From IMG/VR virus record IMGVR_UViG_3300020436_003687, positions 1 through 45,926 of that record: a stretch of DNA of 45,926 nucleotides, one strand, 5' to 3'. Shown piece by piece: positions 1-45,926 of the stretch. The notes beneath the pieces are model-generated. The model was not told the origin of the DNA and searched no databases. It worked only from the letters and a program-made list of their open reading frames with translations. The stretch comes from a virus. Position numbers and translations under genes: made by a program. Each line of letters starts with the position of its first letter. Position 1 is the stretch's first letter.

Positions 1-858
1 TATGCAGCCGATCCGTCATGTACCACAACACATTCCAAATTTGATACTTCAGTTTTTGAAGCATTGTTTACACTTATGTAATACTTTGCTCCCCTAAAAT
101 TTGCATGAGCAAAGGAATCAATAGTTTCTGTTGCTGAATCTAAATCTGTGTTTATCCTAATACCCACTTCCTGTTCACCAGAATAACCTGTTGAATCATT
201 ATCTCCTAATCCAATACGATAGAAAGCGTGAGATGCATTTGGTGAACTAGCTGTTCCTAACAATCTTACTTGACTGCTATCTACATCAGCAGTGGTTACA
301 ATATGATTGTTAGTTCCTGTTTTGGCCAATGAATATGTTGAAACAAAAGCCGATGAATTATTATGGCAAAGAGAATGTTTCACTACTTCAAGTTCATCAC
401 TATTATCATCTCTATTAATTGCAAGATAAAAAGCACTGTCATACTTTGTTGTTGCAAATTCATCTAATGAACTAGTGGAACTTGTTAATAAATTATTTTT
501 TTTCGTTGATATTACATGGTCAACAACTGTTTCTACATTATGTCCAATGTCACTTGTAATTTTAAAACTAACCTCTTGTTCACCGGTATATCCAGTTGAA
601 TCATCATCTCCCAATCCAATTCGATAGTATGATACAGAGTTGGCAGTGGATAATCCTGCACCTCTCAATCTCACATTACCATCGCTTACATCAGCATCAA
701 ACAACACGTGATTGTTTGTGCCTGATCTTATGGTTGCATAACTGGCAATGAAAGCCGAAGAATTATTGTGTACCACTGAATGTTTTGCTACCTCAAATTC
801 GTCACTTACGTCATCTCTGTGTAGTGCATAATATAAAGCACTATCGTATTTGCTTGTA
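1..858 (-). repeat. Tandem ~135-codon protein repeats in the fibre gene
   Basis: Two full copies and the start of a third of a unit of about 405 bp are recognisable from shared phrases: KYDSA at both starts, HNNSSAF and GTNNH in the middle, and YRIGLGD-DSTGY-GEQEV near the end. The equivalent YRIGLGD codons lie about 405 bp apart, near 192-222 and 597-627. The copies differ at many positions, so this is an old protein-domain duplication and not a recent DNA duplication. Confidence 0.75.
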
Positions 859-2645
859 GCAAAAGTATCCACAGTGTTAGATGCTGATACTAAAAGCTCA
901 TGGCCACCTCTGGCTGTAACATGATCAATTTCTGTTTGTGTTCTAAATGAAAGTGTAGTTTGAGTATCAACCAAATTACTATCACTGAATGTAATTGGTG
1001 ATGTTACAAAAGATAAAGTTTTACTTCCATCAGTTTTTAACACTTGCCCAGTTGATCCATCAGCGTTAGGTAGGGTAAAACCGTTTATTATAATATTACC
1101 GGTGCCACTAGCTGCAAATTCAAGGTTGTCATTTGACTGTGACGCTGAAATAGTGTTATCAGTGATAGTAACACCCGAAGATGATAGCGAAGCTGTGGCC
1201 TGTGGGCTTAAAGTGATGCTTGAAAATGTTCCTGCTGCTGGAGTCTCGCCTCCTATGACAGTGTTGTCCACAGTTCCAGAATTCATGTCAATGTTGGTTA
1301 CATTAACTGAGCCTGTGCCTGATGGCGATAAAATAAAATCACTGTTTGAACTAGACAATGTTATTTCATTATCTGTAAAATTTAAATTAGTATCAATTGT
1401 TAAATTAGAAATATCTACTGTTCCTGTACCGCCAGGCGTCACATTTATATCTGCATTAGAAGATGACGTGATGTCAGTATCATTCAATGTAAGATTATCC
1501 ACCACAATTGGACTTGGTAAACTTCCTGTGCCACCCACTATAAGGTTTCCAGTTACTGAAATTGCACTACTCACCTCCAAAGTCGAGTCTAAAGTTACTC
1601 CACTTTTTATTGTTGCTACTCCATCTATGACAAGAGCATCGTTGATGCTGATGAAAGTTGAATCATCTGAACTTAAAGTAGTACCTCTTATTTTTATTGC
1701 ACCTAAGAATATGTTGCCTGTGCCAGCTGCATTCAAAACCAAATCACTATTTGATGCAGTAGCTTTTATCTCATTATCAGTAATATTAATATTTGAATCC
1801 AAAGTTAAGTTTGAAATTACAACTGATCCTGTTCCGCCTGGCTCCAAACGTAAGTCAGCATTGGAACTGGTGCTTATAATATTGTCATTGAATGTAATGT
1901 TATCTATAGTGGTTGCCCCTACTAACGCAGTGGCACCGGTTACAGTTAAAGATGAAAGTGCTGATGCACCTGCACCCAAAGTTCCTGTTGTAGATAGATT
2001 TTCATTTCCAAAACTGATAGCGCCTGAAGAATCTGTAATGGATCCGTTGGCCACAGTGAGGTTGCCAAATGTTGAACCAGTGCCAAGTGTCACAGTTCCT
2101 GTGGTTGTTAAATTTTCATTGCCAAAACTAATGGCACCTGATGAATCTGTAATTGACCCATCTGCCAAAGTTAAAGTGCCAAAAGAGGATCCTGTTGCGG
2201 CAGTAATTGCTGTTGAAAAGGCAACTCCGCCTGTAACTGTCAAAGAACCATCAAGTATTAAATTTTCGTTTATATTAATTGAACTAGAATCTTTCGCAAC
2301 TATACTTGTACCAGCACTAAATCCAACTCCACCAATCACTGTGTTTCCACCGCCACTTGGAATAAATCTTATGTCATCATTTGATCTACTTGCTTTAATA
2401 TTATTATCGTCTATTATTATTCCATCACCAAAAAGCACTCTCCCGGTGCCACCAGGTTTTAAAACAATATCTGCATTTGATGCCGCAGATTTAATTGTGT
2501 TGTCTATTGTTTCTATGTCAGATAAAACAGAAGGACGTGCATATAATTCGTCAAAATTGTTGTTAATTCTGGCTGATGCGACACGTAAACTGTCACCTGT
2601 ACCGTCATTCTCTACTCCACCTACTAAAATAAAATCTTGTGCCAT
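1..2645 (-). CDS. Repetitive virion fibre/appendage protein (3' end beyond window)
   Basis: A minus-strand frame stays open from the ATG at 2645 to the left edge (881 codons, last complete codon at 3-5, no stop), so the protein is C-terminally truncated by the window. The N-terminus (MAQDFILVGG, then GTGDSLRVASARINNNFDELY at about residues 17-37) resembles that of the next gene. A central low-complexity beta-rich region repeats DNTI.ASASN/GTG phrases, as in fibre proteins of marine T4-like phages. The C-terminal third carries repeats of about 135 residues with KYDSA, HNNSSAF, GTNNH and YRIGLGD.DSTGY.GEQEV. A late-promoter octamer lies 9 bp before the ATG. Virion location and host-surface contact are inferred from composition and family resemblance. 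The long plus-strand reading frame opposite it is a shadow. Confidence 0.8.
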   Translation of the reverse strand, partial: MAQDFILVGGVENDGTGDSLRVASARINNNFDELYARPSVLSDIETIDNTIKSAASNADIVLKPGGTGRVLFGDGIIIDDNNIKASRSNDDIRFIPSGGGNTVIGGVGFSAGTSIVAKDSSSININENLILDGSLTVTGGVAFSTAITAATGSSFGTLTLADGSITDSSGAISFGNENLTTTGTVTLGTGSTFGNLTVANGSITDSSGAISFGNENLSTTGTLGAGASALSSLTVTGATALVGATTIDNITFNDNIISTSSNADLRLEPGGTGSVVISNLTLDSNINITDNEIKATASNSDLVLNAAGTGNIFLGAIKIRGTTLSSDDSTFISINDALVIDGVATIKSGVTLDSTLEVSSAISVTGNLIVGGTGSLPSPIVVDNLTLNDTDITSSSNADINVTPGGTGTVDISNLTIDTNLNFTDNEITLSSSNSDFILSPSGTGSVNVTNIDMNSGTVDNTVIGGETPAAGTFSSITLSPQATASLSSSGVTITDNTISASQSNDNLEFAASGTGNIIINGFTLPNADGSTGQVLKTDGSKTLSFVTSPITFSDSNLVDTQTTLSFRTQTEIDHVTARGGHELLVSASNTVDTFATSKYDSALYYALHRDDVSDEFEVAKHSVVHNNSSAFIASYATIRSGTNNHVLFDADVSDGNVRLRGAGLSTANSVSYYRIGLGDDDSTGYTGEQEVSFKITSDIGHNVETVVDHVISTKKNNLLTSSTSSLDEFATTKYDSAFYLAINRDDNSDELEVVKHSLCHNNSSAFVSTYSLAKTGTNNHIVTTADVDSSQVRLLGTASSPNASHAFYRIGLGDNDSTGYSGEQEVGIRINTDLDSATETIDSFAHANFRGAKYYISVNNASKTEVSNLECVVVHDGSAA

Positions 2646-2654
2646 ATTGACTAA

Positions 2655-2662
2655 TATTTAGC
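2655..2662 (-). promoter_or_regulatory. T4-type late promoter octamer (GCTAAATA)
   Basis: Read on the minus strand the octamer is GCTAAATA, one of several variants of the T4 late consensus TATAAATA in this window. It ends 9 bp before the ATG of the fibre gene at 2645. With the usual T4 geometry, in which transcription starts about 6 bp after the octamer, the leader would be only about 3-4 nt. Confidence 0.6.
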
Positions 2663-2690
2663 GTGTTTTAAGGATATGTTCTAACGGCTA

Positions 2691-3980
2691 TTAACCAGCA
2701 CTGACCTTTAACGTGCCAGAATCGTTGAATAATTGACCCGCGTTTGATGGGTCGCTTGTAGGTAGATTTGCCATTATCACTTTTTGTGTTAGCAATTCAA
2801 TTGCTCCTGTGCCTGAAGCATCAATCTGTAGATTGGCATTTGATGCAGATGTAGTAATTATATTATCTGTGATGCTAATGCCATCATCCACATTCAAAGT
2901 TCCTGAAACTTTTGCGCCTGTGGTAGTTACTCTGAATCTTTCTGTAACAGCACTGTTGCTGAATGAACTAAAAATTAATTCATTTGCTGTGCCACTGGTG
3001 CCATCAAATTTAATACTGCCTCCCTCTGTGCCGGCTGCTCCTAAGAAACTAATGCCAGGAACATTGGCGTTATCAGTTCTTTGAATCTTAAGCAACGGCG
3101 TGGCAGAATTCATTAGTATGTTTGTATCAGTAAACACATTACCTGTACCTGCTGTCGATAATTCTAAGTTAGAGTTTGATGCAGATGCTGTTATTGTGTT
3201 GTCAGTAATACTGATACCATCATCCACATTTAAAGTTCCAGTAACCTTTGCTCCTGTGTGTGTAATTCTAAATCTTTCTGATAGAGAACTACCGTCATGT
3301 GTTTTGACAAACACTGTATTTGACGTGCCACTGGTGCCATCCATTTGCAGTTCTGCTCTTACATTTCCGCCTGAATTTTGAAAACTTAGACCTGGCGTGT
3401 TTGCGTCGTTAGTTCTTTGCAAGGTAACTTTTGCCCCGGCAGTTTTCACATGTACCGAAGTGTCAGGTGAACCTACTGCTCCTATACCCAATTGTCCACC
3501 AGCTTTCAATAAAATGTCACCTGTGCCATTAGTTTCTAATGTAATGTCTTGATTGGCCCCGTCTTCAATTTTTATAGTACCTGAATTAGTTCCACCATTA
3601 GTGCTTATTGTGAGATCACCTGTGCCAAGTGTTGTAATCACAGCATTAGTGTTGTTCGCACCAACTACTAATGATCCATCGTTTATATGAACATTACCTG
3701 TTCCGTTACCTGATAGTGTTAAATCACTGTTTGTGATCAATGAAGTGATTGCATCATTGTTGATTTGTAACTGATCAATTTCAACTATTCCTGTTCCGTT
3801 TGGTTGAATTATGACATCACCGTTTGTAGTTGCATTTGTCAACTGTCCGCCAAGACCACTCGCAGCTAGATCATTGTACACTTCGAGAAAATTATCATTA
3901 ATTTTTCCCATCGCAGTACGTATAGTGTCGCCTGTTGCTGAATTTCCTTCTGTTCCTGTGTCTATAATTAAACGTGTCAT
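2691..3980 (-). CDS. Virion fibre-like protein, 429 aa
   Basis: The protein begins MTRLIIDTGTEG and then has ATGDTIRTAMGKINDNFLEVYN at about residues 16-37. This matches the N-terminal phrase of the upstream-numbered fibre protein (GTGDSLRVASARINNNFDELY), so the two share an N-terminal, probably particle-attachment, domain. The rest is beta-rich and repetitive: GTGxxxI/L phrases, and two copies of a block with PG(I/L)SF, ELxxDGTSGT, ERFR(I/V)T.TGAKV and GTLNVDDGISITDN at about residues 195-265 and 305-375. This suggests a trimeric fibre or baseplate appendage. It has its own late promoter about 14 bp before the ATG. No catalytic motif is visible. The family is recognised by resemblance to structural proteins of marine T4-like phages. 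Confidence 0.75.
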   Translation of the reverse strand: MTRLIIDTGTEGNSATGDTIRTAMGKINDNFLEVYNDLAASGLGGQLTNATTNGDVIIQPNGTGIVEIDQLQINNDAITSLITNSDLTLSGNGTGNVHINDGSLVVGANNTNAVITTLGTGDLTISTNGGTNSGTIKIEDGANQDITLETNGTGDILLKAGGQLGIGAVGSPDTSVHVKTAGAKVTLQRTNDANTPGLSFQNSGGNVRAELQMDGTSGTSNTVFVKTHDGSSLSERFRITHTGAKVTGTLNVDDGISITDNTITASASNSNLELSTAGTGNVFTDTNILMNSATPLLKIQRTDNANVPGISFLGAAGTEGGSIKFDGTSGTANELIFSSFSNSAVTERFRVTTTGAKVSGTLNVDDGISITDNIITTSASNANLQIDASGTGAIELLTQKVIMANLPTSDPSNAGQLFNDSGTLKVSAG

Positions 3981-3994
3981 ATTATCTATATGTG

Positions 3995-4007
3995 TATTTA
4001 TTAAATA
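3995..4007. promoter_or_regulatory. Overlapping divergent late promoters
   Basis: The palindrome-like stretch TATTTATTAAATA contains AATAAATA on the minus strand (4002-3995), pointing at the fibre gene 14 bp away. It also contains ATTAAATA on the plus strand (4000-4007), ending 6 bp before the ATG at 4014. One AT-rich core therefore appears to serve two divergent late transcripts. Confidence 0.6.
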
Positions 4008-4013
4008 AAATTG

Positions 4014-4292
4014 ATGTTTATAGAAACACTCAAGACCATGAGATTGTATGAACGCCAGTCAAAACTTGGCATTTATCACACGTTTCATCGCAAAAATACT
4101 GTATATGTTTTTAAGTGTGATGCTTGTGGAGTGACTTTTTTAAGGCCTAGGGCAAAGGTTGATCCGCAACGAGCATCAAATGATTACAAACATGTTTGTT
4201 CTTATTGCGACACTAAAAAATTTGCACAAGAAGTTGGTGTTAAAATGCGTACTATATACAAGCTTGATGCTAGTTCGACTTTGGTTTTATAA
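4014..4292 (+). CDS. Small zinc-ribbon protein, 92 aa
   Basis: This is one of only three plus-strand genes in the window. A C-x2-C pair (CDAC, about residues 34-37) and a second C-x2-C pair (CSYC, about 66-69) flank a basic stretch, the signature of a structural zinc knuckle. The C-terminal segment (KKFAQEVGVKMRTIYKLDASS) looks like a short DNA-binding helix pair. ATG 4014 is preferred over TTG 4011 because the late octamer ends exactly 6 bp before it. The gene overlaps the end of the opposing gene at 4287 by six bases. I do not recognise the family; a DNA- or RNA-binding regulator is a guess. Confidence 0.65.
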   Translation: MFIETLKTMRLYERQSKLGIYHTFHRKNTVYVFKCDACGVTFLRPRAKVDPQRASNDYKHVCSYCDTKKFAQEVGVKMRTIYKLDASSTLVL

Positions 4293-5045
4293 TTTCCACC
4301 AATTGATTTTGTTTTCTTCGCCTTCAACAAAACGTTTTAGATCAGCGTATGTTCCCGCTTTTATATTTGGTTGATCAAAATAGCCCTTGAGGAAATAATT
4401 CCATTCAATATATTCTCTTCGGTTAAAAAAATAAAAATTTACATCTGGATGTTTTCGAAAAATTTGTCTAAGATGAAATAACCATTCGTATTTTAAATAT
4501 GCTTTCATATTCATTCTTGGTGGATAATTTTCTGTGTTTTTATAAATGTTATTCTGTTCACGACTTAATTCACCTCGTCTGGCACCCAAATATTCCCATT
4601 GTCTTGCACCAAGTATATCAAAGGCAAGAATACAAACATTTTTAACACCGGACTCTGCGGCCAGAAGCACTGCACTTGTGCCTGAACCTCTGTGATGACT
4701 AAAGTCAATTGTTCTAATTGCTTTGCCTTTTTTAGCATCTCCACCACGCCAAATTCTGTAAAGTTTTAAATTTTTTGGACAATCATAAAGTTGATCGCCT
4801 TCAATTACGTAGTCCCATTTTGAAATGTCATCAACACCGTAAATTTTAATGTTACTATTACTTTCTTGGTGCCATGTTTTCAGTTCATCGTACATTGGAG
4901 GATTGACCGCAACAATATGATCACACAGATCAGGCCGATCTCTATATATGGCATTGCACCCCCAAATGGCTCCTTTATCCTTGAGCTCTTCTATTGGAAA
5001 AATTGTTCTAGATTCTCCATTGCCAATTATATAAGCTGTCTCCAT
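4287..5045 (-). CDS. GNGESR-motif protein A, 252 aa
   Basis: The N-terminus AYIIGNGESR (about residues 4-13), followed by GCNAIYRD at about 29-36, defines a family also represented at 8519-9163. The middle has RGSGTSAVLLAAESGVKNVCILAFDILG, a Rossmann-like strand-turn pattern. The GNGxS start resembles DUF115/MAF-type and sialyltransferase-like folds that bind nucleotide-linked substrates, so a sugar-modifying role is possible but unproven. It starts in a TAATG overlap with the IscA-like gene, showing translational coupling. A nearby glycosyltransferase (5657-6352) fits a glycan context. Confidence 0.65.
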   Translation of the reverse strand: METAYIIGNGESRTIFPIEELKDKGAIWGCNAIYRDRPDLCDHIVAVNPPMYDELKTWHQESNSNIKIYGVDDISKWDYVIEGDQLYDCPKNLKLYRIWRGGDAKKGKAIRTIDFSHHRGSGTSAVLLAAESGVKNVCILAFDILGARQWEYLGARRGELSREQNNIYKNTENYPPRMNMKAYLKYEWLFHLRQIFRKHPDVNFYFFNRREYIEWNYFLKGYFDQPNIKAGTYADLKRFVEGEENKINWWKL

Positions 5046-5407
5046 TAAACTCCAAATGATTCACCACAACCACAGCCGCTTTGTGCGTTTGGATTTTCAA
5101 TCGTAAATTGTGATCCAAATAATTCTTCTTTCCAGTCTATTTTTGTTCCTGCCACATACAACATCGAAGTTTCGTCAACTACAAATCTTGTAGGGCCTTC
5201 CCATTCTTGTAACTCGTCGTCTTTACCAATATCGTCTTTGTTTTTGATAAAGCCCCATTCATATTTGAATCCGGCACAACCTCCACCTTTTACGGAAAGA
5301 CTAATGGCATAGTTGCCAGGATGCTTATCCATCATTTTACTCATTTGATGCTTTGCTTCGTCAGTTATATCAAACCATTTCATACTAGTAATTATCTTAG
5401 TTTTCAC
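5045..5407 (-). CDS. HesB/IscA-like A-type Fe-S carrier, 120 aa
   Basis: The protein has the full A-type carrier layout: GGGCAGF with the first cluster-binding Cys at residue 44, and the C-terminal CGCG pair with Cys112 and Cys114. Family members receive Fe-S clusters from a scaffold and hand them to apo-enzymes in the cytoplasm. Length is normal. The start at 5407 lies inside the end of the preceding 86-aa gene, and the stop overlaps the next start as TAATG. IscA homologues are common in marine myophages. Here SufE, SufT-like, ferredoxin and glutaredoxin genes lie further along in the same window. The acceptor could be phage radical SAM enzymes (inference). Confidence 0.9.
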   Translation of the reverse strand: MKTKIITSMKWFDITDEAKHQMSKMMDKHPGNYAISLSVKGGGCAGFKYEWGFIKNKDDIGKDDELQEWEGPTRFVVDETSMLYVAGTKIDWKEELFGSQFTIENPNAQSGCGCGESFGV

Positions 5408-5657
5408 CCATATTTTTTATTCCGACTGCCAACCAAAATTTAACAGCTTCTTTTTTGTTTTCAAAACTCATATAAGCTTTTTGATGCTCCCAATGATTAG
5501 TTGGTTGGTAATCTATTTTGTCTGGCTCAAACCACCAGCCCCATCTGTGCTTACAATTATCTTCGCACCAAGCGATACAATCTCCATTAATGCCGTTGCT
5601 ATTCATATCAATATCAAACTTAAAACGTTTTTGATAACCAATGTCTTCTTTTTTCAT
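5397..5657 (-). CDS. Small Trp/Cys-rich protein, 86 aa
   Basis: I do not recognise this protein beyond its resemblance to conserved small phage proteins. The sequence contains CIAWCEDNCKHRWGWWF at about residues 27-43, with three cysteines and a His that could bind metal, and a C-terminal half (MSFENKKEAVKFWLAVG) typical of a small alpha/beta fold. The ATG at 5657 is chosen over an upstream TTG because it forms a TAATG overlap with the glycosyltransferase stop and has GGAAAT just before it. It overlaps the IscA-like gene start by 11 bp, so the two are probably co-translated. Confidence 0.65.
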   Translation of the reverse strand: MKKEDIGYQKRFKFDIDMNSNGINGDCIAWCEDNCKHRWGWWFEPDKIDYQPTNHWEHQKAYMSFENKKEAVKFWLAVGIKNMGEN

Positions 5658-6352
5658 TATTTCCAATTGTCAATTACAAATTGATCTCCACAATTAAAAG
5701 GTTTTGGTTCTCCGTGAAACACAGCCACACTATTAGTTTCTTCTATTGTTGGAGGCTTTCGAAATATAAACTTGTTATTTTGTCTTAGCTTTGTATCCTT
5801 AAATCCAATCATTTCCCACTTGTAGGACCTTATCCATGCATCAGGCCAATGATTGATATCTTCGTTTGCCCTTTGTGTAATCCAATCTTGGTCCCCGTGA
5901 TGTCTACTCATTATTCTGTTGTGGTTGGCTACAAACTCTTCGTAAAGATAATTCATTTTTCCTGCTTCCCATCTCATAACACTTGAATTAGAATATTTCC
6001 ATTCTTTGACTCTACATCTATTGAAATCTCTTATAATCATAAATTTTCCTTGGTTGTAAGAAAATAAATTATCTATGTTTTTATGAACTACAACATCAAG
6101 ATCAAAATACAGTATATTTCCTTGTAATGGAAACTGTTCACCAAACATCCATAACTTACTCCACCAAGTTTTAATCCACGGATCTTTAGGTAATTGGAGC
6201 GTGTTTATGTTTGGATCAAGTCCGCGAACGTCATCTGTGATACAATGAAAAGTAAAAGGCACAGTAAGATGTCGTGAGACCATACTATTCAATACATTCA
6301 CATATTGTGAAATGTACTTAGGTCCCCATTTAACGCATACTACGTGATTCAT
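5657..6352 (-). CDS. GT8-like glycosyltransferase, 231 aa
   Basis: The N-terminal half is GT-A-like: MNHVVCVKWGPKY, then ILYFDLDVVVHKNID, with the DxD metal/nucleotide-sugar motif at residues 84-86. The C-terminal FHGEPKP matches the conserved HG.xKP segment of glycosyltransferase families that coordinate metal and substrate. The likely reaction is transfer of a sugar from a nucleotide sugar; the acceptor (DNA base, virion protein or host envelope) cannot be read from sequence. The start overlaps the end of the 372-aa gene by 23 bp. No signal peptide is present, so it should act in the cytoplasm. Confidence 0.8.
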   Translation of the reverse strand: MNHVVCVKWGPKYISQYVNVLNSMVSRHLTVPFTFHCITDDVRGLDPNINTLQLPKDPWIKTWWSKLWMFGEQFPLQGNILYFDLDVVVHKNIDNLFSYNQGKFMIIRDFNRCRVKEWKYSNSSVMRWEAGKMNYLYEEFVANHNRIMSRHHGDQDWITQRANEDINHWPDAWIRSYKWEMIGFKDTKLRQNNKFIFRKPPTIEETNSVAVFHGEPKPFNCGDQFVIDNWK

Positions 6353-7448
6353 AACCTTCCTTTAGATAGTCAATTTGTATTTGTTTCCAATCAGCACTGT
6401 CTAGAGAGTATGGATAATAACACTCGGTATGTTGTGAGCCAATTGTGTGTATACTTTTTATATTTAAATTATCTTTCATCATATCATATACCTGTAAAAA
6501 GGGTTTATCTTGAAACCCTAACTTCATATCAACCTGACCAATTTTAATATATCCTAGTGCTAGTTTAGGATCATTCCAGTCATATCCATTTTCCTCCAAC
6601 CATACTTGAAACTTGTCAATTTCAAATTTTTTAAAGTTATCTTCTTTTGTTATACTTTGCCCCCACTCAATATCAAATTCACCTGAATAAAATACCTGAT
6701 GATTTACTTCTGAACACAAAGCATCAGTCATTTTTGGAGCACCTTCGTCTCTAAAAACTTCATACAAAGTTTTTCCAACCTGTGCCCAATGCAAATATAC
6801 ACCACCAAGCTCTCTATCAAATCTATTTTGTTTGAATAATTCATAATCCATATCATGTAACTTGTACCTAGGGGCATTTAAAAAGGTTACAATCTGAGAC
6901 GGACGCATCCACTCTGGTTCGCATGCTTTCTTTCTATCAGCGTTTACCCAACTTTCAATTTCATGACATAGATTATTAAGTTGTCTTATGGAATACTTCG
7001 TGTTATGATCAGCTTGTTTGTAATATGGTGACAGTTGCCAAGCGGATCCTTGAAGCTCTTCAAAATATCTATGTAGTTTATTACAGGCTTCATGTTTAAG
7101 ATGTTTTCCTAGTTTGTTTTTTCCTATCGGGAGATTAGCACTATATTGAAAATCATCTCTGTTAAACTTTTCTATTTTTTCAAAAGCTGGATAAAAATCA
7201 AATGAATTTATTTGCTCGATATGTTTGTTAAGTTCATCACAAAGATAGTCTACATCTCGTTTTGAGTCTGCCCAACCTAACCAACAAAAGTTTTTTTCAA
7301 GTATTCTTTTTTCTTTTAAATTATTTTTTAAAGCTTCTAGCCATCTTTTGCCTAAAGATGTATCATAAACATTGATCCGCAACTGTTTGTTGTTTAATTG
7401 AACAACTATGTTTTCAAAAAGAAATTTATTGTCTAGCGTAGATGGCAC
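6330..7448 (-). CDS. Phage protein of unknown function, 372 aa
   Basis: This is a soluble, charged protein without signal peptide or membrane segment. It starts at a GTG (7448), inside the 3' end of the QueD-like gene (23 bp overlap), so the pair is translationally coupled. Aromatic-rich blocks stand out (NFCWLGWADSKRDVDYLCDEL at about 53-73, GGVYLHWAQVGKTLYEVFRDEGAP at about 210-235, and a C-terminal YYPYSLDSADWKQIQIDYL). No known catalytic motif is evident to me. Its place between QueD-like and glycosyltransferase genes hints at a modification pathway, but that is only context. Confidence 0.6.
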   Translation of the reverse strand: MPSTLDNKFLFENIVVQLNNKQLRINVYDTSLGKRWLEALKNNLKEKRILEKNFCWLGWADSKRDVDYLCDELNKHIEQINSFDFYPAFEKIEKFNRDDFQYSANLPIGKNKLGKHLKHEACNKLHRYFEELQGSAWQLSPYYKQADHNTKYSIRQLNNLCHEIESWVNADRKKACEPEWMRPSQIVTFLNAPRYKLHDMDYELFKQNRFDRELGGVYLHWAQVGKTLYEVFRDEGAPKMTDALCSEVNHQVFYSGEFDIEWGQSITKEDNFKKFEIDKFQVWLEENGYDWNDPKLALGYIKIGQVDMKLGFQDKPFLQVYDMMKDNLNIKSIHTIGSQHTECYYPYSLDSADWKQIQIDYLKEGYESRSMR

Positions 7449-7875
7449 TGTTTGCTCCGTGTTCCATACACTCTACACTTTCCACAAAACATCTACCGTT
7501 AGTTTTTTCTTTGATCAATTGATCCGCAAAATCAAATGCATGTTTGGCAAACATTTCTGCACCAACACCGTCAAACATTCTTACCTCAGCAAGATCATGT
7601 TTTTCAAGTTCTTTTAACTTGTCAAGTTGTGGATCATTTGTATCCAAGGCTAACTTATGATCAAACTTGTCTTCCAGCCAAGCCTTTAATGGTTTCAATC
7701 CTCCAAAGTCCACTGCCCAGTTTTTATTATCAAGTTCTTCACATCCAAAAGTAAATTTAAATGCAAGACTGTATCCATGCAGTAGGTGACAATGTGAATG
7801 ATCTGCGTTAGGTTGTCTGAACACACAAGCTAATCCTATGTTGTGTCCATATGTTTTAGTTGAATAGTAAGTCAT
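7426..7875 (-). CDS. queD: QueD-like 6-carboxytetrahydropterin synthase family, 149 aa
   Basis: The T-fold family is recognised from HCHLLHGYS (residues 28-36), VDFGGLKPLKAWLEDKFDHKL in the middle and VECMEHGA near the C-terminus. QueD converts dihydroneopterin triphosphate to 6-carboxytetrahydropterin, a step towards 7-deazaguanines used in tRNA or phage DNA. Cys29 and the late Glu match the catalytic residues. Two of the usual zinc-ligand His positions look replaced (Cys17, and Tyr35 in HGY for HGH), so this is a divergent branch and its activity is uncertain. No QueC, QueE or FolE is clear in this window. A good AAGGAG ribosome site precedes the ATG. Confidence 0.75.
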   Translation of the reverse strand: MTYYSTKTYGHNIGLACVFRQPNADHSHCHLLHGYSLAFKFTFGCEELDNKNWAVDFGGLKPLKAWLEDKFDHKLALDTNDPQLDKLKELEKHDLAEVRMFDGVGAEMFAKHAFDFADQLIKEKTNGRCFVESVECMEHGANSAIYARQ

Positions 7876-7939
7876 CTTTTCTCCTTAATGATGACTTGCA
7901 GAGTGTTTATAGAGGGATGAAAGTCTTTAAGTCCTCTCA

Positions 7940-8197
7940 TTAGTGTAACCTTTTCTTTATATCTCCAAGGTCAAGTCCTAATTCGTCCGATGCCTGTCTT
8001 ATACGTTCAGTCAATTCGTTTGGAATATTTAATTCGCCATCAATAATACTTTTTAAAAAATGGATCAACACGGAAAATTCTGGACGGTTTGCAACTGTTT
8101 CTGGATCAACGCCATGCTGTTCCATTGCATTTAACATTGACTCACTTACATCAACTAATGCTGTGATGCTTTTGTTATGCTTATCAAAGTGCGACAT
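7940..8197 (-). CDS. Small acidic helical protein, 85 aa
   Basis: An all-helical-looking soluble protein with no recognised family. It has an N-terminal segment KSITALVDVSESMLNAMEQHGVD and a C-terminal ELTERIRQASDELGLDLGDIKKRLH. The start (ATG 8197) overlaps the stop of the LSm-like gene by one base, so the two form a translation-coupled pair. They lie downstream of a strong sigma-70 promoter (8509-8536), which points to early expression. Function unknown. Confidence 0.55.
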   Translation of the reverse strand: MSHFDKHNKSITALVDVSESMLNAMEQHGVDPETVANRPEFSVLIHFLKSIIDGELNIPNELTERIRQASDELGLDLGDIKKRLH

Positions 8198-8502
8198 TAT
8201 ACAATAATTTTTGGTTTATCAACAGTTTTAATTGCACTGAACACTTTTTGATACTCTCCAGCAATTTTGTCATTTATGTGTGCGACAGAAACTATCTTAT
8301 CCCTTGCAATATTAATAGGCTGATCTTGTTTAGCGGTTGAAAAAAACGTCCCAAATGCCAAGCCTTGCGGTCCTTGCATTAAAACTAGTGCCTTTTCAAT
8401 CGAAACAACATCAACGCCATGACTTTTTAATGTTGATACAACTTCTTCACCTGAAGCTAATTTAAGAGTAATAAGATCTCCATCTTTTATATTTTCAAAC
8501 AT
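8197..8502 (-). CDS. LSm-like small beta protein, 101 aa
   Basis: The N-terminal DLITLKLASGEEVVSTLKSHGVDVVSIEKALVLM resembles the Sm1 half of LSm/Hfq-like barrels (strand, SGEEV turn, bent strand). The C-terminal half (INIARDKIVSVAHINDKIAGEY) is compatible with the closing strands. Similar small proteins occur in marine T4-like phages. Binding of RNA or protein is suggested by the fold only. It is the first gene after a consensus sigma-70 promoter whose -10 hexamer ends 6 bp from the ATG, so a leaderless early mRNA is expected. Confidence 0.55.
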   Translation of the reverse strand: MFENIKDGDLITLKLASGEEVVSTLKSHGVDVVSIEKALVLMQGPQGLAFGTFFSTAKQDQPINIARDKIVSVAHINDKIAGEYQKVFSAIKTVDKPKIIV

Positions 8503-8508
8503 AGTACA

Positions 8509-8536
8509 ATTATAAAGATTATTTAGATTTTGTCAA
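8509..8536 (-). promoter_or_regulatory. Consensus sigma-70 promoter, near-leaderless
   Basis: On the minus strand TTGACA (8536-8531) and TATAAT (8514-8509) are separated by 16 bp; both hexamers match the consensus exactly. The ATG at 8502 begins 6 bp after the -10 hexamer, so a start point about 7 bp downstream would fall on the start codon. No ribosome binding site fits between. Confidence 0.85.
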
Positions 8537-9163
8537 TTGTTTATTGATCCACTTGGCCAGACCTTCGTAAGATTCTTGAAAAACATTTTTTTTATCTTTC
8601 CATTCATCGGGCATTTTCCAATTTTCATCATTTACCACAATCCATCTACAATCAGAATATTCAAAAAGTTTATTAAATTGATATATCCAATATCTCGGAT
8701 CAACAGGCCTTTTGATGTATGTGTACCCTTTTGATCCTTTGTAAATATTATTAACACCTTCGGTTCCTTTTTTGCCTTCTATGCCCCATAAGTCCATAGC
8801 TATTAAGAAAATTGCTTTAGGTTTGAATTGCATTCCTACTAAAGCTGCAAACTGACCGGTGCCCCAGTGAAATGGTTCATCTTGTCTTTTTTCTCCTTCA
8901 TAAGGCAGCTCAGGCACTTTCCTAACATTTGGCCAAAAAGCAAATTGCTTGTACCAGTTTTCTCTAGTGTAAATGGTAGTGTTTTTTCCACAAGTGTTAA
9001 CAGCTTCTTGACACATGTGACGGTCACAGGCCACAACATAATCCATATTGTGATCTCTGAATATAGCGTTACAGCCTACCATTGTGGTAATACCTTTAAG
9101 AGGGGTGATATCAAATCCCCGTCTACTTTCTCCGTTGCCTATAACACTTACAAACTTGGTCAT
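8519..9163 (-). CDS. GNGESR-motif protein B, 214 aa
   Basis: A paralogue of the protein at 4287-5045: VIGNGESRRGFDITPLKG at about residues 7-24, then VGCNAIFRDHNMDYVVACDRHM at about 28-49, and a middle WGTGQFAALVGMQFKPKAIFLIAMDLWG that parallels GSGTSAVLLAAESGVKNVCILAFDILG in copy A. The conserved GNGES, GCNAI and D-L/I-G segments suggest a nucleotide- or sugar-nucleotide-binding pocket of the DUF115/sialyltransferase-like kind; this is inference. It has its own late promoter exactly 5 bp before the ATG, unlike copy A, which is coupled to iscA. The two may therefore be made under different control. Confidence 0.65.
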   Translation of the reverse strand: MTKFVSVIGNGESRRGFDITPLKGITTMVGCNAIFRDHNMDYVVACDRHMCQEAVNTCGKNTTIYTRENWYKQFAFWPNVRKVPELPYEGEKRQDEPFHWGTGQFAALVGMQFKPKAIFLIAMDLWGIEGKKGTEGVNNIYKGSKGYTYIKRPVDPRYWIYQFNKLFEYSDCRWIVVNDENWKMPDEWKDKKNVFQESYEGLAKWINKQLTKSK

Positions 9164-9168
9164 AACAC

Positions 9169-9176
9169 TATTTAAT
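9169..9176 (-). promoter_or_regulatory. Late promoter octamer ATTAAATA, 5 bp from ATG
   Basis: The minus-strand octamer ATTAAATA ends 5 bp before the ATG at 9163. With T4 late-promoter geometry, transcription would begin at the A of the start codon. Confidence 0.6.
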
Positions 9177-9193
9177 CACCCCTTTAAACGCAC

Positions 9194-9205
9194 ACAGACG
9201 TCTGT
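9194..9205. repeat. 12-bp perfect palindrome
   Basis: ACAGACGTCTGT is a perfect palindrome in the 72-bp gap between two genes, 18 bp upstream of the late octamer at 9169-9176. It is the right size for a dimeric regulator site. It is not followed by a T-run, so a terminator is less likely. Confidence 0.5.
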
Positions 9206-9235
9206 ATACTGCTGGTAAAACTGTTTTTAGTAATA

Positions 9236-9523
9236 CTATTCGTCATCGTTATATGCTACTAGATTCCAGACTGTTTTGTATTGATTCCATGCTTTTTGTA
9301 AAGCAGGATATTCTCTTCTTAGACGTATCGCATCAACACCAATCATCTCAGATTCAGTAAATTCTTGCTCTGTATCTTTTGCCAATTGCGATTGACTGAC
9401 AAGTTTCCTTTTACCATTTGGTAACTGCTCATATACAGTTTCACCACCATCGGGAGATACAAACATTGGCCCTGTTACCAGCCGCTTCTTTTTTCTAGTT
9501 TTTCTACTTTTTTTGTTAGCCAT
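9236..9523 (-). CDS. Basic N-terminus phage protein, 95 aa
   Basis: The first 15 residues are nearly all Lys/Arg (MANKKSRKTRKKKRL). The rest reads like a compact soluble domain (MFVSPDGGETVYEQLPNGKRKLVSQSQLAKD...). A basic tail suggests nucleic-acid or ribosome contact, but I recognise no family. Its start lies 49 bp inside the preceding 50-aa gene in another frame, and no promoter is visible between them, so it is probably part of the HIT-containing operon. Confidence 0.55.
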   Translation of the reverse strand: MANKKSRKTRKKKRLVTGPMFVSPDGGETVYEQLPNGKRKLVSQSQLAKDTEQEFTESEMIGVDAIRLRREYPALQKAWNQYKTVWNLVAYNDDE

Positions 9524-9627
9524 TCAATTACTTTCATGTTTTTCTCTTTTCTACTGAGCTCGCCTAATAATTCTTTTAATACTAAAAAATATTGCCATTC
9601 TTTTGTGCTTAGATCCGACTTTTTCAT
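9475..9627 (-). CDS. Small charged helical protein, 50 aa
   Basis: The internal ATG at 9627 (MKKSDLSTKEWQYFLVLKELLG) is taken as start because it sits 1 bp past the HIT stop codon (TAAAATG). Longer frames would run far into the HIT gene. The sequence is amphipathic, with a Lys/Glu-rich C-terminus like a short coiled coil. It overlaps the following gene by 49 bp. Function unknown. The overlap in two frames of lysine-rich codons makes this a moderate-confidence call. Confidence 0.45.
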   Translation of the reverse strand: MKKSDLSTKEWQYFLVLKELLGELSRKEKNMKVIEWLTKKVEKLEKRSGW

Positions 9628-9628
9628 T

Positions 9629-10039
9629 TTAATAAAAATGTCTATTATTACCATTAGGATGAGCCATCCTAACGCCATTGAGTTGTTTTTTCAAATCAGA
9701 GTCACCATCGTGCCTAGGGATAAAATGGATGTGCGGCCACATCACAGTTTGCCCAGCACACTTGCCCATGTTTTGCCCAGCGTTAAATCCGTTAATTTTT
9801 CCTTCTTGGATCCACTCGTCTCCCCAAGAGTACGCCAGTTTGTAAGATTCTCCTATATATTCAGCTGTATTTTTTTTTGGAACAAAAAGCATATGCCCTT
9901 CGACTGAAGGATATTTGTCGTTGAATACTGCTGTAAAATTGTTTTCAAAGATTGGTTTATCGTTGCTTAACCAAGTACATTCTTCATATGAATCTATATT
10001 TTCATACACTTTTTTAAACTTAGGCTTTGCTGTTGGCAT
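9629..10039 (-). CDS. HIT-family nucleotide hydrolase/transferase, 136 aa
   Basis: A histidine-triad domain is recognised from VEGHMLFVPKKN (about 46-57), GFNAGQNMGKCAGQTVMWPHIHFIPRH (about 83-109) and the compact length. HIT proteins hydrolyse or transfer nucleoside phosphoramidates and dinucleotides. The triad H-x-H-x-H reads W-P-H-I-H here: the first His is Trp, while the central catalytic His and the last one remain, so activity is plausible. It lies between an unknown P-loop-like gene and a 50-aa gene. Phage HIT proteins might process nucleotide by-products of ligases or modification enzymes (inference). Confidence 0.8.
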   Translation of the reverse strand: MPTAKPKFKKVYENIDSYEECTWLSNDKPIFENNFTAVFNDKYPSVEGHMLFVPKKNTAEYIGESYKLAYSWGDEWIQEGKINGFNAGQNMGKCAGQTVMWPHIHFIPRHDGDSDLKKQLNGVRMAHPNGNNRHFY

Positions 10040-10059
10040 TTTATTTTAATTATTCCAAT

Positions 10060-10824
10060 CTATCCTTTGGCCCATCTATTTCTCCAGGTGTTCAACGCTG
10101 GGGTGCACCAATTCCTATCAATAGGCATTTCGAGTAAATTATCTATTTGGTCCCATATCATATTTGGATCGCCATTCAAAATATCTGTCAATGTGATATT
10201 CAGTCCTTTACCAGGCTCCATTTTATCGTGATAGTCTGACTCAACAAATTTGTCCTGATCTGTGTAATCGTATTCGGTCTGTGGGTGATCCTTAAACATT
10301 TTTAACCTATGAGGATTATGGATTACGTCAGGCATATATCGTAAGAGATATGCTTTGCCATTTTTAAATCTATAGAATACTTGTTTACGTCTCTCCATTA
10401 ACCATTTATGACTATTTTCATCACTTACAATTGTTAACAGCTTTCCATTAAACCAGTCAGGAAGATAAGTTTTGTTCCAAGGATTTGCCAATAATTTATT
10501 TTGTAACAAATGTTGTTTTGCTGTAGGATCCTGCATGTAATTTTCAGTTACTTCTTGTGGTGTGAGGTTATCACCTCTAGTAAAAGGATATTGTCTAGTG
10601 TACCAAGGAATATTGTAAGGTGGTTGTGTTTCAGTCTTCATGTGTAAAGTGCCATCTTCGCCGCAAAATTTTTTCAAAGTGTATTCAATAGGATCTGGCA
10701 ACGGATCGGGTAACCAGTTTCCAACATTTTCTGCTGTTGTGCAACATACCAAAGTGAATCTTCCGCCGGCGCCTGGTGTGTATTGTATCCAAAGCTGATT
10801 ACTTTTTTCTTGATCAATTATCAT
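10060..10824 (-). CDS. GAGGRF-motif P-loop/sulfotransferase-like protein, 254 aa
   Basis: The N-terminal IQYTPGAGGRFTLVCCTTA (about residues 13-31) has a strand, glycine-rich loop and helix resembling the PAPS-binding start of sulfotransferase-like proteins. The protein at 42328-42990 begins similarly (CYNHGAGGESLAVKIS). Neither has a classic Walker A (GxxxxGKT/S), so a nucleotide-binding role is tentative. The C-terminal region contains NITLTDILNGDPNMIWDQIDNLLE, which resembles the region that follows the 3'-phosphate loop in such proteins. It overlaps the following gene by 4 bp. No membrane segment or signal is present. Confidence 0.5.
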   Translation of the reverse strand: MIIDQEKSNQLWIQYTPGAGGRFTLVCCTTAENVGNWLPDPLPDPIEYTLKKFCGEDGTLHMKTETQPPYNIPWYTRQYPFTRGDNLTPQEVTENYMQDPTAKQHLLQNKLLANPWNKTYLPDWFNGKLLTIVSDENSHKWLMERRKQVFYRFKNGKAYLLRYMPDVIHNPHRLKMFKDHPQTEYDYTDQDKFVESDYHDKMEPGKGLNITLTDILNGDPNMIWDQIDNLLEMPIDRNWCTPALNTWRNRWAKG

Positions 10825-11198
10825 ATTGCTTCTTGTAGATAGGTCTTGGCAATGGCATTTGTTTTAATTATTCCTATTTTAATGTTACTGGAATTTGGTC
10901 GATACTTTAATTTAATTTCTTCCCAAAACTTTGTTTTTGGAACACCTGGATTGTGATTAAAGACATCTAGTAAATTAACAATTGCTTTTCTCACTTTTTC
11001 TGCGCCGCCATGTTTTTTACAAGTGTCAGATCTACCAACGTGAACAATATTTTCGTTTATCTTGATCTTATAGACACACGGTAGTTTGATCCACTTAATT
11101 AGTGGATTTCTTTTATGACGGACTTTATAATTTTCTAAATTATATAAATCAGATATAGAATACCAATCTATAGGTTTTCCAGAACGTGCTCTGCCCAT
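10821..11198 (-). CDS. Possible GIY-YIG-like protein, 125 aa
   Basis: The core PCVYKIKINENIVHVGRSDTCKKHGG (about residues 40-65) matches the strand-turn-strand-Gly-Arg layout of GIY-YIG nucleases (xVY...xVG+). Later IKIGIIKT and a Glu in AKTYLQEAI fit the family's later strand and catalytic Glu. The canonical second Tyr is His here, so this is a tentative assignment. If correct it would nick or cut DNA; free-standing GIY-YIG proteins in phages can be homing or repair enzymes. It starts inside the peroxiredoxin gene (31 bp overlap). Confidence 0.45.
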   Translation of the reverse strand: MGRARSGKPIDWYSISDLYNLENYKVRHKRNPLIKWIKLPCVYKIKINENIVHVGRSDTCKKHGGAEKVRKAIVNLLDVFNHNPGVPKTKFWEEIKLKYRPNSSNIKIGIIKTNAIAKTYLQEAI

Positions 11199-11575
11199 GG
11201 CTCATCAAACTTTTTAATTAGGCTCCCATTTTCATAAAGTCTTGCATGTCTTTTAGAATGTGGCCCTAAATCATCAGACTCTTTTATTTCTCCAATAGAA
11301 TTTGTGTATTCGCCTTTTAAATCACCTACCGCATCTATTTCGCTATGGCCATGTTGTTTATTCCAAGCATCCATCACATAGGCATCGTTCACTGCAACAA
11401 AAATTACTTTGTCTATACCTTTGCTTTTTAAGTTTTCTAAATTTTCAACATACCCTGGAAGGTGTCGATTTGTACAACCAGATGTAAATGCTCCTGGTAT
11501 ACCACAAACAATAACTTTTTTATCGTTTGGAATATCGTATTTTAAGCTATTTCCTTCTTTACAAATTTGTAACAT
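11168..11575 (-). CDS. Peroxiredoxin 5-like protein, 135 aa
   Basis: The segment VIVCGIPGAFTSGCTNRHLPGYVE holds the peroxidatic motif PxxxTxxC with Pro27, Thr31 and Cys34, and the HLPGYVE continuation typical of Prx5/AhpE-like proteins. VFVAVNDAYVMDAW, also characteristic, follows. Such enzymes reduce hydroperoxides using a thiol donor, and a glutaredoxin at 25254-25487 could supply electrons (inference). At 135 aa it is shorter than the usual 160 and lacks the C-terminal part, as seen in compact phage versions. A clear GGAG precedes the ATG. Confidence 0.85.
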   Translation of the reverse strand: MLQICKEGNSLKYDIPNDKKVIVCGIPGAFTSGCTNRHLPGYVENLENLKSKGIDKVIFVAVNDAYVMDAWNKQHGHSEIDAVGDLKGEYTNSIGEIKESDDLGPHSKRHARLYENGSLIKKFDEPWAEHVLENL

Positions 11576-11593
11576 TTTTTCTCCTTTTTATTA

Positions 11594-12127
11594 TTATATT
11601 TTTTCTAAAGCAAGTTGTCTATAAATTTTTTGAACTTTTTTTGCTTGGAAAATACAATCGCTCAAAGCGTTGTGTAGGCCTTCTCTTTTTTCATTTTTAT
11701 CTCTAGGAACCAAATTAAAAAGTGTTCTTGAATCTCTTATTTGCCAATATTGCCATGGTACAGGATGTCCTAATTGAGTGTATAAATTTTGTAAAATTGC
11801 ATAATCAAACAGTGGCCCTTGACACCAAAAAACATCTACTCCCACACTAAATTTGTTAATTTGTTTTATCATATCAGATAAACTAATTCGATCTTTATCT
11901 CCTAGAGCTTCATTTTTTATATCTTCTGGCTGTTTTGCCCACCAATTTAAAGTATCATCCATGACATGACGTCCTTGATTCGTCTGTGTATCAACATCCA
12001 CACGGAAATACATTTCGTTGTATGGTTTCATACTAGTGTGTGGATCAAACTTTACGCCACCAACAGTAAGAATTACTGCATCTGGATTTGTGCTTAAAGT
12101 TTCCAAATCGATCATGGCATGAATCAT
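11594..12127 (-). CDS. DnaQ-like 3'-5' exonuclease (DexA-like), 177 aa
   Basis: A DEDDh fold is read from MIDLET (Asp7, Glu9), GPLFDYAIL (Asp108) and LHNALSDC (His152, Asp157). Such proteins remove nucleotides from 3' ends of DNA or RNA; the nearest families are T4 DexA and Rv2179c-like exoribonucleases. Length fits a single catalytic domain. It is the first gene after a perfect sigma-70 promoter, so probably early. The ATG at 12127 begins 6 bp after the -10 hexamer and lacks a Shine-Dalgarno, indicating a leaderless message. Confidence 0.85.
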   Translation of the reverse strand: MIHAMIDLETLSTNPDAVILTVGGVKFDPHTSMKPYNEMYFRVDVDTQTNQGRHVMDDTLNWWAKQPEDIKNEALGDKDRISLSDMIKQINKFSVGVDVFWCQGPLFDYAILQNLYTQLGHPVPWQYWQIRDSRTLFNLVPRDKNEKREGLHNALSDCIFQAKKVQKIYRQLALEKI

Positions 12128-12133
12128 GCCTAT

Positions 12134-12162
12134 ATTATACTATGTTAAATTTATTATGTCAA
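12134..12162 (-). promoter_or_regulatory. Perfect sigma-70 promoter, near-leaderless
   Basis: On the minus strand TTGACA (12162-12157), a 17-bp spacer and TATAAT (12139-12134) all match consensus. The exonuclease ATG starts 6 bp after the -10 hexamer. Confidence 0.9.
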
Positions 12163-12432
12163 TTATACGGCAGTTGAGGCAGGCTCAACATCTGGTAAAT
12201 CCAACTCAATGACTCCACCATTTTGAATGTAGTCGTGATATGCTTTGGCTTCTTCAGCAGTCATACAGTAAATGTTTCCTGCACTATTAGGGTATAAATC
12301 TTTCATTAAAGGTGCAGCTAAACCAGCGACAGAAAGGCACTCATCATATGTTTCATACCAACTAGTATCATCAAATATAGCTTGGCAGTCATCCAGTCCA
12401 AAACAGATTAATACTACCATCATGAATTCCAT
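12163..12432 (-). CDS. Small Cys-containing acidic protein, 89 aa
   Basis: A short hydrophobic N-terminus (MMVVLICFGLDDC) leads into an acidic, Tyr/Cys-containing domain (SWYETYDECLSVAGLAAPLMKDLYPNSAGNIYCMTAEEAKAYHDYI). The four cysteines could form disulfides if the N-terminus is an export signal, but it is short and lacks a basic start. Family not recognised; it resembles small conserved proteins of marine myophages. The start could be ATG 12432 or one of the internal Met codons at residues 4 and 5. It ends next to the exonuclease promoter. Confidence 0.5.
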   Translation of the reverse strand: MEFMMVVLICFGLDDCQAIFDDTSWYETYDECLSVAGLAAPLMKDLYPNSAGNIYCMTAEEAKAYHDYIQNGGVIELDLPDVEPASTAV

Positions 12433-12484
12433 TTTATTTTACCCCTCTAAATTAGTTATGGAAATATTCTATCAGATAATACTA

Positions 12485-12712
12485 CTAGTTCTTATTTTTC
12501 TTAAGGGTGCGTACTTTTGTACGAAGTCTGATTAGGTCATTATCTAACATTCTGATCCTATCAATAAGAGCTATTAAAGTTGTGCTTGTGTTACCAAGTT
12601 TTGGTTTAATTTCTTGAACAATGTAGTTGTATAAGAACCAAATAAAATACGCAAGGAAAAACATTGCAACCACTGGAAATCCATATTCGTTAATAATAGT
12701 TACTATTTGCAT
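12485..12712 (-). CDS. Single-TM coiled-coil membrane protein, 75 aa
   Basis: One membrane segment (about residues 9-32, YGFPVVAMFFLAYFIWFLYNYIV) is followed by a charged heptad-like tail (TTLIALIDRIRMLDNDLIRLRTKVRTLKKNKN). The next gene (12713-12991) has the same layout and similar GFP/GLPI start, so they are paralogues. The form resembles small holin-like phage proteins, but it might instead belong to the adjacent curli/cyclase module. It starts directly after the stop of its partner, so the two are co-translated. Confidence 0.6.
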   Translation of the reverse strand: MQIVTIINEYGFPVVAMFFLAYFIWFLYNYIVQEIKPKLGNTSTTLIALIDRIRMLDNDLIRLRTKVRTLKKNKN

Positions 12713-12991
12713 CTAATCCTTCCTGGCATCTTTTTTTCCGTCTGCTCTGGCAATTCTATCTGTGTCCACCGGCAGTCCTAATTGCTCAGACACTTCTTGG
12801 TCAATTTTTATTATGTCATTGTTCATAGTTTTTACCCTATTATCTAATTGCTGTATTACTGATTCTATAAATTTTATTGATCCTACTACACTCCCTAATA
12901 TGTATTTGATGATTATCATAATGAAAGCCCCCAACCCAATGGTGGCCGCAATAGGTAAGCCTAAATCTGCAACTAATGTCCAAAAGTTCAT
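12713..12991 (-). CDS. Single-TM coiled-coil membrane protein, 92 aa
   Basis: The N-terminal membrane helix (about residues 8-34, ADLGLPIAATIGLGAFIMIIIKYILG) precedes a coiled-coil-like tail (FIESVIQQLDNRVKTMNNDIIKIDQEV) and a charged end. It is paralogous in layout to the 75-aa protein that follows. A late promoter 8 bp before the ATG places it in late expression, which fits a lysis-related role. Its place just after the cyclase gene also allows a link to that membrane sensor. Both are inference. Confidence 0.6.
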   Translation of the reverse strand: MNFWTLVADLGLPIAATIGLGAFIMIIIKYILGSVVGSIKFIESVIQQLDNRVKTMNNDIIKIDQEVSEQLGLPVDTDRIARADGKKDARKD

Positions 12992-12999
12992 AATGTGTG

Positions 13000-13007
13000 T
13001 ATTTAAT
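13000..13007 (-). promoter_or_regulatory. Late promoter octamer ATTAAATA
   Basis: The minus-strand octamer ATTAAATA is followed by CACACATT and then the ATG at 12991 (8 bp gap). The same octamer-CACACAT arrangement occurs before the gene at 15220. Confidence 0.6.
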
Positions 13008-14826
13008 TCTTAATCGTGTACACCTTAACAGATTCCGTTTTTCCTTTGACCATAATGCTGTCGATGTAATCAAAATTGTAATCGTATTTTGCCGCTTTGT
13101 AGGTTTTCTCTCCAACAACTACTGTCTTGCCAAGTGTTTTAGAACTGCTTTCTAACCTTGCGGCAAGATTAACAGCGTCACCAATCACACTGTAATCAAA
13201 TCTCTGATCTGATCCCATGTTGCCCACCAGTGCTTCGCCTGTGTTTATTCCAATACCTATAGCTATCGTAGGTAATTCTTCTGCGGCCAGCTGAACATTC
13301 AGTTTTGACAATTCCCTCTGCATGTCAATAGCAGCCTGAACTGCGTGTTGCTCATGGTCTGGGTCTTCTATAGGTGCGTTCCAGAAGGCCATTATACAGT
13401 CGCCCATGAACTTGTCTATAGTTCCACCGTTTTCTATAATGACATCTGTCATTCGTGTCAAAAATCTGTTAATTAATTTTGTGAGGCCTTCAGGATTTCC
13501 TTTGTACTTCTCGCTGATGGGTGTGAAACCTCTGATATCACAGAATAGGAAAGTCATATTTCTGGTCTCACCACCAAGTTTTAGGAGTGACGGATCCTTC
13601 TGTAGTTTCTTGACCATGCCAGGATCTAGGTAGTGTTCAAACTGTTTCTTGATCTGTTGTTTGAGACCAAACTCTTTCACGAATCTGTTGAACACAGCGT
13701 GGAATCCTGTTATGGTTGTGACCAATATGATCCAACTGGCGTCCCAGAGTTGTAAGTGTTTGACGAAATAAAAGTATGCGCCATAGGCTGTTCCTGACCA
13801 TACAGTTAGTAATACAGCGCCAACCAACCAATAGGGTGCAAAACCTGCCAATAAAATTATTATTACTGCAAGCAAACCTGCTGCCACATATTCAAGAAAA
13901 GTTGCAGTGTCTAATCTCACTATGTTCTCACCGTTTATCACAGTCTGAAGACTGACTGCCATCGCTATGTGGCTATATTCCTCACCGTTGGGTGTTGCGA
14001 TAATTGTGCTGATACCTTGGGCGGTGTTTCCTATTATCACAGTCTTGCCAAAGACCGAACTGAAATCATCTGTGATGCTTAATGTTGGAAACTCCTTGTT
14101 CCACCTTAGCCATATCCTTGCGTACTGGTCTGTTTTAATTGTTTTGAACTTTGGTACCCTTAATGCTATCACACCACCTTCGCTGGCTTTGACTTGATAA
14201 CTTGGATCTCCAACTGCTACTCTTATAACTTCTAATGCAACACTAGGATAGACGTCTTCCCCAACTCTCATCAGTAAAGGTAGTCTCCTCACCACACCGT
14301 CTATCTCTGGCGTGGTGTTCACAACTCCAACACCGTCAACGTTGTCTCCCAATAAGGGTATTGGTCCTAGCATTCCTGGCCATTCGAACAACCAAGGTAA
14401 CGGATCACCTATCTTAGCAACACCACGTGGTACTGCGTTTTTATTTGTCTGCGTTGTGCCCGTCTGTGCGATCACGATTCCATTTTGTACCAAGGCCTGT
14501 GCGAGATCCATGTCTCCACCCAACCTATCCTCTTCTGAAAACAATATTGGAAGAACAATTATGCCTGCACCTGCTTCACGCAGTCGCCATATCACATCTG
14601 CGAGTACACTCCTCTTCCATGGCCACTGTCCGTTCTGTTCTATACTCTTCTCATCTATCTCAACAATTACTACATCCTCACTCACAGTTGGCTTGTCATA
14701 TTTCTGTATCAGGTCAAAACTTTTTAATCTTGCTGTCTCCTTCACAAAAGGATCTTTCAGTCCCCAAAGCATCAGTACCGCGAGTGTAATAAATGCAAGT
14801 GTCCAGTGTGTAAGGATCTTATTCAC
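13003..14826 (-). CDS. CHASE2-domain class III adenylate/guanylate cyclase, 607 aa
   Basis: The order is: N-terminal TM (about 8-24), extracytoplasmic CHASE2 sensor (about 30-300, with SEDVVIVEIDEKS, GQWPWKR and VVNTTPEIDGVVRRLPL), three TMs (about 313-380), then a cytoplasmic class III cyclase domain. Catalytic residues are intact: metal Asp430 (FCDIRGFT) and Asp476 (KFMGD), substrate Lys472, and Asn553 and Arg557 (DAVNLAARLE). Ser546 stands at the base-selecting position where many bacterial adenylate cyclases have Thr. It should make cAMP (or cGMP) from NTP in response to an envelope signal. The start is GTG, overlapping the preceding stop. Base composition looks less AT-rich than its neighbours, suggesting recent acquisition from bacteria. 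Confidence 0.9.
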   Translation of the reverse strand: MNKILTHWTLAFITLAVLMLWGLKDPFVKETARLKSFDLIQKYDKPTVSEDVVIVEIDEKSIEQNGQWPWKRSVLADVIWRLREAGAGIIVLPILFSEEDRLGGDMDLAQALVQNGIVIAQTGTTQTNKNAVPRGVAKIGDPLPWLFEWPGMLGPIPLLGDNVDGVGVVNTTPEIDGVVRRLPLLMRVGEDVYPSVALEVIRVAVGDPSYQVKASEGGVIALRVPKFKTIKTDQYARIWLRWNKEFPTLSITDDFSSVFGKTVIIGNTAQGISTIIATPNGEEYSHIAMAVSLQTVINGENIVRLDTATFLEYVAAGLLAVIIILLAGFAPYWLVGAVLLTVWSGTAYGAYFYFVKHLQLWDASWIILVTTITGFHAVFNRFVKEFGLKQQIKKQFEHYLDPGMVKKLQKDPSLLKLGGETRNMTFLFCDIRGFTPISEKYKGNPEGLTKLINRFLTRMTDVIIENGGTIDKFMGDCIMAFWNAPIEDPDHEQHAVQAAIDMQRELSKLNVQLAAEELPTIAIGIGINTGEALVGNMGSDQRFDYSVIGDAVNLAARLESSSKTLGKTVVVGEKTYKAAKYDYNFDYIDSIMVKGKTESVKVYTIKN

Positions 14827-15220
14827 CTTTTATATCCTTTTCCCATATTTCAAAACCTATATTCAAGCCTGTAACCAGTCCATATATCATCGCTATGCCG
14901 AGAATTAGAATGACCAGTATGATTGGACTCAATAGCCATAGCCACCAGTAGTACCTGAACACGTTCTGTCCTTTGGCCAGACGTTTGACCCTGTGGTCCA
15001 TAAACCAGTGAACTATCCTCTTCACAACACTCTTCAACTTGTCCACCAAGAACTTGTTAATAAACCAACGCACCGCTCTCATCACTATCAGTATTGGGGA
15101 ACTTAACACCTCGAAGAACAATAAGAAACAGTCAACGCTAAGGTCAACTATGTTGTCTGCTGTGCAGGCTTTCTTCCAACGTTCACGCAGAGTCAGTTTT
15201 TTTGGTTTCTCATCTGCCAT
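14819..15220 (-). CDS. Membrane protein beside the cyclase, 133 aa
   Basis: The protein has a basic soluble N-terminus (KPKKLTLRERWKKACTADN), a hydrophobic stretch around 32-55, an amphipathic basic region (FLVDKLKSVVKRIVHWFMDHRVKRLAKG) and a strong TM near 92-120 (WWLWLLSPIILVILILGIAMIYGLV). I do not recognise a family. It overlaps the cyclase start by 8 bp, so the two are translated together; it may assist the cyclase or act in envelope disruption. A late promoter lies 8 bp before its ATG. Like the cyclase gene, its DNA looks richer in GC than most of the window. Confidence 0.6.
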   Translation of the reverse strand: MADEKPKKLTLRERWKKACTADNIVDLSVDCFLLFFEVLSSPILIVMRAVRWFINKFLVDKLKSVVKRIVHWFMDHRVKRLAKGQNVFRYYWWLWLLSPIILVILILGIAMIYGLVTGLNIGFEIWEKDIKGE

Positions 15221-15228
15221 TATGTGTG

Positions 15229-15236
15229 TATTTAAC
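15229..15236 (-). promoter_or_regulatory. Late promoter octamer GTTAAATA
   Basis: The minus-strand octamer GTTAAATA, then CACACATA and ATG (15220). It likely drives the membrane protein and cyclase pair late in infection. Confidence 0.6.
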
Positions 15237-15241
15237 TAGAT

Positions 15242-16711
15242 CTAGTTTCCCTGTGTGGTCGACACAGCACATCCTGATTGGGTGCCACAAGTCATATCAA
15301 TATTATAATTTTGATCTGTAGAACCTTGTTGCACTAGATCAAAATCTGTCGAGTAACCATCAAGATCAATTCTGCCGGCGTGATCTCCACTGCCTGATTG
15401 AGTGATATCAACATCGTGTGCATATGATCCTGTGCCTAATTTAAGATCCAAATAGTGTTGACCACTGCCCGATTGTGATATATCCACTGTATTATTTGCG
15501 TTGTCAATATCAAGAAACAATATTTTATCGCCATCGTTCAATTGCTGTAGGCTTATCACATTTTGAGATGCATCAATGTCAACACTCATATAATGTTCAC
15601 TGTTTGCATCTCCATCGTTCCTTTGGGTAAGATTTGTTGTATTAGTACTACCATCTATGTCTAACATAATTCTATGATCACCTACATCAACAGAATAATC
15701 ACCTTGACTGATGTTAACTGTGTTTGTGCTACCAGTTATGTCTAATCCTATTCCATTCCTTCCACTGTTTCCACTTGTTGTGATATTGCCTTGATCCACA
15801 CTCAAGTTATTGTTATCACCTGTGATGGTGGCGTCTCCAGACCAATTGGATCCTGTAATAAAATTATCTTGGCCTGATTGTTGGATATTCACTGTGTTAT
15901 TGTCACCATTCACATTCATATTAACACCATTGCTTGATGTTCCTTTGGCAGTGTTAACTGATGTTGTTTGGCTAGAAGTAATAGTGACCGTCACTGCTGA
16001 TGTTGTATTCACTGTGCTTGTTATCACATCACTGATCAGTGACGTTAAAAATTCTTTGTTATCAGCAGTATAATATTGTGAATGAGAAGCATAATTTATA
16101 TCTGTGATTATAATAACTTTACCATTAGAATAACTGGATGAAAGAGCATCACCATCAAATAAAGCAACACCACAACGGCCTTGACCATTGGCGGCAAGAC
16201 ATTTCCCATTTGTTCCTAAGTTACTGATGACACCACCAAATGCAAAATTTAAATATGCCCAATCACTAGGCAATGTTGACAGTATGGATGTAGTGGATAA
16301 TTGTTCATTGGTGCCAGTATAGTCTATGTTTAAACTTGTGGAATAAGTTATAGAATTATCAGAAGTGACGTCTCTAATAAAACTTTGTATTTGATTGTTT
16401 CGACTTGTGAAATTAGTGTTCTCCCCATTTAAAAACACTGTGCCACCATTTGACAATATTGTTTTAAATCCATCTGTTGGCAAACTACTACCACTGTATC
16501 TCAAATCATAGTATTGTTCATAAGAAGAGAAATCCGTAATACTATTTGTGCTACTGGTTACGGTATGACCAGCGTCTTCTAATCTATTCTTCCATTTGCT
16601 ATGTGTATTACCATAATTTTGATGATGAATGTACACATCTTCAGCCAATACATTAGCACAATAAAAAAATAAAAAAATAAAACTAATTAACCTGCTTAAT
16701 CCTAATTTCAT
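15242..16711 (-). CDS. Secreted curlin-repeat protein with N-terminal GATase/ThuA-like domain, ~489 aa
   Basis: A signal peptide (MKLGLSRLISFIFLFFYCANVLAED) starts at ATG 16711; an in-frame GTG lies at 16723. The next ~210 residues look like a globular GATase1/ThuA-like domain (YDLRYSGSSLPTDGFKTILSNGGTVFLNGEN; GKVIIITDINYAS). From about residue 260 to the end are repeats of the curlin type: NNTVNIQQSGQDN, NTVNISQGD, NTVDISQSGSGQ, DVDITQSGSGDH and DFDLVQQGS, i.e. N-x-hydrophobic-x-hydrophobic-x-Q-x-G. Curlin repeats form cross-beta amyloid stacks outside the cell after export by CsgG. The gene overlaps the FecR gene end. It could be a fibre nucleator or adhesive tip (inference). Confidence 0.75.
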   Translation of the reverse strand: MKLGLSRLISFIFLFFYCANVLAEDVYIHHQNYGNTHSKWKNRLEDAGHTVTSSTNSITDFSSYEQYYDLRYSGSSLPTDGFKTILSNGGTVFLNGENTNFTSRNNQIQSFIRDVTSDNSITYSTSLNIDYTGTNEQLSTTSILSTLPSDWAYLNFAFGGVISNLGTNGKCLAANGQGRCGVALFDGDALSSSYSNGKVIIITDINYASHSQYYTADNKEFLTSLISDVITSTVNTTSAVTVTITSSQTTSVNTAKGTSSNGVNMNVNGDNNTVNIQQSGQDNFITGSNWSGDATITGDNNNLSVDQGNITTSGNSGRNGIGLDITGSTNTVNISQGDYSVDVGDHRIMLDIDGSTNTTNLTQRNDGDANSEHYMSVDIDASQNVISLQQLNDGDKILFLDIDNANNTVDISQSGSGQHYLDLKLGTGSYAHDVDITQSGSGDHAGRIDLDGYSTDFDLVQQGSTDQNYNIDMTCGTQSGCAVSTTQGN

Positions 16712-17786
16712 TCTGTTGTCCACCTATTACATAATCAAAAACTTCAAAGTCGTTTTGTTGCACATTTAAAATATAGCCATACTCTTGATCTAATCTCAGT
16801 TCTAAATAATTACCAGAACCACCTTCTCTTATAAAAACATATTGTGGATTTTCATCTAATAGTATTATTCCGGTTTCAGGATCTTTTCCAAATGTGACTC
16901 CAGTTGCAGATTTCTTTTTATCAAATTCACTTCTCATCTGCAACGCCAATTGTTTGTTTAATTGTGCTAGGATATCAACAAGAAAATTTTGTTCTAAGAA
17001 ATCAATATCCAATCCAGTAGCCCAAGTATCCTTTTCTTCCTCCAGATAATCAACTTCTAATTCATCAAATTTAAGAAAATCCAAATCCAATGCTGTTGCA
17101 ACTTGATTTAAGTTTTTTTCATATGCTTGTTGATCTTCAATTGCTGGAGGTTTAGATATAATCAAAAGATTGGATATCTGATCAGCATCAAGATCTAATA
17201 TGACAGGACGCATGGGATTTGACGCAACTGTATCAACCACAGTCGCTTGAAAAGCCTGATTCAATATTACATGACCAGCATCAGATTCCACAGAAATTTC
17301 TCCAACGTAACAATTACCTTGTGTGTCACACGAAGGTAGAAGTATTATTGTTGAACTACCCACTTCATCAACCGTCATTGTAAAGTCAGTACCCCTGACG
17401 GCAATTGTTGCAGTTGGTGTTGTTATTTTAATATTTTGTTTTGAATTTTTTGCAATCTGTCCCGATGCATATCTAATAGTTCCTAAAGATGCTTTAAGGG
17501 ACAAAGCACCTGTTTGTGAATTAGGATCATAAACAAATTCATCTATCACAAGTTTGGAATGTTGTGTTACGTCAACTCTTGTTTGATCTATAAATTCTAT
17601 TGCTGTTTTACCATTGCCTGTTTTCACAGTGTCATAAGAAAATACATCAAGATCAATCACAGACTCATAAGTTTCTCCTGAATCTCTTTCAATTGTGCTA
17701 TTTCCTTCCTGTAGAATAACATCTCCTATACTAGCCTTTACCAGTGTCGGTGCTAAAAAAAGCAGTAAGAAAATAAAGAAACGCAT
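16683..17786 (-). CDS. Secreted FecR-domain protein, 367 aa
   Basis: A signal peptide (MRFFIFLLLFLAPTLVKAS) is followed by a FecR domain at about 20-165: GDVILQEGNSTIERDSGET, DTVKTGNGKTAIEFIDQTRVDV, GTIRYASG and TPTATIAVRGTDFTM match the family's repeated beta strands. In bacteria, stand-alone FecR-domain proteins often sit beside CHASE2 cyclases and are thought to work as envelope sensors or ligand platforms. The C-terminus (VIGGQQNEIRIKQVN) resembles a curlin strand, so it may also contact the amyloid. ATG 17786 is preferred over GTG 17789. It starts just after the curlin gene stop and is probably coupled to it. Confidence 0.8.
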   Translation of the reverse strand: MRFFIFLLLFLAPTLVKASIGDVILQEGNSTIERDSGETYESVIDLDVFSYDTVKTGNGKTAIEFIDQTRVDVTQHSKLVIDEFVYDPNSQTGALSLKASLGTIRYASGQIAKNSKQNIKITTPTATIAVRGTDFTMTVDEVGSSTIILLPSCDTQGNCYVGEISVESDAGHVILNQAFQATVVDTVASNPMRPVILDLDADQISNLLIISKPPAIEDQQAYEKNLNQVATALDLDFLKFDELEVDYLEEEKDTWATGLDIDFLEQNFLVDILAQLNKQLALQMRSEFDKKKSATGVTFGKDPETGIILLDENPQYVFIREGGSGNYLELRLDQEYGYILNVQQNDFEVFDYVIGGQQNEIRIKQVN

Positions 17787-17790
17787 CACA

Positions 17791-18474
17791 TTAATCAGTT
17801 TGGCTGATATCTATGTCCGCTGAGTCTCCAGATGTTGTTAAGGTAATCATGTTATCATTGACACCTGATTGGATTATGTCCACATCTGCTAATCCACCTG
17901 TGTGAGTGTGTATTAAAGTGTGTCCATTTACATCTCCATTGCCATCAATGTCAATCAACCAGTTGTTTGTGTCACCATCAACTGTAATTGTTAGTATTGC
18001 ACTTGTGCCATCGATTGTGGCCGCAATCACGTTTGAATCATCCGACGCTGCTGATGTTATTGTTGCTGTTGTGTTTGCCGCATCAGAAGTTTGCCCAATG
18101 TCTAGGTCTATGTCATTTGAGTTACCAACCATTGTGACACTTGCTGTAACAGTGGCACAAGATGAATTGTTTCCTGTGCTATCACAATTGATGTCGATAT
18201 TGTTAGAACTACCTGTCACGTTGAACGTTCCAGTGTAACTTGCTCCGTTAACATCAAATGTTAATACGTTGGAACTTCCAACTTGATCAATATCGATTGT
18301 GGTACTTGCACCAGCTACTGTAGATGCAGTTGTACTATTACCTACTGTGTTATTGGCACCATCCTGTGTGATATCCAAGTCTAGACTAGCACCTGACTGT
18401 GTTACATATATGTCGTTGGCATATGCACTATAAGAAAATGCCAAGGCAAAAAATATTGTTAATAATTTATTCAT
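17791..18474 (-). CDS. Curlin-like repeat protein (CsgA/CsgB-type), 227 aa
   Basis: ATG 18474 gives a clean signal peptide (MNKLLTIFFALAFSYSAYAN). The mature protein is Asn/Thr/Asp/Ser-rich with curlin-type motifs: DIYVTQSGASLDLDITQDGANNTVG, TIDIDQVGSSNVLTF, VDIIQSGVNDNMITL and ADIDISQTD. These Q-x-G-x-x-N patterns form the amyloid core in CsgA and CsgB. Compared with CsgA (about 150 aa) it is longer, and the middle repeats are degenerate. It has its own late promoter 11 bp upstream and follows csgG, the expected export pore. It is probably the main secreted fibre subunit. Confidence 0.75.
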   Translation of the reverse strand: MNKLLTIFFALAFSYSAYANDIYVTQSGASLDLDITQDGANNTVGNSTTASTVAGASTTIDIDQVGSSNVLTFDVNGASYTGTFNVTGSSNNIDINCDSTGNNSSCATVTASVTMVGNSNDIDLDIGQTSDAANTTATITSAASDDSNVIAATIDGTSAILTITVDGDTNNWLIDIDGNGDVNGHTLIHTHTGGLADVDIIQSGVNDNMITLTTSGDSADIDISQTD

Positions 18475-18478
18475 AATA

Positions 18479-19276
18479 TTAATAGTATTTAATTTTCCAA
18501 AGTCCTTCTTTATCGCCCAGTTTAATGATTTCAAGTATGCAAAATTCTATTGCACTTCTCACTGCATAATTCACAGGCTCGTTTACTGCAACGCCTGACT
18601 CAACTTCAAATGCTTTTGTGCTCATATCCAAAAATCTAAATACGTCGGCACCTGTCTTGTGACTTGCTATTGTTTTTGTTGCTTCTGCTGTTAACAACAC
18701 TTCTCCGGTTTGCACCGCAACTAATCTCATGGATACAGTAACTTGATCAACTCTGTATTCTTCACTGATTCCAATTCCAAAATATCTTGCTCCATCACCG
18801 CCTGAAGCGACATTCGCATCATAACCAATAATACCACCCTCGATTAACAGTCCAGCAAATACAAGAGGTTTAAGCACGTTGGTTGCACCAACATCTCCAT
18901 CATAAAGTTCTCTCGTTGATCTAATCAATTGTCTTTCTTTAACTAAACTATCTAGCCCTTTTCTTTCAACTACCTTAAACCAACTGCCATCACCAACTGC
19001 TTTCAAGGCCGCAATCACCCAGGTATCCGAACCTTGTGATACTGCCATGGATAGTTGTGAAAATTTCGAACTAGGTTTTCTTTGCCCAGTGTAGTCTGGA
19101 AAATCATACACCGCGATTGTAATTATAGGCTGTTCTGTCAATGGCGGAATTGCTCTTAACAGATGCTCGGTAGGTGTGCCTTCTATGAAGGGTTTATCAC
19201 CAATTTTAACTTTGTTCTTACTTGCTGCACAGGCAGTTAGAAAAATCATTGCAAATACTAATAATAAGTTTTTCAT
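18479..19276 (-). CDS. csgG: CsgG-like curli secretion lipoprotein, 265 aa
   Basis: A lipoprotein signal with lipobox LTAC (Cys16) opens the protein. The CsgG core follows: PITIAVYDFPDYTGQRKPS, SDTWVIAALKAVGDGSWFKVVERKGLDSLVKERQLIR, then GVAVNEPVNYAVRSAIEFCILEIIKLG. Length (about 265) matches Escherichia coli CsgG. CsgG assembles a nonameric pore in the outer membrane that exports curlin subunits. The start lies just after the csgF stop. CsgG homologues are known in marine myophages, where roles in lysis or surface change have been suggested without proof. Confidence 0.9.
   Translation of the reverse strand: MKNLLLVFAMIFLTACAASKNKVKIGDKPFIEGTPTEHLLRAIPPLTEQPIITIAVYDFPDYTGQRKPSSKFSQLSMAVSQGSDTWVIAALKAVGDGSWFKVVERKGLDSLVKERQLIRSTRELYDGDVGATNVLKPLVFAGLLIEGGIIGYDANVASGGDGARYFGIGISEEYRVDQVTVSMRLVAVQTGEVLLTAEATKTIASHKTGADVFRFLDMSTKAFEVESGVAVNEPVNYAVRSAIEFCILEIIKLGDKEGLWKIKYY
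18486..18493 (-). promoter_or_regulatory. Late promoter octamer ATTAAATA
   Basis: The minus-strand octamer ATTAAATA, inside the last codons of csgG, ends 11 bp before the curlin-like ATG at 18474. It allows extra late expression of the curlin gene relative to csgF-csgG. Confidence 0.55.
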
Positions 19277-19277
19277 A

Positions 19278-19763
19278 TTAAAATTGGAAGTCTCCTAATG
19301 GTACTGACATAGTAGTAACATTGCCAGTTGGATCAGTGATAGTTAATGTTATTATTTCTGTCGAAGTGTCTTTTACCCAATAAATTGTTGATCCTTCGAC
19401 TGTTGCTGTACCACTAGTTGGACAAGTGCCTGTACAGGTAGTTCCAAACATGTTATCAACTAATTGTTTAGACAAGTTGGCATAAATTCTTGATTCAACA
19501 TTTTTTATAAATTTGTTTATAGTCGTATTGTTTTCTTCACGTTTTGCTGCCGCGGCCGCTGATTTTTTATCATCTTTGGCTTGCTTTTTCCTTGTTTCCT
19601 GTAATTGATCAATTGATAAAACATGTTGTGAATATCCTGTTCCGCTAAAACTTGGATTCTTGAATCCGTGGACTAAGGCCTCTGCAAAAGCAGATGTCAT
19701 AAAACTGTTAAGGACAAAAAAGCCTAAAATAATTGTAAAAATTAATTTTCTATACATACGCAT
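19278..19763 (-). CDS. csgF: CsgF-like curli assembly protein, 161 aa
   Basis: After a signal peptide (MRMYRKLIFTIILGFFVLNSFMTSAFAE) the mature N-terminus reads ALVHGFKNPSFSGTGYSQHVLSIDQLQ. This matches the CsgF segment (LVYTPVNPSFGG..LLSSAQ) that inserts into the CsgG channel. CsgF couples secretion to fibre nucleation at the cell surface. A Lys/Ala/Glu linker and a C-terminal beta domain (GTCTGTCPTSGTATVEGSTIYWVKD) follow. ATG 19763 fits because a late octamer ends exactly 5 bp before it; the longer frame would cross that promoter. It forms an operon with csgG, 1-2 bp apart. Confidence 0.88.
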   Translation of the reverse strand: MRMYRKLIFTIILGFFVLNSFMTSAFAEALVHGFKNPSFSGTGYSQHVLSIDQLQETRKKQAKDDKKSAAAAAKREENNTTINKFIKNVESRIYANLSKQLVDNMFGTTCTGTCPTSGTATVEGSTIYWVKDTSTEIITLTITDPTGNVTTMSVPLGDFQF

Positions 19764-19768
19764 ATGGG

Positions 19769-19776
19769 TATTTATT
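19769..19776 (-). promoter_or_regulatory. Late promoter octamer AATAAATA, 5 bp from ATG
   Basis: The minus-strand AATAAATA ends 5 bp before the csgF start codon at 19763 and is one mismatch from the T4 consensus. It is the expected start of the curli module transcript. Confidence 0.65.
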
Positions 19777-19964
19777 GAAATTACCAAATGCAGATCTGTG
19801 CGGTATTGTTACATGGACCTGCCATATTAGTACGTTAACCTCGCTCATTGTTATTTAATCTATGCGTATATTTTAAGTGTACGTACATAATGATTTAAAG
19901 CATATCTGCCCTGCGTTATTATTGTTTTACAGTCATCAAATATTGTTATTAAATACACAAAAAA
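19777..19964. other. Divergent intergenic region
   Basis: This region of about 190 bp separates csgF (minus) from the plus-strand metallopeptidase gene. Apart from the two late octamers at its ends and an 8-bp palindrome (GTACGTAC), I see no gene, tRNA or clear sigma-70 promoter here. Confidence 0.5.
19948..19955 (+). promoter_or_regulatory. Late promoter octamer ATTAAATA (plus strand)
   Basis: ATTAAATA then CACAAAAAA and the ATG at 19965 (9-bp gap). It is on the plus strand and drives the single gene at 19965-20384. Confidence 0.6.
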
Positions 19965-20384
19965 ATGAAAGAAATTCTAACCGCACTTATGATTTGGATA
20001 AGTGCAAACACCTTTTACAACACGGATCACCCATTGCCAAATGTGATATTTTTGAAACAGGCAGAAATGAATGCTTTATATTACAAAGACAACGAGCATG
20101 AACCAAACGATCTTCATGGCATGTACAACAAAGAGCAAGATGTAATCATATTACCTGACACATGGGACAGGACAAAGCCTTGGGATCAAGCTGTGTTGCT
20201 TCATGAAATGATACATTATTATCAAGACATGAACGAAATGCAATTTGATTGCACACAAGAAATGGAACAAGACGCTTGGCCCATTCAACAATTTTATTTA
20301 AAAAAAGTCCACAACTATGATTGGGATTATGACCAATTATGGTATCTCATGATCAGCACATGCCATCATGAGTTTGGATACTAA
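19965..20384 (+). CDS. Zinc-metallopeptidase-like protein with HExxH, 139 aa
   Basis: The segment WDQAVLLHEMIHYYQDMN carries the zincin motif His80-Glu81-x-x-His84. A short hydrophobic N-terminus (ILTALMIWISANTFY) may be an export signal. The protein is close to the small DUF6647-type proteins in which HEM(I/V)H follows a plain DVIILPD strand. It could cleave peptides in the periplasm; substrate unknown. It stands alone on the plus strand under a late promoter and converges on the YqgE-like gene (4-bp tail overlap). Confidence 0.7.
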   Translation: MKEILTALMIWISANTFYNTDHPLPNVIFLKQAEMNALYYKDNEHEPNDLHGMYNKEQDVIILPDTWDRTKPWDQAVLLHEMIHYYQDMNEMQFDCTQEMEQDAWPIQQFYLKKVHNYDWDYDQLWYLMISTCHHEFGY

Positions 20385-20956
20385 TTTTTGAAAATTTTAT
20401 CTGTTAATTCTGAAGTTGTGTTTTGCACAGCTTTTGATACGCACATTTCCCACATGTCTTCTCTTTTTGGTCCAAACACAAGTTCATGATCATAATCAAT
20501 AATCAACCAACTCATTGATGCTTTCCTTGGTGGCACAGCGTCAAGTTCTGCTTCAAGCTGTCCTTGATCCCAACTTGACATACCAAGCGTGATCAATTTT
20601 TCCTTTGGTCCACCGCCTTGAGCAATGACATCTAACATTTTTTTATCTAAGGTAAATGCCAACGGATGTTCTCCAGTGTTGGAACTACCTAGCACATAAT
20701 CTTTGGAATGTAACACTCCGATAATGTTATTCAATATTGGTCCACCGTAAAAAATAGGTGGATCTATATCAGGTTTTCTGGCTACACTTCCTTCTTCGCA
20801 GACATGACTGAAAGTTGGATGATTACACTTTTTATTAATAATCACGCCGCCTGCTCCAGAAATATCATGTTTCCACATGTACACAACTGTTTTTTGAAAA
20901 CGCCAGTCTGGCATACCCGGAGGGGCTACAAGAAGTTTGCCTTGTGTATCAATCAT
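20381..20956 (-). CDS. YqgE/AlgH (UPF0301) family protein, 191 aa
   Basis: The protein starts GKLLVAPPGMPDWRFQKTVVYMWKHDISGAGGVIINKK, has FYGGPILNNIIGVLHS in the middle and LGMSSWDQGQLEAELDAVPP later, all hallmark segments of the YqgE/AlgH fold. Length matches. The biochemical role of this family is not established; some members affect transcription regulation. It follows the 425-aa late gene by 10 bp, so it is probably in the same late operon, which is unusual for a regulator. Confidence 0.85.
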   Translation of the reverse strand: MIDTQGKLLVAPPGMPDWRFQKTVVYMWKHDISGAGGVIINKKCNHPTFSHVCEEGSVARKPDIDPPIFYGGPILNNIIGVLHSKDYVLGSSNTGEHPLAFTLDKKMLDVIAQGGGPKEKLITLGMSSWDQGQLEAELDAVPPRKASMSWLIIDYDHELVFGPKREDMWEMCVSKAVQNTTSELTDKIFKN

Positions 20957-20966
20957 ACACTTGTAC

Positions 20967-22244
20967 TTATTGTGTTCGTGCTAATTGTTTAAAAAGCGGT
21001 TTGACATCAACAATTAATGTATAACGTATTGGACGCATCACATTAGGATCTTTCGATGATGGTTTTCCACCTGTAATTTTTAATCTTATTAGTACTAGTT
21101 CTTTTCCTGATTTGATATCAAAAATTTTAATACCCGGCAATGATTTACCTTCGCTCGATGTACCCACAACAAGTTTTGTTGATAAATCAATGTTATCAAC
21201 ATTTTTCATAATGTTTCCAATTTTAAGAACTTGAAAATCACCTTTTTCAATGTTTACTAAAATTACTCTTGGATCGTTCATGGTCACATGATAATCTAAA
21301 AATTTAACAACCCTATTCAAAAATGCTTTTTCTTTATTGTCTTTATCACCTGCCAAGGTTGCTTGTAAGTCTTTATTAACCAATTTGAACGCATTCATAA
21401 TATTCTTTTCAATATTGTCTTCATAATTTTTTATATCAGGAATGTTAACACCAAGAGTTGAAAAAAATGATTGTAGTCCTTTCAAAGTTTTAGGTGATCC
21501 TTGCCCCATTTGGCCGCTTGAAGTTTTTAAACTAATTGGGCGTAAACGTCTCGGCGAACCATCAGGACGTATATAATCTACGTCAATGTCTACTTTTGAT
21601 CCTTTTTCGTCTTCTCCACCAACTGCACTGACTCTAATAGTATCAGGCTTGCCGTTATCAGCAAATACTTGTGCTATGCGTCCAGTATAGGCATCACTGT
21701 TTGCAAATTTAATATCGCCAGAAATTTCTTCCATCATTATATTTTTTGTCTCGTCATCATAAAAATCATTTTTAGTAGCAGAACTTTTGTAAACATTTCT
21801 AATAACAATTTTATCTCCTGCCTGTGATTTCAGTTCTACTTCTTCTTGATCTTTTCCTTTTACATTTTTAAGGACATTTTCAAATGCTTTTAAAGTGATC
21901 ATTTTGTCACCTGCTAAAAATTTAGCACCAATAGCCACTCCTAAAAAATGCTCGTTTACTTCACCTCTTTTAGAATTGTTTGGCAACGCCTCCTGTGCCT
22001 CTCTCAAGAACCATGGATGCTCAAAAGACTCCTTCTTCATAAATCTCTGAATTAGGTCTTGGTAGAGTTTATTGTAAGAATCTTGGCTAATTTGTCCTTT
22101 GTCGCGTCTTGCTTGAAGGTCAAGCACACCTGTGATAAAATCTGGATATTCTGAGACACTGGGCATTTTGATAACCTTCCTCTCAGGCTCAGGAAATTTG
22201 ATTATGTCTGCCTCTTGTATTTCTTTTTCAAACCACGGTTTCAT
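20967..22244 (-). CDS. Late phage protein, possible PD-(D/E)xK-like core, 425 aa
   Basis: A soluble protein whose N-terminal region has two PWF segments (KPWFEKE at 2-8 and HPWFLREAQEAL at about 76-87). The centre reads KVDIDVDYIRPDGSPRRLRPISLKTSSGQMGQGSP: an acidic strand and then (I)SLK, the layout of a restriction-like nuclease core. I regard that as a hypothesis only. The C-terminal half is a regular alpha/beta region without motifs I know. A late promoter ends exactly 5 bp before the ATG, so it is made with virion genes and could be packaged or act in maturation. Confidence 0.6.
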   Translation of the reverse strand: MKPWFEKEIQEADIIKFPEPERKVIKMPSVSEYPDFITGVLDLQARRDKGQISQDSYNKLYQDLIQRFMKKESFEHPWFLREAQEALPNNSKRGEVNEHFLGVAIGAKFLAGDKMITLKAFENVLKNVKGKDQEEVELKSQAGDKIVIRNVYKSSATKNDFYDDETKNIMMEEISGDIKFANSDAYTGRIAQVFADNGKPDTIRVSAVGGEDEKGSKVDIDVDYIRPDGSPRRLRPISLKTSSGQMGQGSPKTLKGLQSFFSTLGVNIPDIKNYEDNIEKNIMNAFKLVNKDLQATLAGDKDNKEKAFLNRVVKFLDYHVTMNDPRVILVNIEKGDFQVLKIGNIMKNVDNIDLSTKLVVGTSSEGKSLPGIKIFDIKSGKELVLIRLKITGGKPSSKDPNVMRPIRYTLIVDVKPLFKQLARTQ

Positions 22245-22249
22245 ACTCG

Positions 22250-22257
22250 TATTTAAC
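22250..22257 (-). promoter_or_regulatory. Late promoter octamer GTTAAATA, 5 bp from ATG
   Basis: The minus-strand GTTAAATA is followed by CGAGT and the ATG at 22244, giving a predicted start point on the start codon. Confidence 0.6.
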
Positions 22258-22258
22258 C

Positions 22259-23065
22259 TTATGATTGGTTGCGTTGGCGTAGTGTGTCGTTGATCTTTAT
22301 GCTGGTTTCTAACTGCGTAAACGGTGTGTTCAGTATCTCACGGGCAAACCAAGCCAATGCATTGGTGTCTTTGGGAAAGCATGATCCTGCGTAGCCTCGC
22401 TGTCCGTCGTTGCCAGGCACTTTTAAATGTGTGTTGCCCATCCGTGGATCGTGTGCAATTATTTTTGTGAATGTCTGCCAGTCTGTGCCACGTGCCGCCT
22501 TGAGCACATCATACATCTCGTTCATGAATGTGACTTTGGTTGCCAGGAAACTGTTGATACAGTATTTCACCATTGATGCAGTGACCATATCTGTTTTGAA
22601 CACAGTGGCCTCTTTGCAAACGGAGTGTTCTTTGTACAGTTTTTCCACTAGATCTGTGTCTGCATTTACTCCACCAAACACATGCATGGGTGGATTAACA
22701 AAGTCGTTGATGTAGTTTTTTTCTGTGAGAAATTCAGGATTGTAAACTATTCGTAAATTGGTGCATTCTTCTTTGATTTTTTCCAGTTTGTATCCCGGCA
22801 CAGTTGACTTGACAATCACAAGAGCACCTTTGCTGTTGTTCAACTGTTGCATCACAATTTCCAATATCTCTGTGTTGCACTCACCTGATTCCAACTGTGG
22901 TGTTGGTACAGCCACAAATGTTGCGTCTGGTTTAAACGCTATCAGGTCCTCAATGGTGTTGGTGCTGTTGTGTTTGGGATCTACTATGAACTTCTGCACG
23001 TCCTTTGTGAATCCATGATCCACTGCCGTGCCTACAAATCCATGTCCTACAATACCCAGTTTCAT
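22259..23065 (-). CDS. Short UDP-glucose/GDP-mannose dehydrogenase family protein, 268 aa
   Basis: The N-terminal NAD-binding Rossmann domain (GIVGHGFVG at 4-12, VAVPTP at 51-56, VKSTVPG at 85-91, YNPEFLTE) is followed by the central domain with the catalytic motif GYAGSCFPKD (Cys229). Full-length enzymes have about 390-450 residues and oxidise UDP-glucose to UDP-glucuronate. This one ends after the central domain and lacks the C-terminal UDP-binding domain. The natural stop is not caused by a visible frameshift, so it is a stable short form. Sugar specificity is unknown. The DNA looks less AT-rich than its neighbours. A sigma-70 promoter lies 7 bp upstream. Confidence 0.85.
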   Translation of the reverse strand: MKLGIVGHGFVGTAVDHGFTKDVQKFIVDPKHNSTNTIEDLIAFKPDATFVAVPTPQLESGECNTEILEIVMQQLNNSKGALVIVKSTVPGYKLEKIKEECTNLRIVYNPEFLTEKNYINDFVNPPMHVFGGVNADTDLVEKLYKEHSVCKEATVFKTDMVTASMVKYCINSFLATKVTFMNEMYDVLKAARGTDWQTFTKIIAHDPRMGNTHLKVPGNDGQRGYAGSCFPKDTNALAWFAREILNTPFTQLETSIKINDTLRQRNQS

Positions 23066-23072
23066 ACGATAT

Positions 23073-23101
23073 ATTATACTTGGAAATTGTGAGTATGTCT
23101 A
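23073..23101 (-). promoter_or_regulatory. Sigma-70 promoter TAGACA-17-TATAAT, near-leaderless
   Basis: On the minus strand TAGACA (23101-23096) and TATAAT (23078-23073) are 17 bp apart. The dehydrogenase ATG begins 7 bp after the -10 hexamer, so the leader would be at most about one base. Confidence 0.75.
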
Positions 23102-23108
23102 TATCTGA

Positions 23109-23192
23109 TTATATCAGAGCAAAGGCCGACACAGCCACGACCGCCATTACCACTGCTAGTACTCCGGCGACTGTGTATATTTTATTTTTCAT
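23109..23192 (-). CDS. 27-aa membrane micropeptide
   Basis: The peptide is MKNKIYTVAGVLAVVMAVVA followed by VSAFALI: a short basic start and one membrane helix. Its ATG overlaps the stop of the 32-aa ORF as ATGA, so it would be translated by coupling. The stop is just upstream of the dehydrogenase promoter. The two tiny ORFs fill the whole ThyX-dehydrogenase gap, which supports them being real. Function unknown; small lysis or membrane regulators look like this. Confidence 0.5.
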   Translation of the reverse strand: MKNKIYTVAGVLAVVMAVVAVSAFALI

Positions 23193-23287
23193 ATGCAATC
23201 ACAAATTGTGTTAATTGTTGCTAGGACAAAAACATACGTCATGTATCCTCCCAATGTCCATATTAGTATTTTTTCGAACAGGCCCAT
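23189..23287 (-). CDS. 32-aa membrane micropeptide
   Basis: The sequence MGLFEKILIWTLGGYMTYVF, then VLATINTICDCI, is mostly one hydrophobic helix with two Cys near its end. It begins in a TAATG overlap with the thyX stop and ends in an ATGA overlap with the 27-aa ORF. This double coupling is typical of real phage genes. No family known to me. Confidence 0.5.
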   Translation of the reverse strand: MGLFEKILIWTLGGYMTYVFVLATINTICDCI

Positions 23288-23916
23288 TACTTCCTCAAAT
23301 ATTTCCAGCAGTAAGGAAATGCCTCGTCTGCTAATTTATCTATCTCGTTTGCAACGTCTCGTGTTTCCTTTTGTGTATCAGGTTTACATCTTAAGTTGCA
23401 TACCCTCGCAAACGCATACACAGTTCCTGACCAATACCATTCAGTCATCATCGACTGTGGTAGCACCATACGTGCCTGTTCAGGTGCAACGCCTTTTTGC
23501 AGTAGAGCATTGTACAACACCAAACAACTTTTCATTGTGGTGTCCAAGTTGTGATCTAATGTTTGATCCAATTCAACTTCACCATCTGAACCCTGTTTTG
23601 AATTCACAGGACGTCCTCTCCATGCATCAGGCTTGTACAGTTCAGGTGGAAAGTCCACATAACGTCTGGATACTTCATTCCATACAAGTCCCACTTGATG
23701 TTTCACAAGTTGCCTTGCCACAAATATGGGAGCCTTGATTCTAAACTGCATTGATGCGTGTGCAAACGGTGACCAGTGTTCGTGTTCAGCGAGATACTTT
23801 ATTAACTTTTCATCTTTAATTGTAAATGTATTACTTTCTTTTGAATAACTTACTCTTGCGGCATTGACCACAGATAAGTCTGTGCCCATCTTATCAATAA
23901 GTTCTACACTGATCAT
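23287..23916 (-). CDS. thyX: FAD-dependent thymidylate synthase ThyX, 209 aa
   Basis: The ThyX motif region reads RQLVKHQVGLVWNEVSRRY, matching RHRxxSxNExSxRY with phage-type changes (Lys for the first Arg, Gln for the second, Val for Ser). EHWSPFAHASMQFRIKAPIFVARQ and EQARMVLPQSMMTEWYWSGT are also family hallmarks. ThyX makes dTMP from dUMP with FAD and methylene-tetrahydrofolate, supplying phage DNA synthesis. Length is normal. The start overlaps the SufT-like stop by 4 bp, placing thyX in the operon that begins with sufE. Confidence 0.92.
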   Translation of the reverse strand: MISVELIDKMGTDLSVVNAARVSYSKESNTFTIKDEKLIKYLAEHEHWSPFAHASMQFRIKAPIFVARQLVKHQVGLVWNEVSRRYVDFPPELYKPDAWRGRPVNSKQGSDGEVELDQTLDHNLDTTMKSCLVLYNALLQKGVAPEQARMVLPQSMMTEWYWSGTVYAFARVCNLRCKPDTQKETRDVANEIDKLADEAFPYCWKYLRK

Positions 23917-24311
23917 AGCCCCATCAAACTTCTCATGTCTGGATCAATCATGTCTCTAGTCCATTGCGGAGTCATTGTGATTCTAACTCTACATTTCAAG
24001 CCAGGTATGCTTTCGATTTTTTGCTGTATTTCTTTGGGCATTGAATCTGCCGCAGGACAAAATGCACTTGTCAAACTCATTAGCACAAACACATATCTTT
24101 CGCTTGTTATTTTAACATCATAGATCAAACCCAGTGTGTAAAGATCCACACTGATCTCAGGATCATAAACTGTTTTAAGTTGTTCTTTTACTTTTTCAAT
24201 ATATTCTTGTTTAACATTATCGTCGTCTTTGATGTCGTCCAGAGTAGTATGCACATTTGGATCCACAGAAGGATTTCCATGTGGTATCCAACCTGGAGGT
24301 GTATTATGCAT
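23913..24311 (-). CDS. SufT/MIP18 (DUF59) Fe-S assembly protein, 132 aa
   Basis: VYDPEISVDLYTLGLIYDVKI at about residues 48-68 and MSLTSAFCPAADSMPKEIQQKIESIPGL with the conserved Cys85 match DUF59/SufT proteins, which help insert Fe-S clusters. The end PQWTRDMIDPDMRSLMGL equals the family's P.W....S...R..LG(F/L) tail. An N-terminal extension of about 30 residues (PPGWIPHGNPSVDPN) is extra. It overlaps sufE by 8 bp and thyX by 4 bp, so these form one operon. Confidence 0.85.
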   Translation of the reverse strand: MHNTPPGWIPHGNPSVDPNVHTTLDDIKDDDNVKQEYIEKVKEQLKTVYDPEISVDLYTLGLIYDVKITSERYVFVLMSLTSAFCPAADSMPKEIQQKIESIPGLKCRVRITMTPQWTRDMIDPDMRSLMGL

Positions 24312-24705
24312 TGGCTATCCTTATGATTCTGTGTATTAGTTCACCTAATCCGTTTTGCCGTTGTAGTGTAAGTAATTCTTTGATACCCAGTGCTGCAAAA
24401 TTTTCCACTGTGAGATTTGCCACTTCACTTTTGTGTGCACCATTTACAAGATCAGTAACCACTTTTGCTGTGCCTTTGGTGATGAATGCATCTCCGTCAA
24501 CACGATATTGCATTTTGTTATCTTCATTAGCACCGCCTATTATCCAAAGTTTAGAAGCACACCCATGGATTCTGTTGTCTTCGGTTTTGACAGCATCAGG
24601 CAGAGGTTCTACTTCTTTGGCTTTATCAACAAGATACTGTAATCTGTCATGTCCTTCTAACATTTTGAGATTCTCACCCATCTCAGTAATTTTATCTAAA
24701 ACCAT
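24304..24705 (-). CDS. sufE: SufE-like sulfur acceptor, 133 aa
   Basis: RIHGCASKLWIIG contains the sulfur-accepting Cys49 (family: GCxSxVW), preceded by RLQYLVDKAKEVEPLPDAVKTEDN and followed by GDAFITKGTAKVVTDLVNG, all characteristic of SufE. SufE takes persulfide sulfur from SufS-type cysteine desulfurases and passes it to the scaffold. No desulfurase is in this window, so it would rely on a host or distant partner. It is the first gene after a sigma-70-like promoter, whose -10 hexamer ends 6 bp before the ATG. Confidence 0.9.
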   Translation of the reverse strand: MVLDKITEMGENLKMLEGHDRLQYLVDKAKEVEPLPDAVKTEDNRIHGCASKLWIIGGANEDNKMQYRVDGDAFITKGTAKVVTDLVNGAHKSEVANLTVENFAALGIKELLTLQRQNGLGELIHRIIRIANA

Positions 24706-24711
24706 TATATT

Positions 24712-24740
24712 ATAATAACACGGTTACCAAGTTTTGCCAA
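24712..24740 (-). promoter_or_regulatory. Sigma-70-like promoter TTGGCA-17-TATTAT
   Basis: On the minus strand TTGGCA (24740-24735), a 17-bp spacer and TATTAT (24717-24712) precede the sufE ATG by 6 bp. One mismatch lies in each hexamer. Confidence 0.65.
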
Positions 24741-24742
24741 CC

Positions 24743-25066
24743 TTACTTGTCTGTGAAATACTTTTGTAATTTGTCAGATTCTCCTGAATGTTTTTCGTGA
24801 TCTGGTAAAGGATCTTTTTTATCTGTGATTACTTCCCACTTTTGGCTCCATTTGCCATTGAAGTCTACCCACTTCGCTCCTTCATCATCGGTATCAGGCA
24901 AAATTGCATCTTCAGGACACTCAGGTTCACATACACCACAGTCAATACATTCGTCAGGATTTATGACCAGCATGTTTTCGCCTTCGTAGAAACAATCCAC
25001 TGGGCAAACTTCAACGCAGTCTGTGTGCTTACACATGATGCACTTGTCATTGACTACGTAGGTCAC
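24743..25066 (-). CDS. fdxA: FdxA-type 7Fe ferredoxin, 107 aa
   Basis: The N-terminus [21 protein letters not shown] and then [19 protein letters not shown] match FdxA ferredoxins with one 3Fe-4S and one 4Fe-4S cluster (Cys 9, 12-13 region, 17, 21 and the 40-50 CxxCxxCxxxC set). The protein carries electrons in the cytoplasm. The C-terminal tail ([31 protein letters not shown]) is also typical. The start is GTG (25066). It may reduce phage or host oxidoreductases, or support radical SAM enzymes (inference). Confidence 0.92.
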
Positions 25067-25068
25067 TG

Positions 25069-25254
25069 CTATAATTTAATCAAAGATTCTAGTTTGTCTT
25101 CAGCGTGTGCTAGTGCTTCTAGTTTTTTCTCCGCAGTAATAACATAATCTATATGCTCTGCTACTCCTATAGGCTTTTCCAAAAATACTTTTAGATCTAC
25201 TCTAGCTACTTCAATGTCGCCTTCTAACTTTTTTATTAGTGCTTCTTTAATCAT
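25069..25254 (-). CDS. Small helical protein, 61 aa
   Basis: An amphipathic, likely two-helix protein ([26 protein letters not shown]... [21 protein letters not shown]). It begins in a TAATG overlap with the glutaredoxin stop and ends just before the ferredoxin GTG, so it is part of the grx-fdx operon. No family recognised. Confidence 0.5.
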
Positions 25255-25487
25255 TATACTCCTTTTTGTTCTAAAAATTTTTCTAATTCATAGTATCCGC
25301 CCACATAATCTTCATCAATCCAAATTTGTGGCATGGTTCTTGCGTTAGGAACCATTTCTAAAAGATCTTGTATTTTGTATCCTTCAGCGATATTTTTTTC
25401 TTCTACTTCAATACCTTTACTCTTTAATAAATTTTTTGCTTTGACACAGTATCCACATGCTGGCTTACTCCAAACTATAGCTTTCAT
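25254..25487 (-). CDS. grx: Glutaredoxin, 77 aa
   Basis: The active site CGYC (Cys11, Cys14) sits in AIVWSKPACGYCVKAKNLLKSKGI. TMPQIWIDEDYVGGYYELEKFL provides the TVP-type cis-Pro loop and glutathione-binding GG. It reduces disulfides with glutathione, and may supply ribonucleotide reductase or the peroxiredoxin at 11168-11575. Size is typical of phage glutaredoxins. It overlaps the preceding membrane-protein gene by 4 bp. Confidence 0.92.
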   Translation of the reverse strand: MKAIVWSKPACGYCVKAKNLLKSKGIEVEEKNIAEGYKIQDLLEMVPNARTMPQIWIDEDYVGGYYELEKFLEQKGV

Positions 25488-25690
25488 TCATCCAATCCTT
25501 CCATTTTTTCTTTAAATTTGACCCAACCATAAAAAACAAGATCGAACCACAAATAATTTACAACAAATCCTAACACAGTGTAGTATATACCAAATAGATA
25601 GTTTGGGATAAAAAATAATATCATAACCAAATACACAAAATATCTTCTAACATATTGTTTTGGTATAGCCCAAAATATCCAGTTTATCAT
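25484..25690 (-). CDS. Small membrane protein, 68 aa
   Basis: Two hydrophobic stretches (about 14-36 YFVYLVMILFFIPNYLFGIYYTV and 38-56 GFVVNYLWFDLVFYGWV) are flanked by basic residues and an acidic C-terminus. It overlaps both neighbours by 4 bp and belongs to the clpS-to-grx operon. Function unknown. Confidence 0.55.
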   Translation of the reverse strand: MINWIFWAIPKQYVRRYFVYLVMILFFIPNYLFGIYYTVLGFVVNYLWFDLVFYGWVKFKEKMEGLDE

Positions 25691-26067
25691 ACAGTATCAT
25701 CTCCATGGTGATAAAAATGATTTTGATGTTCAACCCTATTTAATAATTTTTTTATAGTTGGAATCTGCCTTGTGCCTATACCATGTAAAACAGTTCTAAA
25801 AAAAGGTTTTGTAAAGAAAGGCCATGACTCGTATCGTTTTACATTCTTATAAAACTTTTGTATAATATCAAAACAATCTCGAACATCATCTTTCAACTTG
25901 TCCTCCAATAGTCTATCTTGGGATAATTTAAGTAATATCGTGTTGAACCTTGCGGTGGCGTAGTCTAGTGTGCCGTAATACTTGCCAAGCACATGATCGT
26001 TTTGATTTTTGTTTTTAACAAGTTCTATGACTTTCTTGTTTTCAATCACGTATTGATCTAACGTCAT
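25687..26067 (-). CDS. Phage protein of unknown function, 126 aa
   Basis: A basic, mostly helical soluble protein (ENKKVIELVKNKNQNDHVLGKYYGTLDYATARFNTILLKLSQD...), ending His-rich (EHQNHFYHHGDDTV). No known motif. It lies directly after clpS with a 4-bp overlap and so is transcribed from the same palindrome-containing promoter. Confidence 0.5.
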   Translation of the reverse strand: MTLDQYVIENKKVIELVKNKNQNDHVLGKYYGTLDYATARFNTILLKLSQDRLLEDKLKDDVRDCFDIIQKFYKNVKRYESWPFFTKPFFRTVLHGIGTRQIPTIKKLLNRVEHQNHFYHHGDDTV

Positions 26068-26366
26068 TGCTTTTTAACTTTGATTTGTAGTGGAAAATTT
26101 TCTTGTCTGGCTACTAATGTTGTTTCAATTCCTTTTTGCTCTGCCACTTCATGCACATATGATCCTACAACACCTTGTCCGTTATCATGTATTTTTTTTG
26201 TGATATTTTCAGCTTGTTCTTGAGATTTATTAAAAATTTGTTTTAGGACCCTAACCACAAACTCCATTGTAGTAATATTATCATTTAGAAAAATAACATC
26301 ATATAGTCCAGGTTCGTCCAGTTTAACTTTTTCTTTTGTTAATGTTTGTACATCTGCCATTGTCAT
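26064..26366 (-). CDS. clpS: ClpS-like N-degron adaptor, 100 aa
   Basis: LYDVIFLNDNITTMEFVVRVLKQIFNKSQEQAENITKKIHDNGQGVVGSYVHEVAEQK matches the ClpS core. Residues that hold the N-terminal amino acid of substrates are mostly present: Asn28 and Asp29 (E. coli N34, D35), Met34 (M40) and His60 (H66); the third acidic residue (D36) is Asn30. ClpS delivers N-degron proteins to ClpA/ClpC-type unfoldases with ClpP. ATG 26366 lies only 5 bp from the -10 hexamer; the second ATG (26360) is the alternative. Phage ClpS could redirect host proteolysis. Confidence 0.9.
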   Translation of the reverse strand: MTMADVQTLTKEKVKLDEPGLYDVIFLNDNITTMEFVVRVLKQIFNKSQEQAENITKKIHDNGQGVVGSYVHEVAEQKGIETTLVARQENFPLQIKVKKQ

Positions 26367-26371
26367 TCCTT

Positions 26372-26399
26372 ATTATAACACATACGTGTATGTTGTCAA
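26372..26399 (-). promoter_or_regulatory. Perfect sigma-70 promoter of clpS with operator-like spacer
   Basis: On the minus strand TTGACA (26399-26394) and TATAAT (26377-26372) are separated by 16 bp. The spacer is largely an inverted repeat, ACATAC-GT-GTATGT at 26380-26393 (plus-strand reading): 6-bp perfect arms around a 2-bp centre. A palindrome between the -35 and -10 elements is a classic repressor position. Confidence 0.8.
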
Positions 26400-26403
26400 T
26401 TTA

Positions 26404-26427
26404 GATAGGGTGTTTTACCACCCTATC
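26404..26427 (-). terminator. Strong hairpin after hsp20 (terminator-like)
   Basis: GATAGGGTG and CACCCTATC form a perfect 9-bp stem with a 6-base loop, 13 bp past the hsp20 stop. The T-run after it is short (TAAATT), so it may be a weak terminator or a stabilising 3' end. It insulates hsp20 from the clpS promoter 5 bp further on. Confidence 0.6.
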
Positions 26428-26439
26428 CATTTGTTTGCT

Positions 26440-26889
26440 TTACTTGATCGTGATAGTTTTTGCTTTTTTGTGTTCTGGAATTATTCTTTCCATGCTCACT
26501 TTAAGCAAACCATCCTTAAGTTCTGCACCTTTAACCTCTACGTCATTGGCAATCGTAAATGTTCTTGTGAACATTCTCTTTGATATACCTCTGTGTTGCA
26601 TTCCTTCGTCGTATTTCTCAACTTCGTCTGCTGGATCTTTATTTGGTTTAGATTTAACTGTAAGTTGATTTTCTTTGTACTCAACTATAATGTCATCTTT
26701 ACCAAAACCTGCAAGTGCAAGTTCAACGTCATAGGTATGTTCACCAGTCTTGACTATGTTATATGGTGGAAAATTATTGTTTCCTCTAAAGAAACTGTCG
26801 TCCATCATGTGTTCGAAGTGATCGAACCAGTCGTCAAATCCTACTGTGTATGGTCTTAGATTATTAAAAATAGATAGATGTTTTGTCAT
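26440..26889 (-). CDS. hsp20: Small heat-shock protein Hsp20/IbpA-like, 149 aa
   Basis: The alpha-crystallin domain spans about 42-140: PPYNIVKTGEHTYDVELALAGFGKDDIIVEYKENQLTVKSKP, then YDEGMQHRGISKRMFTRTFTIANDVEVKGAELKDGLLKVSMERIIPEHKKAKTITI, with the conserved A-x-x-x-x-G-L-L-x-V motif and the IPE...K end. It acts as an ATP-independent holdase, and phage versions are thought to protect virion or host proteins. The leader of about 70 nt has a strong AGGAGG site and a 9-bp hairpin, unlike most promoter-proximal genes here. Confidence 0.93.
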   Translation of the reverse strand: MTKHLSIFNNLRPYTVGFDDWFDHFEHMMDDSFFRGNNNFPPYNIVKTGEHTYDVELALAGFGKDDIIVEYKENQLTVKSKPNKDPADEVEKYDEGMQHRGISKRMFTRTFTIANDVEVKGAELKDGLLKVSMERIIPEHKKAKTITIK

Positions 26890-26920
26890 GTGCTTTCCTC
26901 CTAAGTTAGCGAGTTAATTT

Positions 26921-26951
26921 ATTGAAGATCCTATCTATAGCAATCTTCAAT
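26921..26951 (-). promoter_or_regulatory. Hairpin in hsp20 5' leader
   Basis: ATTGAAGAT and ATCTTCAAT (9 bp, 13-base loop) pair within the hsp20 untranslated leader, about 30 bp upstream of the start codon. It does not cover the AGGAGG, so a direct thermometer is not obvious; mRNA stability or control by another factor is possible. Confidence 0.55.
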
Positions 26952-26953
26952 TT

Positions 26954-26961
26954 TATTTATC
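26954..26961 (-). promoter_or_regulatory. Possible late octamer GATAAATA before hsp20
   Basis: GATAAATA on the minus strand lies just after the sigma-70 -10 element, so hsp20 may have both early and late start sites. Confidence 0.35.
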
Positions 26962-26965
26962 TCTT

Positions 26966-26993
26966 ATTATAACACAACTGTACAAGCTGTCAA
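26966..26993 (-). promoter_or_regulatory. Perfect sigma-70 promoter of hsp20
   Basis: TTGACA (26993-26988), 16-bp spacer, TATAAT (26971-26966) on the minus strand. The sequence just before the -10 (TGTGT) is the same as in the clpS promoter. The leader to the ATG is about 70 nt. Confidence 0.85.
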
Positions 26994-27006
26994 ATGAAAT
27001 GGTAAT

Positions 27007-27084
27007 TTAAAAGGGCACTGGCTGTAGAAAAACTGCCATTAAGGCTAATAAAATTAATAGTAGTATTGTGTACTTGATATTCAT
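27007..27084 (-). CDS. Possible 25-aa membrane micropeptide
   Basis: The frame encodes MNIKYTILLLILLALMAVFL plus QPVPF, a signal-peptide-like or single-helix peptide. It lies in the otherwise empty gap between bS21 and the hsp20 promoter. Another overlapping frame starting MMEYARYEYQ after an AAAGGAAAT site is also open, so which one (if any) is used is unclear. Confidence 0.35.
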   Translation of the reverse strand: MNIKYTILLLILLALMAVFLQPVPF

Positions 27085-27123
27085 ACCTGGCATACTCCAT
27101 CATGTTATTTCCTTTTACATTAT

Positions 27124-27393
27124 TTATTTTTTCCTAAGTATTCCCATAAACCGATTATCATCTCTTTCACGTTGTAATTTGCGTAGCGTTTGCTTTCGGC
27201 GTTTTTGAGTTTCTCTTTTCCAATGAGATGGTTTTTGATAATATTGTCTGTCTTTGAGTTCTTCAATAAAACGATCATTTTTAATCCATTTTTTTATTTT
27301 GCGATATGCCCGCATTGGATCACCACCTTCAGGTATGTCCACATAATAACCTTGGAACCCAAGTGGTCTATTTGATTTGTTGTTTTTTCGCAT
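27124..27393 (-). CDS. rpsU: Ribosomal protein bS21 homologue, 89 aa
   Basis: From the internal ATG at 27393, the middle reads GGDPMRAYRKIKKWIKNDRFIEELKDRQYYQKPSHWKRETQKRRKQTLRKLQRE. This matches bS21 (ALRRFKR..., R-x-YEKPS-x-x-R). bS21 sits near the 3' end of 16S rRNA and affects initiation and anti-Shine-Dalgarno access. bS21 is the ribosomal protein most often reported in phages, including pelagiphages. The gene overlaps the clpX 3' end by 26 bp. A phage bS21 could adapt host ribosomes to phage mRNAs, notable here because many messages look leaderless. Confidence 0.88.
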   Translation of the reverse strand: MRKNNKSNRPLGFQGYYVDIPEGGDPMRAYRKIKKWIKNDRFIEELKDRQYYQKPSHWKRETQKRRKQTLRKLQRERDDNRFMGILRKK

Positions 27394-28615
27394 TTGGTTT
27401 ATTAAACAGTAACACAGGGTCTGAACCTTTGTCAACCACCTCCTGTGTAATTTGTATCTTATTGACGCCTTTTTCTCGCATCTCAGCCGCATCAAATTGG
27501 TAAGGCAAAGTTATTGAATCTAAAATATTTTTAAGCCCTCTTGCATTAGTTCCTAATTTTTTTGCTTTTTTGGCAATAGACTCTTTGGCTCCTTTGGTAA
27601 ATTCAATTTGGATATTATCTAAACCAAACAGATACTGTGTTTGTTTTATTAAGGCATTACGAGGTTCAGTAAGTATCTTAATCAACTGCTCTTCGGACAA
27701 AGGATCAATTGCAGTGACCATTGAAAACCTTCCAACAAATTCAGGAATAAGTCCATACTTTATCAAATCTTCGGGTTTGACTTCTTGAAGATAATTTTTG
27801 TTATCATCGTCTTTAAGTTTTGTACCAAACCCTATGCCTTGTGATTTTTTTGATCTAATCTGTTTTTCTAGTTCAGTAAATGCTCCGCCAACAATAAACA
27901 AAATATTATCAGTATTAATTTTTATTGTCTGTTGATCTGGATGCTTTCTACCTCCATGTGGTGGAACCCTACAGTCTGTGCCCTCAACTATTTTTAGAAG
28001 TCCTTGCTGTACACCTTCTCCAGATACATCACGAGTTAATGAAGTATTTTCACTTTTTCTACAAATTTTATCAATCTCGTCAATAAAAATAATACCTCTT
28101 TGTGTTTTTTCAATATCACCTTCTGCGTTGGCATATAATTTTTGTACAACGTTTTCTACATCTTCGCCAACATAACCAGATTCAGTCAAAGTTGTTGCAT
28201 CTGCTATAGCAAAAGGCACATCTAGATATTTTGCAATAGTTCTAGCCATCAGTGTTTTTCCAGCACCAGTGGCCCCAAGCACAATTACATTTGATTTTTC
28301 TAAATCAAAATCCACCGGTGGCTGAGTAATTCTTTTATAATGGTTACTCACTGCCACAGATAAAACTGTTTTTGCAAAATCCTGTCCAATCACATATTGA
28401 TCAAGATGTTCTTTTATTAAAACTGGATTTAAAATATTTTTATCGCCTGCTACAAGTTTTTCTTTACGTGACTTTATGATGTCTTCTTCTAATATTTCTA
28501 CACACAGTTTCACACACTCATTACATATTGCAACCTTTGTTGCTCCAACGATCATTTTTGTAACATCTTTACGTGACTTGCTACAAAAACTACAAATTAA
28601 GTTTTCTTCTGTCAT
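27368..28615 (-). CDS. clpX: ClpX AAA+ unfoldase, full length, 415 aa
   Basis: All ClpX elements are present: the N-terminal zinc domain (Cys8, Cys11, Cys31, Cys34), Walker A GATGAGKT (114-121), pore loop GYVG (147-150), Walker B IIFIDE (175-180), the RKH loop (223-225), the ClpP-binding IGF loop (261-263) and sensor region PEFVGRF (291-297). It should unfold substrates and feed host ClpP; no clpP is in the window. The intact IGF loop argues that docking to host ClpP is preserved. It overlaps its neighbours on both sides. Host ClpX could be replaced to change substrate choice. Confidence 0.95.
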   Translation of the reverse strand: MTEENLICSFCSKSRKDVTKMIVGATKVAICNECVKLCVEILEEDIIKSRKEKLVAGDKNILNPVLIKEHLDQYVIGQDFAKTVLSVAVSNHYKRITQPPVDFDLEKSNVIVLGATGAGKTLMARTIAKYLDVPFAIADATTLTESGYVGEDVENVVQKLYANAEGDIEKTQRGIIFIDEIDKICRKSENTSLTRDVSGEGVQQGLLKIVEGTDCRVPPHGGRKHPDQQTIKINTDNILFIVGGAFTELEKQIRSKKSQGIGFGTKLKDDDNKNYLQEVKPEDLIKYGLIPEFVGRFSMVTAIDPLSEEQLIKILTEPRNALIKQTQYLFGLDNIQIEFTKGAKESIAKKAKKLGTNARGLKNILDSITLPYQFDAAEMREKGVNKIQITQEVVDKGSDPVLLFNKPNAKKQQIK

Positions 28616-28980
28616 TTATTATTTTGGGTTTGAATATTGGAAAATGCTTGTTCAACTGTGTTTGATTCATCAACTCTATGTACATCTCTCCCTTTTAATA
28701 ACTCATCGATCCAAATAGGAACATCTTTGTTGTCCATCACAATATATTGAGACTTCTCTATGGCTTGCCTTAGCCAAGCATTTTGTCCAATATGATCGTA
28801 TAAAAACACAGTAACATTATCATTGGGAAATAATTTATTAAGAGTAGTTGCAAATTCATTCTTTTGCGACTCTTTTAAATTTATTAGCACAAAGCCTATC
28901 TCTTTTGGATTTATAAGACTAGGAGGCGTTACAAGAGTAACCGTACCTAGTGTGTTAAAAATTTTCATATTTAATGGCAT
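28612..28980 (-). CDS. Phage protein of unknown function, 122 aa
   Basis: A Rossmann-like small protein: MKIFNTLGTVTLVTPPSLINPKEIGFVLINLKESQKNEFATTLNKLFPNDNVTVFLYDH, then SQYIVMDNKDVPIWIDELLKGRDVHRVDE. It resembles a conserved small phage family of unknown role. It overlaps clpX by 4 bp and follows the membrane protein gene by 6 bp, linking that gene and clpX in one operon. Start ATG 28980 or the internal Met5. Confidence 0.5.
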   Translation of the reverse strand: MPLNMKIFNTLGTVTLVTPPSLINPKEIGFVLINLKESQKNEFATTLNKLFPNDNVTVFLYDHIGQNAWLRQAIEKSQYIVMDNKDVPIWIDELLKGRDVHRVDESNTVEQAFSNIQTQNNK

Positions 28981-28986
28981 TGTGTT

Positions 28987-30822
28987 TTATTTTAAATTAT
29001 CACCACTTTCGTTTTGCATACGAATTTCTATTATAACTTGTCTATCTTCTGCTGTCAAATCATTTAAGTCAATTTCACCAGCATCTAATTGGGCCATTAA
29101 TTTTTCTATTCTAGCGTTAAGTTTGGTATGATATTCGTCTTCAGTGGTAAGTCGTTTTTGAGATTTTTGCCATAGCGTTTTATCGGATTGTTCTTCGTTT
29201 TGCACATACGCATCAGTTAAAATCCGTTGCTGTGACTTCTTAACTGCCTTTGGTTTGTATCCTGATTGGAACTCTCCAACCTCAGCTTCCGGTGCTAATT
29301 CATCCATGTCAGCTACTGCTACCTTCCTTACATTCTCAGGTTCAATAACTTCTGTGAGATCAGGCTTAATTCTTTCTTCAATAGGTGTTTCAACACTTTC
29401 ATTTTCTGGCATTTTCAATGCTTCTTCAACAGTAGCAGTTTCTGGCTGATCAAATAGTTTTGGAGGCACTGTTTCTGTTTGCATATCAATTGCAACTTCA
29501 TCTAGATCAAAGCCGTCTTTTTCTTCTTTTTTTTCAGAATCGTTTTTGTCTTCTTGAACAATTTCCACATGATCAGATTTTGGTTTCTCAACTTTACTGT
29601 TAAATTCATTTAGTTTGTCTTGCCAATCCTTAAGCTGTTCTGTAGCTTTGGACATCTTTTTATTAGCCTGTTTAGCCATTGTTTCATTCCACTTTAATGT
29701 AATATCTTCCTCATCAGGTTTTTCTAGATCAATTACTTCTTGTGGCTTTGGTGGAGTGACAGGAAATCTTCTTAGTAAACTTTGGTTAGCTGCCACCAAT
29801 AGTAATACTGCCAATGGATCAAATACACAAATTATAACAAGTATTATCCATCTTACAGCTTCAGATGTATTCACTTCGTTTGTAACCCCCCAATCGACTG
29901 CAAGTGCGGCAATATATTTTACAGGGCCAACTTCAGCTTCAAGTTTGATCATTTTGCTTTCAAGAGGTTCTCGCTCCACAACTAGATCATCAATAGTATT
30001 TTGTGCTGTCAATATGTTTGCTTCAGCCAGTTTTATTTGTGCGTAGACATCACTCTTGTCATCAACATCTCCAGCTCTTAACTTATCAATCCTAGTTTGG
30101 ATTATTGCTGTGTCTTTTGAATAATCCTCTTTTAATAAAGCAATTCTGTTTTGTGCATCAATTATTTGTTTGTTAATCATTGCACGTTCTTCTTTTTGTG
30201 ATTCTTTTAATTCTTTTGCGGCTTTTTCTTCATTGAAAAATTGTTTGTTTGCTGTCAGCACATCACTAACATCTTTATCCAGCACATTCATTCTAGCGTT
30301 TAAATCTTTAATTGTATTGGTCTCGACTGCAAGTAGTGTTTTGAATTTGTCTTCAATTGCTTTCAAACTACTTTGTTCTATACCAATTGCATCTGTGTTT
30401 GATTTGCCAGTATTTGCAAGACTTTTTTCTGCTCTTTCAATCACCAATTGCTGTCTTTCAATATAAGTTTCTTGGCTATTAATTTTGTTATTGATTATTT
30501 CAATTCGTTGATTGACTGTATTTTCTGCAAGGTTCTGTTCTAAGTGTGCTTTGGATAGAAATCCAAAAATTCCCATGGAGGTAATTAAACTTAGGACAAT
30601 GACTGCGATTGTGAGATAAGATTTTAGTAGAAACCTAGTGTGTTTCCAATTTCTATATAACCATGAGGCAGTAACTAATTTTCCTACTTCAAGCACTGAT
30701 CCCATTATTACCACTGGCCAAAAAGCACCTGGAAATATTGTTGCTAATCCTATCACAGAATAAAAAATGGCCACTCCAGATATGGATAGTGCAGATAACA
30801 ATGTAAGTATTGCAATAAACAT
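28987..30822 (-). CDS. Membrane-anchored long coiled-coil protein, 611 aa
   Basis: Three or four N-terminal membrane segments (about 1-30, 33-55, 67-90), a coiled coil of about 200 residues (95-305), a return membrane segment (IILVIICVFDPLAVLLLVAAN, about 330-350) and an acidic, low-complexity cytoplasmic tail (about 365-611). The VGPVKYIAALAVDWG...ETAVRWI/FDPLAVLLL block is shared with proteins of many marine T4-like phages. Function is unknown; superinfection control, lysis timing or membrane scaffolding are guesses. A late octamer ends exactly 5 bp before the ATG. Confidence 0.75.
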   Translation of the reverse strand: MFIAILTLLSALSISGVAIFYSVIGLATIFPGAFWPVVIMGSVLEVGKLVTASWLYRNWKHTRFLLKSYLTIAVIVLSLITSMGIFGFLSKAHLEQNLAENTVNQRIEIINNKINSQETYIERQQLVIERAEKSLANTGKSNTDAIGIEQSSLKAIEDKFKTLLAVETNTIKDLNARMNVLDKDVSDVLTANKQFFNEEKAAKELKESQKEERAMINKQIIDAQNRIALLKEDYSKDTAIIQTRIDKLRAGDVDDKSDVYAQIKLAEANILTAQNTIDDLVVEREPLESKMIKLEAEVGPVKYIAALAVDWGVTNEVNTSEAVRWIILVIICVFDPLAVLLLVAANQSLLRRFPVTPPKPQEVIDLEKPDEEDITLKWNETMAKQANKKMSKATEQLKDWQDKLNEFNSKVEKPKSDHVEIVQEDKNDSEKKEEKDGFDLDEVAIDMQTETVPPKLFDQPETATVEEALKMPENESVETPIEERIKPDLTEVIEPENVRKVAVADMDELAPEAEVGEFQSGYKPKAVKKSQQRILTDAYVQNEEQSDKTLWQKSQKRLTTEDEYHTKLNARIEKLMAQLDAGEIDLNDLTAEDRQVIIEIRMQNESGDNLK

Positions 30823-30827
30823 AGATG

Positions 30828-30835
30828 TATTTAAT
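30828..30835 (-). promoter_or_regulatory. Late promoter octamer ATTAAATA, 5 bp from ATG
   Basis: The minus-strand ATTAAATA is followed by CATCT and the ATG at 30822. It lies back to back with the plus-strand late octamer at 30872-30879. Confidence 0.6.
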
Positions 30836-30871
30836 ACATTTTAGCGCCAGTTTTAATACAAGTGAATATTT

Positions 30872-30879
30872 GGTAAATA
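30872..30879 (+). promoter_or_regulatory. Late promoter octamer GGTAAATA, 5 bp from ATG
   Basis: GGTAAATA is followed by TTTAC and the ATG at 30885. The 5-bp gap fixes the internal ATG as the start rather than the longer frame from 30825. Confidence 0.55.
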
Positions 30880-30884
30880 TTTAC

Positions 30885-31193
30885 ATGGCAACAGTTACAT
30901 TACACTCAACACAGTCTGGTTTAAACAAACCTGTGACTCCACATTCACCAAACGGGATAGCACATTCTCAATCGAACATCACAGGCACAGACGGATTAAG
31001 AACTAATGTAAAATCAGAAAGAGCCAAATTCAAACTTGATTATAGTGCTTGGGTGACTTCTTGGAAAACAAATTTCCTAGCAGGTAACTCTGACGGATTT
31101 GCAGATGACACAGCGGCCGCAGCCGCATATGACGGAACATTCACATCTGTAGATGGTTCAACAGCCGTAAACGTTGATTACGCCGACGAATAA
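30885..31193 (+). CDS. Small probable virion protein, 102 aa
   Basis: The sequence MATVTLHSTQSGLNKPVTPHSPNGIAHSQSNITG... is rich in Thr, Ser and Asn and reads like a small phage decoration or appendage protein. A middle helix (SERAKFKLDYSAWVTSWKTNFLAGNSDG) and an Ala/Asp-rich tail follow. There is no signal peptide. It has its own plus-strand late promoter and converges on another likely virion gene (31222-31860). Assignment is by composition and promoter class only. Confidence 0.55.
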   Translation: MATVTLHSTQSGLNKPVTPHSPNGIAHSQSNITGTDGLRTNVKSERAKFKLDYSAWVTSWKTNFLAGNSDGFADDTAAAAAYDGTFTSVDGSTAVNVDYADE

Positions 31194-31221
31194 TCTTACT
31201 ATTTTTTTTTAATTAAAAATA

Positions 31222-31860
31222 TTACTCAGCTGTATATGATAGAGCGTTATCTGTAGGAGTTTGGTTAGCTGTGTTTGGTCTGAATGTTGTTACTTCAGCA
31301 ACTGTAATTGCTTCAACAATTTCACCAATGCTTGCAGTCAAAACAGGTCCAGCTGTAACTTCTATGTCTGATATTTCACCTGCACCAGATGTTGGATTAA
31401 ACACACTCATTTTTTCTGTTCTAGTTGTGTTTAATGCTTCAGCAATTTTGTCTTGAATGTATAATGCTTTTGTTGTTGTAGTTGTAGATCCGTCAATTGT
31501 TGTTCCTGTTGTAGGTACAAAGTCTGCGGTATCAAAAACCAAAGTAAAGTTAATATCTGTGATTGGGTTATCACCCGCATCACTAGCATAAGTTGTTACG
31601 ATGTTATGAACTGAAAAATTTGATCTTACAGCCAAAGCCTCCATCATCATTTTGAATCTTAATTGTCCTCTAGATACTAAAAGTGATTGAGCTAAAGTAG
31701 TTGGTTTTGTTGCAAAGTCATCTGCGGCACAAGGTGAACATCTTCCACCATTTACTGTTTCTGTGTCTAAGAAACCGCTCATTGCGATATCAACTGTGAA
31801 CATCTGTCCAGCTGGTTGAGCTAACGAAACTGCTGCTGATTTTGGTTCTACTACTGCCAT
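31222..31860 (-). CDS. Probable virion structural protein, 212 aa
   Basis: An acidic, Thr/Ala-rich, beta-looking protein without signal peptide (VEPKSAAVSLAQPAGQMFTVDIAMSGFLDTETVNGG). It has a lone GGRCSPCAADD cysteine pair near residue 40, repeated Thr runs (GTTIDGSTTTTTK) and long beta segments. It has the best T4 late promoter of the window (TATAAATA) and a real leader with an AAGGAA ribosome site, which fits high-level late expression. I do not recognise the exact family; a tail, decoration or head-associated protein is likely. Confidence 0.6.
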   Translation of the reverse strand: MAVVEPKSAAVSLAQPAGQMFTVDIAMSGFLDTETVNGGRCSPCAADDFATKPTTLAQSLLVSRGQLRFKMMMEALAVRSNFSVHNIVTTYASDAGDNPITDINFTLVFDTADFVPTTGTTIDGSTTTTTKALYIQDKIAEALNTTRTEKMSVFNPTSGAGEISDIEVTAGPVLTASIGEIVEAITVAEVTTFRPNTANQTPTDNALSYTAE

Positions 31861-31886
31861 GTTTTAATTCCTTACTGTAATACTGT

Positions 31887-31894
31887 TATTTATA
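31887..31894 (-). promoter_or_regulatory. Canonical T4 late promoter TATAAATA
   Basis: The minus-strand TATAAATA is an exact match to the T4 late consensus. It is followed by a 26-bp stretch with AAGGAA before the ATG at 31860. It anchors the assignment of the shorter-spaced variants as late promoters. Confidence 0.85.
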
Positions 31895-31898
31895 CAGA

Positions 31899-32309
31899 TT
31901 ATTTATAAAAGAACCAAGTAGGAGACCCAATATATTTGCAGGCGTTATTAGTCATTTGCTTGTGTTTGCTCTTATATCTAATGTATGTTTGGTACATACG
32001 GCAGTATCCAGACGATATTGGATATGATTGTATTACCCTAACTTTGCCTGTAACAAGACGTTTGGTGCTGTGCCAAGTAACAATCTCTCCATTTGGTATA
32101 CTATTAAGCATGAAATAGACAGCGGATTTATGTTGGTTTTTTTCATCCTTTGATAAACGCAAACTGAGATATTGAGTGTATCTAAAATTGTATTTTACAT
32201 AACTTTTTCTGTCATCTTCTATCCATTTAGGCACTGGCATTTCGCCAACAGCATGCCCACTTCCAAATAGCACACTAATTGATATTATGATAACCCGGAA
32301 CAATTTCAT
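31899..32309 (-). CDS. Secreted 17-kDa surface-antigen-like protein, 136 aa
   Basis: ATG 32309 (preceded by GGAG) gives a signal peptide MKLFRVIIISISVLFGSGHA. The C-terminal half (GYCRMYQTYIRYKSKHKQMTNNACKYIGSPTWFFYK) has the Cys-R-x-Y...ACk...G.W layout of the 17-kDa outer-membrane antigen family. Such proteins sit in the periplasm or outer membrane. It overlaps the previous secreted-protein gene and shares an operon with it. Role in phage unknown. Confidence 0.6.
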   Translation of the reverse strand: MKLFRVIIISISVLFGSGHAVGEMPVPKWIEDDRKSYVKYNFRYTQYLSLRLSKDEKNQHKSAVYFMLNSIPNGEIVTWHSTKRLVTGKVRVIQSYPISSGYCRMYQTYIRYKSKHKQMTNNACKYIGSPTWFFYK

Positions 32310-32631
32310 ATCCATCTCCATTGATTTTTTTACATGCAATACCTCGCATATTCACAAGCTGTCCACTCAAAGGCATCTGCCAAGTGAAAACTTCACAAGA
32401 TTCTGCAATACCACTGTCATACAAAAAGTCTTTGACTCCATCATTACACACCATCTTTTCTTCGGTGCGTGTGTCAATAACTACACCTTCGCTGTTCTCA
32501 ACTTTTATCTGTGTTACTTCAATATCACAGTATTGATCATTCCATGGGCCGCCTGCTTTTGCCATGTTTGAAAATAAAGTTATAAACACTGATAGTAAAA
32601 TCAGAGCAATGAACATATAAATTGACTTCAT
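32275..32631 (-). CDS. Small secreted protein, 118 aa
   Basis: A signal peptide (MKSIYMFIALILLSVFITLFSNMAKA) precedes a Cys-containing beta-rich domain with five Cys (DQYCDIEV, MVCNDGV, ESCEVFTW, GIACKK). This suggests disulfides in the periplasm. No family recognised. It sits between the LPP20-like lipoprotein and the surface-antigen-like protein, three exported products in a row. Confidence 0.55.
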   Translation of the reverse strand: MKSIYMFIALILLSVFITLFSNMAKAGGPWNDQYCDIEVTQIKVENSEGVVIDTRTEEKMVCNDGVKDFLYDSGIAESCEVFTWQMPLSGQLVNMRGIACKKINGDGYEIVPGYHNIN

Positions 32632-32634
32632 AAC

Positions 32635-33108
32635 TTATATGTTCAAATCACTCTTCTTAACTTCTATCAACACATACGCTCTATAACTTTTGTGTTTTGT
32701 AACAAAAATTTCAGACTTTGTAACCAAATACCCTTGGGCAATAGAGTCTTCAATCTTATTAACAATTGTGTCCTTAGAATTACTTGTTGCTGTGAGATCT
32801 TCATTATCACCTACTTCGATCTTTTCAATAGTAGTTTGATTGTTCATTTCTCCAGATACTCTGTCAAGTAACTTTGCTTTGGCAAGGAGGACCGCTTTTT
32901 TCACTGCTAGTTCCATATCAGGAGATACCGCAGTACCTGACTCTTGAAACTTAAACATTGTTTCACGATCATACTTAACATACCACTTAGGTGTGTTTTT
33001 AACCACGCCAGTTTTGTTAAGGTCATGTTTTACCTTGTAGGTACCACTACAATTAGATAGTAGTATACCAGCAACAAAGATAAGGATAAACTTACTTAGA
33101 TTTTTCAT
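32635..33108 (-). CDS. LPP20-like lipoprotein, 157 aa
   Basis: A lipoprotein signal (MKNLSKFILIFVAGILLSNC, lipidated Cys20) is followed by TPKWYVKYDRETMFKFQESGTAVSPDMELAVKKAVLLAKAKLLDRVSGEMNNQT. This matches LPP20/DUF-type outer-membrane lipoproteins (P.W......G.g.a.s...A...A...A...la). The C-terminus ends in a beta strand (SYRAYVLIEVKKSDL). It is probably in the outer membrane facing the periplasm. A GGAG site lies inside the stop region of the 47-aa ORF just upstream. Confidence 0.75.
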   Translation of the reverse strand: MKNLSKFILIFVAGILLSNCSGTYKVKHDLNKTGVVKNTPKWYVKYDRETMFKFQESGTAVSPDMELAVKKAVLLAKAKLLDRVSGEMNNQTTIEKIEVGDNEDLTATSNSKDTIVNKIEDSIAQGYLVTKSEIFVTKHKSYRAYVLIEVKKSDLNI

Positions 33109-33115
33109 ATTTCTC

Positions 33116-33259
33116 CTATTCTTTTATTTTGCTAATCATACTTGATACAGAATCAATAATTTGGCTAACATTAAAGTCTGTGCTGAACTGAGCCCAGCCA
33201 TCGCCAATCATTGGATACACAGCAAGAAAGATTGCAAAAAGTATTATTAATTTAATCAT
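33116..33259 (-). CDS. 47-aa secreted/membrane peptide
   Basis: The frame begins MIKLIILFAIFLAVYPMIGD and continues GWAQFSTDFNVSQIIDSVSS to a TAG that overlaps the GGAG site of the lipoprotein gene. It has a signal-like N-terminus with a possible cleavage near GWA. A sigma-70 promoter ends 6 bp before the ATG, so this is the first, probably leaderless, gene of the exported-protein operon. Function unknown. Confidence 0.6.
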   Translation of the reverse strand: MIKLIILFAIFLAVYPMIGDGWAQFSTDFNVSQIIDSVSSMISKIKE

Positions 33260-33265
33260 AGTAAA

Positions 33266-33293
33266 ATTATAGCACAATTTCCAAATACGTCAA
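33266..33293 (-). promoter_or_regulatory. Sigma-70 promoter TTGACG-16-TATAAT, near-leaderless
   Basis: On the minus strand TTGACG (33293-33288) and TATAAT (33271-33266) are separated by 16 bp; the ATG (33259) begins 6 bp after the -10 hexamer. An inverted repeat TCAAC-CTAA-GTTGA (33290-33303) overlaps the -35 box, a possible operator. Confidence 0.8.
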
Positions 33294-33333
33294 CCTAAGT
33301 TGATCTTAACAAAAGTGTTGATTTTACTAGGTT

Positions 33334-33624
33334 TTATAGTATGGTTTTGATAAACCCTACTCCATCAATGCCAAGATATACCAAATACATTAATGTAAAG
33401 CCAAAACTTCTCCGACTCCATGCTCCATACATCAAAAAGCAAGTTGCAATCAAAAAGAAAATATAAGCGACAAACATTGGTGGATTAGGTGAATACCACA
33501 TAAGGATAAGAGAAGCAATCAAGTTAGACAGCATTCCTATAACCTCATAGCAGAATCTTTTAGGATTTGATTTAAAATCCTCTTTGATCCATTGTAAAGT
33601 TGTTTTTCTTCCTATCCTTGCCAT
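33334..33624 (-). CDS. Membrane protein, 96 aa
   Basis: The ATG at 33624 overlaps the radical SAM stop as TAATG. A basic soluble start (MARIGRKTTLQWIKEDFKSNPKRFCYEV) precedes about three membrane segments (IGMLSNLIASLILMWY, MFVAYIFFLIATCFLMYGAW, FGFTLMYLVYLGIDGVGF). Similar small membrane proteins occur in marine myophages. Function unknown. Confidence 0.6.
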   Translation of the reverse strand: MARIGRKTTLQWIKEDFKSNPKRFCYEVIGMLSNLIASLILMWYSPNPPMFVAYIFFLIATCFLMYGAWSRRSFGFTLMYLVYLGIDGVGFIKTIL

Positions 33625-34535
33625 TACCGTAATTGTATCTCCTTTTTCCATTGGGATCTTTTACCTTTAGACCCACAAGCTCTACGACATATATAAAAAG
33701 GCGTGTCTGTCACAAACCTTGCTTTGTATTCTTTGAATAATTCTTTATTGTTATAATCTCTTATGTCACTATGTAATTCTAGGCCAACTTTGTTAAGATA
33801 TGCTTCTGCCATATGACAGCAAGGCCAATATTTTCCTGTGTAATCAAGAAACACACTTTGGTCTCTATCTTTTTCACACAATATATTTCTGCCATAAGAG
33901 GGCGGTTGATAGTCACCTGCAGGTTCAATACCAAAGTTCAAAGTATATGTGTCCCATCTATCTGTTTCTTTTGTTCTAAACCAACTAAAGCCCATACTAT
34001 TTGCTAAATCCTTTGCTTCAGACACTTGATGTTTGTTGTGTTCAAAAACCAACATATCCCAATGGGCCTTAGCACCTGTTGAAATAAATGCCTTAACATT
34101 CTCCATTATTTTTTGCCATCGAACATTTCTTCTATACATGTGATTGGTATCCTCCAATCCATCTATGCTAAACACACAGTAGTCTAAATGCCCTTGTAAT
34201 TCATTACCCAATCTTGTCCACCATTCTTTTGTTTTAAGGCCGCCATTACTGTTAAGGCCAATTGTAATTTTATTATTATGTTTTTTAAAAAATTTTGTTA
34301 TGTCAATAAGTTCAGGTGCAGAAGCTGGATCGCCAACATTACCACAAAAAAATACTTTATCTAATTTTTTTATTTGTTCTGGTTTAATATTTTCTTCAAA
34401 CCAACTTAATGGCAAACTCTTTAATTTAATATAAGGATTAACCATCTTGCCATAAACATTTCTGGCACACATGGGACATTCTGCGTTACAAAGACTAGTT
34501 GGCTCTATGTGGATTTCTTTTACATTATCTAGCAT
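33624..34535 (-). CDS. Radical SAM/SPASM protein 1, 303 aa
   Basis: EPTSLCNAECPMCARN carries the C-x3-C-x2-C cluster site (Cys16, Cys20, Cys23). KVFFCGNVGDPASAPE is the GGEP-like SAM contact and FSIDGLEDTNHMYRRNVRW follows. The C-terminal region has Cys residues (ILCEKDRD, YWPCCHMAE, YICRRACGSKGKR) typical of SPASM auxiliary-cluster domains. Such enzymes modify peptides or other substrates by radical chemistry. Substrate unknown. A late octamer ends exactly 5 bp before the ATG. Confidence 0.85.
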   Translation of the reverse strand: MLDNVKEIHIEPTSLCNAECPMCARNVYGKMVNPYIKLKSLPLSWFEENIKPEQIKKLDKVFFCGNVGDPASAPELIDITKFFKKHNNKITIGLNSNGGLKTKEWWTRLGNELQGHLDYCVFSIDGLEDTNHMYRRNVRWQKIMENVKAFISTGAKAHWDMLVFEHNKHQVSEAKDLANSMGFSWFRTKETDRWDTYTLNFGIEPAGDYQPPSYGRNILCEKDRDQSVFLDYTGKYWPCCHMAEAYLNKVGLELHSDIRDYNNKELFKEYKARFVTDTPFYICRRACGSKGKRSQWKKEIQLR

Positions 34536-34540
34536 AAAAT

Positions 34541-34548
34541 TATTTAAT
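34541..34548 (-). promoter_or_regulatory. Late promoter octamer ATTAAATA, 5 bp from ATG
   Basis: The minus-strand ATTAAATA is followed by ATTTT and the ATG at 34535. Confidence 0.6.
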
Positions 34549-34549
34549 G

Positions 34550-34912
34550 CTAGTTTCTACGCATCTTTGATATTTCTTCAGCACCTTCTTTGTCCCAAAT
34601 AGGCACAAGGTTGCTTTTATGCATCAATCCAATTCCAATTAATTTACGTTCACCCGAATATTGTTGTTCTTGTTTTTTGTTACCACCACCGTTTACAGGT
34701 ATTTTGTCTGATGTTTTTGGATAGTTAGGATCAACTTTATACTCTGGCGGATTGTATCCTTTAAACTGTTTGGCTTTTTGTTTTAATGTGTAGTTGTCTA
34801 AGCCTTGCGATTGTAACCATTCCTCATGATTCGCTTGTGCATCACGATTACGTCTACTGTTTTCAATTTTTTTCTTCATGCGTTTTGCTAATCTAATTTG
34901 AATATAACCCAT
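34550..34912 (-). CDS. Basic phage protein, 120 aa
   Basis: ATG 34912 (MGYIQIRLAKRMKKKIENSRRNRDAQANHEEWLQSQGL) is chosen because a perfect sigma-70 promoter ends 7 bp upstream; the longer frame from 34951 would cross that promoter. The C-terminus GERKLIGIGLMHKSNLVPIWDKEGAEEISKMRR is a conserved phrase in marine T4-like phage proteins of unknown role. The N-terminal half is basic and helical. Probably an early protein with a leaderless mRNA. Confidence 0.65.
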   Translation of the reverse strand: MGYIQIRLAKRMKKKIENSRRNRDAQANHEEWLQSQGLDNYTLKQKAKQFKGYNPPEYKVDPNYPKTSDKIPVNGGGNKKQEQQYSGERKLIGIGLMHKSNLVPIWDKEGAEEISKMRRN

Positions 34913-34919
34913 ATTTAGT

Positions 34920-34948
34920 ATTATAGCATTACGGTAAATTATTGTCAA
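34920..34948 (-). promoter_or_regulatory. Perfect sigma-70 promoter, near-leaderless
   Basis: On the minus strand TTGACA (34948-34943), 17 bp, TATAAT (34925-34920), both exact. It overlaps the last codons of the glucosaminidase gene. The start codon at 34912 begins 7 bp after the -10 hexamer. Confidence 0.9.
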
Positions 34949-35570
34949 CAATAGTTGACCATATTAGGTCAATGTATTTTGGATTTGTACTCCAAGCAGT
35001 GATTCCATTTAATAGTTTACGATAGTCCCAATTACCTTTATCCAGTTGTTTTGCTCGCTCTTTTCTAAATTCTTCGTATGCTGGATGAGTATTTAAAATC
35101 CTTATCATATCTTTTACAGAATCACACTTTGTACTGTATTTTTTTACTCCAAATAATGCATCTAAATTTTCTAATGGTTTCATATGTGGAGTGGTGAGAT
35201 CCCAAGTCCTTACTCCAAACAATGCGTTTCCTTCAGTGGCAAATCTACTTACTCCCCAATTGGATTCAACTCCAGCCATTGCTATAATAATAGAAGTTGG
35301 CACTCTGCTCATTCTGTCTGTTGTAAAGTTTAAGAAGTCAACACATCTTCCTACAGCTTTTATAAAAGTCTTTTTATCATTGTATGTGAACTCTGGCTGT
35401 GAAAATCCAAGATATATTACTTCACTCACTTCTTTTTTATGAAATTCTTTTTCAATTTTTTCAGTAGTCCATTTATTTGGATAAAAGGTTCCAGCCAAAA
35501 AGGACAATCCGATTACGATCGTACTCAGTAAAACTGTTCCAATAATTAAATGTAAATTCTGTTTTGTCAT
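34929..35570 (-). CDS. Membrane-anchored Bax/FlgJ-like glucosaminidase, 213 aa
   Basis: An N-terminal membrane anchor or signal (IIGTVLLSTIVIGLSFLAGTFY, about 9-30) is followed by a glucosaminidase domain: VPTSIIIAMAGVESNWGVSRFATEGNALFGVRTW with the catalytic Glu102, and KKYSTKCDSVKDMIRILNTHPAYEEFRK. Members cut the glycan backbone of peptidoglycan. The uncleavable-looking anchor suits a signal-arrest-release lysin or an inner-membrane enzyme that opens a path for the CsgG pore (inference). It follows a terminator hairpin. Confidence 0.8.
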   Translation of the reverse strand: MTKQNLHLIIGTVLLSTIVIGLSFLAGTFYPNKWTTEKIEKEFHKKEVSEVIYLGFSQPEFTYNDKKTFIKAVGRCVDFLNFTTDRMSRVPTSIIIAMAGVESNWGVSRFATEGNALFGVRTWDLTTPHMKPLENLDALFGVKKYSTKCDSVKDMIRILNTHPAYEEFRKERAKQLDKGNWDYRKLLNGITAWSTNPKYIDLIWSTIVDNNLP

Positions 35571-35614
35571 AAAAATGATAGCAGGCTGTAAACTTATATA
35601 TACAACCTGCTATC
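35571..35614 (-). terminator. Intrinsic terminator
   Basis: GATAGCAGGTTGTA and TACAGCCTGCTATC (minus-strand reading) form a 14-bp stem with one G-T pair and a 10-base loop (35577-35614), followed by ATTTTT. It ends the transcript of the 118-aa gene just before the glucosaminidase ATG. Confidence 0.85.
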
Positions 35615-35622
35615 TTGTTTTA

Positions 35623-35979
35623 CTAGACAGCAACTTTTTCTGCTGCTGGTTCTTCTACCGTTTCAGTTTCAGAATATTTTACTTTGTATTCTGCTTCTGC
35701 TGAATTCATAAATGAATTCCAGTCTGCTTTAGATAAACCTGTAAATCTTGTAATTATACCATCACTCATAATTTTAAAAGATCCACATAATTTATGTGAA
35801 CTGTCTTCTGCTATCTTATGAACTACTCCTGTAGCTTTACCATCGGCATTTTCTCTACCCATGATATACATGTAGTTTCCTGATCTACCAGTCCACTTGT
35901 TATTAGTTTGTGTATCAGATTGACATCTTGCTCTAACCTGATCCATTACTAGTTGTGCTTTCGCTGAACATTTATACAT
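35623..35979 (-). CDS. Strongly expressed small phage protein, 118 aa
   Basis: The start is ATG 35979, with AGGAGG spaced 6 bp upstream; the longer frame crosses the promoter. The protein (MYKCSAKAQLVMDQVRARCQSDTQTNNKWTGRSGNYMYIMGRENADGKATGVVHKIAEDSSHKLCGSFKIMSDG...) has three Cys and an acidic tail (ETETVEEPAAEKVAV). No family recognised. Its own promoter, best-quality ribosome site and own terminator make it a one-gene unit built for high expression, possibly early. Confidence 0.65.
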   Translation of the reverse strand: MYKCSAKAQLVMDQVRARCQSDTQTNNKWTGRSGNYMYIMGRENADGKATGVVHKIAEDSSHKLCGSFKIMSDGIITRFTGLSKADWNSFMNSAEAEYKVKYSETETVEEPAAEKVAV

Positions 35980-36003
35980 AATTGTTCCTCCTAAATTACC
36001 ACT

Positions 36004-36032
36004 ATTATAACAGGTAATGGTATTTCCGTCAA
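36004..36032 (-). promoter_or_regulatory. Sigma-70 promoter TTGACG-17-TATAAT
   Basis: On the minus strand TTGACG (36032-36027) and TATAAT (36009-36004) are 17 bp apart. The leader of about 20 nt includes AGGAGG. It lies at the end of the aminotransferase operon. Confidence 0.9.
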
Positions 36033-36046
36033 CCGCTCCAAAGTCG

Positions 36047-37105
36047 CTATAATTGGAATGATTCTTGCCTGTTGATTGCCTCAACTACTTTTTCAACTTC
36101 ACTGTCAGTCAAATATGGATTAAGGGGAATACTTAAGGCACTTTTAACATAGAAGTCTGTTTGTGGATAACCAACACCACCATAACTTTCTGTGTAATGT
36201 ATAACTGTTTCTATGCCTATATCTTTTAAGGCTTGATGTGTTTTTAATTTGTCTTTAAAGAACACAGCGTATTTGTGAGTATTCCATGTGCTATATGACG
36301 GACTTGGTCTTACATTTTTTAATCTATCATTATAATAATCGGCAATTTGTTTTCTTCTAATTTGCCATTGATCAAACCTATCCAAGGAGAGCTTAACTTG
36401 AATAGCTCTTTCTTCATCGGGCCAGGCATTTAATCCTGTACCAGAAATTTTTTCAAGCCTTTTTGGCTTTCCATGTTTCCGCATTCTATTAATAACAATT
36501 TTTTCATCTTCACTGTTACAAATTATTGCTCCAAAAGTAGATAGTGTTCGTAAAGGCTTGGCGTCTGCAAAACCCATTGTGGTATAAGTACCTAACATAA
36601 GACTATCAATACCTTTGTATTTTGCGAATGCACTTTGATTTGCATCATTGATATAGTGAAGCTTATTTGTTCTACAAAACTTATCTACAATCTCATGATC
36701 ATACATGTCCCCATACAAGCCAATAGCAATCACAGCTTTTGTGTTTTTTGTAAGAGCACTATCTAGTTGCGTGCAATCCATACTACCATATCTATTGATA
36801 TCTATAAATTTTGGAGTTGCACCAAGAAAAGTTATAGGACCAACAATTGCAGGAGGCCCATATCCTATTGTTATTACTTCATCGCCTTTTCCTATATTTA
36901 GATGACTTAAAATAATGTTCATAGCAATTGAACCACTTGTCACAAGTAAAACTTTTCTTCCGGTAATTTGCTCCAGCCTTGCTTCGACCTCTTTGGTGGC
37001 CAATCCATTAGACATGTCTCCAGTCTTTGTGATAGTTTCCAAATGTGTAAAGTATTCATCTTTGATATCAGCTAGGTATCTATCTAATCCACCAAATCTA
37101 ATCAT
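36047..37105 (-). CDS. DegT/DnrJ/EryC1-type PLP aminotransferase, 352 aa
   Basis: The family is read from RKVLLVTSGSIAMNIILSHLNIGKGDEVITIGYG, YINDANQSAF (Asp154) and FADAKPLRTLSTFGAIICN, in which Lys183 is the PLP lysine. Such enzymes transfer an amino group to keto-sugars in nucleotide-sugar pathways. The C-terminal domain with ...NTHKYAVFFKDK is normal. It overlaps the 2OG oxygenase gene by 8 bp. Together with the PP-loop and oxygenase genes it forms a modification-type operon, substrate unknown. Confidence 0.85.
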   Translation of the reverse strand: MIRFGGLDRYLADIKDEYFTHLETITKTGDMSNGLATKEVEARLEQITGRKVLLVTSGSIAMNIILSHLNIGKGDEVITIGYGPPAIVGPITFLGATPKFIDINRYGSMDCTQLDSALTKNTKAVIAIGLYGDMYDHEIVDKFCRTNKLHYINDANQSAFAKYKGIDSLMLGTYTTMGFADAKPLRTLSTFGAIICNSEDEKIVINRMRKHGKPKRLEKISGTGLNAWPDEERAIQVKLSLDRFDQWQIRRKQIADYYNDRLKNVRPSPSYSTWNTHKYAVFFKDKLKTHQALKDIGIETVIHYTESYGGVGYPQTDFYVKSALSIPLNPYLTDSEVEKVVEAINRQESFQL

Positions 37106-37778
37106 TTAATATTCCTGTCAATGATACTGTAAACTGTGGCACATAGCCTGCATTAGCACTACAATGGCCTACACCAAATGGGATATTGTACACGTCACCT
37201 GCTTTCCAATTCCACAAAACAGTTTCAGATATTTGAAACATAAATCCATTATGCCAATCGGTTACAGGAAACCAATATCTTACAATTTGGCCTAAAGGAC
37301 ATCTTTTAGTAACTTTGTCAATTACAAAATCATTTTTAAATTTAGCAGTGTAAGTGCCTATATCATCCACGTGCCAGGCTACACCATGTCCAGGCAACTT
37401 AACCAACAACCTAAAGAAAAGATAATCGGGTCTCAAATTAAGTTTTGTTATATTATCATCTCCAAACATTTCTATCATCTTTTTGTTTGTATCACCCTCA
37501 ACACCATAATTCAATTCAAAACTATTATGTTTATTTCGTCCTAATTTAATATTTGTAGAAGCTAATTTTTTTCCAAAATCACTATAGTGAGGCTTTGGCA
37601 TTTCATAATTTTGATGTGCTTGATCAAAGTAATCAATTGAAAATTTAATCCAATCTTCTGATTTAATATTACATGTTGTAATTTTTGAAGGAATGTGTTT
37701 TTCCAGCTTATCAAAATGATCAGACATGAAAAGCCATGGTTTATTTTCTAATAAATTTTTGTAGTCTTCTTTTTTCAT
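37098..37778 (-). CDS. Asp/Asn beta-hydroxylase-like 2OG-Fe(II) oxygenase, 226 aa
   Basis: A cupin-fold dioxygenase: LPGHGVAWHVDD gives His136-x-Asp138, and FGVGHCSANAG gives the distal His205. RYWFPVTDWHNGFMFQ precedes it, as in the aspartyl/asparaginyl hydroxylase family. It would use 2-oxoglutarate and O2 to hydroxylate a substrate. It overlaps its neighbours by 4-8 bp and so is co-translated with the PP-loop and aminotransferase proteins. Confidence 0.75.
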   Translation of the reverse strand: MKKEDYKNLLENKPWLFMSDHFDKLEKHIPSKITTCNIKSEDWIKFSIDYFDQAHQNYEMPKPHYSDFGKKLASTNIKLGRNKHNSFELNYGVEGDTNKKMIEMFGDDNITKLNLRPDYLFFRLLVKLPGHGVAWHVDDIGTYTAKFKNDFVIDKVTKRCPLGQIVRYWFPVTDWHNGFMFQISETVLWNWKAGDVYNIPFGVGHCSANAGYVPQFTVSLTGILND

Positions 37779-38830
37779 TTTCCGTTTAGCAGTGAATCAA
37801 ATTCTTCTCCAGGGACATATTCTAGTGTGTCAATGTCTATCAGCCAAGCTATTTTACTGGTCATTTCAAACATAGGATATTCCCAGTCAATCTGTTGATG
37901 TTTTTTATAAAGCTTTTGACAGTCTTTAACAAATTTATTCCATATATCATCACGCCCATGTTGATACAATTGATCTGTAACAAAACTGTTTTTAGCGGTA
38001 AGTGTAGAACATATTCTTGACTGTGTTGTGTCATGCTTGTGATTGATACTGTGTCGGCCAATTGCTTTATTAAATTCTATTATATCAAGATTTTTGTAGC
38101 CATAAAATTTAGTTTCAACACCAGTTCCATTTTTAACAAGAAAATCTCTTGCCAGCCTGCTTTGACTTATTAGCAATTCAGGACATAGAGTGTTTGGTCC
38201 ATAGAACCAAATCACGTTGTCAAGATGCATACTATCTAATATCGATTGATGTAAAGTCATACAGAACCATCTGCCTTGATGTTGAAACAAGTGTGGTTTG
38301 TCGTGTCCAGTAAGCCAAATATCATCTGTCCAAAAAGGACAAGCCGAAAGCTTTGTATCTAGCATTAGTTCTGTAGAAGGATTGTTGTACCACCATTCAG
38401 ATTGGAGGAAAATTTTTTCCATGAGCTCTATACTATTACTTTGATAATAAAAATTTTCATTAGACATTATACGTTTAATTTTATCATTGTAGTATAAGTT
38501 TTCATTTGGATGGGACTGTTCAAGCGACCAGCCTGCTGTAACAATCTTGTTGAATTTATGGTTATGTTTTTTGGCATCAACAAAGATACTATGACTATCT
38601 GTGCCTCCAGAATACAAGAGATTTACCGTATTATACTGTTTAAATATTTTATCTAGTGCAATTTTTATATAATCATACTCAGGATTTATCTTTAGGCCTT
38701 TTAAATTTTTAAAAAATGAGTTGTAGAGATATGGCTCTGGATGATAGTTTGTACCGGATAGTTCGTCGTATGCTCGCCATAAGTTCTTGAACTTTTTTCT
38801 GTTAGCTAACCAATAACGTTCCTGGTGCAT
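37775..38830 (-). CDS. PP-loop ATP pyrophosphatase-like protein, 351 aa
   Basis: The motif NLLYSGGTDSHSIF (SGGTDS at 74-79) is the N-type ATP-pyrophosphatase loop, as in asparagine synthase, QueC-like and related adenylating enzymes. The region after it (KIVTAGWSLEQSHPNENLYYNDKIK) fits the helix and strand layout. No N-terminal glutaminase Cys is present, so it is not a full asparagine synthetase. It could adenylate and amidate a carboxyl group in the same pathway as the adjacent oxygenase and aminotransferase. Substrate unknown. Confidence 0.75.
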   Translation of the reverse strand: MHQERYWLANRKKFKNLWRAYDELSGTNYHPEPYLYNSFFKNLKGLKINPEYDYIKIALDKIFKQYNTVNLLYSGGTDSHSIFVDAKKHNHKFNKIVTAGWSLEQSHPNENLYYNDKIKRIMSNENFYYQSNSIELMEKIFLQSEWWYNNPSTELMLDTKLSACPFWTDDIWLTGHDKPHLFQHQGRWFCMTLHQSILDSMHLDNVIWFYGPNTLCPELLISQSRLARDFLVKNGTGVETKFYGYKNLDIIEFNKAIGRHSINHKHDTTQSRICSTLTAKNSFVTDQLYQHGRDDIWNKFVKDCQKLYKKHQQIDWEYPMFEMTSKIAWLIDIDTLEYVPGEEFDSLLNGK

Positions 38831-39577
38831 CTACTGCCAATTTTTTTCACCTTTACGAACTAAACCAAGTTCTTTAGCCCATGTGCTGGAAGGGCGAATT
38901 AATTTTCTAGTTTCGTGATAAGTTTTAAATTGTGGATCATTTGATATGTCAAAAATTATTTCACGTATTGAATTGAGATCAATATTTGTGCCGATCACTG
39001 TAGCATAATTGATAGGTAGCGTATTAGATACTTCACATGTTCCATGCCCAGAAGCAATATATTTGAGGCTTTTACCTTGATTGTTAACCATCATATCAAC
39101 GTCATCACCTAATATCCCTTTTAACATAGCACCACTATTTTTGTATGGCACTAATACTATTTTGTCACCTAATATTCTTTTTAGTAACTTGATATCATAA
39201 CCTTTGCCGTGAGCAACTGTAAGTTGACCTTGCTTGCCTTTGCTAGAGTTTTTTGTACAGATGTACATTGGCTGCTCATATTCTAGCATAATAAAATTTT
39301 CAGGATTATGGAAAAGTCCTTGTCTGTGTACCATGTTGTTAGAAAACACCATTATGGTTGGCTTGTCAGTGCTTTTGAAAATTTTGACTGCTTGACTTAT
39401 CTTTCCAATATTTTCATAAATGACTGTGAAGCCTCTTGCCTCAAGACCATCTTTGTATAACTTTGTTCTTGCGTTGTATGAACCACCGGCCTTTCCATTG
39501 TTTAGAATAGTAATAGTATCTGCATATGACACCGCACTAAACAATAACATTGAAAGCATTAAAATAATTTTTTTCAT
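38831..39577 (-). CDS. tctC: TctC/Bug-family periplasmic binding protein, 248 aa
   Basis: ATG 39577 with a good GGAG yields a signal peptide MKKIILMLSMLLFSAVSYA. The mature start DTITILNNGKAGGSYNARTKLYKDGLEARGF is like Bug/TctC proteins (GG..D..AR). Later QLTVAHGKGYDIKLLKRILGDKIVLVPYKNSGAMLKGILGDDVDMMVNN shows the second-lobe features. Such proteins capture carboxylates (citrate and others) in the periplasm. It is shorter than the usual about 320. It lies next to the tctA-like gene, separated by 8 bp. Confidence 0.8.
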   Translation of the reverse strand: MKKIILMLSMLLFSAVSYADTITILNNGKAGGSYNARTKLYKDGLEARGFTVIYENIGKISQAVKIFKSTDKPTIMVFSNNMVHRQGLFHNPENFIMLEYEQPMYICTKNSSKGKQGQLTVAHGKGYDIKLLKRILGDKIVLVPYKNSGAMLKGILGDDVDMMVNNQGKSLKYIASGHGTCEVSNTLPINYATVIGTNIDLNSIREIIFDISNDPQFKTYHETRKLIRPSSTWAKELGLVRKGEKNWQ

Positions 39578-39585
39578 TTTTTCTC

Positions 39586-40914
39586 CTATATTAACCATTG
39601 TCTATAAAATACACCTTCAATATCATTTCCTAATATAAACAGGAATATTAAAGGTATTGTTTCATAGTTTTTTAAAAAATATCCTAAACAGCAAAAAACT
39701 ATCAAACATGCTGTATAGAACCACACTCTATAATCTAATATTCCCAGATAAGTGTTTAAGCATAACATACCTACCGCCAATATTACGACCATAATTTTTT
39801 TTGTATTTGCAAAAGTTTGTAAAATTTTCCGTGCAAGTGGCCAGGCTACAATCAAACCAACAACATTTGCCACTACAAACCATGGAACAATTTGCTTGAA
39901 AATCATCTCTGCATTTATAGACACATTGTCAAATTGAAAAGGTGACCAACCAGCATCAACTAATAAACTGTAAAGAACAATTTCAGATCCGGTAATTGGA
40001 ATGCCTATCAATAGTAATGGTAGCATACTAGCAAACTGTCCTGAATTATTTGCTGTTTCACTTGCCACTAACAGCTTGGATGGATTGTTTGGGTGCAATT
40101 TTTTTTCAAATGAATAACTTGCATTAGTGCTTAATACTGTGCTTACACCTGGAACAAAACCACAAAAATATCCTAACACACTGCCACGTAATGCACTGGG
40201 TATACACTTTTTGCTAAAGTAATTTAATACTTTTTTGAAATTAACATTGATGTTTGGCAAAAACTGGCCTTTATCTTCGGTGTGAAACATTTTTAAAATA
40301 GTAGGAAATATCAAAAAGCCGATTAATACTGGAATTAAAGGTATGCCAAATCTCATGTCTTCAATGCCTAAAGTAAATCTAAAGTCTGGAGATATATCAT
40401 TTTCACCAGGCATGCTTAAAGCAAATCCTAGTAGGCAAAGTAAAAGGTTGATTGGAATATTTTTTTTATTATATACAGTAAGACAAAATCCAATTATAAA
40501 CAGATATAAGAAAAATTTTGTGCCATTAGCAAAGAACATTGTCATATGCCCAGTCAGTAGAGATATTAAGATAAATGTTACTAACACTGCCACCACACTA
40601 CCTAAAACACTTCCGATAGCACTTATACCAATTGCTAACTTGGCTAATTTACGTTTATTAAATTTTGTGCCTTCAATCACAGCAGGCAAACTATTAGTCT
40701 CACCAGGTATTCCAAGATATACGGCAGGAATTGTTCCTGTGAATTGAACCATACTGGCTAACGACATATAAAACAAAAGTAATTGAATAATGTCAAACGA
40801 CATTAGCAAAGGAGTTGCCACTATCATTGCAACCATTACGCCTGCTCCAGGCACAATACCGGTTACAGTTCCTGCTAATAGACCTGTGCTAACTGCAATT
40901 AATTCATTCATCAT
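39586..40914 (-). CDS. tctA: TctA-like tricarboxylate transporter membrane protein, 442 aa
   Basis: A polytopic membrane protein with about 10-12 TM segments and the TctA repeat GTVTGIVPGAGVMVAMIVATPLLMSFD near the start, then GFVPGVSTVLSTNASYSFEKKL and PSKLLVASETANNSGQFASMLPLLLIGIPITGSEIVLY in the second half. In the three-part system TctA is the large subunit, TctB a small four-TM subunit and TctC the binding protein. No TctB is seen here. ATG 40914 is chosen for its sigma-70 promoter 3-6 bp upstream. Length (442 aa) is slightly short of the usual about 500. Confidence 0.85.
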   Translation of the reverse strand: MMNELIAVSTGLLAGTVTGIVPGAGVMVAMIVATPLLMSFDIIQLLLFYMSLASMVQFTGTIPAVYLGIPGETNSLPAVIEGTKFNKRKLAKLAIGISAIGSVLGSVVAVLVTFILISLLTGHMTMFFANGTKFFLYLFIIGFCLTVYNKKNIPINLLLCLLGFALSMPGENDISPDFRFTLGIEDMRFGIPLIPVLIGFLIFPTILKMFHTEDKGQFLPNINVNFKKVLNYFSKKCIPSALRGSVLGYFCGFVPGVSTVLSTNASYSFEKKLHPNNPSKLLVASETANNSGQFASMLPLLLIGIPITGSEIVLYSLLVDAGWSPFQFDNVSINAEMIFKQIVPWFVVANVVGLIVAWPLARKILQTFANTKKIMVVILAVGMLCLNTYLGILDYRVWFYTACLIVFCCLGYFLKNYETIPLIFLFILGNDIEGVFYRQWLI

Positions 40915-40917
40915 AAT

Positions 40918-40946
40918 ATTATAAATGTTTTTTGTTAAGTTAGCAA
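40918..40946 (-). promoter_or_regulatory. Sigma-70-like promoter TTGCTA-17-TATAAT before tctA
   Basis: TTGCTA (40946-40941) and TATAAT (40923-40918) on the minus strand are 17 bp apart. The first ATG is 3 bp, and the second (40911) 6 bp, after the -10 hexamer. The -35 box overlaps a hairpin of the adjacent structured region. Confidence 0.6.
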
Positions 40947-41013
40947 GATACTTGCATACGGAAGGGCGTTCTATTGGTAAAGAGCAGTTGCTCAAGCGTC
41001 CTTTTTTATTCCG
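40943..41013. ncRNA. Structured intergenic element 1
   Basis: Several complementary arms nest here. GCAAG-ATA-CTTGC (40943-40955) is a tight hairpin. CGGAA (40959-40963) pairs TTCCG (41009-41013), GGGCG (40964-40968) pairs CGTCC with flanking TT/AA (40994-41001), and GAGCA (40982-40986) pairs TGCTC (40989-40993). It is visibly more GC-rich than the genes around it. Strand and function are unknown; a tRNA-like T-arm is missing. Confidence 0.45.
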
Positions 41014-41042
41014 ACGTCACTTACATGGCGTTACAGAAATAT

Positions 41043-41195
41043 TTAGTTAAGCTTTTTGTATTGCTTGCACAAATGAACATAAACTTTTGTCCAATATTCT
41101 TTGAACCATGGGTCTTCTGCAGTCATCATCATTTTGAAAGCGTTGTTCATTAGCCTGTGTTTACTAGGTGAAAAAAGTTTAGAGAGTTTGGTCAT
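41043..41195 (-). CDS. Small phage protein, 50 aa
   Basis: Starts MTKLSKLFSPSKHRLMNNAF and ends DPWFKEYWTKVYVHLCKQYKKLN. It begins in a TAATG overlap with the 2OG oxygenase stop, strong evidence for a real coupled gene. Amphipathic helices and an aromatic DPWF..YW phrase stand out. Function unknown. Confidence 0.65.
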   Translation of the reverse strand: MTKLSKLFSPSKHRLMNNAFKMMMTAEDPWFKEYWTKVYVHLCKQYKKLN

Positions 41196-41683
41196 TAGAA
41201 ATAATTTAGATTGAACACTAATCTGTAAGGAGCATCACATGAATTAGTGGTACCACTATGCTTTTGCCCAGCATCAAAAATAATCAACTTGTTTTCTTTA
41301 CTGGTAACTTTTGTTCCATCTTCAAATTTTGTATAACCGTTGTTTGTATTTAGATACAAAATAGCAGTTTTTAAATTTGCTGGTGGATTTGGAATATCAA
41401 TGTGTGCGTCATGTTCAATGATAGAATCCGCTTTTGGTAAGAGGTTAAATTTAGCTCGTACTAGACTGGTTATGTTAAGTTTATTAATAAAAATGTCCAG
41501 TCCACCTAATTTCCAAGAGCTAATAAATTCATTGTCTCTGTAAATTGTGTGTGTAAATTGAACATGGCCATCTCCAGGGTAGCTTACTCCGTGGTTCAAA
41601 GACCATGGAAAAGTTGCATCAGTAACTATCTGTTTGATGTCTGCGAGATCGTTTTGTTCTAAAAAATTTTCTATTATCTTCAT
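41195..41683 (-). CDS. 2OG-Fe(II) oxygenase of prolyl-hydroxylase type, 162 aa
   Basis: The iron triad is DAHIDIP (His94-x-Asp96) with the distal His142 in GQKHSGT, and Arg154 in APYRLVFNLNYF binds 2-oxoglutarate. Fold and length match the small Fe2OG-oxygenase family common in marine T4-like phages, where virion or host protein hydroxylation is proposed. It overlaps the 164-aa gene by 4 bp and the 50-aa gene by TAATG. Confidence 0.85.
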   Translation of the reverse strand: MKIIENFLEQNDLADIKQIVTDATFPWSLNHGVSYPGDGHVQFTHTIYRDNEFISSWKLGGLDIFINKLNITSLVRAKFNLLPKADSIIEHDAHIDIPNPPANLKTAILYLNTNNGYTKFEDGTKVTSKENKLIIFDAGQKHSGTTNSCDAPYRLVFNLNYF

Positions 41684-42171
41684 TTTAGGTTGGCCAATAA
41701 TCTGGCCTCTTTTTCTTGAGCCAATCTTTTTTGTTCTTCTATTTCTTCGGGATCAGGCTTTTTTTCAGGCTCAAGTTTTTTTGGTGCTTCAATAGGCATA
41801 CCACCATTATCAAACCACCTATCGTCTGCGGTGACTAGGCATCTGCTATAAAAGTTCTCTTTTTCGCCTACAGTAGTTTTCAGTGTAATCAGGCGTCTTT
41901 TTTTATGCAATTTGCCTTTGTAAATTGTTCCATCTGCTTGATGAAGTGTATGTCCATACAGACCGCCATACACACGATCTATTTTAATATATTCTGATCC
42001 ATTATCGTCTTTATGGCGTTTGGCTTTATCATATATTGCTGGTAATTTATGTAAAGAAAGTTGTTCAAGATAAAATCTGTTTGTATATGATTCATACTTT
42101 TCTTCTCGAAAAGTACTAGGCTTTCTAATAATTTGGCCTAGTCCCTCTAATAATTCTTTAGTTTTACTCAT
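41680..42171 (-). CDS. Phage protein of unknown function, 163 aa
   Basis: ATG 42171 (MSKTKELLEGLGQIIRKPSTFREEKYESYTNRFYLEQL) is preferred, since the longer frame extends into the structured element upstream. The middle (DRVYGGLYGHTLHQADGTIYKGKLHKKRRLITLKTTVGEKENFYSRCLVTADDRWFDNGGMP) looks like a small beta barrel. The end is a charged helix (EPEKKPDPEEIEEQKRLAQEKEARLLANLK). No family recognised. Confidence 0.55.
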   Translation of the reverse strand: MSKTKELLEGLGQIIRKPSTFREEKYESYTNRFYLEQLSLHKLPAIYDKAKRHKDDNGSEYIKIDRVYGGLYGHTLHQADGTIYKGKLHKKRRLITLKTTVGEKENFYSRCLVTADDRWFDNGGMPIEAPKKLEPEKKPDPEEIEEQKRLAQEKEARLLANLK

Positions 42172-42188
42172 ATGTATAATAGGCCCAA

Positions 42189-42300
42189 CACCAGGCACAA
42201 GGTTATGCAGTCTCGCGGGGTTGCCGCTATCTAATGCATACGCCTAAAGGGCTGAAAAAAGAGTTGACAAATGAGTGCCTACACCCTTGCGGCCCTGGTG
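42189..42300. ncRNA. Structured intergenic element 2
   Basis: Nested arms span the gap: CACCAGG (42189-42195) with CCTGGTG (42294-42300), CAAGG (42198-42202) with CCTTG (42285-42289), TATGCA (42204-42209) with TGCATA (42235-42240) and GCGG (42215-42218) with CCGC (42224-42227). It is GC-rich against the AT-rich genes. No open frame of note spans it. Strand cannot be fixed since pairing is symmetric. It has a vague likeness to the 5' part of tmRNA but no T-arm or CCA end. Confidence 0.5.
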
Positions 42301-42327
42301 CTCGCCTTAGCTGTTTACCATTATATA

Positions 42328-42987
42328 TTATTTTTCCAAGTTAGTCAACCAGGTGTTGATTCTAGCAAGTAAACCTTTGATTCTACTTAGGTTTTTGTAT
42401 TCTATTACAAATAAATTGTCTTTATCTTTGTAATTAAATTTGTTTTTTAAGTTTCTGATTTTGTTTTTAAACAACATTTTAACATTTGCCTCAGTATAGG
42501 GGATGTCGTGTATTAAACATTCTATACCTCCGTTGGTAATATCTTTACTAAGAGCAATCAATTTTTCTCTAGTCAAACTGTTTTCAGTGTTAGTTTTCCA
42601 ATATCCAATTTTTTGTTGTAGAGTTTTGTGTTTTGATAACCAAACTTTTTTGTATACACCTTGTTGATATTCTTGTTTGCTGCTATTAGTTACAGGATCA
42701 TTAATTACAACATACAATTCGTTTGGAAACATTTGTTGCAAAACCATAGGATCATAATGACTAGGAATAACATCTAATTTTTTTGTAAGTGATACATTAG
42801 GTATTTTTGATTTCCATTTTGAATCAAAAGGTTTTAAAAGTAATTTGTCAAAGACATCATATGTCCATGTTCTATCTCCCATCATGTCATGTGCCAGAGT
42901 GTTAAAAAAATTGCCACGTGATATTTTAACAGCAAGACTTTCTCCTCCTGCGCCATGATTATAACAAACAAAAAGAAATTTAGGCAT
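42328..42987 (-). CDS. GAGGES-motif P-loop/sulfotransferase-like protein, 219 aa
   Basis: The start MPKFLFVCYNHGAGGESLAVKISRGNFFN resembles that of the 254-aa protein at 10060-10824 (QYTPGAGGRF): strand, GAGG loop, helix. This suggests a phosphate-binding loop of sulfotransferase-like type without a classic Walker Lys. The C-terminal half is basic (KNKIRNLKNKFNYKDKDNLFVIEYKNLSRIKGLLARI). ATG 42987 is preferred over TTG 42990. It overlaps the SGNH-like gene by 8 bp. Confidence 0.5.
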   Translation of the reverse strand: MPKFLFVCYNHGAGGESLAVKISRGNFFNTLAHDMMGDRTWTYDVFDKLLLKPFDSKWKSKIPNVSLTKKLDVIPSHYDPMVLQQMFPNELYVVINDPVTNSSKQEYQQGVYKKVWLSKHKTLQQKIGYWKTNTENSLTREKLIALSKDITNGGIECLIHDIPYTEANVKMLFKNKIRNLKNKFNYKDKDNLFVIEYKNLSRIKGLLARINTWLTNLEK

Positions 42988-43645
42988 CAAATCTTTCCAG
43001 TTTTTCTTCTAGGCCATATAATCGCAAAAACTTTTCATTTATGTACTTGGCTAAATGTATTTGATAAAATTTATTAGGCACAGTATTTTTGTTACTAAAG
43101 TCGTGCAATTGGTAATGGCTGCTTTGTTTGTAGTCTTCTTCAATTACAAAATTCACATCCATGTGAATGTGTTTAATTAAATCATGTGACCAATCCATCC
43201 TGTACCCTTGCATTACAAATAATTCTGTACGGTTTGTGTTACATACATGTTGCAGCAATAGCAATTTTAATAAAGTATCTTCTTCATCTAGTTTTGGACT
43301 GTAAAGATAATCATAATACATTTGTTTAATTTTACTTTCATTACTCAAACTGCTTGGCCAAAATCCTTTGTATTGGAAGTTTCTCAGACTATCAGCTTCC
43401 ATGTATTTTTTGTTATTGGAATTTAATTCAATATCAAGTTTCTTTTTTGATGTTAATTGGCATATTACATAATCATATCTATTCTGATGTAACTCATTAA
43501 TTAATTGATTTAGGATCAAAGTATTACTAATAGCAGGACCAGATAAATCGGTGATATTCAAGCCACATATTTTTAATACATTTACCCACGTGGGTTTTTC
43601 TCCAGGATATGTTATGCCACATCCGCTAGTTAAAATTTTTGACAT
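42980..43645 (-). CDS. SGNH-hydrolase-like protein, 221 aa
   Basis: ATG 43645 has GGAG upstream. The N-terminus SKILTSGCGITYPGEKPTWVNVL, followed by NITDLSGPAISNTLILNQLINELHQNRYDYVICQLT, follows the SGNH pattern (G-x-S/C-x-T, then G-x-S-N, then ...DxVI). The nucleophile position reads GCG and not GDS, so catalysis is uncertain. Such proteins are frequent in marine T4-like phages near radical SAM or glycan genes. It overlaps the radical SAM gene by 20 bp. Confidence 0.55.
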   Translation of the reverse strand: MSKILTSGCGITYPGEKPTWVNVLKICGLNITDLSGPAISNTLILNQLINELHQNRYDYVICQLTSKKKLDIELNSNNKKYMEADSLRNFQYKGFWPSSLSNESKIKQMYYDYLYSPKLDEEDTLLKLLLLQHVCNTNRTELFVMQGYRMDWSHDLIKHIHMDVNFVIEEDYKQSSHYQLHDFSNKNTVPNKFYQIHLAKYINEKFLRLYGLEEKLERFDA

Positions 43646-44444
43646 GTACATTCTCCTTGGCAAAATGATCTACAGAATGCTCAACACTTTCAGGACACAT
43701 TGAGCAGATTGACTCGGGCTTGTTTATATTATCAACAATTGACTTTATATCTCCATTAGGCCCTACTCCTTCATAATGATATTGATTTTGTTTATCTACA
43801 TCTAATAAGTTTGCAATAGGGGCACATTTGTATAATTTATTTTTATATAATATTGGCACGTCTGGGCTGCCGCATATGCTATGAGCTTTGACAGGATTGC
43901 TTTTAAATGGCGTAGGCTTACCATTCTCTAATTTGTATGGCATCACAAATCTTTTGAATTTACTTTTATAAATTGTAAGATTATCATGATGTAATTCAAG
44001 TTGTTTATGTCCTTCAACAAAAGTTCTTTTTGCCTTCCAATTTTTACGTTTGCTAACAATTTTTTTTATTTCTTGTGTAATGAATTTTTCATGGTCTTGT
44101 CTGTGTATGCTGATTTGCATTTCAAGATCGCCAAATTTAAACCAGAGCTCTGGATCATATCTTTTTAGCAAATATCCGTTAGTTATAAATCTTATCGATG
44201 CTAATGGCCATGCTTTTCTAATATGATCTAAAACTTTTTCAATACGTGGATGTAACAAAGGTTCACCACCAAATATAGAAATAATCGAAGGATCTATAAT
44301 TTTGCTCCACACTTGGCATTGCATTTTTAGATCCTGTAATGGCTCAACTCCGCGCCTATCAAAATCGCTAAGACTTATACAGCCTTTGCAAGATAAATTA
44401 CAAGCATAAGCAACATTGAAGTCTAATCTTTTAATTCTATACAT
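43626..44444 (-). CDS. Radical SAM/SPASM-like protein 2, 272 aa
   Basis: AYACNLSCKGCISL holds the C-x3-C-x2-C cluster site (Cys15, Cys19, Cys22). SIFGGEPLLHPRIEKVLDHIRKAWPLASIRFITNGYLL has the GGEP SAM-binding motif. C-terminal Cys residues (SICGSPD, YKCAPI, SICSMCPE) match an auxiliary-cluster region. The reaction target is unknown. It overlaps the next and previous genes, in an operon with the SGNH-like and P-loop-like proteins, so these may modify one shared substrate. Confidence 0.85.
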   Translation of the reverse strand: MYRIKRLDFNVAYACNLSCKGCISLSDFDRRGVEPLQDLKMQCQVWSKIIDPSIISIFGGEPLLHPRIEKVLDHIRKAWPLASIRFITNGYLLKRYDPELWFKFGDLEMQISIHRQDHEKFITQEIKKIVSKRKNWKAKRTFVEGHKQLELHHDNLTIYKSKFKRFVMPYKLENGKPTPFKSNPVKAHSICGSPDVPILYKNKLYKCAPIANLLDVDKQNQYHYEGVGPNGDIKSIVDNINKPESICSMCPESVEHSVDHFAKENVHVKNFN

Positions 44445-44961
44445 CTTGGCCTAGCATTTTAAAATGGTCATATATTGTGTGTGTATTTAAATTTACAATA
44501 TTACCACGGACATCTTTTATAGTTTTAGAATATCCTGCTAGGGCATATCTTCGGAAAGGAAATTTCCAATTACCAGCTTGTTGCCAATCACCTTCTAGTA
44601 GATGTTTATCCGCATCATCTATAATGCAAAGCGGCATTTGTAAAACCAAAGCTGCTGAAATTTTATCATTCAAGTAAGCTGTAATTATTTTATTTTGTGG
44701 AATCACATGTTCCAAATGCTGTTTACCGTTAATATTTTCTGCTTTGTAATGATAACCCATTGGGGCCAATTGCTTTTGCATTGTCCTGATGTATAAAATT
44801 AAACTTGTTTTAATGTGCTTTTTGGTGGCTTGACTCCAAATGTCATCAAACAATTGTGTTTTCATATGATCAATGTATTTTGATAACTCCAAAAGATTTG
44901 GTTTACCTTTGGCTTTGAAATTTATTTCGGGTAAGTTAGAAAGGCTTTGGAAGTCTGTCAT
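44437..44961 (-). CDS. Phage protein of unknown function, 174 aa
   Basis: ATG 44961 (MTDFQSLSNLPEINFKAKGKPNLLELSKYIDHMKTQLFDDIWSQATKKH) is chosen because it overlaps the small preceding gene by 26 bp. A middle HLEHVIPQNKIITAYLNDKISAALVLQMPLCIIDDADKHLLEG suggests an HNH-like H-x-x-x-x-P phrase (EHVIPQNK), but no complete nuclease motif is seen. It is followed by the radical SAM gene with an 8-bp overlap. Confidence 0.5.
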   Translation of the reverse strand: MTDFQSLSNLPEINFKAKGKPNLLELSKYIDHMKTQLFDDIWSQATKKHIKTSLILYIRTMQKQLAPMGYHYKAENINGKQHLEHVIPQNKIITAYLNDKISAALVLQMPLCIIDDADKHLLEGDWQQAGNWKFPFRRYALAGYSKTIKDVRGNIVNLNTHTIYDHFKMLGQDV

Positions 44962-45127
44962 TAAATTCTTCTTCACTTATCATCTCGAGTTCAACTGCGT
45001 CAGCACCATCATCATAATGTTCCTGTACATATTTCCTAACATCTGACCATGGTAGTCCATACCCATATTCAACTGTTTTGCCTTTTTTTGTTACAAAACA
45101 TCTATAGTAACATCTTTTACCGGACAT
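44936..45127 (-). CDS. Small phage protein, 63 aa
   Basis: From ATG 45127 the protein reads MSGKRCYYRCFVTKKGKTVEYGYGLPWSDVRKYVQEHYDDGADAVELEMISEEEFNDRLPKPF, a compact alpha/beta domain. It overlaps the ParB-like stop by 11 bp and the next start by 26 bp. Function unknown. Confidence 0.55.
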   Translation of the reverse strand: MSGKRCYYRCFVTKKGKTVEYGYGLPWSDVRKYVQEHYDDGADAVELEMISEEEFNDRLPKPF

Positions 45128-45926
45128 ACTTGTTAAACGCTGTCTGTGCTTCAGATTCGTTTGATATGTCACCTTCTTCTAATTTCAAAGTAACGTTTGG
45201 CATATAACTAGGTTCGAAAGTTCCATCCTCTAAAAGATACATTTCTCTTAGAAGATGTGCCATTGCAACTGGTGCGTCCCAACCAACACCGTTTGCGTGT
45301 TGCCATTGCTTTTTAGTTGCTGTGTGTATCAAAGTGGCACTTGGACAAACTTTCTTGGCTGTTTCTAACATCTTGAACATCCAATCACCTGGAAGACGTT
45401 TTAACCTTTTAGCTTCAGCACCCATTTGATATTGTTTCATTAATCCAATAAACAGACCCTGATTGATCTCTCCACCGTCTTCATCGCCAAACACAGATTT
45501 AACTGCTTCAAGAGCATTTTTCAATCCGTGTTCTCCAGCCATCTTTATACCTTTATATGCATAATCAAAATGTGAAAAGTAATGTTTGTTAGGGCCACAC
45601 TTACCTGGACTTTTTCTTACTCTTTTAGGTTCAAGATCAATTTCACATTCATCAAATATCTTTTGTACCAAATGTGCTGTTACAACTCTTTCTGTTTCAG
45701 TTTCGCCCATTTTATATCTGTGCAGTAAACATCTATGTATTTCTTCTGTCCCTGCTCTTAGTATTCCAGAATCATTAACAATTTCAAATGCCTCAGCATC
45801 AAAAGCTGGTTCATCCGTTTCAACAATCGTGACTGGTATACTATCATATCCTAACAATGCCAACGATACTGCTCTATGTTGTCCATCAAAAATATATAAT
45901 GTTTTGCTGTCTGAACGCCTCACTGC
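45117..45926 (-). CDS. ParB/DGQHR-like protein (5' end beyond window)
   Basis: The frame is open to the right edge, so the N-terminus is missing. TLYIFDGQHRAVSLALLGYDSIPVTIVETDEP holds the DGQHR motif shared by ParB/sulfiredoxin-fold and DndB-type proteins. The rest (about 230 residues) is helical with a basic stretch (PKRVRKSPGKCGPNKHYFSHFDY). Phage relatives of this fold are nucleases or nucleic-acid binding proteins; here the role is open. It begins the operon that runs to 42328. Confidence 0.65.
   Translation of the reverse strand, partial: AVRRSDSKTLYIFDGQHRAVSLALLGYDSIPVTIVETDEPAFDAEAFEIVNDSGILRAGTEEIHRCLLHRYKMGETETERVVTAHLVQKIFDECEIDLEPKRVRKSPGKCGPNKHYFSHFDYAYKGIKMAGEHGLKNALEAVKSVFGDEDGGEINQGLFIGLMKQYQMGAEAKRLKRLPGDWMFKMLETAKKVCPSATLIHTATKKQWQHANGVGWDAPVAMAHLLREMYLLEDGTFEPSYMPNVTLKLEEGDISNESEAQTAFNKYVR

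Follow-up and report, generated by a model that had tools for sequence, protein, structure and literature searches.

The curli-type module and its distribution

The stretch of viral DNA analysed here (45,926 nucleotides, positions 1 to 45,926 of IMG/VR record IMGVR_UViG_3300020436_003687; hereafter the window) carries on its minus strand one continuous run of genes coding for CsgF, CsgG, two curlin-like proteins, a FecR-domain protein, a membrane protein and a CHASE2 class III cyclase, and on balance we slightly favour the joint reading that a curli-like fibre is made late in infection and displayed, and that its export may be monitored by the FecR-CHASE2 pair. At the sequence level this reading draws on a CsgG lipoprotein pore, CsgF, two curlins with signal peptides, late motifs and a predicted beta-solenoid in the second curlin. 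The Pfam families and the unbroken run bear out the first-pass annotation, which described a complete curli-type module comprising its substrates as well as a FecR/CHASE2-cyclase pair; the genes that it called fused do adjoin one another, but they do not encode fused proteins. It had placed this set of genes at 12485-19787. The cyclase gene stops at 13003, and 12485-12991 holds an additional pair of small membrane-protein genes (sm1 and sm2) in the same run, which it had not named.

The curli module itself is already known, and the claim that only CsgF and CsgG had been recorded in marine myophages was wrong, since a 2022 report on podo- and myo-pelagiphages has the whole module, FecR and adenylate cyclase included (PMC9599517). 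The HTVC023P-type podophages and pelagimyophages described there carry CsgF, CsgG, curlin(s), FecR and adenylate cyclase in the order seen in the window, one or two 'histidine kinase' genes lie ahead of the module in the podophages, and marine metatranscriptomes show expression of the phage module genes (PMC9599517). The module is also shared by Pelagibacter phage HTVC008M (CsgG 65%, FecR 67% and cyclase 53% identical to the window) and Methylophilales phage Melnitz (52%, 55% and 58%, respectively), both of which lack the window's extra membrane protein; in GenBank the Melnitz module is fully annotated, whereas FecR and the second curlin of HTVC008M are 'hypothetical'. As the module occurs in isolated phages and the window is itself a virus record, host DNA or chimerism, part of one condition under which the first-pass annotation would have fallen, can be ruled out as a general explanation of the module.

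Relatives found in scans of viral contigs numbered 531 for FecR and 169 for CsgG; the 80 top-ranking ones of each were kept. The order CsgF-CsgG-curlin-FecR-curlin, with a cyclase and at least two sm genes, was found in all 29 loci that had a unique FecR protein and enough flanking sequence (42/42 before duplicates were removed), the cyclase being upstream and on the opposite strand in one of the 29. Gene labels in these relatives (sm1 or sm2, first or second curlin) follow the best-scoring profile and are partly arbitrary between paralogues. A separate scan based on the sm genes gave 29 loci in which FecR and cyclase were both present, and 13 of these had no curlin between the two. Module genes are also carried by phage contigs of 259-307 kb. 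DNA_pol_A was detected in 0/18 records (fragments included), which places podophage modules, as far as tested, outside our sample.

Secretion genes

The CsgF-like secreted chaperone (161 aa, 19278..19763, minus strand; Pfam CsgF 1.7e-16; phrog_35372; signal peptide by eye) aligns with the HTVC008M and Melnitz proteins. Its start is most likely ATG 19763 and not TTG 19787, because the latter lies upstream of the promoter-like TAAATAC at 19768..19774 (minus strand). The CsgG-like outer-membrane pore lipoprotein (265 aa, 18479..19276, minus strand; Pfam CsgG 1.4e-48) has the lipobox LTAC, a pattern present in 121 of 129 relatives, and matches the solved E. coli CsgG at 1.1e-45 (phmmer). The CsgE gate was detected in none of 12 phage records by a search that did recover it from the E. 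coli control and from a Pseudoalteromonas plasmid; CsgE is reported to be absent from alphaproteobacterial modules too (PMC9599517). Of the features of type VIII secretion, the CsgG lipoprotein pore and CsgF are present, CsgE is not found in these records, and the curlin-repeat substrate is recognized through relatives and the beta-solenoid model, being borderline for the window alone. The phage module shares CsgG, CsgF and curlin repeats with the bacterial curli operons of E. coli and Alphaproteobacteria, but differs from them in having no detectable CsgE and in adding FecR/CHASE2 and headed curlins.

Curlin-like proteins and the variable head

In the profile searches CsgF, CsgG, FecR, CHASE2 and the cyclase all passed the curated cut-offs, whereas the window's two curlins fell just under that of Curlin_rpt (20.7 bits). 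Curlin-like protein 1 (227 aa, 17791..18474, minus strand; signal peptide by eye) scored 19.0 bits; it matches the NCBIfam CsgB model at 8.5e-4, far below cut-off, and is 71% identical to an HTVC008M gene product annotated as the curlin minor subunit CsgB. Curlin-like protein 2, with an N-terminal head (489 aa, 15242..16711, minus strand, start ATG 16711), scored 15.9 bits, and its predicted structure has a C-terminal beta-solenoid. Among eight second-curlin relatives scanned, two pass the Curlin_rpt cut-off (HTVC008M, 33.1 bits; L004, 32.5 bits), two come near it (18.6 and 18.2 bits) and four gave no match.

The head of curlin 2 (model residues 26-241, 16001..16648, minus strand) is read as ThuA/GATase1-like from VIA-align, with Z-scores of 12.7 to the IFT52 N-terminal domain and 11.3 to a ThuA-like protein, middling values that may reflect a common arrangement; Foldseek returned nothing at E<=0.001 for the curlin 2 model. 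The corresponding head is of PA14 type in HTVC008M, and none is recognized in Melnitz. Modules that are close relatives can differ in this head, which is gained, lost or replaced by another type. Among 83 unique pairs there were 26 ThuA-like heads, 12 of PA14 type, two of a third type and 43 proteins without a recognized head, meaning no match to three purpose-built profiles (ten such proteins exceed 300 aa). With short and long headless curlins counted as one type, the head class differed in 2/20 pairs at >=95% FecR identity, 12/42 at 90-95% and 60/96 at 80-85%; two different heads were opposed in only 1/42 pairs at 90-95% and 10/96 at 80-85%, so that the close-range differences are mostly gain or loss. 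These changing heads point to the partner-facing part.

Late-promoter-like motifs

The first-pass annotation had placed late promoters before csgF, the first curlin gene and the membrane protein-cyclase pair, and candidate motifs indeed stand at each of these places: TAAATAC before csgF and, at 18485..18491 (minus strand), before curlin 1, and TAAATACACACAT before the membrane protein and cyclase (15228..15234, minus strand); TAAATACACACAT also precedes the sm pair (12999..13005, minus strand). TAAATAC is not over-represented on the minus strand (10 sites, against a Markov mean of 6.4 and maximum of 16), but its placement stands out: when 44 gene starts were chosen by hand from the ORF list, 7 of the 10 sites fell 8-25 nt ahead of one of them (binomial p=5e-11), among these the starts of csgF, curlin 1, the membrane-protein gene and the sm pair. 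In relatives, TAAATA occurs within 40 nt upstream of CsgF in 80/118, of the cyclase in 17/79 and of the membrane protein in 3/15, compared with 42/2571 interior 40-mers. Only 8/144 genes of the first-curlin class, which in this count includes some second curlins, have it; the curlin 1 site is not conserved in relatives, and we reject it as a general feature.

The FecR-domain protein and its tail

FecI/FecR anti-sigma regulators have a cytoplasmic anti-sigma domain and a transmembrane helix ahead of the FecR domain. The secreted protein encoded here (368 aa, 16683..17789, minus strand; Pfam FecR 1.2e-9, residues 53-147) is built differently: its FecR domain, matched in 49/49 members of the alignment with the window included, runs from residue 53, directly behind the signal-peptide region (by eye), which leaves no room for an anti-sigma domain, and no further Pfam domain was found at E<=0.1. 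On this architecture we reject an iron-dependent anti-sigma FecR, although FecR is termed an iron-dependent regulator in PMC9599517, where the main text does not use the term CHASE2; the FecR-CHASE2 reading puts a concrete, testable pair in place of the iron-regulator idea.

The same architecture bears on the proposal that an open CsgG pore admits nutrients or cofactors to the infected cell (suggested in PMC7029224 and PMC9599517), with FecR/CHASE2 sensing nutrient supply. The missing CsgE gate in the 12 phage records and the hint of iron in the name FecR would suit such a role, but it leaves the curlin substrates unexplained, the FecR protein has no room for the anti-sigma domain and its bacterial relatives adjoin CHASE2 cyclases, and we consider it highly unlikely.

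The phage FecR protein appears, on short-motif evidence, to end in a curlin-like strand (GGQQNEIRIKQVN, 16683..16727, minus strand; C-terminal motif) that its bacterial relatives lack. A loose form of the motif closes 106/106 and 47/49 phage FecR proteins, compared with 44/3786 background ORFs; the strict form is weaker in the second set (18/49). Pfam Curlin_rpt was undetected in 49/49 FecR proteins, and the tail is rejected as a Pfam curlin repeat. Bacterial FecR C-termini differ from those of phages (nine distinct proteins compared by eye; one more partner, L210, was missed by the profile). The predicted model of the FecR protein is poor (pLDDT 51.6) and unfit for structure search.

The CHASE2 cyclase and the bacterial gene pair

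The 607 aa product of 13003..14826 (minus strand; Pfam CHASE2 1.8e-41, cyclase 2.9e-23) has both domains and the catalytic residues expected of a CHASE2 class III adenylate cyclase and is assigned as such from its sequence. D430, K472, D476 and R557, which we take to be the two metal Asp, the substrate Lys and the catalytic Arg, are kept in the alignments of 69/69 and 68/68 proteins; Asn553 is replaced by Ser in 3/69 and 14/68. A cNMP-binding (cAMP-receptor) domain was detected in 0/21 phage records, a large part of which are fragments, so that the host probably mediates the effect of any cAMP, and the first-pass annotation's 'self-contained' second-messenger system is unsupported.

FecR and CHASE2-cyclase genes form a bacterial pair. 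On the plasmids searched, FecR lay near 10/10 CHASE2 genes over cut-off (on the opposite strand in three), and an eleventh match, below cut-off, had no FecR nearby. The pairs of Alphaproteobacteria (Ruegeria, Paracoccus, Shinella, and Sinorhizobium CyaD1/SMc02177) resemble the phage arrangement in having a CHASE2-cyclase near a FecR-domain protein, but they differ in FecR ends unlike those of phages and in the absence of csgG from the nine records with CHASE2; likewise, FecR-CHASE2 was linked to curli in 0/6 bacterial curli loci. A cNMP-binding or Crp-like gene is present in 5/8 annotated bacterial FecR-CHASE2 regions, and bacteriocin-type export genes in 2/8. In Sinorhizobium meliloti, plasmid-expressed CyaD1 without CHASE2 is reported to give constitutive cAMP (PMC5498481), so CHASE2 can act as a restraint.

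The invariant catalytic residues, and the presence of FecR-CHASE2 without csgG on the bacterial plasmids searched, would also fit a cyclase that is the main payload, raising cAMP to reprogramme the host, with the curli genes supplying its signal or riding along. We give this very little credence, as the gene order and the association with curli hardly vary and the 21 phage records, many of them fragments, yielded no cAMP receptor.

Proposed fibre display and a possible monitoring role

We return to the displayed fibre as the reading that we slightly favour. In it, the infected cell would at a late stage export a curli-like fibre and present it on its surface. CsgG and CsgF would export both curlin 1, the putative body of the fibre, and curlin 2, a minor subunit that often has a head domain. 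The heads would turn over fast because of a variable outside partner that they meet, and if they do face such a partner the probable benefit is adhesion to cells nearby or the exclusion of rival phages. The FecR protein and CHASE2 cyclase would be a bacterial signalling pair added to the secretion module. From its curlin-like terminal strand, we infer that the FecR protein binds the curlins or leaves the cell with them and informs periplasmic CHASE2 of ongoing export; the cyclase would then set host cAMP, probably acting on host receptors. The sm pair perhaps serves inner-membrane gating or a holin-like step. What is at stake for fibre display with a cAMP signal is gluing cells, blocking rival phages or serving lysis.

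A self-monitoring display, in which the head is interchangeable, the FecR protein with its acquired tail rides on the fibre or forms its cap and tells CHASE2 of export, and host cAMP follows assembly, is conceivable and rather doubtful. If true, it would tie amyloid export to a second messenger and so represent a novel type of feedback on secretion, found in phages whose size ranges from about 140 to >300 kb. Several features look undescribed, among them the exchange of heads on the fibre and the resemblance of the FecR C-terminus to a fibre subunit: a literature search, its scope excluding most subscription journals and all bioRxiv preprints, gave no title or abstract on head swapping or on the FecR tail, and the relevant passages of PMC9599517 are silent on head domains, the FecR tail and genomes >200 kb.

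SAR11 bacteria belong to the most abundant cells of the ocean. It appears that phages infecting SAR11 and OM43 cause the secretion of fibres foreign to their hosts, which are reported to be unable to make such fibres themselves (PMC9599517; PMC9004378).

Further points stand against the fibre and monitoring readings, namely the curlins below cut-off, the predominance of gain or loss among close-range head differences, the shortness of the motif behind the FecR tail, the CsgE gate missing from the 12 phage records, the poor FecR model and the FecR-cyclase loci without a curlin. The S. meliloti FecR gene near cyaD1 is reported as dispensable for plant-signal perception (PMC5498481), which counts against monitoring.

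Small membrane proteins and a possible role in lysis

The small membrane proteins sm1 (12713..12991, minus strand; phrog_18771 1e-28; N-terminal transmembrane segment and polar helix by eye) and its paralogue sm2 (12485..12712, minus strand; phrog_18771 5.5e-25) belong to the module as judged from gene neighbourhoods, 69 of 77 new loci found through sm1 carrying module genes. In the phage collection, relatives of sm2 occur only in HTVC008M and Melnitz records (6/50,697), where they lie upstream of csgF, compared with after the cyclase in the window. By position only, the 'histidine kinase' genes of PMC9599517 would correspond to this pair. A kinase identity is rejected for the sm proteins: they are 75-118 aa long, lack HisKA/HATPase domains, and 18 members matched 17 families (E<=10) with no kinase among them.

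A weak similarity of sm2 to the holin family phrog_4898 (E=0.014, 22 residues of one protein) is in line with a repurposed CsgG/CsgF outer-membrane pore that times or aids lysis, with the small membrane proteins as its inner-membrane partner. A lysis-pore role has been put forward for Melnitz, in the cytograms and TEM of which no clumping was seen (PMC9004378), an observation that counts against the fibre reading; the late motifs and the CsgE gate missing from the 12 phage records also suit a pore. That proposal assumed that csgA and csgB were absent (PMC9004378), whereas a curlin gene adjoins csgG in 29/29 unique full loci, and a bare pore needs neither a curlin nor the varying head of the second one. 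We hold the lysis pore to be unlikely. The exit pore raised by the first-pass annotation is not supported, in that the kept curlins and changing head favour a displayed fibre over a bare pore, while a pore role may yet apply.

The membrane protein encoded beside the cyclase (133 aa, 14819..15220, minus strand) belongs to a minority of modules, being found in 5/42 loci (duplicates included), and has 14 relatives in viral contigs, likewise beside the cyclase.

A curli-type gene run and its precedents

The window, 45,926 bases long, is a virus record of IMG/VR. In transcription order, the minus-strand run opens with csgF (19278-19763), csgG (18479-19276) and the first curlin-like gene (curlin 1; 17791-18474), continues with a FecR-domain gene (16683-17789), the second curlin-like gene (curlin 2; 15242-16711), a membrane-protein gene (14819-15220) and a CHASE2 class III cyclase gene (13003-14826), and ends with two small membrane-protein genes (sm1, 12713-12991; sm2, 12485-12712). 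The first-pass annotation had rightly placed csgF, csgG, curlin, FecR, membrane-protein and CHASE2 cyclase genes in one such run, and Pfam supports CsgF, CsgG, FecR, CHASE2 and cyclase above curated cut-offs. Its curlin repeats fared less well, as both window curlins fall just under the Curlin_rpt cut-off, which 2 of 8 scanned curlin 2 relatives clearly pass. The window CsgG matches the solved E. coli CsgG (1.1e-45). Upstream of csgF lies an AlgH-like (DUF179) protein (20381-20956, minus strand; Pfam 5e-27), an unusual cargo for a phage, and a short ORF facing the run (19965-20384, plus strand) carries, by eye, a zinc-protease-like HEMIH motif.

The isolated Pelagibacter phage HTVC008M and the Methylophilales phages Melnitz have these same genes. 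Of the earlier papers, one described csgF/csgG with adjoining curli-associated and hypothetical genes and proposed 'sibling capture' (PMC7029224), a second regarded csgA/B as absent and suggested a lysis role (PMC9004378), and a third reported the complete set, including curlins, FecR and adenylate cyclase, from both podo- and myo-pelagiphages, traced it to Alphaproteobacteria and documented its expression in metatranscriptomes (PMC9599517). Because of this last report, the initial statement that CsgF/CsgG alone are known was wrong; the module as a kind is already published, and the window adds a further example, with an additional membrane protein and a curlin whose head is ThuA-like. What merits pursuit is the FecR-CHASE2 identity, the curlin-like FecR tail, the changing heads, the sm linkage and the large genomes.

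Conservation and distribution of the module

Viral contigs were scanned for FecR, CsgG and the membrane protein, and the resulting loci were annotated with profiles built for this analysis. Every locus with a unique FecR protein, >4.5 kb upstream and >5 kb downstream (29 of 29) has the core order CsgF-CsgG-curlin-FecR-curlin, accompanied by a cyclase and two or more small membrane-protein genes. When the small proteins served as the starting point (best 80 of 592 relatives), 69 of 77 new loci proved to contain csg, FecR or cyclase genes, as did 15/15 of those with >17 kb of sequence, the position of the sm pair varying (before or after the module, on either strand). Owing to this linkage, and because sm2 occurs in 6 of 50,697 phage records, all HTVC008M or Melnitz, the pair is part of the module. 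The first scans show a curlin between FecR and cyclase in 71 of 73 unique cases, the cyclase scan in 31 of 33; among the best 80 of 592 sm relatives it stands there in 14 of 29, with 13 lacking it and 2 otherwise arranged, so some lineages can do without this gene.

Four phage contigs (L248, L276, L290 and L353), of 258,859, 285,304, 278,126 and 306,714 bases (lengths not listed in the order of the names), likewise carry genes of the module, and all four encode a T4-type prohead protease; on the 278,126-base contig, the stretch examined includes only the sm pair and cyclase of the module. A contig of a 'Flavobacteriaceae' MAG (L171, NZAX01000026.1) bears this phage module, probably because phage DNA was binned into the MAG. 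Stray bacterial DNA may account for OR851715.1, a 1,499-base entry labelled 'Salmonella phage' whose csgG is 43% identical to that of the window.

The FecR and CHASE2 cyclase pair

Cyclase residues D430, K472, D476 and R557 are kept in 69/69 and 68/68 proteins of two sets, and, by the usual rules, a Lys in position 472 combined with Ser/Thr/Asp in position 546 suggests that the substrate is ATP. That cAMP is itself the main payload seems improbable to us. In 15 plasmid records picked for encoding a similar cyclase or CsgG, a FecR match lies within 3.0 kb of each of 10 above-cut-off CHASE2 places (same strand in 7, opposite in 3) and was not found within 3.0 kb of one below-cut-off match, while neither FecR nor CHASE2 lies within 10 kb of any of 6 CsgG places. 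FecR and the CHASE2 cyclase are therefore a pre-existing bacterial pair, which came together with curli either in the phages considered here or in some ancestor not yet sampled. Of 8 annotated bacterial regions, 5 also contain a cNMP-binding or Crp-like gene; cNMP-binding domains were found in 0/8 and 0/13 phage records, many of them fragments, and in 10 of 14 control genomes. On Ensifer/Shinella plasmids (L193, L195), the pair adjoins genes for NHLP-type bacteriocin export and for a cNMP-binding protein, which hints at a possible service to export systems generally.

An anti-sigma protein of FecI/FecR type is ruled out, the FecR domain being preceded by a signal peptide and starting from residue 53. 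The evidence from S. meliloti CyaD1 (PMC5498481), constitutively making cAMP without its CHASE2, supports CHASE2 as a restraint; the same work, in which a nearby FecR gene was not needed for plant-signal perception, counts against a simple FecR sensor.

The curlin-like C-terminus of FecR

At their C-termini, phage FecR proteins have a strand that follows the pattern G-x-x-N-x-I-x-I-x-Q-x-N. Loosely defined, it occurs in 106/106 FecR proteins and 178/199 curlins (CsgG 0/129, CsgF 0/118, cyclases 2/74), and in 47/49 FecR proteins of a second, new set against 44/3786 other ORFs. The strict form is found in 88/106 and 18/49 FecR proteins, respectively, 0/3786 other ORFs and 0/199 curlins. By eye, the pattern is absent from nine bacterial FecR partners, and several bacterial curlins have similar C-terminal ends. 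Since Pfam's curlin model scored the tail in 0 of 49 phage FecR proteins, its apparent curlin-like nature is argued at the level of motif.

Exchangeable heads and a proposed fibre

Among 83 unique FecR/curlin 2 pairs, the N-terminal head of curlin 2 is ThuA-like in 26, PA14-type in 12 and of a third type in 2, with 43 lacking a recognised head; Pfam scores the PA14-type head of HTVC008M at 27.7 bits and that of locus L016 at 17.7, under the cut-off, with no match in L010. Head class differs in 2/20 comparisons with FecR at least 95% identical, 12/42 at 90-95%, 17/83 at 85-90% and 60/96 at 80-85%, two different real heads meeting in 0, 1, 0 and 10 of these. Head gain or loss is therefore faster than swapping between real heads. 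Loci L062 and L066 have FecR proteins 98.9% identical and similar signal peptides, and curlin 2 proteins of 476 aa with a head and 274 aa without; their curlin parts share only 32% identity, so much of the gene has been replaced. An AlphaFold2 model of the window curlin 2 (mean pLDDT 68.9) predicts that the head is an alpha/beta domain comparable to IFT52 (Z 12.7) and to a ThuA-like protein (Z 11.3), and that the C-terminal part forms a beta-solenoid comparable to a SufBCD-complex chain (Z 18.1, rmsd 3.0, 209 residues); Foldseek alone gave this model no significant match.

Quick change of a surface-facing domain is predicted by adhesion or exclusion and would not be by a plain pore; we consider a pore for lysis unlikely and one for uptake a poor prospect. 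We lean towards a curli-like fibre that would be displayed late in infection, often with a variable head, and whose export FecR-CHASE2 would monitor; the monitoring step, taken by itself, is advanced tentatively.

Late-promoter motifs

TAAATA, which we take to be the core of a T4-type late promoter, is present in the 40 nt preceding csgF in 80 of 118 relatives and in those preceding 60 of 142 sm1-class genes (labels being partly arbitrary between the sm paralogues), against 42 of 2571 interior 40-mers. The total count of minus-strand TAAATAC in the window shows no excess, and 7 of its 10 sites stand 8-25 nt before a start.

Follow-up and report, generated by a model that had tools for sequence, protein, structure and literature searches.

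Introduction

A nucleotide cyclase encoded by a virus raises the question of whether the enzyme is intact, where the gene came from, and which signal it could carry within an infected cell. We addressed this for a locus in an IMG/VR virus contig of 45,926 bases, the whole of which is referred to here as the window. A preliminary description of positions 13003-14826 had reported a virus-encoded CHASE2 adenylate/guanylate cyclase with a complete catalytic site, and had proposed that it could rewire host catabolite or stress control, or act in abortive or anti-defence signalling.

Results and Discussion

An intact class III cyclase

Inspection of the interval 13003-14826 confirmed an open reading frame there, with the strand now corrected to minus: it runs from 14826 to 13003, with a GTG start and 607 codons, and the plus strand has no open frame, with stops throughout. 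Pfam places CHASE2 at residues 16-315 (E=1.8e-41, 142.9 bits against a cutoff of 26.3) and Guanylate_cyc at residues 421-606 (E=2.9e-23, 82.8 bits against a curated cutoff of 21.9), and PHROG 35576 covers nearly the entire protein (E=3.9e-222). The active site is complete, comprising the metal-binding D430 and D476, the substrate lysine K472, and the transition-state residues N553 and R557. The viral record, both Pfam domains and all five residues, correctly numbered at the outset, bear out the description of a viral CHASE2 cyclase. In the AlphaFold2 model (mean pLDDT 86), whose input alignment consisted of sequences from the window and related loci, helices span residues 7-23, 308-329, 332-357 and 364-396; the predicted topology is one TM segment before CHASE2 and three after it, that is, four and not the three first counted.

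The solved structures nearest in sequence all belong to bacterial adenylate cyclases of class III: 6fht, a phytochrome-cyclase fusion, 2w01, and CyaB (3r5g). The base-selecting position of the window enzyme is S546, and the corresponding residue in 80 cellular CHASE2 cyclases is Ser in 65 and Thr in 15. By its domains and active site, the protein is a membrane-anchored nucleotide cyclase of class III without visible damage and most likely an adenylate cyclase, ATP being the predicted substrate and GTP a less probable one. All 83 phage homologues carry D430, K472, D476 and R557; 68 also retain N553, which is Ser in the other 15, so that enzymatic activity may vary within the family.

The cyclase is the last gene of a curli module

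Judging from gene order, the cyclase closes a curli (type VIII secretion, T8SS) module carried by the phage, and is not a lone acquisition. On the minus strand, from 19787 to 13003, the module reads csgF-csgG-curlin-fecR-curlin-TM protein-cyclase, with an AlgH-like gene upstream of csgF. The curli assembly factor CsgF (19278-19787, 169 aa; PF10614, E=1.7e-16) and the outer-membrane curli pore CsgG (18479-19276, 265 aa; PF03783, E=1.4e-48; 66% to HTVC008M CsgG) both score over cutoff. They are followed by a first curlin-repeat protein, CsgA/B-like (17791-18534, 247 aa; Curlin_rpt E=0.0014), a predicted periplasmic FecR-domain protein (16683-17789, 368 aa; PF04773, E=1.2e-9; phrog_37870, 8e-151), a second curlin-repeat protein that is a candidate secreted fibre (15242-16723, 493 aa; Curlin_rpt E=0.013), and a 133-aa membrane protein (14819-15220) that overlaps the start of the cyclase, all on the minus strand. 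The two curlin proteins score 19.0 and 15.9 bits against a cutoff of 20.7, the first slightly and the second further under it, and their positions are conserved in the phages HTVC008M and Melnitz. These two phages have the identical gene order without the 133-aa gene, homologues of which occur in loci L002 (95%), L019, L029, L032 and L033. Searches of the phage records gave no match to the 133-aa protein or to the window protein encoded at 6330-7448.

The linkage is nearly constant. In 27 phage loci the cyclase is preceded by 6 kb or more of sequence, and 25 of these loci contain csgF, csgG, curlin and fecR; the exceptions are L056, in which a curlin gene lies downstream on the opposite strand (an arrangement also seen in L053, with its inverted module), and L054, where the sequence ends shortly past the cyclase. 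A phage T8SS module with both FecR and an adenylate cyclase has already been described (Wittmers et al. 2022, PMC9599517), with an earlier account of the phage curli module by Zaragoza-Solas et al. 2020 (PMC7029224). The phage CHASE2 cyclase is therefore known and the gene itself is no discovery; the preliminary description overlooked both the module and its publication. The study of Wittmers et al. (PMC9599517) also presents metatranscriptome evidence for viral curli proteins and FecR, and describes a histidine kinase ahead of csgF in podoviruses. The histidine kinase is not a core T8SS component.

The company kept by the cyclase bears on the proposal that it belongs to an anti-defence or abortive cyclic-nucleotide system. 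Cyclic nucleotide enzymes are known in phage-defence contexts, which lends this proposal some general plausibility. However, its constant neighbours are curli genes, the same ones being found in the complete HTVC008M and Melnitz genomes, its architecture is that of a membrane CHASE2 sensor, and no cNMP-binding effector was found in the window or in 15 other phage records. The claim is unsupported, and we consider it highly improbable.

Two small single-TM proteins assigned to phrog_18771, of 92 aa (12713-12991, minus strand) and 75 aa (12485-12712, minus strand), lie just downstream of the cyclase and are paralogous. Their frequent association with the module, observed here for the first time, takes several forms: the pair, always as two matches, is found next to the module at 46 of the 83 loci, being upstream on the same strand in 22, downstream on the opposite strand in 22, and downstream on the same strand in 2 (the window and L069). 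None was seen in the other 37 loci, many of which are short, and the pair is present in 24 of the 27 loci that have 6 kb or more ahead of the cyclase. Among named phage records, phrog_18771 proteins are confined to the six with a full-length cyclase. Pfam searches of the pair, including the HTVC008M and Melnitz copies that precede csgF, gave no kinase match and chance-level matches only. Our guess is that the small TM proteins of these two phages are the genes at the histidine-kinase position in the account of Wittmers et al. (PMC9599517).

Viral origin and selection

The cyclase has at least 589 matches in IMG/VR. The top named matches are the cultured phages HTVC008M and Melnitz, with annotated full-length homologues (AGE60353, 'adenylate/guanylyl cyclase', 52% identity, and QZI94833, 58% identity, respectively). 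A FastTree phylogeny was built from 35 phage sequences and 80 cellular ones, the latter being the best among the cellular matches listed. In it a branch with support of 100 sets the phage cyclases apart, with zero cellular sequences among them, and the window cyclase sits deep inside this group. A position within a host genome segment had been named at the outset as evidence that would count against a viral gene; the tree instead gives a phage-only clade.

It could be argued that this DNA is bacterial sequence mistaken for virus, or a recent transfer from a host genome, given that the GC content of the gene is above that of its neighbours and that cellular relatives exist. The phage-only clade argues otherwise, as do the cultured phages that provide the best named matches, the homologues in the complete HTVC008M and Melnitz genomes, and the IMG/VR virus record from which the window comes. 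Moreover, identity to the window cyclase is at most 41% among the cellular matches listed, against 92% for a viral contig. On the tree and the phage matches a host segment or contamination was rejected, and a bacterial source of either kind is scarcely credible. Separately, matches of 28% to Acinetobacter 'phage' cyclases were set aside as probably bacterial DNA under a phage label, with iscS, iscA, hscA and mfd as neighbours. The record L084, labelled Acinetobacter phage MD-2021a, carries iscS/iscU/iscA/hscBA and mfd with a cyclase, and is probably bacterial.

Pairwise comparisons with L002, L003, L005 and L006 gave dN/dS values of about 0.03-0.09, usable for the whole gene and not at the level of the domain, as synonymous sites of the cyclase domain are saturated in several pairs. 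These values indicate that purifying selection acts on the whole cyclase gene.

Exchange between phages

The gene was said to be less AT-rich than its neighbours, and this holds: its GC content is 0.43, and its GC3 is 0.416 (z = 2.1; mean of the window 0.280), the third highest of 55 genes. The highest GC3 is that of the 133-aa gene immediately upstream (0.522). The second highest, 0.48, belongs to a gene at 22259-23065 that by eye resembles a nucleotide-sugar dehydrogenase. The cyclases of relatives mostly do not have a raised GC3 (mean 0.26), and the shift is therefore particular to the window lineage. Window positions 13013-15609 match L002 with 86.7% DNA identity, the match ending near the cyclase stop, whereas the flanks reach only 67-74%. 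The proteins from csgF to fecR are 66-71% identical to those of HTVC008M, L010 and L018, against 49-60% to those of L003, the cyclase of which is 88% identical to that of the window. The simplest reading of these comparisons, and one not reported before, is that an exchange with another phage replaced this end of the module, made up of the cyclase and the gene just upstream of it. The proposal of recent acquisition is thus supported, but the nearest source is a phage with the same gene (L002) and not a host.

Exchange has also taken place within the gene. Over CHASE2 and the TM segments the window and L007 share 95% identity, against 53% over the cyclase domain; for L007 and L030 the corresponding figures are 60% and 92%. 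Cyclases with D546 and S553, a type without the transition-state Asn (8 representatives, including Melnitz), form a single clade in the cyclase tree and correspond to four changes on the CHASE2 tree. Catalytic-domain exchange is seen at L006, L007, L030, L013, L064 and L083. These alignments and trees indicate that cyclase domains are exchanged among phages beneath similar CHASE2 sensors, a finding that is new here inasmuch as no description of it was found in the available portions of the literature on the module.

FecR beside CHASE2 cyclases in cells

Of the 80 cellular CHASE2-cyclase loci, 21 have a FecR reading frame no more than 400 nt from the cyclase, on either strand, and another 8 have one less than 5 kb away; csgG or csgF was found in none of the 80, up to 10 kb on each side. 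These loci, the best among the matches listed, are mostly from Alphaproteobacteria going by their record titles, and the FecR and csg searches used profiles made from phage proteins, with which divergent copies could be missed. Likewise, neither FecR nor a cyclase was found within about 9 kb of alphaproteobacterial csgF in five loci. The possibility that FecR and the cyclase are an ancestral part of the bacterial curli operon was rejected for this sample on these two results.

A cluster of CHASE2 cyclase, FecR, PDE and TPR genes is known in Campylobacterota (PMC9239204), and in S. meliloti a protein signal reaches the CHASE2 cyclases through NsrA, a barrel of the outer membrane (PMC13001267). 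That FecR is common beside CHASE2 cyclases in cells, without curli genes, is a new observation of this analysis, and by gene neighbourhood the two look like an old signalling pair. As FecR accompanies cellular CHASE2 cyclases without curli genes, the phage module looks joined from two sources, a cellular FecR-CHASE2-cyclase pair and a curli operon, in an order of events that we infer. The pairing in cells suggests a route by which the curli pore could be linked to the cyclase, a question that earlier reports left aside.

Host and receptor

Our survey covered 78 genomes from what is presumed to be the SAR11 order; the related isolate HTVC008M infects a host of SAR11, whereas the host of the window may belong elsewhere. 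The genome defining this order, G210, is a single 1.2 Mb contig with 31% GC in the 18 kb read, and contains within its 16S rRNA a probe site that we take to be SAR11-441; G210 is presumed to be a SAR11-like genome, and its order SAR11. None of the 78 genomes encodes a class III cyclase, and none has a CRP helix-turn-helix over cutoff, which all 14 control genomes do. A cNMP-binding domain was matched in five, every time at borderline score and in a multidomain non-CRP protein. The four full-length frames with this match encode an 870-aa protein with acyltransferase- and SGNH-like regions by eye (for example L170:5477-8086 and L171:4242-6851), the sole candidate cNMP receptor observed in the order. 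CHASE2 itself is present in 12 of the 78 genomes; at L168:9969-11966 and L169:9034-11082 it is joined to what by eye is a SpoIIE/PP2C-like output and not a cyclase. No cNMP-binding domain was found in 16 phage records (the window and 15 others, including the complete HTVC008M and Melnitz). Four non-SAR11 bacterial genomes encode 1-25 cNMP-binding proteins each, and since two of them are marine genomes of 1.4 Mb, with 3 and 1, small genome size alone is no explanation for the missing SAR11 receptor. The receptor search in the order and in the phages covered cNMP-binding and CRP types, and the apparent lack of a CRP-type receptor in both, and of a class III cyclase in the order, is also new here.

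As to the host of the window, the best matches of its lysin are in Pelagibacter phages, which is a weak hint, and its ClpX gave 49-53% identity everywhere, with no separation of candidate hosts. The window also carries a host-like gene run at 23913-28615 (SufE-, ferredoxin-, ClpS- and ClpX-like by eye, Hsp20 by PHROG), which suggests that Fe-S and protein quality-control functions are carried by the phage.

These results weigh on the proposal that cAMP from the cyclase rewires host catabolite or stress control through a regulator of the CRP/Clr type. The intact class III active site would suit it, as would the cNMP-binding proteins of the four non-SAR11 genomes, given that the host of the window may differ from SAR11. 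On the other hand, the SAR11 survey returned neither a class III cyclase nor a CRP helix-turn-helix, with the five borderline matches being non-CRP, and the constant neighbours of the cyclase are curli genes and not metabolic or regulatory ones. Rewiring through CRP is not supported by these genomes where the host is SAR11, and we regard it overall as unlikely. It is still less likely, in our estimation, that the catalytic domain is vestigial or merely structural in the curli module, CHASE2 being the part that matters. The lack of a cNMP/CRP-type receptor in the SAR11 order and the sampled phages is consistent with this, and so are the greater variability of the cyclase domain relative to CHASE2 and the N553S replacement in 15 of 83 homologues; yet a decaying domain should tend to lose the metal aspartates, K472 and R557, which are invariant in all 83 sequences, exchanged domains included.

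A proposed relay from a surface signal to cAMP

We favour, as the probable explanation, an intact membrane-bound cyclase, most likely an adenylate cyclase, which ends the phage curli module and would convert a surface signal relayed by FecR into cAMP. It builds on the architecture, the active site, the linkage to csgF, csgG, curlin and fecR, purifying selection, the phage clade and the inter-phage exchange, all read from sequence. The module would be expressed during infection, and CsgG and CsgF would form a pore in the outer membrane. The FecR protein, going by its gene neighbourhood, may inform CHASE2 of conditions in the periplasm or at the outer membrane, such as curlin export, and the cyclase dimer would then produce cAMP inside the infected cell.

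Because one host order, SAR11, seems to be without class III cyclases and CRP-type receptors, the phage may install there a signal without a known listener. A tentative extension, for which we see a reasonable but lesser chance, is that marine phages with curli genes supply such hosts with a cyclic-nucleotide signal coupled to the cell surface, where it would be read by an unrecognised phage or host receptor, and that output domains are exchanged under a conserved CHASE2 to tune it.

Comparison with known systems

The nearest tested analogue is provided by the Sinorhizobium CHASE2 cyclases, which signal through the outer-membrane beta-barrel NsrA (PMC13001267). Alphaproteobacterial CHASE2 cyclases of this kind (S. 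meliloti CyaD1/CyaD2/CyaK type) share with the window enzyme the order TM-CHASE2-3TM-class III cyclase, often with FecR adjacent, but they are at most 41% identical to it, fall in a separate clade, and have no csgG or csgF near the 80 loci among the matches listed. The Campylobacterota cluster (PMC9239204) also unites a CHASE2 cyclase with a FecR-domain protein; unlike the window it has a phosphodiesterase and a TPR protein, and curli genes are not reported in it. The pelagiphage T8SS/curli module (PMC9599517; PMC7029224) has the same csgF-csgG-curlin-fecR-curlin-cyclase order, with the cyclase last. Relative to that account, the window adds the 133-aa membrane gene before the cyclase and a downstream, same-strand pair of small TM proteins, and its cyclase segment is GC-shifted and related to that of other phages. 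HTVC008M (AGE60353) and Melnitz (QZI94833) likewise have a full-length cyclase within the same module, that of Melnitz carrying a different cyclase domain, with D at 546 and S at 553.
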